Shown: one piece after another, positions 1-23,855 of the stretch | Layout of the letters: every line of letters starts with the position of its first letter | Position numbering within the stretch: position 1 is the first letter of the stretch | From: a virus | DNA: 23,855 nt | IMG/VR virus record: IMGVR_UViG_3300046468_001700 | Coordinates: 1 to 23,855 of that record | Direction: 5' to 3' (one strand) | Translations under genes and position numbers: made by a program | The notes under the pieces: model-generated | The model's database searches: none | Seen by the model: the letters and a program-made list of their open reading frames with translations, nothing else | Told to the model about the DNA's origin: nothing

Positions 1-471
1 GTAAAAAATCCCATTATTGATTGTGACTGTTGCCCCACCTGCAGTTCGCAAAGTTGCGGTAGTACGAATTATTCCACCATTCCATAAGAATGTAGAGCTA
101 CCACCAAACGAAATCCCAAAGGTATTATACATTTGCCCACTCGTATTCTCGTTAGGTAAATCAATACCTACTCCGACTGAGTATTTATCTTTTCCATTGG
201 CAGTAGTTTTCACACCTAAATTTAATGTGCCTGTTACTGTGAGTGGATGCCCACTACCTGCATTGATCGCTTGCTTCATCACTTGCAAGGTCTCATAGGC
301 AGGATCAATGCTTAGTGTTCCTTGAACCTCTAAGAAATGAGTTGATGCAATTGTATAAGTAGTGTGATTTCCGCGAACTGTAGTAGTCACTCCTGTCACT
401 CCATTCAACCCACTAAGATCAGTGTCAGTCCCTGTTTGCGTAATCTTGTTACTTGCTTCCGAAAAACTCAT
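1..471 (-). CDS. Partial beta-rich tail appendage protein (runs off left edge)
   Basis: An open frame of 157 codons begins at an ATG at 471 and continues without a stop to base 1, so only the N-terminus is present. The ATG overlaps the stop of the preceding 106-aa gene as ATGA, and an AAAGGA ribosome-binding sequence lies about 6 bases upstream (around 480-485), so the start is well supported. The protein begins MSFSEASNKITQTG and is rich in Thr, Gly, Asn and Val. Short strand-like stretches recur, such as LEVQGTLSIDPA, PLTVTGTLNLGV, NGGIIRTTATL and VTINNGIF, which resemble the rungs of a parallel beta-helix or adhesin. No catalytic motif is visible. As the last gene of a run of fibre and appendage genes it is probably a surface-exposed virion protein, but family and full length cannot be known from this piece. 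Confidence 0.8.
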   Translation of the reverse strand, partial: MSFSEASNKITQTGTDTDLSGLNGVTGVTTTVRGNHTTYTIASTHFLEVQGTLSIDPAYETLQVMKQAINAGSGHPLTVTGTLNLGVKTTANGKDKYSVGVGIDLPNENTSGQMYNTFGISFGGSSTFLWNGGIIRTTATLRTAGGATVTINNGIFY

Positions 472-788
472 GCGTAATCCTTTGTAATTGATGCAAGATT
501 ACCATCCCCATCGTATGTTAAGGTCTTCGTGAGTGTAGTAACATCAGAGCCGTCTTTTTCTACTACGCTTGTTAGATTACCGCTTGTATATGTAAATGTC
601 TTACCCCCCACTTTTGTTCCCTTACCGCTGTCTGTCCATGTCGTCAGCGCTGTAAGCAGACCGCTTGTGAATATAGGCTCCGAATAATTATCGGATGGGC
701 CGCTGTCTACAACACCATCGATACGATTAGATAGGGACTTTAACTCAGTCCCTATCTTCGTACCGATCTGTGAAAAGATATCGGGCAT
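468..788 (-). CDS. Small tail-fibre-associated protein with fibre-type N-terminus and YD/RHS-like repeats
   Basis: This 106-aa protein follows the 836-aa fibre gene after 8 bases and overlaps the next gene by 4 bases (ATGA at 468-471). Its N-terminus, DIFSQIGTKIGTELKSL, matches the start of the 836-aa fibre (DILGKVGEKVGSEIKNI), suggesting a shared adaptor or oligomerisation element. The C-terminal half has two related strand-turn-strand units, KTFTYTSGNLTSV and KTLTYDGDGNLASI, similar in style to YD/RHS-type repeats and to short repeats in other phage tail proteins. No enzyme motif is seen. The joint evidence points to a small structural partner of the fibre, attached at the same place or competing for it. 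The exact role is unknown, but the reading frame is secure from packing and overlap. Confidence 0.8.
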   Translation of the reverse strand: MPDIFSQIGTKIGTELKSLSNRIDGVVDSGPSDNYSEPIFTSGLLTALTTWTDSGKGTKVGGKTFTYTSGNLTSVVEKDGSDVTTLTKTLTYDGDGNLASITKDYA

Positions 789-796
789 CCTTAAGC

Positions 797-3307
797 TTAA
801 GCATCAAATGGTGAGTGCTGCTGACCAGCAGCAGGCTCAAAATCAGGCCACAATAATCTAAAGAAGTCTACAGTTAATACAGGACCTGTGTACGCGGATA
901 AATCGTTTTGGATAGAACCGGAGTAGGTATGTATATTAGAATCTGAGCTTATGTAAAAATAACGAGGTACGTAATTTCCCCATGCCATTACATTTTCAAA
1001 AAGTCCGTAAATCTCAGTAATACCTTCGTCACTCAGAGCTGAATTTAATGTAAAAGTAGTTTTAGTATACATCCGACTTGGATCGGCGAAATTATGTGTA
1101 ATCCTAAAATTATTATTAGTACCTGCCCCATCTCCATCATAAACGTGCAATTTACCGTCTTTTACGAATTGGAATCTATCAATAAATGAAGCATGGGAAG
1201 ATACTGAATCTGTTACTATAGTCGAAGCCTCTACGCCTACACCTGCTACAATAGGTGAAGGACCAGAAAGAACTGAAGTAAGAGCTGCTTCAAAGCTGGC
1301 GTAATTACCAAGGTCAATATTGTTAATCTTGATACCGCTGGAATCTGCAACCTTGAGGGCGCTACCTGCGGTGACATCAAGATCCCCGTTAATGGTTTGA
1401 TTTGCCGCTAAATCTAAAAGCTCTTGCCATACTCCTCCATGAGCGAAGTATCCTCTACCCGTATCATGGACATGTGCAAACATGCCGTGATATGTGGAAG
1501 CGCTAGGAAGATCGCCCGCTGTGGGGAATACATTTCCATAGTAAAATTTTGAAGCTGCACCGTCTTTTTCAACAGTCCATGCGCCTTTAGGCTCATCCCA
1601 TAGAAGTTGAGCATCGGAAAGTTCGGCCCCGGATTCAGTGTATGTGAATATATTGGCTTCACTATCTGATACCCCAGATCCAGAACCTATGGAAAACGAT
1701 CCTACGGGCTCTCTTGAAGTAGACGTTGTGGTAATCTTACTAGTTATTTGGCCTCCGTAAACAGCTGTACTAAACCCAAAGGCTTTAACACCCTCATTCT
1801 CACTTAGATTTCCTGTTGAATCTGGAGTTGACGCAGGTGCAGTATAATTTATGTAAGCAGTAGAAAGGTCTCTATGAGTACCCTGATTCTGCCAGGTAAA
1901 AGACATAGAAGTATACCCTGAGTTATTGGTTTCTTGATAATTTGTTCCATCGAAACTGCAGGAGGCTACATTTGCGCCGTTTACTTGAAATCTGATATCT
2001 CCGGATCCATCGTTAGTGCTTTGAACAACATCAATGTCTGCATGAATCGGGTGGGTTAATTTTTCTCTCCAGTAATACCCCTCATTATTCGAGCTGAAAA
2101 AATTATAATATACACCGGCTAAAGTAAACGATTCGCCGGAGAACGATACAGGCGTGTTTGAAGAAGGCGTACTAGCATCGCCCGATCCAAAAGTTTGTAT
2201 GTAGGTTTTCTCATCAAAATTAACAGCTTCATAATTATCTAACCAAGTAGAGCTGGGGGGAAACGTAGCTCCCTCTGCTGTAGTAAACCGCGCATCCCAA
2301 TTGCCATCATAATTACTAGCACCTTGAGGTGCGAAATAGTCCGTTGCGGAGGCCCCGTAGGTGTCATCCATTCTTTTATACCAAACTTGTTTTATGGTTG
2401 TCCCTGGAGGTGCACTAAATTGGGCTTCCCAAGTCACATGACTAGAGACCGCCGCATAATCACTTTTAGCTTTTAAATATTTTGGCCAGTATCGTATATC
2501 CCGAGAGGGTTCTGCGCCGTACTCATCACTGTAAGGGTTAGTTATGTCAAACACCCACGGCTCAAAATTATGGACACCTGTATAGAATTTATCATTGTTT
2601 ACTACCGTATCAAAACTCCCGGTTGGTGCAAAAGTAAGACCCGACCAACCAGGTATATTTTTAGCACCAACACTCCAGTTTGAATTTGTCCCATTAAATT
2701 TTTGGACTACTGAAAAGTCGGTTACGTCGGCTTTATAAAATCTTTTAAAATACTCTGTATATTTAAAATCTGAAGAGAATTTATATGAAGCATCCAGTTC
2801 ATCTATAACTGTTAAATTGCCTTGAGCTGTTGTGTTGGCCGCGCTAATTGTAAGACCTGCAACAGCGTCGTTCTTTACAAAAGAGCCTGCATCTAGCCCA
2901 CGATTAACCGCAATACCACCAGTATCCGTAGTTATGTTACCATCGGCCGCAAGGTTAACCTCAATCATGTTATCCGAGACCTCAACAGTCTGAGTATTAA
3001 CAATTGTGGTATCTCCTTTGACGATGAGCTCATCTACTTCAGCCCTTTGAGCTCTTAAATTACTAAATACACTGGTTCCATTAGCGTAACTAGCTAGACT
3101 AGCTTTAGTAGAGTATGGGCTAAAATCTAAATCATCTACTTTTTGATTAACAACCCCTAAAGATACTACTGTAGCGTAAGGACTAAAATCAATAGTACTT
3201 GATACATTACCTAAGCTGACCTTAGTCGCGTAGTTGTCTTTAATGTTTTTAATTTCGGAGCCGACTTTTTCGCCGACTTTACCTAGGATATCTGTTGCTG
3301 TGGACAT
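797..3307 (-). CDS. Tail fibre protein, 836 aa
   Basis: Large fibre-like structural protein. Residues about 3-23 form an amphipathic segment (DILGKVGEKVGSEIKNI) shared with the 106-aa gene downstream. Residues 26-71 carry three YxTxxSL units (Tyr26, Tyr44, Tyr65) separated by 18 and 21 residues, as in trimeric fibre shafts. Residues about 97-137 contain the pattern GDTTIVNTQTVEVSDN followed by DTGGIAVNRG, which is common in tail fibres of T4-like and marine phages. Residues about 190-560 are aromatic, Ser/Thr/Asn-rich and of no recognised family, and may hold the host-binding surface. Later come a segment with AHVHDTGRGYFAHGG, seen in phage tail proteins, and a second shaft-like piece (INGDLDVTAG). 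No lyase or hydrolase motif is visible. The start ATG lies six bases after the stop of the preceding 126-aa gene, with no clear Shine-Dalgarno sequence. Structural role is well supported; the receptor is unknown. Confidence 0.85.
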   Translation of the reverse strand: MSTATDILGKVGEKVGSEIKNIKDNYATKVSLGNVSSTIDFSPYATVVSLGVVNQKVDDLDFSPYSTKASLASYANGTSVFSNLRAQRAEVDELIVKGDTTIVNTQTVEVSDNMIEVNLAADGNITTDTGGIAVNRGLDAGSFVKNDAVAGLTISAANTTAQGNLTVIDELDASYKFSSDFKYTEYFKRFYKADVTDFSVVQKFNGTNSNWSVGAKNIPGWSGLTFAPTGSFDTVVNNDKFYTGVHNFEPWVFDITNPYSDEYGAEPSRDIRYWPKYLKAKSDYAAVSSHVTWEAQFSAPPGTTIKQVWYKRMDDTYGASATDYFAPQGASNYDGNWDARFTTAEGATFPPSSTWLDNYEAVNFDEKTYIQTFGSGDASTPSSNTPVSFSGESFTLAGVYYNFFSSNNEGYYWREKLTHPIHADIDVVQSTNDGSGDIRFQVNGANVASCSFDGTNYQETNNSGYTSMSFTWQNQGTHRDLSTAYINYTAPASTPDSTGNLSENEGVKAFGFSTAVYGGQITSKITTTSTSREPVGSFSIGSGSGVSDSEANIFTYTESGAELSDAQLLWDEPKGAWTVEKDGAASKFYYGNVFPTAGDLPSASTYHGMFAHVHDTGRGYFAHGGVWQELLDLAANQTINGDLDVTAGSALKVADSSGIKINNIDLGNYASFEAALTSVLSGPSPIVAGVGVEASTIVTDSVSSHASFIDRFQFVKDGKLHVYDGDGAGTNNNFRITHNFADPSRMYTKTTFTLNSALSDEGITEIYGLFENVMAWGNYVPRYFYISSDSNIHTYSGSIQNDLSAYTGPVLTVDFFRLLWPDFEPAAGQQHSPFDA

Positions 3308-3313
3308 GGTTTT

Positions 3314-3694
3314 TTAAGTTAAGGTTGTTTCTAAATTGTTTTTAAAAGATTCGTAATTTCCGTACTCAACGCGAATTTCATTCATCGCGGGTTCTTCAAT
3401 GTATTGTAAATTATTCCAACTGGTAAAACCGTCACCTACTTTTAATCTTTTGTTGGTGATGTCGTATCCAATAATTCCCTGCTGCAAAGCTGGATTCTGC
3501 TCAGCCCACTCCTCCGCAGTTTTTGTTACAACTCCTGCGCTAGCTAACTCAGAAAGCTCGGCAAAGCCGGCTTCGTAGGTCGATTTAAGGACAAAAATAT
3601 CTACAGATCTTCCGACTAAAGCGCCTGCTGCTGCTAGCGAGCTTCCGTCGTCATCTGACTTTGTAGTATTTTGTATGGAAATATCACCAGGCAT
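3314..3694 (-). CDS. Small tail protein with major-tropism-determinant-like N-terminal fibre motif
   Basis: 126-aa protein. Residues about 61-99 (EEWAEQNPALQQGIIGYDIT, then KRLKVGDGFTSWNNLQYI) match the short motif at the N-terminus of many fibres and receptor-binding proteins, including Bordetella phage Mtd, where it forms a small beta fold built around xWxxxNPxLxxGxxGx and xxxxGDGxTxWxxL. The rest is a low-complexity N-terminus (Ser/Asp/Ala-rich) and a short C-terminal tail. The start overlaps the stop of the Fn3 gene by one base (TAATG at 3694). In most phages this motif heads a longer fibre, but here it occupies almost the whole gene. It probably decorates or joins tail appendages. No C-type lectin variable domain follows, and no reverse transcriptase or template repeat is in the window, so a diversity-generating system is not indicated. 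Confidence 0.8.
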   Translation of the reverse strand: MPGDISIQNTTKSDDDGSSLAAAGALVGRSVDIFVLKSTYEAGFAELSELASAGVVTKTAEEWAEQNPALQQGIIGYDITNKRLKVGDGFTSWNNLQYIEEPAMNEIRVEYGNYESFKNNLETTLT

Positions 3695-3981
3695 TAAGTC
3701 ACGATGATAGTATTGTCAGATAGATCTCCAGGGCCGAACCCCCCAGCATTTTTTGAGAAAGCTCCGTAAGTGTAAGTACCAGCAGTTACATCCTGGTCAA
3801 TGTATTCCTGAGAAGCACTGGCAGAGCCTACTGCCTCGGAAGAAACAGAAGTTGCGCCAGATCTGAAAGAGTCCATGTCGGCTTCTGATGTGTGATCTCC
3901 ACTCTTACGATATACCTCAATAGTGTCTATATCGGATACGGTTGCGGGGTTTGTCCAAGTAAGTTTTATGTTTTTAGCCAT
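3694..3981 (-). CDS. Stand-alone fibronectin type III-like protein
   Basis: 95-aa protein that looks like a single Fn3 or Ig-like beta-sandwich: IKLTWTNPA with the core Trp (W9), a second-sheet strand DTIEVYRKSG (Tyr24), and the typical late strand pair EYIDQDVTAGTYTYGAFSKN around residues 59-78, closing with a hydrophobic strand TIIVT. The loop between is Ser/Ala-rich. Fn3-like domains are common on phage tails and capsids, usually fused to larger proteins and thought to give weak surface binding. A gene with just one such domain suggests a small decoration protein, or a module not fused to its fibre. The 69 bases upstream (3982-4050) are the longest non-coding gap in the window and hold no convincing promoter or hairpin; no Shine-Dalgarno precedes the ATG. 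The stop overlaps the next start (TAATG). Confidence 0.78.
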   Translation of the reverse strand: MAKNIKLTWTNPATVSDIDTIEVYRKSGDHTSEADMDSFRSGATSVSSEAVGSASASQEYIDQDVTAGTYTYGAFSKNAGGFGPGDLSDNTIIVT

Positions 3982-4050
3982 AGTATTAAATTAGATTACG
4001 GTTTTAGTTTGTATACAGATTTGAGGGTTATCAATCGGTTGGCTTTTTAC

Positions 4051-4182
4051 CTAGCTGTTTTTAACAGGAGCAGGCTTACTGGGTAGAACGACAGGTGAAA
4101 CCTTTGAGTTTTTCAACACCCCGGGTCTGTTCGACAGGCTTATATTGCCTATATGTTTGTCGATAGTCTTTACAGTCTTCAT
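4051..4182 (-). CDS. Micro-protein of 43 aa, unknown function
   Basis: A 43-codon frame beginning MKTVKTIDKHIGNISLSN and ending in a Pro/Lys/Ser-rich tail (SPVVLPSKPAPVKNS). Support comes from context rather than homology. Its ATG overlaps the TGA of the 93-aa gene as ATGA (4179-4182), the same coupling used at 4457-4460 and 468-471; a GGAAG lies 11 bases upstream; and without it about 197 bases would be empty in a window with otherwise almost no gaps. No domain is recognised, and there is no signal peptide or membrane segment. It is probably a minor structural or accessory protein of the tail appendage block. It could still be a chance frame. Confidence 0.6.
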   Translation of the reverse strand: MKTVKTIDKHIGNISLSNRPGVLKNSKVSPVVLPSKPAPVKNS

Positions 4183-4460
4183 ATCTTTTTAATCTTCCAT
4201 GTTTCTGGGTTTTTAACCTTCGAGTTTTTTACTTCAATCTTCAACGTTTTCTCTGCGAGCGATAGTGGCGAGAGCGTCTCCAACGCGTTGACGACTGCTT
4301 TGAGTGCAAGTGTTTCTTCGGCACTGGTGCCAGGATCAAGGAGTTTGGCGAGGTATCTACTTCTTTCTTTTTGAAAGCGTTTTTCAAGATGTATAAAAGC
4401 TTCATCGGTCGTTAATCGTTTTAAGTCTGCGAGTTTGTCGAATATTAATATGTCTGTCAT
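4179..4460 (-). CDS. Small helical phage protein, 93 aa, unknown function
   Basis: The protein is predicted from its pattern to be mostly helical and charged: a first helix around ILIFDKLADLKRL, a second around FIHLEKRFQKERSRYLAKLL, then DPGTSAEETLALKAVVNALE and a basic C-terminal tail ending ETWKIKKI. The arrangement of a helix ending in xLLDPxT followed by a second amphipathic helix resembles small conserved proteins I recall in marine podovirus structural regions, but I cannot name the family. It overlaps the gene before it (ATGA, 4457-4460) and the 43-aa gene after it (ATGA, 4179-4182), so translation of the three is probably coupled. Possible roles are a connector-associated protein or a small assembly factor. 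No enzymatic residues are visible. Confidence 0.7.
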   Translation of the reverse strand: MTDILIFDKLADLKRLTTDEAFIHLEKRFQKERSRYLAKLLDPGTSAEETLALKAVVNALETLSPLSLAEKTLKIEVKNSKVKNPETWKIKKI

Positions 4461-4837
4461 ATGATTAAAGAAGTTAAATTCTGCGGACCTGCCGCAGGGG
4501 CTACGACGGATAAATTTGACGGACCGGAAACTGGAACTGAAAACTCAACAGATTCAAGATTTGCAGGACCAAGATCTGGAGCTACTTGGGACAGATTTTG
4601 CGGCCCGAAGGTAGGAGCAAAATTTGAAACGATTAAACACCCGTAATTTTTTCTTACAACCGGGCTTCGTCTTTTTGTAAAAGTTACTTCGGCCTCTTCA
4701 TCTCTATCTATGTCGCAGTATGCTTTTTTAACTGAGCCCGGAAACCTTTTTGCTTGTAGGCCGAAATATTTAGGACTTACACCGAATTTGATGTAGTTAT
4801 CCTTATTATACTTCTTATTTTTATATGCTCGGCTCAT
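4457..4837 (-). CDS. Short PxxGP-repeat protein, relative of the neighbouring 654-aa appendage protein
   Basis: 126-aa protein in two parts. The basic N-terminus (residues 1-66) lines up loosely with that of the 654-aa gene just upstream: a Lys/Tyr-rich start, a PxY motif, then DIDRDEEAEV at 42-51 where the larger protein has a DxDGDGD calcium-loop-like sequence, then a K-R-x-x-V-x-x-K stretch. The C-terminal part (73-122) holds four PxxGP units, FAPTFGPQNL, VAPDLGPANL, SVPVSGPSNL and VAPAAGPQNL, with prolines at 75, 87, 102 and 114 (spacing 12, 15, 12). The protein ends right after the repeats, so it looks like a propeller-less version of its neighbour. The start is 15 bases after the neighbour's stop. 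Role unknown; a co-assembling or capping partner of the larger appendage protein is a reasonable inference. Confidence 0.8.
   Translation of the reverse strand: MSRAYKNKKYNKDNYIKFGVSPKYFGLQAKRFPGSVKKAYCDIDRDEEAEVTFTKRRSPVVRKNYGCLIVSNFAPTFGPQNLSQVAPDLGPANLESVEFSVPVSGPSNLSVVAPAAGPQNLTSLII
4472..4621 (-). repeat. Four PxxGP peptide repeats, coding
   Basis: Region encoding residues about 73-122 of the 126-aa protein, with four units of the form (V/A)-P-x-x-G-P-x-x-L. Spacing is irregular (12, 15, 12 residues), unlike the regular 14-residue array in the neighbouring gene, suggesting an older or decayed copy. Confidence 0.75.
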
Positions 4838-4852
4838 GTTAAAAAATTTGCA

Positions 4853-6817
4853 CTACTCGGCTGGCATTTGAAGCACATCTATTCTCCCCGCTCTATGTCT
4901 TTGAACTGCTACCGTATTTCCATCTCCACTAATCGCAACTGATTTTCCAACATCGTTTTTAGTCGGTTCTGTTCCTGTTCTCCTTACTCCGTTAATTTCA
5001 GTTACAAGCTCCCAAGGGTTCGTTCCAGAGCCTTTATCTCTGTATATTATAACCTGCCCTCCTGAGTCATTACTGCTCCAGCCGACGCTGTCGAGGTCTG
5101 TTACACTTCCATCCTCAGTAAGAAAAGCACTTCCATAAAGTGCGTTTACAATAACCAACAGCGAACCATCATTGCTCATTGCAAGAGAGTTACCAAAATT
5201 AAAATCTCCATACGGCCTGTATTGCGACAGAGATGCGTTCCATTTCTCAATTACAGTTCGTTGACCATAATTTTCACTAATGTTACCCCCAGATGCTGCA
5301 ACAATGGTCCCGTCTTCACTAATCTTATTTCTTGTTTCATGCGTACTAAAGCTGCTGCCAGATGTATATCCGTATGCGTTTAGGATATCCTCTACAAAAA
5401 TGTATTCGGAGTTAACTCCATCCCACTCCCACACCGAGTTTTTCAGCATATTCTCATCGGTGTGTAACACCTTAGAACCGTCTTCGGTTATAGAAACACT
5501 GCTCGTAGCTAACCAATTGCTTGATGTTCCATATACCGAGCCTTTATGAACCCACTTTGAGCTATTGTATTGAAATACTTTAAAATATCCGGGCCTATTT
5601 GAACCCACATTCTGCGGATCAGATCCGACTACAATGTATGTGCCACTTTTATTCAGGGCGACACCGCGCCCAAGGTGTTCATACTCGCCATCTCCCATTA
5701 TATAAGTGCTACCAGTATTATTTTGATTAACATCATCTATAGTATCTTGCCCCCATCTTGACTGGGAAGCATCCCACCGAAATATTTCAACATTTCCGTT
5801 GTTATTGGTCTCTTGGGAGTATGTTGCACCGCCATCAAACCAATCATTGGAAACAGCTACTACATTCCCGTCACCACTTATATGTATTCTTGTAGTTTCC
5901 CCTGTCGAGGTAGAACTCCGTGCTTTACCTAGACTTTCTATAGGGTCTCCTTTTACAGTCCATTGACCACTGCTGTCACTGCGCTCATACACCAAACCCT
6001 TACTCCCACCTACAAATGCAATAGTGTTCCCATCGGTACTGAGAGACATATTAGAAGGATCGCTGTAAGTAATTGAAGACTCGCTGGCGAAAAAGCTTTT
6101 AATTTCAACACCAAGATCTGAAACTCCGGAGTTTGGTTTAACAGTGTCTGAGGTTAAACCAGTAATACCAGTTGTTGGAACTATTATATCCGAGCTTAAA
6201 TTCAAAGGCCCGGCGGCTGGGCTAGCTATTCCACTTAATTGACTTGGGCCACTAACTGGTACAACCACAGTCGAACTTAAGTTTATCGGCCCAACATCAG
6301 GAGCGAGATCTACTGTCTCTAAAGAACTCGGTCCTAATTGAGGAGCTACTACCATTAAATTAAGACTAGAAGGTCCTACTTCAGGAATTACTGTAGTCGA
6401 AGTTACACTTTCCGGTCCTAATTGAGGAGCTACTTCGCCAGTGCCAAGTTCTAGCGGACCAGCAGCAGGAATAGCTATAGATGAACCAAGAGATACAGGG
6501 CCAGCTTGCGGGACTACAGCTGCAGCCACCATTAAGGTAGGGCCAAAAATAGGTTCCGCAAATGCCAACCTTGTTGTGTTAAAAGGTCCTCTTGGAGGGT
6601 CTACATGAAGACCGGGCTTTTCAGCCACACCCGCACGCTGCTTTGGATATAAACCATCCAAATCACCATCTCCGTCAAAATCACCAAATCCCAGTTTAAT
6701 AGAAGCACCATGAGATGCTTTCTCTTCAAGATACTCAGGATTATATTTCCTTTTGTATCTTCTTTGTGAAATATTAGTTAGTTTTTTATGACGGTATATG
6801 TGCGGGAGTTTTGACAT
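4853..6817 (-). CDS. Tail appendage protein: PxxGP repeat stalk plus seven-repeat beta-propeller
   Basis: 654-aa protein with three visible parts. Residues 1-70 are basic and include DFDGDGDLDG (46-55), a classic DxDxDxD calcium-binding loop as in EF-hand, dockerin or FG-GAP sequences. Residues about 86-236 are eleven units of (V/A)-x-P-x-x-G-(P)-x-x-L, with prolines at 89, 103, 117, 131, 145, 159, 173, 187, 200, 214 and 228, a nearly perfect 14-residue period; the last two units lose the second Pro. Residues about 244-654 contain seven (S/K)-x-(D/S)-G units (near 262, 316, 391, 446, 502, 550, 632), most followed by strands like VEIFRWDASQSRW or FKVFQYNSSKWV. This is the layout of a seven-bladed propeller of the kind found in marine microbial surface proteins. 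Such propellers commonly bind ligands or partners, so a host-contact role is likely. It follows the portal gene by 20 bases. Function is inferred; the fold assignment is fairly strong. Confidence 0.85.
   Translation of the reverse strand: MSKLPHIYRHKKLTNISQRRYKRKYNPEYLEEKASHGASIKLGFGDFDGDGDLDGLYPKQRAGVAEKPGLHVDPPRGPFNTTRLAFAEPIFGPTLMVAAAVVPQAGPVSLGSSIAIPAAGPLELGTGEVAPQLGPESVTSTTVIPEVGPSSLNLMVVAPQLGPSSLETVDLAPDVGPINLSSTVVVPVSGPSQLSGIASPAAGPLNLSSDIIVPTTGITGLTSDTVKPNSGVSDLGVEIKSFFASESSITYSDPSNMSLSTDGNTIAFVGGSKGLVYERSDSSGQWTVKGDPIESLGKARSSTSTGETTRIHISGDGNVVAVSNDWFDGGATYSQETNNNGNVEIFRWDASQSRWGQDTIDDVNQNNTGSTYIMGDGEYEHLGRGVALNKSGTYIVVGSDPQNVGSNRPGYFKVFQYNSSKWVHKGSVYGTSSNWLATSSVSITEDGSKVLHTDENMLKNSVWEWDGVNSEYIFVEDILNAYGYTSGSSFSTHETRNKISEDGTIVAASGGNISENYGQRTVIEKWNASLSQYRPYGDFNFGNSLAMSNDGSLLVIVNALYGSAFLTEDGSVTDLDSVGWSSNDSGGQVIIYRDKGSGTNPWELVTEINGVRRTGTEPTKNDVGKSVAISGDGNTVAVQRHRAGRIDVLQMPAE
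6110..6562 (-). repeat. Eleven PxxGP peptide repeats with 42-base period, coding
   Basis: Tandem array inside the 654-aa gene, 14 residues (42 bases) per unit with one unit of 13. At the DNA level a 22-base perfect repeat occurs at 6329-6350 and again at 6413-6434, offset by exactly 84 bases (two units), which shows fairly recent duplication within the array. Other units have diverged in sequence but keep Pro, Gly and Leu positions. Confidence 0.85.
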
Positions 6818-6837
6818 TAAGCAACGGCACTCATAAT

Positions 6838-8856
6838 TTATTGTTGGTATTGGTTCATGCCTCGTGGGTTGCTATTACCCATACCGGCGGTTGCTGCTGA
6901 AACTCCATCCTTTGGCTCATTGGCATTCTCCATGGCCGATGCATTATCACCAAGCATCTTGGCAATTTCTGCTTCGCTCTTTGGATCGGGCGGTGCTTCC
7001 TGAGGTAGTAATTCATCCGTTCTTTCAAATCCCATAGCATCAAGAATACGCTTGAGCATAGGACGAATGAATGGACGCATTTCGGGAGGTGATTGAAAAT
7101 ATCTATCTTGTGTTTGCAATGCGAGATTTGCTTTCTCTATAGCCCTTTGACCTTGATCCTGAGACAAGATGACTCTGGTATTTATACCAATGTTTCTGAT
7201 CGCATCCGGAGTCATTACTCCAAAGGCTCGAACATCGCCTTCCATGTATTCAAAGACTTCTTCTTCATCCATCGTTGCCATGGATATTTGTACAAGTTTA
7301 GTCAAATGCTCCTCAAATCCACGAACAATTCTACGCATCCAACGACGACCAATCTTAGAAGCTTCTCTTAATGTTGCTTCGACTCCAGTCGCTGTATTAG
7401 CAGGAGCTAAGGCTTGATAATCTCCCTGTGCCATATTGGAAACTCCTAGCCATAGTTGGACGATACCAAACACAAAATCAATTAACTCTTGCGTCTTAAT
7501 ATCAACATTAGGAATCGCAGAGAATTGGATGAAGTCATCAATGTTATATTGATCCTTCAATTCGAAGATCTTACCAGCGTGCAGTTCAACATCCTCAGGC
7601 TCATCCTCTACGGCCTGTGGGTTAACACCCATGATCGGATTGGCTGCGAGTTCATTACGATAGCTCTGAGAATTAAACTGCTTATCGACATACTCCTGAA
7701 AAGATCTGATCCTTTCGGGAAGGCTTTTTCCGCACCACTTGTTTCTATCTTTTCCGATAGAAACAGCGGTGTAGGGAATGCGGTTATCTGGGGTAAGCTT
7801 TGCTACAAATTCGTAATATAAAATCTTTTTGGCCTCAGGGTCTACAAACACACAGAACTCTTGAGGATCACCGGTACCAAGAACATCACGCTTAACCCAG
7901 CATTCAAGAATCTGAACACTTGGATTTTCTTCATTATCAAAATCTAAGTTCTCGATTCTATCTTCGTTCTTCTCGATCGGACTTCTGGGGTTGGCGTCTT
8001 TGTTAACCAAATTGAAATAGTCACCAAAATTTATCCATTCACGCTCGAGGAACATCTTCTGAGCCCAGCGCATATCTTTATCGTAAAGCTCTACTACGAT
8101 ATCGGCGTCCTCAAGAGACTCTGCGGTTGTCGGGCATAGGAAACGATCAGAGTCTATAACCTCTGACCTAGGACCTTTGTACTTAACCTGCTGGGTTGGA
8201 ACACCCTGAGGTAAAGGTTGAAATTCATGAACACCGGGTATCATCTGAAAGCTGGGATCGGAGGCAAGCCGAAGCTCTGACTCACCGGTCATTGGATTCA
8301 TCTCTGGGATAAACTGTGCCTCACCTTCAATAATCGGACCTTCACCAGGAATCTCCTCAAACTCGCCTCGTTCGTTGTTGAATAATCCGTTTCTCTCATA
8401 ATCGTACCAAGTAGATACTTCTTCCTTGTAGGTGGATTTTAATACCAAAGCCCGTTGGATAAATAAATGGAGATAGGATTCTTCCAAACGCTCACGGGTT
8501 TGGCCTTTGTCCTCAAGCTTCCAGTTAAAGTATTTGTCGTAGGCTTCGGCTGATTCCTGATCTCCTGCTCCCTGGGCCTCAAATTTAAAGTATGGGCTTG
8601 TGCCTGTGATCTCATCTTCAGCCCTAGCCATAAAGTGATCGACCACAAGACTGGTCATAGGGATGGATAAATTAGAATTACTAAAAATACTGTCGTACCC
8701 TACCCGATCAGTTCGATCATTATGGTACATCTTCCAAGAAACTTTATCATGCTCAATACGCTCACGGTTGTCCTCCTTGAGCTGCTCTACTCGATCGAGT
8801 AAGTATTTTAGGAGTTTATCCTCCTGTTTTTTGTTTATCTTTAGATTGGTTTCCAT
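6838..8856 (-). CDS. Portal protein (head-tail connector)
   Basis: 672-aa protein recognised as a podovirus-type portal, the dodecameric ring through which DNA is packaged and ejected. The charged helical N-terminus (ILKYLL-like, residues 10-45) is followed by a conserved central region: GKSLPERIRSFQEYVDKQFN (376-395) and ANPIMGVNP (405-413), the helix-rich part common to portals. Then comes VQLWLGVSNMAQGDYQAL (466-483) and ANTATGVEATLREASKIGRR (486-505), a portal signature (TATGxxxxxxxxxxR), leading into the stem and wing helices. The C-terminus (612-672) is acidic then Gly/Asn/Gln-rich and probably disordered or barrel-like. The length is normal for the family. The start is two bases downstream of the giant gene's stop and lacks a Shine-Dalgarno sequence, so translational coupling is likely. 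The assignment is by pattern recognition, not a search. Confidence 0.88.
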   Translation of the reverse strand: METNLKINKKQEDKLLKYLLDRVEQLKEDNRERIEHDKVSWKMYHNDRTDRVGYDSIFSNSNLSIPMTSLVVDHFMARAEDEITGTSPYFKFEAQGAGDQESAEAYDKYFNWKLEDKGQTRERLEESYLHLFIQRALVLKSTYKEEVSTWYDYERNGLFNNERGEFEEIPGEGPIIEGEAQFIPEMNPMTGESELRLASDPSFQMIPGVHEFQPLPQGVPTQQVKYKGPRSEVIDSDRFLCPTTAESLEDADIVVELYDKDMRWAQKMFLEREWINFGDYFNLVNKDANPRSPIEKNEDRIENLDFDNEENPSVQILECWVKRDVLGTGDPQEFCVFVDPEAKKILYYEFVAKLTPDNRIPYTAVSIGKDRNKWCGKSLPERIRSFQEYVDKQFNSQSYRNELAANPIMGVNPQAVEDEPEDVELHAGKIFELKDQYNIDDFIQFSAIPNVDIKTQELIDFVFGIVQLWLGVSNMAQGDYQALAPANTATGVEATLREASKIGRRWMRRIVRGFEEHLTKLVQISMATMDEEEVFEYMEGDVRAFGVMTPDAIRNIGINTRVILSQDQGQRAIEKANLALQTQDRYFQSPPEMRPFIRPMLKRILDAMGFERTDELLPQEAPPDPKSEAEIAKMLGDNASAMENANEPKDGVSAATAGMGNSNPRGMNQYQQ

Positions 8857-8858
8857 GT

Positions 8859-11800
8859 TTAGATAAGAGCGAGCGCCTGAGCTTTTTTAATTGTTGCGGT
8901 TAGCATATTTAACTCTTTTCTCTCAAGGTCTTCAATCCGTTGGGATTTTTCAGAATGACTCAACTTAGAGTTTTCAATTTTCTTCTTTAAATCTCTAAAT
9001 TTAGATAACCTTCCGTCCATGTACTTCATTTGAGGTATCCACTGCAGAACATTAGCGTTTTTCCGTCTTATAATAGCCGCTTCAGCTGGACCGACTTTTT
9101 GTGCATCAGCTAATGCGTCTTTAACAGGGAGAACGCTATCTCGAAGATTGTAGTATGCTCTGCGAGTTGCGCTGCCATATGTGGTAGTTTTTAAGAATCT
9201 ATTAACGATAGGAGCTTTATTTATGTCCAAATCATATTCTTTTTTGCTACTAATTAATGGATATACTAAATCGCCAAACATATAATTAATGATCTGACCT
9301 GGACCTGCAGTGTAACCCATTACAAGATGCTCCATCTCAGATCCAGACATATCAAATTGATACTCACCCCTTGCCTTAGCTAGTGCCGGGTTACCTCCAA
9401 ATATACCGCCAACAGATCCTTTGATGTTATCATCGCCGCCCATGAACTTGTTTATCGCTTCAGAAGTACTGGTCCAAAACTCCTGCGTTCTTTTTGGATC
9501 CATTTTAAATGCCGGCTCTTCCGACCCGAATTGACGGTCGTCCTTACGGATCGGTGATCCCATAAAATTTTGATTGGCCATAAGATCAACGATCGGTTGA
9601 CCGAATGAAGGGACAAACGCACCTGATAGAGTTGCACCACCGATCGGATTGAACGCATTCATTACAGAAGTTGCGTTACGGCTGAACCAGTCCAAGGGCC
9701 CAATACCTCCGCGCCCAGTCCAATAATTAGCCACAATATCAGCAGTAGTCTGACCGAGCGCCCAGAACACATTATATCCAAGAGCTAAAGGAATACTGAA
9801 TGCACCAGTATCCCTACCTGTTTTATCTTCAAAACCGGGTATCTTGTTAACACCTGGAATGATAAGGCTAGTGTCTCTTTTGTAAGAGCTGATCGTATCG
9901 TAGTCAGGCATCTCCTCATCGTCATCGTCATCGAGAAGACGGTTAAACATAGCAACACCGAAGGATGCAGCAATAATGCTACCGAGAAGCATTTTACGCT
10001 CCTGAGGAGTACGGTTTTTGAGTGTTCTGTAGAATCTGTCTGCTGAGTTCATCGATGCCCCGAAGAACACAAACAAAGAGCCGAATGACTGCGTAAGGTT
10101 GCCTTTCTGATTGAAGTCTACGGTTACATTACGAGAAATTGTGGCTGCTTGCTGAGGCGTTCTTCCCGCTTCAATTGCAGACCAGAAAGAGGACATACGA
10201 ATTGAGTTTTCAACCGCGCTGTTAGCAGAATCAACATAATCAACCATAGACTTGAGAAACTTCTTAGCACCCTTCTTCGATTTAGGCTTCTGGTCTCGTA
10301 GTTTCTCGATTAGCTCAGGAACAGTCTCGTGTTTAAAATATCCAATCTTAGCACCCGCAGCTTTTGCAAACTGATACATTTTAGCGTAGTCACCTGATTT
10401 TAATATTTCCTGAGCACTTGCTATATCCATGGGGAACTTACCAGGAACTTTCTCACCCTTAGCCAAAGCTATTTCAGTTTTGAAAATAGCTTTCATAAAA
10501 CCAGTTAGACGTTTACGCTGAAAAGTACCTTTAAACACATCTTTCTTATCAGTTTCCGACAAATGAATCGCGGCACTCTGCAAGTCACGGAAGAAGTTGG
10601 GAATGATGAAAGCGGGGTTTAAGGATGTGAATACACGAGCAAGATACCTTGTTATGGTATTAAAAACTCCTAGTACTCGTGGGAGCGCCTCATATCTAAG
10701 ATTCTTTATCGATACAGCAATCCTTGCTCCGCCTGGCTTAAACTTAATCATGTGCGGCTCACCCATTTTACGATAGACAAATAAAAGCGGGTCGTTACGC
10801 ATGTTTTGCAGCGACGAGTCTATCGTCTTACGGTACATCTTAAGACCAGGCACATCTTCACCGTCTACGACTACTTTCTTCTCCTCTATCTTGTAGCCTT
10901 GCTTTACATCTATTTTGCTGGAATCTTTTTCGAATATCTTATCAAACTGTTTTTTGATCTCAGCTTTTGTAGATTCATCAAGATTTTGAAGCTCGGCTGG
11001 TAAAGTGCTTTCCCCCTCGTTTAGTTCAGGGTAAGAGATTTCTCTCATATATTCGTAGATTCTACCAAAAGCCTGGGATACTGTATTCTTATGTGCTCGG
11101 ATCGCGGCATTGAAATATTGAGACTGAGCAACTGCGAATACAGTATTCGGATCTGGAGCTATGTTGTTAAGCCTACCAAAAGCACCCTTCTGCATCAGAA
11201 CGTGCTTTGGTTGATCCCATCCCTTACCTGCGGATGCACTGGATTTACCTACTGCTTCGTATGCCTGCTCGTTATCAAATAATGTCTCGGTCTCACCCTC
11301 GAATCCCTGCATCGGAGCATATGAGTAGTTATCTTTAAGTTTAGCTTTAGAATGCTTAGATATGTCATACTCGGACATGGAAAGTACCATGGCCTTCATC
11401 TCGTCAAGATCTCCTTTACGGATTAAACCACCCTCCTGCATTAGCTGCAAAGCCTCGCGGTTCATGTCATAGAAAGCCTGTAGAGGGTTTGTTGAATCGC
11501 CAATGAATCCGGATATGGCTGAGGTTTTTTCCATTTCCTGCATCTGCTCAATAGCATATTCAGTATCGATACCACTCAGCGAATCGCCGCGTTCATTCAG
11601 CATTTTCTGCAAGCCTTTATACTCAGCACTATCCGGATCAAGATCCTTAAGATACTCCTTGTACATCTTCTTCAACCTTAGGTTTCTACTTGGAGCAGCT
11701 CGGAACAAAAGGTATCTGCCAAGCATTTCATTGGAAACACCGTGCTTCACCATCGCATCCTTGATAGGTTGGACAAATTGGATCTGAGACTGCTCTACGG

Positions 11801-14800
11801 TATTATAACCCTTACCATAGTACTGATGCCACAAGCCTCCGACATCTATTGCATCAATAAGATTCTGATCTTCAATCCCTATCTCTTTAAGGAAATTCTC
11901 GACTACCTTTTTTACGGGAGCAGACTGATCGATTACAGCGGTCTGAAAATCAAAATTCTCGAGAGTTTTGCGATACTTGTCTTTAGTCTCATCATCAAAC
12001 CCAGCTCTTTCGGCCAGACTCTTTAGCAGGCTCAGACGAGTGTATCTGTCCTGCATGCCTGATGATAGTGCATAGCTCGAACCAAGAGCTATGTCATCCG
12101 GCTGGCCTTTTTCTATTTTTTTCCGGGCGTTGTAATTATCTGTTTTTGCCTTAATCCCTGGCTTGAGTTTTTTGTAGTATTCGTTGTGCCAACGCTTTAA
12201 TTCATCCCAATTTACATCATACGCACTTATAGAAGCGGGTGGACCGACCTGTTCAATATACTCAGGATCAAACTCTTCATCAGGAAGCACTTTTTTGTAC
12301 CATTCGGGAGGTACGGCTCTATTGTCATTAATTTTTTTAGAGAATAGACGCCAAAGCTCTTTACTATTTTTAGGAGCGTTTTTTGGCAGATATTCAAATT
12401 TAGACCAGTCGATATTATTAGATTTAGCCAGAAGGTTCAGTTTGTTCGTGTCAGGGATTGTTTTAAATGAGCTGTTAAAGCTGGAACCGAGAGCGGAGTC
12501 TCCGTCTATCTGCTCAAACAAGAACTGCTTCTGCTTCGGACTCTTCTGCCCTGCGACCTTTGGCTTTTGGCCTACGGTTTCATCCTTTAAAATTAGCCTT
12601 CTGAATGTTTTGTAATTACCGTGCTTCTTAAGCTTTTGGCTGTATGCATAGTCTTCAAAATTCTTGGTTGGCTTAGGTAGCTGAACAAATTTCCAGAAGA
12701 TATCGTTGTTTCTAAAAGCATCAATTACTCCGTCCAAAGTCAGATTGTCAGAGGTCTCAAGTCTGAAGAGTGTGGGCATGATCTTCTTGTCATCAGATGC
12801 TTTGGCATCGTGTTTTTCAATCTTGCTGAATATTGGATGATTTGCAGATGCAAACGACTGAGGTATACTTTTATTCTGTATAGCCCGACCAGGCATATCT
12901 GAAGTAGACTCTTTTTCTAAAGAGTCTTCACTAAACACTTCTCGGTTAGTTTTTCCGGAATCAAACTCGGTGTTTTGGAAAACTCCTTCAGGTAGTTCGC
13001 CTTCTGCGTCATCAAGATGCATGAGCATATTTCGCTGCTGAAGATTACCTCCGGAGGCCATGTTCTTCGATGTTTTATCTTCATCAAGAGATACACCCTC
13101 AGAGATACGAAGTCTTCCTGCATCGGCCACAGCCTTGATCAAAGGCAGAGTCATTTCGGCCATAACCTTAGGATCAGGCACACCGTCTGTGAACATAGTT
13201 CCTTCTACGCGGTTCCCATTAACGAAAAAGCTCTTACCATCAAAATTCCATTTGTGTTCGGTCTCTTTGTTTAGCTGTGCGGCAATTGATTCAGGATTTA
13301 AACCTACTTTCTGGTATGCTGCTGTAATAAACTTGAACCAAATATACGGAAGAATCCCACCGGCTGGTCCGCCAGGTAGTTGCTTAAGCTCTTTACCACC
13401 GCTTGCCAAAGTTCTTTCTGTTTTACTAGAAGGCTCCCACGCGAGCTGCCCCATTGTTTTAACAATATTACCGTTATTTTCGTTAGTCTTTTCAACAACA
13501 TGTTGTACGAACTGAGCTACACTCACATCGTTACCGGAAGTAACTCCTTTTTTAGCTTCAGCATCAAAATCAGAAATAGTGTCAAGCACCATTCTGGAGT
13601 ATGCTTCGTTTGCTTTCCCTTGAGCTGATTCGGGTAGAGCTCTGTTGTTGCTTGCGTATCTCCATACACCCTGCTTGCGGATAACTTTTACCTTCTTGTT
13701 ACCACGAGACGGCATCTCGATCGGAGTAGACATGTCCTCAGGAGGTGTCGAAGATATTTGCTTTCTCAATCTTTGCTCAATCGAGAATGCACGAATTGGA
13801 TCTGCAAGCTCGGAGAATCCAAAAGTGGTTGTGTGTTCAACAAAATTAGTACCTTCTTTTTCTCTACCTTCAGAAAACATTCTTAATGTAGAAATACCTT
13901 CATCAATCGCACCTCTCTTAAAATCGGCACGATTTTTACCTTCTCCTGATATAACCTCCTGATCCTGCTCTCCCGCAACTAAAAACTCATAATCATCACC
14001 TAAAGATTCTAAACCTAAGAATCTGAAATCCTTAACTTCCTTTTTCCGGATAATCTCTTCATCCAACTTAGCTTGGGCCTCTTCTTTAAGGGCTTCGTAT
14101 TGTCCGAGGAGTTCCCTGAGGCGGGCTGCATTTTCAGTGAGTAAACTGACTGACAAAGGGCGCTTATCCTGCTCTTTCAAGGCTCGCTCTTTCTCGATCT
14201 GAGAGTAGGTTACTCTACGACCAACAAACTTGCTGTTAATGACTATGAGAGATTCATTGATGGCATTTTCTCCTAGAGTATCTACTGCATCGAAAAGAAA
14301 GCGTCTTTGCGGGCCTCTATTGCTAGATGTGCCCGCATCTTTTTTGATATCGCTCTCTATGTAATCAAGCATCTTGTTGATTGCATCTTCACGATCCTGA
14401 TAAAACAAAAATTCTGTGAGTGCAGATGTCCAGGGCTTACCGCTGTGAACTTTGGGAAATAAACCTGCGGATTCTTCGCCCTGCATATCGGCCAATGCAA
14501 AAGGATCAAATATGATGTTGGCGAGAGCTCGCTTCATTCTAGTAATAGAATCTTGGCGACTAAATTTATCAGGACCTATACGATCAGCTCCAAAATCTTT
14601 ATCTGCTTTAGATGACTCCTTTGAGTTTTCCTTCTCAAGCCTCTGAATTTCTTCCTGCAAGAATACAGCTCTACGCTCAAGGATATTCATTATCCGTTGA
14701 AGCTTGTATCCGCTAAATTGTCTGTCGTCTAAAATCTCAAGCTTAGATCCCTGTGCAACTTCGTAGATCACTGTCTCCTCAAGGCGTAATCTTTCCATAC

Positions 14801-17800
14801 GCCCATTGGTCAGCTCGCGGGTAAATCTTTTTCCTGTTTCGCGCATCTGCTTCTTATCCATCATATGCTGACGGAAAAGAGCCATGGCTGCATGAGTAGT
14901 TCCACCATTCTCTACCTGAAAATATACGCGGTCTTTGCGGGGTCGTTCGTTACCTGCGTCATCCTTAACAAGATTAGTCATAGGCTTTTCCATAGCCTTC
15001 TGAGGAAGTCCGGCCGATGCACGGGCGGCGTCAAGCATGTTTAAGTAATCTTCTACGGTACCATCAAACCAAGTAAGCTTCTTATCTTTATCGTATATGT
15101 GTCGGTTGAAAGCTTGCTTAATTGCAGGGTCTGCCGGGCGGCCTATAGATACTCCTTCAGCCTCACTAGCAACACCGTTTTTCATATCTTCGACAAGAGA
15201 GTCCTTACCTTTACCAAAATGCTCGATTATCATTTCGTCGGTAAAGTCTTCAACCTTGGTCATCGCACCGTCAGAAACCTCATACAGGCCACCGTTACCG
15301 TTTTGATCGATCTGTAATGTGAGCTTCTTATTGTCGCGGGTAATATCTTTTGTCTGAACCGTTATCGGTTTCCGGGCAGGTGCATCGGGAACTTCACTTT
15401 CGGGGATTACATTACCTTTAGTGTCGTATACCAAGAATCCTACTCTCTTAGGTTCTTGAGCCTTTGTCTTTACCTCTTTCTTTTCAGCTTTCCCGGGTTC
15501 AGGAACAATACGCCAGTTTGTGTACTGCCACAGTACATTTGAAGGATCATCTACCTTAGTTTTTGTACCTTTTCGGTCATAAATCTTGTAACCAGATTCA
15601 GAGTTATAGCTGGCTAGCTCACCAAGTGTCATGCGGCGCAACTTACCATCAACCTTCACTTGATACTCAAAATGCGGAACATCGCGCCAATCGATTTTTT
15701 GCTTCTCGGGCTCGATCGCAAGGAGCATGTCCTTCATGATCTTGATATTTGCTTTAAGCTGTTTTATCTCAGCAGCTACCGCTCCCTTTTGAAATGCACT
15801 AGCTTGTACTGGTTTCTTCTTGGCTTTGGCGGGAGCTTTCTTAGCAGGGGCTTTTTGGTCCTCAATTTCGTAAAACTTAATATACTGATGCTGACTTTTC
15901 TTTACCCTCTTTTTTAACTCACCTAGTTGGTAACCGAGTTTTTTATCAAACTTCTCTGGTTTACCCTTTAGCTTTTTAGGATCTTTTGGATAGAAATCGG
16001 CTAACTGTCGGGTTTTAGGATTGAGATAAACATATTTACCCGGCCCATTTTGTTTGACCACGACATAACTTGATCCGAGGGCGGAATCTTCAGTCTTCTG
16101 CCTTTTCTGAGCATTCTTGCTAAGAAGTCGTTTAGGATCTTCTAAATACTTAAGTCTTTCTTCGGATTCGACTAATCGACCATTTATAAGAGCTGCAGCT
16201 CCTTCAACTTCCTGCTCGAATTGTTTGTAGGCTTCAACGACTCTTTGTGCATCCGGCTCTTTGGAGCTTACAATTTCTGTAAGATCATCGGCTACTCTTG
16301 CACCAGAAAGAACTGCAAATTTTTGGAGCTCTTTAATTTGTAGCATCTCAGCGATGATCTGGCCGTGTGTAATATCTGCTTTAGTTAATGCTTCAGCCTG
16401 TTTTTTGCTTTCCTTATCACCCCGTGCGATGAGCTCGTCTTTTCTCTCCTGCAATAAATTTTCCTGTATGCTGTTTGAGCTTTTTTCAAACTCCTTCTCG
16501 TTCATCAGGGCTTTTGTATTTGCCGCTGTTATTTTACGAACCTTGCTCAGATCATTCTTACTTGTGCGGGTAGTTAAGTTCTGGACAATGTTTATTGAAG
16601 ATGTGCGAGAGTCCGTAATTTTATCTACTTCTTCTTTTTGCTGAGCTACACGCTTGGTTCTGGTTTCATCTTCTGATGCTATCTTACCATCTGGGCCAAC
16701 TGATTCAGTTCCTCTATCCGGTACTTTTGTAGTTAGCTTATCGACCGCTTCTTTGGCATCTTCGCCTTCCAACCCTTCATATATCTTGGCAGTAGCTTCG
16801 GTGTCTTCCACACCTATCTGGGCCTCGGCTAACGGGCGAACCATATCGCGAAGCTCTCGCTTGGTGTACAGGCTCATATCTGTCGATAGAACCTTTTCGC
16901 CAATGATCTGATTGATCATGTTGACCAGGCGTTTGGCTTCGTCCAATCCTTGAGTTTGGGCAACAGTGGCTACTTCACGCATCATGGCATTTAAGCCATC
17001 TTCATCCCCCATTTGGCTAAGTTTGTTCTCACCCTCGAAGAAACGGTATTTCATTCCTGGGCGTTCATGCTGAAACTGACCAAAAGTTACATTGTTTCCA
17101 AGCCCCTCTTTGAACCCTCTTGGTGTATATCCCATGAACTGAAGAATCCTTGCATCAAGCATAGCCCGCTGCTCGGCCTTACCGCCCTGAGCCTTGGATC
17201 CTGCGAAACCTTCGACCATTGGATGAAGCGTATTCTTAAGAAAGTTTTGCAACTCGGTCTTTACCGAATTGTCTGCTGTATTTCCTGTTAAAACACGAAC
17301 AAAGTTATGAGCGAACCACTCTTCTGCCTGCTGCAAAGAGCTCATATTTTTCATCGCGGCATCTATCTTTTTCTGACCCGCTTCATCCAATGCAGAATAC
17401 TTCTGATTGTGATTCTTTGTATCATACTGAGCCATCGTGTTTTTCTGCTCATCGGGTCCAATAGCCGCATACAAATCAGTCAGCTCCTTTGTGGAAACAC
17501 CCATAAGGATACGGGCAAAGTGACTGCCCTCATGCAAGAATACACCTAATGGATTCTCAGGGATTGTCTTACGATTGATAAAGATGACATTGTCTTCATC
17601 CCGGCCGACATCCTGATTGTCCACATGATGAAAAGATCCCTGCTGATTCTTGTCCGAAAACGGTGTACGATCAGCGATAACGATCTTAAGATTCTCCATC
17701 TGTTCCTTATTCGATGCATACATACGAGCCATGTTATCGGTAAGGATGTTCAGTGCATTCTGTCTCTCCTCCTCGCTCTGAAAGTTACCCTGATCTATAA

Positions 17801-20177
17801 TATGTTGGGCTGCGGCCTGTGACGTCTCGAAGGTGTTATATACATTGGAGAAACCAGCCGCATCAATCTTACCAGTTCTACCCATCTCTGTTGCTTTATC
17901 GGCCGACAGATTAAACGGAACATTAGAAACATCCAGATTTCGTGTGGATGTGTACTCATACGCACCCCCTAGAAGACCAGGACCAAGACCGATTAAACCT
18001 TCCGCAGCAATCGCATTTGTGTCATACGCTTCGCCTGGTTCTTTTGTCCATGCCTGACCAAGAAACTCACCACCCATACCAAGAGTTGCATCAGCTGCAA
18101 CATCAGTTCCAATATTTCTTGCTCTCTGAAAGGCAGTGAAACGAGGGTATGTCTTCTTGGATCTTGCCCAAGCCTTACCATCAATAAGCTTACCGCCCTT
18201 GAACGCATTACCACCATGGTGCAAAGCTGCGTTAAGACGACCAGACATCATACCGGAAGCGGCATCAAACAATGCAATCGGAAGTCCCTTCTTAATAGCT
18301 TTCTCCTTCATCGCATCACGAGTAATTTGATTATTCCAAGCTGCTGCGAATACCTTTGGATTCTTCCAATCAATATTTAACTCCTGCATACCCTGCAATA
18401 TCATGCTGGAGTATTCGATCATTAGTGATGAAACACCCCAGTTAGCACGGGCGGCATACCCTGCACCGGCCAGTGTTCCGCCGGGTACTGGAGTTGCAAA
18501 ACCAATAGCAGCACCGGTGGGGATGGTGTACATACCTGTTCTTACATACGCCGGAAGGAATGATGATAGTGACTCAACAAATAACTCAGGAATCGCTTCA
18601 GTATTATCAAATAATAAATTACTTACTGAATCCCACAGCCCTTTTGATTTGTATTGTTGGAAATTCTTAGCTGCCTGACTTGTAGGAATCTCTCCCAACT
18701 GTTCAGCAGCTTCAATAAATTTTTCAAAGTCCGATTGATCAGCAGCATTGAGGAAAAAATCGTCCGCATATTTGCTCATCTCGTTTACTTTTTGACCACG
18801 ACGAAATGCATTTGCGATTGACTGACCCATGCGAGCAAAGAAGCCTTTCTTTTCAGTCTGCTCTACAATTTCATCGGTCAGTCCATACTCATTCGCAAGC
18901 TGAATGGTCTTGTCAAAATAGATTTTTGCATCGTCTATCTTCTTACGATCAGCGGCTTTTCGGCCTTTAGCAAAATAATCAATCTGTGCTTGCTCGTATG
19001 TGTCGTAAGATGCTCTTACCGCCTGGACAATCTTGGCGACATTTACTCTTTCTTCACCACCAAGCTCATTGATTGCCTGCTCTATAGGTACACCCTTGTA
19101 CTCTTTGATTCCACGATCGCGGAGATCGCTAAGATCAAGAAGATCGACATCATTTCGGCTCATTCCTGTAGGGCGATTGTCCATCAACCCGTTCTGAGAA
19201 AACATGAATCCGCGATCCCGCATCTTTCGCTCCTGCGCCACAAGGCTTCTTCTCTTGCCAAACACTCCTGCGAAGTCACCGTCAGCAGCAGCCTGCATTC
19301 TAGCCTTCTGATCCTGGGAAGATACCGAAAGTTTTCCTGTTTTATAATCAGGTAAATCACCTACACCTCTTCTCGGATCCGTGTTTTCGAGGTTTATAAC
19401 CTGGCCAGACTTGTAGTCAAAAAGTGGATCCTCAAAGCTGTAATTTTCAAGGGTCTCTGCCATCTGCTTACGGCGACTTGACGAAGATCCTGAGCTGGAA
19501 GACTTGTTCTTAAGCTGATCATCCATAGCCATGCGGGTCTGCATAGGTATAGATGTTAAATGATTCCTGAGTTTATCCTGCTCCTGACGGTAGAAATCCA
19601 CCATTTCAGTTTTCTGATCACGCTCAGCTTTAAGTTTACGATATTGATCTCTTAAACCGTTCGGCGCATTCCACTGGCTAAACTGGCTAAGTGACTGGCG
19701 AGCTAATTTCGTATCGTCAGACTCACCGAAAAAACCATCCTTTTGCTGGCTGGTTTTTAGCGTTTTCTCGTACAGTTCATCAAGATTCCTAAAGTAGTCA
19801 TCCTCGTTCTCAAACTCATCTATTGGATTAAGACTTTTAAAGAAAGGCATGAACTTGTTATCCTTAAAATCCTCATACCTTTTCTTTGCTATTGAGGCTG
19901 AGCTGTTAAACGCAGATACATCGCTATTTAAATACTGTAACTGCTTTTTACCCCTATCGTATGAGTCAAGGTACTCGTCTTCAAAAACATTCTGAAAAGC
20001 TGGCTGACCACTTGATTGCGGATCTACTGGCGGTTGAACCTGCTGTTGCTGAGGCATCGGCCCCCCAAACGGTTGGTATTTTTTCTGTACCGGTTTGCTG
20101 GTAAATTGACTTAGGCTGTCTTTTTTTTCGCCTGAGTAATCATCAGCCCCCAGATCTATGTCGTCGAAGAGGGACAT
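8859..20177 (-). CDS. Giant polyvalent phage protein, 3772 aa, with HExxH peptidase-like motif and LPD38-like C-terminus
   Basis: Single uninterrupted frame filling almost half the window. Residues 1-500: disordered, Gln/Pro-rich then coiled-coil, with a Ser-rich linker near 225. About 528-600 and 680-745: hydrophobic Gly/Ala-rich segments (e.g. TGAAIGFATPVPGGTLAGAG) of the kind seen in phage ejection and large polyvalent proteins, likely membrane-active. Residues 882-886: HEGSH, a zincin HExxH motif in the context GVFLHEGSHFARILMG, with a possible third ligand at E952/E953 (AEEWFAH). About 1000-1500: charged helices and an Ala/Lys/Pro linker near 1450. The middle has no recognised fold. About 3160-3770: SLNPAFIIPNFFRD, a hydrophobic helix near 3396 and NKAPIVNRFL near 3660, matching large polyvalent protein associated region 38 (LPD38) of Iyer and colleagues. 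ALGSS(Y/F) occurs at 1366, 2562 and 2697. Known relatives are virion-borne multi-domain proteins ejected into the host. Ejection and self-processing are inference. No RNA polymerase or lysozyme motifs were found. Confidence 0.85.
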   Translation of the reverse strand: MSLFDDIDLGADDYSGEKKDSLSQFTSKPVQKKYQPFGGPMPQQQQVQPPVDPQSSGQPAFQNVFEDEYLDSYDRGKKQLQYLNSDVSAFNSSASIAKKRYEDFKDNKFMPFFKSLNPIDEFENEDDYFRNLDELYEKTLKTSQQKDGFFGESDDTKLARQSLSQFSQWNAPNGLRDQYRKLKAERDQKTEMVDFYRQEQDKLRNHLTSIPMQTRMAMDDQLKNKSSSSGSSSSRRKQMAETLENYSFEDPLFDYKSGQVINLENTDPRRGVGDLPDYKTGKLSVSSQDQKARMQAAADGDFAGVFGKRRSLVAQERKMRDRGFMFSQNGLMDNRPTGMSRNDVDLLDLSDLRDRGIKEYKGVPIEQAINELGGEERVNVAKIVQAVRASYDTYEQAQIDYFAKGRKAADRKKIDDAKIYFDKTIQLANEYGLTDEIVEQTEKKGFFARMGQSIANAFRRGQKVNEMSKYADDFFLNAADQSDFEKFIEAAEQLGEIPTSQAAKNFQQYKSKGLWDSVSNLLFDNTEAIPELFVESLSSFLPAYVRTGMYTIPTGAAIGFATPVPGGTLAGAGYAARANWGVSSLMIEYSSMILQGMQELNIDWKNPKVFAAAWNNQITRDAMKEKAIKKGLPIALFDAASGMMSGRLNAALHHGGNAFKGGKLIDGKAWARSKKTYPRFTAFQRARNIGTDVAADATLGMGGEFLGQAWTKEPGEAYDTNAIAAEGLIGLGPGLLGGAYEYTSTRNLDVSNVPFNLSADKATEMGRTGKIDAAGFSNVYNTFETSQAAAQHIIDQGNFQSEEERQNALNILTDNMARMYASNKEQMENLKIVIADRTPFSDKNQQGSFHHVDNQDVGRDEDNVIFINRKTIPENPLGVFLHEGSHFARILMGVSTKELTDLYAAIGPDEQKNTMAQYDTKNHNQKYSALDEAGQKKIDAAMKNMSSLQQAEEWFAHNFVRVLTGNTADNSVKTELQNFLKNTLHPMVEGFAGSKAQGGKAEQRAMLDARILQFMGYTPRGFKEGLGNNVTFGQFQHERPGMKYRFFEGENKLSQMGDEDGLNAMMREVATVAQTQGLDEAKRLVNMINQIIGEKVLSTDMSLYTKRELRDMVRPLAEAQIGVEDTEATAKIYEGLEGEDAKEAVDKLTTKVPDRGTESVGPDGKIASEDETRTKRVAQQKEEVDKITDSRTSSINIVQNLTTRTSKNDLSKVRKITAANTKALMNEKEFEKSSNSIQENLLQERKDELIARGDKESKKQAEALTKADITHGQIIAEMLQIKELQKFAVLSGARVADDLTEIVSSKEPDAQRVVEAYKQFEQEVEGAAALINGRLVESEERLKYLEDPKRLLSKNAQKRQKTEDSALGSSYVVVKQNGPGKYVYLNPKTRQLADFYPKDPKKLKGKPEKFDKKLGYQLGELKKRVKKSQHQYIKFYEIEDQKAPAKKAPAKAKKKPVQASAFQKGAVAAEIKQLKANIKIMKDMLLAIEPEKQKIDWRDVPHFEYQVKVDGKLRRMTLGELASYNSESGYKIYDRKGTKTKVDDPSNVLWQYTNWRIVPEPGKAEKKEVKTKAQEPKRVGFLVYDTKGNVIPESEVPDAPARKPITVQTKDITRDNKKLTLQIDQNGNGGLYEVSDGAMTKVEDFTDEMIIEHFGKGKDSLVEDMKNGVASEAEGVSIGRPADPAIKQAFNRHIYDKDKKLTWFDGTVEDYLNMLDAARASAGLPQKAMEKPMTNLVKDDAGNERPRKDRVYFQVENGGTTHAAMALFRQHMMDKKQMRETGKRFTRELTNGRMERLRLEETVIYEVAQGSKLEILDDRQFSGYKLQRIMNILERRAVFLQEEIQRLEKENSKESSKADKDFGADRIGPDKFSRQDSITRMKRALANIIFDPFALADMQGEESAGLFPKVHSGKPWTSALTEFLFYQDREDAINKMLDYIESDIKKDAGTSSNRGPQRRFLFDAVDTLGENAINESLIVINSKFVGRRVTYSQIEKERALKEQDKRPLSVSLLTENAARLRELLGQYEALKEEAQAKLDEEIIRKKEVKDFRFLGLESLGDDYEFLVAGEQDQEVISGEGKNRADFKRGAIDEGISTLRMFSEGREKEGTNFVEHTTTFGFSELADPIRAFSIEQRLRKQISSTPPEDMSTPIEMPSRGNKKVKVIRKQGVWRYASNNRALPESAQGKANEAYSRMVLDTISDFDAEAKKGVTSGNDVSVAQFVQHVVEKTNENNGNIVKTMGQLAWEPSSKTERTLASGGKELKQLPGGPAGGILPYIWFKFITAAYQKVGLNPESIAAQLNKETEHKWNFDGKSFFVNGNRVEGTMFTDGVPDPKVMAEMTLPLIKAVADAGRLRISEGVSLDEDKTSKNMASGGNLQQRNMLMHLDDAEGELPEGVFQNTEFDSGKTNREVFSEDSLEKESTSDMPGRAIQNKSIPQSFASANHPIFSKIEKHDAKASDDKKIMPTLFRLETSDNLTLDGVIDAFRNNDIFWKFVQLPKPTKNFEDYAYSQKLKKHGNYKTFRRLILKDETVGQKPKVAGQKSPKQKQFLFEQIDGDSALGSSFNSSFKTIPDTNKLNLLAKSNNIDWSKFEYLPKNAPKNSKELWRLFSKKINDNRAVPPEWYKKVLPDEEFDPEYIEQVGPPASISAYDVNWDELKRWHNEYYKKLKPGIKAKTDNYNARKKIEKGQPDDIALGSSYALSSGMQDRYTRLSLLKSLAERAGFDDETKDKYRKTLENFDFQTAVIDQSAPVKKVVENFLKEIGIEDQNLIDAIDVGGLWHQYYGKGYNTVEQSQIQFVQPIKDAMVKHGVSNEMLGRYLLFRAAPSRNLRLKKMYKEYLKDLDPDSAEYKGLQKMLNERGDSLSGIDTEYAIEQMQEMEKTSAISGFIGDSTNPLQAFYDMNREALQLMQEGGLIRKGDLDEMKAMVLSMSEYDISKHSKAKLKDNYSYAPMQGFEGETETLFDNEQAYEAVGKSSASAGKGWDQPKHVLMQKGAFGRLNNIAPDPNTVFAVAQSQYFNAAIRAHKNTVSQAFGRIYEYMREISYPELNEGESTLPAELQNLDESTKAEIKKQFDKIFEKDSSKIDVKQGYKIEEKKVVVDGEDVPGLKMYRKTIDSSLQNMRNDPLLFVYRKMGEPHMIKFKPGGARIAVSIKNLRYEALPRVLGVFNTITRYLARVFTSLNPAFIIPNFFRDLQSAAIHLSETDKKDVFKGTFQRKRLTGFMKAIFKTEIALAKGEKVPGKFPMDIASAQEILKSGDYAKMYQFAKAAGAKIGYFKHETVPELIEKLRDQKPKSKKGAKKFLKSMVDYVDSANSAVENSIRMSSFWSAIEAGRTPQQAATISRNVTVDFNQKGNLTQSFGSLFVFFGASMNSADRFYRTLKNRTPQERKMLLGSIIAASFGVAMFNRLLDDDDDEEMPDYDTISSYKRDTSLIIPGVNKIPGFEDKTGRDTGAFSIPLALGYNVFWALGQTTADIVANYWTGRGGIGPLDWFSRNATSVMNAFNPIGGATLSGAFVPSFGQPIVDLMANQNFMGSPIRKDDRQFGSEEPAFKMDPKRTQEFWTSTSEAINKFMGGDDNIKGSVGGIFGGNPALAKARGEYQFDMSGSEMEHLVMGYTAGPGQIINYMFGDLVYPLISSKKEYDLDINKAPIVNRFLKTTTYGSATRRAYYNLRDSVLPVKDALADAQKVGPAEAAIIRRKNANVLQWIPQMKYMDGRLSKFRDLKKKIENSKLSHSEKSQRIEDLERKELNMLTATIKKAQALALI

Positions 20178-20187
20178 TACTTAGGTC

Positions 20188-21642
20188 TTAGGAGAAAGGG
20201 TTGTGAATCTCGTCTTCGCCCCGATGCTTACGGAAAGAGTTTATGACATCAAGCTGCTGCCTTTGGGGCATAGCATTAATGTTACGCATCATGGTGTCAG
20301 TTCGGGGGGTAGGTGCAGTAGCAACCGGACCAGTATACTCTCTAGCTCGTGGTCTGAACTCAGTTCCAAAAGGATTGTTATCCGTGAAGCGTTTGCGGTT
20401 TTCGTCATCCTCATTGTCCTGCCTAAGTAGATTATTCAACATAGTCTTTTGATTCTGACCTTGAGGTGCCTGTATGAAACGGCCCTTCGCTGATCCTTCG
20501 TTAAAGCCCATAAAACCTTGGCTGCCGTATCTAGGTATGTATCTAGGGGTCGGTTTTTTAGCTTCTGCGGCGGGAGCGGGAGCCGGAGCCGGAGCCGTAG
20601 CCGGAGCCGGAGCATTATTCTCACGAGTCATGAACTCAGTTTTTGGCATGGCAGGCGTATCCGCTGTTGTCTGCTCCTGAACCATACTAAGATCCTTAGC
20701 CCTATCGTATTGAGGTGGGCGGACTTGAGGTTCAAATTCAGTTTCCTGAGGAATATTATACGGCATGTCAAGACTCTGCCCACCCCCAGCAACAAGATCC
20801 TCTGGCATTTTCCTAGAGGCTACAGAAGCTCCACCCGTTACTCTCGTAAGCTCGCGCTCAAGATCAGCATCGGACATATTATCAAACTCTTCCTGAGTTA
20901 TATATTCCCGGGTTTGCGAAGCAGTAGAGGCTTTTGGTTGAGATTCATCGTAAACACCAGCAATACGTTTTTTAACAAATTTTGCACGCATTTCAGCTTG
21001 AGTTTTATCGTCTAATTCATCGAAAGATTTACCTGAAGATATAGCTCCGTAAGGGCTTCTATTATAAGTTTCACTTAAATCACGCTCTCTCGCGTCCATG
21101 ATTTCCTGAATCCGCTCATTGGCTTTTGATTTCTTATCCTCGCCACGAATCTGACGACGCGCTGAATTAAGAAGATCACCTTGTATATTCTCCTGTATAG
21201 CCTCACCACGATCGCGCTTACCTTCAAAACTACCTATAGCCCTCCCTGTACGAAGCTCATTCATACCTGGAGATGCTAAATTCGGCTCCTCCGTCTGCTC
21301 TGGGCTTTGTCTGGATACAGGTTCATCTAAAGTGGCTTCAGGATTCCTTTTTTGCACATTTTCTTGATACTGCGGGTCATCTAAAAGTTGCTGCATAGAT
21401 CTTCCACCAAGCTCCTTCTCAAGACCTGATATTTTATTTGTAAGACCTTGATTAATACTGCCAGTCCATGCATTGCGGAGCATCGGATTATCTGAATCCT
21501 TAAGATCATCAAACCCAAATATCGAATCTTTATTAGTATTTATCCAATCTTGATCAACTTCTTCAAGTCCGCCTAAAGGTCCACCACCCCTTTTTTGCTT
21601 TCTAGCGTAAAGTTTTCCGTCACGAGGTTCTAGCTTGTACAT
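20188..21642 (-). CDS. Disordered charged protein, 484 aa, unknown function, between terminase and giant protein
   Basis: No family recognised. The N-terminus (MYKLEPRDGKLYARKQKRGG, then DQDWINTNKDSIFGFDDL) looks partly ordered. Residues 60-300 are highly charged, Gln/Glu/Arg/Lys-rich and helix-prone (e.g. RIQEIMDARERDLSETYN). Residues about 344-358 form an Ala-Pro linker (PAPATAPAPAPAPA), followed by PRYIPRYGSQGFMGF and a basic-aromatic C-terminus ending DEIHNPFS. There is no signal peptide, membrane segment or catalytic motif. It ends 10 bases before the giant gene and begins 23 bases after terminase, so all three are probably co-expressed. Its position and low complexity suit a virion-internal, scaffold-like or ejection-partner protein, but a chaperone for the giant protein is equally possible. 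The start ATG at 21642 is the first in frame; no strong ribosome-binding site is seen. Confidence 0.75.
   Translation of the reverse strand: MYKLEPRDGKLYARKQKRGGGPLGGLEEVDQDWINTNKDSIFGFDDLKDSDNPMLRNAWTGSINQGLTNKISGLEKELGGRSMQQLLDDPQYQENVQKRNPEATLDEPVSRQSPEQTEEPNLASPGMNELRTGRAIGSFEGKRDRGEAIQENIQGDLLNSARRQIRGEDKKSKANERIQEIMDARERDLSETYNRSPYGAISSGKSFDELDDKTQAEMRAKFVKKRIAGVYDESQPKASTASQTREYITQEEFDNMSDADLERELTRVTGGASVASRKMPEDLVAGGGQSLDMPYNIPQETEFEPQVRPPQYDRAKDLSMVQEQTTADTPAMPKTEFMTRENNAPAPATAPAPAPAPAAEAKKPTPRYIPRYGSQGFMGFNEGSAKGRFIQAPQGQNQKTMLNNLLRQDNEDDENRKRFTDNNPFGTEFRPRAREYTGPVATAPTPRTDTMMRNINAMPQRQQLDVINSFRKHRGEDEIHNPFS
20569..20613 (-). repeat. GC-rich hexanucleotide tandem repeat encoding an Ala-Pro linker
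   Basis: Near-perfect tandem copies of a six-base unit (ggagcc on the plus strand) within the 484-aa gene, encoding alternating Ala and Pro with one Thr interruption. Alternating Ala-Pro runs form stiff extended linkers. Such a short-period repeat is prone to copy-number change during replication. Confidence 0.85.
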
Positions 21643-21665
21643 ACAGAAAGAGTAGTTGCGGCTAT

Positions 21666-23426
21666 TTAAGGCATCAACCGCTTGTAATTCTTCTTAATAG
21701 AACCTAGAGGCGCCCGCATGAAGCCATCAGGGCACATCATGGATGGATTTTTACGTAACATCCGATTGCTAATCTTTTTCTTCTTGGGACTCTTGAATGT
21801 CGTTGCACTGTCAATGTTATACAATGCAATAGCCGCAGCCAGGACATGATCATCATGATGACCCGGAGCTGCTTCCGGCTTTCCGCGATCATTAATTACA
21901 AAGGTTTTAAACTCTCTTAACACTCCTTCATCCGGGATATCCACATTCTCTTCTATAATTTCCGAAGCCAGATGGTCTATAACGGTCTTTCGTGTGATTT
22001 TATCCGTAGACCACCCAAAACTCTTCTCAACCATGCCCATAGAATCGTTATATTTACGCCTTCTATAAACAGATAGACCCATTTCCAGTAGATACTTTAA
22101 TAATGCCAGCCCAGAATTGTTAACTTCGGGGATTACGAACGCATTTCCATAAAATCTAGCAGCCGCTTCAACCTCATGCGCTAATATGCCAATATCTACG
22201 CGCGAATGGTGCAATGCTACCAATCGGGGAACATGCCAATCGCCATGCCAATCCTCAAAGGGTGCCCTCCAAACCTGCACGGAATGGTAATCAGGATCTG
22301 CAGCCAAGCCCTGGGTCTGTTGATCCTCACCCGTGCATGTATCCGCAGATATTAAATACTTGGAATCATACTCAGGCTCATCATAAATCTTCCACATACC
22401 AGCCCTATCGGGCGTGAATGAAGAGTTTTTGCTGTCACCCTGAACAGCTAAATTCCCAATACGGCATTTCTGACCGCTACACGCTTTGTGCATAGAATCA
22501 ACATTGGCCATATGAAACCTAGGGCGAGATGACATAAGGAAACATTCATCAGGATCCGAAGGATACTCCTGTCGAAACTTACTTAAATCACCGTTGCACT
22601 TGTCCTGGAGGACACGACGACGCCAATTCAATTGCTCATAGTTAACATCAAACCGTTTCATCTCCTGCTTCTCGTCCTCGGTCATCGTATCAATGAAGTC
22701 CTGCTTCATATCATCGTTCGCAAACGGTACTACGGAGTCCTCAAATTCAAACCAGGCGGCGAATATCTTGGCCCATTCATTGTCCTGAACCCATGTCCTA
22801 TAGAACCAGCCATTCGGACCGTTCGGTGTGGAATCAGCCACAACCAGGGATACCGCATCCCCATCATATAAAGACTGCAAATAACCCAAAGCAGGGTCAC
22901 GCTCGCCCTGCATAGGCCAGAACGCAACCTCCGTCATGTTACCAACCTGGATTGTTCCGCTTCTTCCCGCGTTTTTGGAACCCGCAGTTTCCTTTCCGTA
23001 TTGGCTTCTTGTTTTTAGCTTTATCAGATCCGCGAGATTGCCACCGTCCTCCAGGTTTATTCCTGTACCGTCCCACGGAAAATGATCGTTTTCCGCGTAT
23101 CTTCGATATATCTCGAACACTTTGTCCGATGTACCGCTTATGTCCCCCATCAGACTCCCGCTTAAGTTCTCGTACTTTCTCATATGATGATATGTCAGGG
23201 CTTGAGCGCATGTGCTCGCTCCCTTCTGACGAGGTTTCAGAATGATCATTTTGCATGGGAGACTTTCAATTTGGCATTTTCTGTAATGGGCGAACATACG
23301 CCTCTGAAGCGTATTGGCTTTTGGTTTGATATCTTTACCACGCTTATCTTTAATTACCGCAAATGTTGAAAACCAGACCTCCGGATCAATGCGGATGAGG
23401 TCTGCCAGCTGCTCAGGATCACTCAC
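21666..23426 (-). CDS. terL: Terminase large subunit (DNA packaging ATPase and nuclease)
   Basis: 586-aa motor that drives DNA into the procapsid through the portal and cuts the concatemer. ATPase part: Walker A-like KPRQKGAST (64-72); Walker B with catalytic acid in MTEVAFW (Glu166); coupling-type motif VADSTPNG (196-203). Linker region: RQEYPSDPDECF (285-296), a common terminase signature. RNase H-like nuclease: Asp362 in LISADTCTGE, Glu434 in PEVNNSG, and Asp525/Asp526 in HHDDHVLAAA. All key acidic residues are present and the length is normal, so it should be active. The start is taken as GTG at 23426: the codon directly follows the TAA of the 96-aa gene, and GGAAG sits 6 bases upstream. 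The next in-frame ATG would remove much of the N-terminal ATPase domain. No obvious small terminase subunit precedes it. Confidence 0.95.
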   Translation of the reverse strand: MSDPEQLADLIRIDPEVWFSTFAVIKDKRGKDIKPKANTLQRRMFAHYRKCQIESLPCKMIILKPRQKGASTCAQALTYHHMRKYENLSGSLMGDISGTSDKVFEIYRRYAENDHFPWDGTGINLEDGGNLADLIKLKTRSQYGKETAGSKNAGRSGTIQVGNMTEVAFWPMQGERDPALGYLQSLYDGDAVSLVVADSTPNGPNGWFYRTWVQDNEWAKIFAAWFEFEDSVVPFANDDMKQDFIDTMTEDEKQEMKRFDVNYEQLNWRRRVLQDKCNGDLSKFRQEYPSDPDECFLMSSRPRFHMANVDSMHKACSGQKCRIGNLAVQGDSKNSSFTPDRAGMWKIYDEPEYDSKYLISADTCTGEDQQTQGLAADPDYHSVQVWRAPFEDWHGDWHVPRLVALHHSRVDIGILAHEVEAAARFYGNAFVIPEVNNSGLALLKYLLEMGLSVYRRRKYNDSMGMVEKSFGWSTDKITRKTVIDHLASEIIEENVDIPDEGVLREFKTFVINDRGKPEAAPGHHDDHVLAAAIALYNIDSATTFKSPKKKKISNRMLRKNPSMMCPDGFMRAPLGSIKKNYKRLMP

Positions 23427-23717
23427 TTAGCACTTCCAACGTCTACGCGCTTGCCGAAGTCTGCTATTGGGGTCTTTAGCTGCCTTTGGAAATTTTTTCA
23501 TCTGACCAGCAGAACGGGAGCAATAAGATTTACGACGCTTGGCCGATTTACTCCCCTTCTTTACTTTGCCGGTCACAGCTCCTTTGAGCTTGGATCCAGG
23601 GTTATCCTTACGATACTTCGCAATACCCTTCTTTGTCATACCAGCACCCTTCTTGGTTGGGCGTTTATGCCCTCCCCCAATCGTGTGCCCTTTCATAGAA
23701 CCCTTCTTACTTGCCAT
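23427..23717 (-). CDS. Small very basic phage protein (DUF6321-like), 96 aa
   Basis: 33 of 96 residues are Lys or Arg and only two are acidic. The N-terminus is Gly/Lys-rich (KKGAGMTKKGIAKYRKDNPG). The C-terminal half has SKSAKRRKSYCSRSAG (56-71, Cys66) and RQARRRWKC (88-96, Cys96). This matches a small family I know from marine podoviruses, with a pattern close to RRKSFCxRMxG followed by ALRxWxC; I recall it as DUF6321, though the number should be checked. It is normally found near terminase and structural genes. The charge suggests binding to DNA or to an acidic virion surface; the two conserved Cys/basic patches hint at a small folded core or metal site. It overlaps the 37-aa gene by 11 bases and is in the same frame as terminase, separated only by one TAA. 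Confidence 0.85.
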   Translation of the reverse strand: MASKKGSMKGHTIGGGHKRPTKKGAGMTKKGIAKYRKDNPGSKLKGAVTGKVKKGSKSAKRRKSYCSRSAGQMKKFPKAAKDPNSRLRQARRRWKC

Positions 23718-23820
23718 AACCTTTACCTTTTTTTACTGCACTTCGAGCAGCAGGCTTTTTTTTTCTGGGCATGTTCTTAATAGGTTTCTTTTTAGCGGAT
23801 ACTTTCTTTCCGTACTTCAT
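23707..23820 (-). CDS. Lysine-rich micro-protein, 37 aa
   Basis: Frame MKYGKKVSAKKKPIKNMPRK and on to KKGKGYGK, with 14 Lys, 2 Arg and no acidic residue. The stop overlaps the start of the 96-aa gene by 11 bases, and the purine-rich leader AGAAAGAGAAAAAAGTA precedes its ATG. Similar composition to the next gene suggests related jobs, such as nucleic-acid binding or packaging in the virion, or an N-terminal half of an ancestral longer basic protein. Too short and biased for a family call. The reading frame is plausible because it fills the space tightly. A stop codon of the upstream frame overlaps its start as TAATG. Confidence 0.65.
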   Translation of the reverse strand: MKYGKKVSAKKKPIKNMPRKKKPAARSAVKKGKGYGK

Positions 23821-23855
23821 TACTTTTTTCTCTTTCTAATTGATGATGTTCGTTT

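Follow-up and report, generated by a model that had tools for sequence, protein, structure and literature searches.

A 3772-residue polyvalent-type phage protein with conserved ends, a variable middle and a repeated boundary motif

The giant gene in the 23,855-nucleotide stretch of viral DNA analysed here (the window) probably codes for a delivery protein of the polyvalent type, made by phages of an uncultured, podovirus-like group and having fixed ends and an exchangeable middle. Relative to the known polyvalent proteins, a new feature is a short boundary motif. We propose that an N-module (targeting peptide, helical Gly-rich part and zincin-like protease) and a C-module (LPD38) would together form a packaging and delivery frame, that the protein would be packed into the head during assembly and enter the host with the DNA, and that the middle would be a cargo bay, in which phages swap either the whole block or individual cassettes (about 130-700 aa) with one another. 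The swapped domains (ADP-ribosyltransferases, SLOG-type cpYpsA and extra zincins) would act early on the host. The cargo boundaries would be marked by short motifs that differ between lineages (ALGSS here; LNSD or LGSQ elsewhere); these are most likely read at the protein level and may be cleavage sites that free the pieces. Phage-injected proteins disarm the cell before phage gene expression, and most of this cargo lies hidden in giant proteins without annotation; a family with constant ends, swapped middles and recognisable borders would give a simple rule to excise cargo domains for one-by-one tests.

The giant gene, its neighbours and its relatives

The source record is a 23.9-kb IMG/VR virus contig with its clear genes all on the minus strand, in the order DUF6321, terminase large subunit, 484-aa gene, giant gene, SU10-like portal, and then tail/fibre genes. 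The features at the centre of this row are as follows.

21666..23426, minus strand: terminase large subunit (PHROG 24361 and PHROG 2)
20188..21642, minus strand: 484-aa low-complexity, disordered gene directly upstream of the giant gene
8859..20177, minus strand: giant polyvalent-type gene, 3772 aa, ATG start, uninterrupted
6838..8856, minus strand: SU10-like portal protein (PF23899, E 6e-32)

These four genes adjoin one another, which places the giant gene in the portal-terminase neighbourhood used as a criterion for polyvalent proteins. A gene of about 400-530 aa also lies directly upstream of the giant gene in five of the six distant relatives examined (BcepIL02, a Stx phage, Vibrio 1.205.O, Ruegeria 45A6 and ctsTn925); in MetMV the upstream gene is shorter, with 267 aa. 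At the edges of the row, the DUF6321 protein before the terminase (23427-23717, minus strand) has 96 aa and is very basic, and several longer PHROG families have the same domain as their C-terminal end. In the 654-aa tail/fibre protein (4853-6817, minus strand) about ten short repeats of the pattern xPxxGPxxL follow one another, and this repeat is also found in the adjoining 126-aa protein (4457-4837). An 836-aa protein (797-3307, minus strand) matches a tail-fibre PHROG and, below threshold, PF06536, the avian adenovirus fibre N-terminal family (E 0.0015).

Relatives were collected from IMG/VR with the portal, the N-module and the C-module as baits, which gave 60, 37 and 51 partly overlapping loci, respectively. 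About 110 contig loci were fetched and reduced for redundancy to 44 giant proteins or pieces (L numbers denote the loci of relatives, and the window protein is the 3772-aa giant protein, P0001). The contigs include ones of 68.4, 68.8 and 68.9 kb, the group being of about 69 kb and uncultured, and genes for a major head protein, DNA polymerase, helicase and integrase are present on one of these three. The giant proteins of the group reach about 5850 aa and the homologue JC1 gp69 has 4515 aa, so the first-pass annotation's placing of the window protein at the large end in size did not hold. An integrase (PHROG 1, 8e-19) is found at L154:5452-6639 in the near-genome-size relative G016, and therefore part of the phage group may be temperate. 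A Flavobacteriales host was considered because one contig had been binned in a Flavobacteriales metagenome assembly, but this is too weak for an assignment.

It was found that the giant frame is genuine, as first proposed: a single open reading frame on the minus strand, with stops throughout the plus strand across it. The independent contig L080 corresponds to residues 1-1386 of the protein with 100% identity, and L004 to its C-terminal part with 96% identity. Pairwise comparison of close relatives gives dN/dS values of 0.03-0.10 for the N part, the centre and the C part, and the giant gene is under purifying selection in these relatives. Because of these matches and the low dN/dS, the frame is not an assembly accident.

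Conserved ends of the protein

Comparison of the window protein with 16 near-complete relatives divides it into two conserved modules and a variable region between them.

16848..20177, minus strand: conserved N-module, residues 1-1110 (matches in relatives)
20058..20177, minus strand: N-terminal peptide, residues 1-40 (MSLFDDIDLGADDYS...QFTSKPVQKKYQPFGGP), conserved, starting the disordered region
17898..18545, minus strand: Gly-rich, mostly helical segment, residues 545-760 (alignment, AlphaFold model, hydropathy)
17178..17795, minus strand: predicted zincin-like metallopeptidase domain, residues 795-1000 (invariant residues and model topology)
12090..16847, minus strand: variable, putative cargo region, residues 1111-2696 (0-10 of 16 relatives match along it)
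8862..12086, minus strand: conserved C-module, residues 2698-3772 (relatives and hhalign)
9273..9908, minus strand: LPD38 (PF18857), residues 3424-3635 (72.7 bits, cut-off 27)

The N-module is matched by 15 of the 16 relatives over residues 1-100, by all of them over 101-1000 and by 11 over 1001-1100. At its start, L9, F25, K28, P29, Q35, P36 and F37 are near-invariant among 24 relatives. This peptide is possibly a capsid-targeting signal, by analogy with P1 DarB, a large head-packaged protein with a comparable targeting N-terminus, of which the N-terminal 30 residues are enough for head targeting (PMC9024508). The Gly-rich stretches had been described as two hydrophobic modules; they are Gly-rich indeed, but only mildly hydrophobic, with best 19-residue hydropathy means of 1.19 (residues 722-740) and 0.97 (552-570). 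The most membrane-like stretch of the protein (3397-3415, mean 1.63) lies inside the C-module.

The HExxH motif that had been noticed is present at residues 882-886, and H882, E883, H886 and E953 are unchanged throughout (24 of 24). In the AlphaFold model of the N-module (mean pLDDT 67; about 80-88 in the zincin part), this part runs from a helix through three strands to the HExxH helix and the Glu helix. The order fits the description of zincins by Iyer et al. 2017 (PMC5512222), in which three strands are followed by an HExxH helix and a helix with a conserved Glu. From the invariant residues and the model, the N-module likely carries a zincin-like protease. Neither Foldseek nor profile searches of the PDB returned a zincin for this domain, and the only Pfam hint was a match of one member to DUF6782 (E 0.003). 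PDB profile searches with the N-module, C-module, centre and zincin alignments gave no match, and the best Foldseek match of the N-module in the PDB (E 0.22) was helical noise. Against viral models the N-module had five matches with E <0.001, all to first pieces of other large phage proteins; the fold matches include a protein annotated as LT_GEWL and, at lower strength, others annotated as RelA/SpoT or LPD.

The C-module is matched by all 16 relatives over residues 2701-3600 and by 14 over 3601-3772. The LPD38-like end predicted in the first-pass annotation was confirmed with E 5e-20, and it is the sole Pfam match in the giant protein, whose PHROG matches are confined to C-terminal parts of families without function. 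The unusual part of the protein had been placed at about residues 1450-3100. No recognised family lies there, as stated, but the extent has to be corrected to about 1110-2697, because the conserved C-module (about 2697-3772) far exceeds LPD38.

Variable middle and its boundary motifs

Between the two modules, residues 1101-2500 are matched by 3-10 of the 16 near-complete relatives and residues 2501-2700 by none, and the length of the middle varies among relatives from about 1090 to 3500 aa. For example, L034 is 61% identical to the window protein in the C-module, and the 1100 residues upstream share just two short stretches. The clearest case of exchange is the pair L117 and L118. Their synonymous codon differences at identical residues are 0.01-0.10 across L117 residues of about 1283-2568, whereas most of the N part lies at 0.2-0.6 and the C part reaches 0.62, and the right edge of the low-difference block coincides with the C-module border, where the values jump. 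The middle has therefore been exchanged as a block, since it is nearly without synonymous change and both flanks are strongly diverged. Single cassettes also come and go between relatives that are 85-96% identical: a 243-aa HExxH cassette inside the L118 block is absent from L117, and at one shared site L081, L082 and L130 hold about 425, 70 and 320 aa. From these comparisons, the middle is very probably exchangeable cargo.

Recognisable cargo was found in the relatives. ART-PolyVal domains in L064 (2.2e-8) and L025 (1.9e-7) are above the Pfam cut-off, each between two LNSD motifs; L085 has a cpYpsA domain of the SLOG superfamily (2.4e-23) at an insertion site matching window residues of about 1600-1680; and further HExxH motifs occur in the middles of L063/L130, L065/L120, L066, L067, L068, L081 and L118. 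The window protein has LPD38 and the predicted zincin, and the clear domains of a second activity (ART-PolyVal, cpYpsA) are in relatives only. Its own centre gave no family, PDB or structural match in Pfam, PDB searches, PADLOC and Foldseek. Thus, of the suggestion that the centre may hold new effector or counter-defence domains, the behaviour as exchangeable cargo stands and no such domain was found in the window protein itself, for the centre of which we infer a cargo function. An AlphaFold model of residues 1367-2562 (10 sequences) had a mean pLDDT of 48.6 and a pTM of 0.31 and is too poor to serve as evidence; its best Foldseek match in the PDB had E 1.0. PADLOC on the middles gave one marginal match (E 0.006).

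Two minor observations concern cargo regions of relatives. A NADAR-like segment (SNF...GGxxYxGxTxNTVEGAYQA) is seen in L085 at about 1720-1865, beside the cpYpsA cassette, and in L134 at about 1630-1790. It is a lead only, as the L134 segment is under the Pfam cut-off (E 0.017), the L085 segment gave no match and the PDB search gave a chance match; if real, it would be an ADP-ribose-related counter-defence cargo. The L085 giant protein also contains a tandem TEQK repeat of about eight copies at 2974-3010, inside the cargo region.

Within the window protein, one short motif divides the middle into a block and a cassette.

16068..16082, minus strand: junction motif copy 1, ALGSS, residues 1366-1370
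12492..16079, minus strand: putative cargo block between copies 1 and 2, residues 1367-2562
12480..12494, minus strand: junction motif copy 2, ALGSS, residues 2562-2566
12087..12491, minus strand: 135-aa cassette between copies 2 and 3, residues 2563-2697
12075..12089, minus strand: junction motif copy 3, ALGSS, residues 2697-2701, where the C-module begins

The 135-aa cassette has no BLAST match in any relative, and in L058 and L130 the junction is present and an insert of this type is absent there. ALGSS is the sole 5-mer found three times among the 3772 residues. Of 1000 locally shuffled versions, 12 contained a 5-mer this frequent, and the expected number of ALGSS copies in the centre is 0.002, figures to be read with the fact that the motif sites were spotted by eye before counting. 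Repeats within the protein are also found in other lineages, namely TLNSD four times in L120, LNSD twice in each of L114, L064, L140, L056, L025 and L095, LGSQL twice in L066 and LGSSF twice in L067. When the 4-mer at each protein's own junction was counted in 18 proteins, 14 interior copies were observed compared with 0.52 expected, where the relatives are not independent, LNSD being essentially one clade and LGSS occurring in two separate lineages. The LNSD proteins have nine LNSD and one LGSS as interior copies, and the LGSS proteins four LGSS and no LNSD. No junction motif was found in the N- and C-modules of 15 proteins. Five relatives (L085, L092, L100, L034 and L058) have the junction copy only, and in six (L117, L118, L134, L135, L136 and L099) the junction differs or is missing.

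These repeated motifs are probably either processing sites or cassette joints. That they are joints for cassette shuffling at the DNA level (recombination linkers), with no role in the protein, we rate at somewhat less than an even chance. The L081 cassette is flanked by an almost perfect 45-nt direct repeat coding PTSLGSGVDQSFNPF, which is not repeated in L082 and L130, and therefore recombination at joints also happens; moreover, three of the four motif copies in L120 are identical in DNA, which recombination could also explain. Against this, when the three window copies are compared together, every ALGSS codon shows synonymous differences, and nine of 12 core-codon comparisons differ synonymously with the residues kept (L066 is similar), the zero count of non-synonymous differences being by construction since the copies were chosen by their residues. 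Because the window copies differ in this way, it is the residues and not the DNA that are kept at the motif. A general head-protease site was also considered, but the remaining proteins on the contigs of four relatives show no enrichment of the motif, which argues against it. Cleavage of the motifs by the N-module protease is possible, though we hold it only tentatively. The same caution applies to the fuller reading as a self-processing polyprotein, in which the N-module zincin would cut ALGSS-type sites, so that one gene would package and then release separate effectors; the protease and its sites would co-vary across lineages, and cassettes would be gained or exchanged between phages at the sites. 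The family permits a direct test of the proposal of 2017 (PMC5512222) that a built-in metallopeptidase processes polyvalent proteins.

Probable delivery, alternative roles and known systems

The argument for delivery comes from the C-module. In an hhalign comparison, 851 columns of it align (probability 99.9, E 8e-36) with the final stretch, approximately 890 residues long, of the giant proteins in JC1, BcepIL02 and DC1, and identity to the JC1 homologue in the profile alignment is about 23%. CsCl-purified JC1 virions yielded 51 unique peptides of gp69 and nine of gp68, the product of the gene just upstream (PMC9144972). Presence in virions thus rests on a homologue, because no isolate of the phage group is known: among INPHARED isolates the N-module had no match and the portal a very weak match only. 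We judge it likely, from the C-module homology, that the window protein would be packaged and delivered with the DNA. The polyvalent reading of the first-pass annotation agrees with the layout and with this homology to virion-detected proteins, and neither outcome that it had named as refuting appeared: no continuous known fold was found to span the protein, and a distant homologue is present in virions.

Two other roles were weighed against delivery of effectors. The protein could be mainly a structural ejection protein of the internal core or ejectosome, similar to T7 gp16 but much larger, with a middle that provides length or elasticity and no effectors. Its gene adjoins the portal and terminase genes, its N-module is helical and Gly-rich, and lower among the matches to viral models there are weak structural ones (E about 0.5-0.6) to internal virion proteins of podophages. 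However, cassettes in relatives exceed the curated cut-offs of families with an enzymatic or ligand-binding role (ART-PolyVal, cpYpsA), a middle of such variable length is no constant ruler, and its dN/dS is as low as elsewhere; we regard this role as unlikely. No SLT transglycosylase, the T7 gp16-like criterion, was matched in P0001 or in the nine N-modules scanned. Even less probable, and in our opinion very unlikely, is a late-expressed, unpackaged protein acting inside the producing cell. The virion proteomics considered here come from JC1, outside the phage group, which leaves some room for it; the homology of the C-module to virion-detected gp69, the position of the gene between terminase and portal, the conserved N-terminal peptide and the positional counterpart of the upstream gene, gp68, in JC1 virions all speak against it.

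Under the preferred reading of a packaged, delivered protein, the closest known systems are the Bcep22-like phages (JC1 gp69, BcepIL02 gp70 and DC1; annotated as "DarB-like antirestriction"), which share the homologous C-module with LPD38 and, like the window, have one giant gene (theirs of about 4500-4700 aa) after a gene of roughly 500 aa, which in their case is a virion gene. At its N-terminus JC1 gp69 carries an SLT transglycosylase, and it also contains LPD3 and a match to an Eco57I-like methylase. The window protein lacks all three, and has its own HExxH N-module and a repeated junction motif; no 5-mer occurs three times in the BcepIL02 giant protein. Stx-converting phages (PHROG 616, about 2800 aa), Vibrio 1.205.O, Ruegeria 45A6 and MetMV share part of the C-module (23-29% identity), and their giant proteins have no BLAST similarity to the window N-module or centre. 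The Ruegeria phage 45A6 protein contains GNAT, methyltransferase and helicase domains. No DarB-type methylase, helicase or other domain had a Pfam match in the window protein.

The N4 virion RNA polymerase is an injected protein of about 3500 residues. It carries a metallopeptidase domain (PMC5512222); an N4-type RNA polymerase domain had no family or PDB sequence match in the window protein. Similar to the polyvalent proteins of Iyer et al. 2017 (PMC5512222), the window protein is very long, is encoded near portal and terminase, and has an LPD domain, a predicted metallopeptidase, ART cargo (here in relatives) and predicted delivery with DNA. The available text of that paper contains no description of fixed ends with exchange of the whole middle, or of lineage-specific boundary motifs. 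The shared C-module extends to an archaeal virus, Methanosarcina virus MetMV (L078, locus 4636-13644), in a giant protein of 3002 aa; in the 2017 survey (PMC5512222), polyvalent proteins were scarce in archaea.

Follow-up and report, generated by a model that had tools for sequence, protein, structure and literature searches.

The giant protein of a marine phage, 3772 residues long, carries three copies of the peptide ALGSS(Y/F) in the linkers between its modules, and on balance we consider it probable that these are the sites at which a predicted zincin metallopeptidase in the same chain cuts the polyprotein into modules. Comparison with about 27 related giants shows that the junctions at the second and third copies are conserved in position, that the spelling of the peptide changes together at all junctions of one giant, that cassettes are exchanged at the motif and that the catalytic residues of the zincin are kept; the cleavage itself, the enzyme responsible, the bond cut, the timing and the ejection of the protein are inferred. 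The protein is encoded in a 23,855-nucleotide stretch of viral DNA (IMG/VR virus record IMGVR_UViG_3300046468_001700), referred to hereafter as the window.

The giant protein and its relatives

The gene of the giant is flanked on one side by the terminase gene, with one small gene intervening, and on the other by an SU10-type portal gene. The neighbouring genes (given for context) and the main parts of the giant are as follows.

21666..23426, minus strand: terminase large subunit, 586 aa
20188..21642, minus strand: protein of unknown function, 484 aa, between the terminase and the giant
8859..20177, minus strand: giant LPD38 polyvalent protein, 3772 aa, about 425 kDa (open reading frame; PF18857, E 5e-20; PHROGs)
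12495..16064, minus strand: middle block of the giant, residues 1372-2561, no known domain (alignment with L111, L096, L091, L092 and G009)
12090..12476, minus strand: cassette between the second and third copies (J2 and J3), residues 2568-2696, 129 aa, missing from G009 and L057 (comparison with relatives)
8859..12089, minus strand: conserved C-terminal module, residues 2697-3772, LPD38 at residues 3424-3635 (relatives and PF18857)
6838..8856, minus strand: SU10-type portal protein, 672 aa (PF23899, E 6e-32)

The PF18857 (LPD38) match covers residues 3424-3635 and, at 72.7 bits, lies above the curated cut-off of 27, and the PHROGs that the protein matches are giant ones of unknown function. 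Together with the terminase and portal neighbourhood, these matches identify it as a polyvalent protein of phages as defined by Iyer et al. (PMC5512222). Its family and its place between terminase and portal make it probable that the giant is carried in the phage head and enters the host together with the DNA. The activities recognised in it are the zincin-like region and LPD38. An AlphaFold model of the middle block was too poor for use (pLDDT 48), and the 129-residue cassette gave no Pfam match. A suggested equivalence of this cassette to the post-motif cassette of one relative (G005) was dropped, since other relatives scored equally in the targeted test despite its p value of 0.002.

Related contigs were gathered from IMG/VR by a portal search (60 loci) and a C-terminal profile search (58), longer records being obtained for 13; a phage collection held no record with a detectably similar portal. 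Identity to the window amounts to 77-98% for the portals of the portal-search loci and 35-49% for the C-terminal modules of representative giants. In layout the giants agree: the first 1000 or so residues, which hold an HExxH at about position 880, and the last 1075 or so are conserved, and the stretch between them varies. The cassettes met in the relatives include ART-PolyVal, SprT-like and additional HExxH domains.

The ALGSS(Y/F) copies of the window

16065..16082, minus strand: J1, ALGSSY, residues 1366-1371, the weakest site
12477..12494, minus strand: J2, ALGSSF, residues 2562-2567, downstream of the shared middle block
12072..12089, minus strand: J3, ALGSSY, residues 2697-2702, where the C-terminal module begins

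The residue and DNA coordinates that the preliminary description had assigned to the three copies (residues 1366, 2562 and 2697) are exact. Its formula for the motif was correct in ALGSS(Y/F) and one residue too long upstream, the contexts TEDSALGSSY, GDSALGSSF and DDIALGSSY having only D-(S/I)-ALGSS in common. The approach rich in lysine, glutamine and glutamate that it described for each copy is borne out at the first and second (95th percentile) and is weaker at the third (87th percentile). When the giant was shuffled, 8 of 1000 shuffles contained any 5-mer three times, and ALGSS is the sole such 5-mer in the actual protein; any 6-mer occurred twice in 30% of the shuffles. Codons for the same residue are identical in 5 of 16 pairs, where the codon usage of the gene itself predicts 4.2. 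Since this is the level of chance, it is the peptide and not the DNA that is conserved within the window giant, as had been proposed. An LGSS is also found in an adjacent 654-residue protein, where it forms part of another, GPxxL-type repeat.

Conservation of junction position

That each copy precedes a new segment had been claimed for all three; homology upholds the claim at 2697 and 2562 and lends it weak support at 1366. Between the window and G009, similarity resumes exactly at residue 2697. The aligned sequences at this junction read LGSSY in one set of phages and RTLNSDA in a second, with QLGSQL or LGAR in still others, and L105 and L113 carry xGSDY (for example QGSDY) where the C-terminal module begins. 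The middle block (window residues about 1620-2534) ends just upstream of a motif copy in each class, the copy reading ALGSSF in the window, ALGASF in L033, RTLNSDIG in G004 and RTLNSDAG in G007. In G009 and L057 the block continues into the copy at the C-terminal junction, so that 2562 and 2697 of the window bracket a cassette which those two relatives lack. By these alignments the junction positions of J2 and J3 are shown to be conserved. J1 is represented in two of six aligned proteins, its one counterpart among the aligned relatives being SLGASW in L096.

Concerted variation of the motif

An unbiased search for repeated 7-mers placed the junction motif at or near the top of the list in the window giant and in G003, G004, G005, G007, G010 and L024. 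A score was then defined in which each junction heptamer is compared with the upstream part of its own giant and of the other giants; it came to T = 3.89 with a permutation standard deviation of 0.74, a value as high being reached in none of 20,000 permutations. LNSD(A/I) is repeated in six of the eight LNSD-class giants and in none of the 19 others (Fisher p 9e-5, some of the giants being close kin), QxGSQL occurs in three repeats in G005 and is repeated in 0 of the 26 other giants, and motifs of the LGSS type are repeated in 5/8 of their class against 2/19 elsewhere (p 0.011). All three types are absent from every other protein of the same records. The homologue alignment that the preliminary description had recommended as a check thus confirms the position of the junctions, and it shows, unexpectedly, that the spelling is lineage-specific and changes together at all junctions of one giant, lineage by lineage. 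Roughly half of the giants are without a clear second copy, which counts against reading the motif as a processing site.

The window and G001 have nearly equal terminases (97% identical) and portals (98%) and differ in both giant and motif; the determinant of the spelling is therefore probably located within the giant gene or adjacent to it.

Exchange of cassettes at the motif

Where near-identical giants differ by an exchanged segment, the motif bounds that segment to within 0-3 residues, at both ends in the pairs G004/G007 and L024/G004 and at the right end in G003/G010, L102/L117, L105/L113, L024/G007 and L091/L092. These breakpoints in the aligned proteins establish that cassettes are exchanged at the motif. 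The candidate at the L091/L092 breakpoint, PTALGSG, is less convincing as a site. In L024 an ART-PolyVal match spans residues 6-259 of the 263-residue stretch between two copies, and in G003 the ART-PolyVal domain is likewise enclosed by two copies.

In four relatives (L033, L109, L097 and L112) the cassette starts with a Tat-like RRxFLK followed by a hydrophobic stretch, such patterns having been seen four times against 0.1 expected. A motif copy or motif-like peptide precedes it by at most four residues in L033 and L109, and AGSS in L097, L112 having no clear motif; the Pfam TAT_signal model matched two of the four, both under its cut-off (E 0.022 and 0.045). A Tat signal normally needs a position near the N-terminus. 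Cleavage at the motif would create such a free N-terminus, and the Tat-like starts are hard to account for without a cut. Stand-alone relatives of the Tat cassette were not found in viral contigs.

The putative zincin domain

17082..18044, minus strand: putative zincin metallopeptidase region, residues 712-1032 (model pLDDT 81; structural alignments)
17520..17534, minus strand: HEGSH (HExxH), residues 882-886; H, E and H invariant in relatives
17319..17321, minus strand: E953 of AEEWF, presumed third zinc ligand, invariant in the alignment

An HExxH in the same protein, on which the preliminary description had based its hypothesis of self-processing, is present at residue 882. HExxHxAR and the downstream EWF are invariant in 16-18 giants, and the catalytic residues are kept wherever the region is present. 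In the model of residues 712-1032, which is fair to good (pLDDT 81), E953 sits on a helix at model residues 236-252. HExxH with a conserved glutamate on a downstream helix is the pattern of the gluzincins (clan MA), and peptidase activity is predicted from it. Structural alignment with VIA-align placed zincin endopeptidases in the top rows, with Z up to 7.2, below the caution limit of 8. Foldseek gave no match with E below 0.001 to the model in the PDB or BFVD, and the zincin profile matched no PDB sequence. No Pfam model detects the window zincin; PF18818 (MPTase-PolyVal) matched nothing in ten records, where the controls were silent too, and nothing in the Pfam scan at E 0.1.

The zincin is the one protease detected in every complete giant of the group. 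One chain combines a predicted protease with a recurrent candidate recognition peptide at its module junctions, as would be expected of a self-processing polyprotein. The earlier processing-site reading is partly upheld, in the conserved junction position and the retained catalytic residues; its site at 1366 is poorly conserved. The seven LNSD-class zincins form one clade (support 100/99), separate from the group of the window, an association of clade with motif class that is confounded by phylogeny, as common descent would produce both. A whole-length blast match (45% to G010) had suggested that the N-terminal half of the window giant, zincin included, was closer to the LNSD class; this is overruled by the zincin region, whose nearest relative is G009 at 56%.

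Proposed mechanism and competing explanations

The giant would be made as a single chain consisting of the N-terminal zincin part, at least one effector cassette and a C-terminal module with LPD38, joined by short linkers that would each hold one copy of a lineage-specific recognition peptide. Its zincin would cut at or beside these copies and release the effector modules, in the head or after ejection; use of all three window sites would give products of about 153, 135, 16 and 120 kDa. As one enzyme would have to read all the junctions of its own protein, the peptide would be expected to change at all of them together.

It is unlikely, though the best of the alternatives, that the sites are cut by a different protease, from the host or supplied in trans by an unrecognised phage enzyme, the zincin then being an effector with some other target. 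There is precedent in phage P1, where a prohead protease encoded apart from DarA cuts it (PMC12810830), and one relative, L126, repeats the motif VSYQL(S/A)PA with no zincin found there, an observation against the zincin reading. On the other hand, S78 prohead and Clp proteases were not found in ten records, nor was any protease found by Pfam among 20 relatives' proteins, the examination having covered part of the proteins of the related records. No protein of the records apart from the giants has the motif, and the differing motifs of the window and G001, next to nearly identical terminases and portals, also speak against an enzyme acting in trans.

We also think it quite unlikely that the copies are docking or packaging tags, which a scaffold, a chaperone or a different region of the giant would bind without any cut. 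Linker peptides, one per module, with a common reader would likewise vary in concert; the portal, however, keeps about 83-98% identity from one motif class to another and so is not the partner, and Tat-like N-termini following motif-like peptides are hard to explain if the chain stays uncut.

A motif that is a DNA-level scar or microhomology left by cassette exchange, with no function in the protein, would fit the breakpoints that fall within it and the LNSD-class copies, most of whose codons are identical (21 of 32 in G004, 5 of 5 in G010 and 5 of 5 in L117). This is nevertheless improbable, as the peptide is kept despite chance codon sharing in the window and in G005 (13 of 31 codons identical), and also at junctions without visible recent exchange. 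Least probable by far is that the peptide recurs by chance or marks a conserved domain edge of no particular significance, a reading which the 6-mer frequency in shuffles and several single-copy relatives might favour, J1 by itself possibly being fortuitous, and which the rarity of three-fold 5-mers, the class-specific repeats in several lineages and the permutation test oppose, the more so for J2 and J3.

Relation to known systems

Self-processing of the polyvalent proteins of phages and conjugative elements by their metallopeptidases was predicted by Iyer et al. in 2017 (PMC5512222). With the LPD38 subgroup described there the giants share LPD38, a zincin-like metallopeptidase, ART-PolyVal (here in relatives) and a neighbourhood of virion genes; a recognition site and its concerted variation are not described in the accessible part of that paper. 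The proteins and their predicted self-processing are not new; for the lineage-specific site code at the junctions, no earlier report was found in the open-access literature. A concrete site together with a candidate cognate zincin makes the 2017 prediction testable.

The N4 virion RNA polymerase resembles the window protein as a giant ejected virion protein of about 3500 residues, and its HExxH domain (9pnt residues 2124-2354) is among the structural alignments of the window zincin, at a weak Z of 3.9; no polymerase was found in the window giant. The N4 protein contains a zincin-like domain and is reported to enter the virion unprocessed (PMC5512222, PMC12633501), which cautions against simple generalisation. 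DarA and DdrB of phage P1 are antirestriction-type internal head proteins that are proteolytically cut (PMC5512222, PMC12810830); the cut in DarA is a single one near the N-terminus, made by the prohead protease Pro, whereas no such protease was found here. The polyproteins of eukaryotic RNA viruses offer a further likeness, for example in the potyvirus NIa-Pro, where one protease serves several similar sites between modules in a virus-specific spelling. There is no homology, the window enzyme being a zincin and not of the chymotrypsin-like fold; the cassettes are swapped here, and cleavage is an inferred property of the giants.

Distant LPD38 proteins

More tentatively, we propose that zincin and junction peptides coevolve as a lineage-specific cleavage code, and that the same principle, in other spellings such as FS(R/K), may extend to the LPD38 proteins of unrelated phages. 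If so, incoming cassettes (ART, extra peptidases, Tat-type) would have to carry or acquire the local code for their release, and the system would provide natural protease-site pairs of differing spelling. The motif also allows modules to be delimited exactly in many giant phage proteins that are uncharacterised so far, which is of use in the search for anti-defence effectors.

FS(R/K) was seen 19 times in distant LPD38 proteins against 7.4 expected, an excess that is only suggestive because the junction copies belong to that count. In L130 and L138-L142 it immediately precedes the C-terminal module, a second copy often lying in a linker rich in lysine, glutamate and proline, and in L130, L138 and L139 an HExxH or HExxxH lies between two FS(R/K) peptides.

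Divergence and recombination of the giant gene

Between the window (6838-23426) and the related locus L002 of the longer record G001, the terminase and the portal protein are 97-98% identical, whereas the giant LPD38 polyvalent protein, though flanked by these two genes, retains only about 17-56% identity per 100-residue bin. The giant gene thus appears to have been replaced, or to be diverging much faster than its neighbours. Within the giants of two other related loci, L104 and L091, residues 1-370 are about 72-93% identical and the sequence beyond residue 370 only 19-56%; judged by this drop in identity, the N-terminal part is recombined separately from the remainder.

Additional domains and cassettes in the giants

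The variable middle of the G004, G005, G006, and G009 giants (loci L071, L072, L074, and L080) contains extra HExxH domains in addition to the conserved N-terminal HExxH, the G005 protein being 5845 residues long. Mutually related mid-giant cassettes of about 430-490 residues, each starting with a Tat-like signal of classical form, were found in four further giants.

Tat-like cassettes (giant ORF residues)
L033, residues 667-1092
L109, from residue 2210
L097, from residue 148
L112, from residue 2792

A distant relative with a repeated motif

A distant relative of the giant (L126, 4805-12487; 2560 residues) carries a repeated VSYQL(S/A)PA, one copy of which immediately precedes the C-terminal module. 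Since this motif is repeated, yet a search of the L126 protein and the ORFs on its flanks found no HExxH, L126 is a possible counter-example to cutting in cis by the giant's own zincin.

Neighbouring genes

In the 654-aa protein (window 4853-6817), the N-terminal part consists of GPxxL-type repeats, all of them short; one reads SLGSS, its resemblance to the junction motif ALGSS(Y/F) being coincidental. A GGAGCC repeat (6.8 copies, window 20573-20613) encodes an Ala-Pro run in the 484-aa protein located between terminase and giant. In the relative G003 (L067 2296-5443), RIIB-like and RIIA-like genes adjoin each other.
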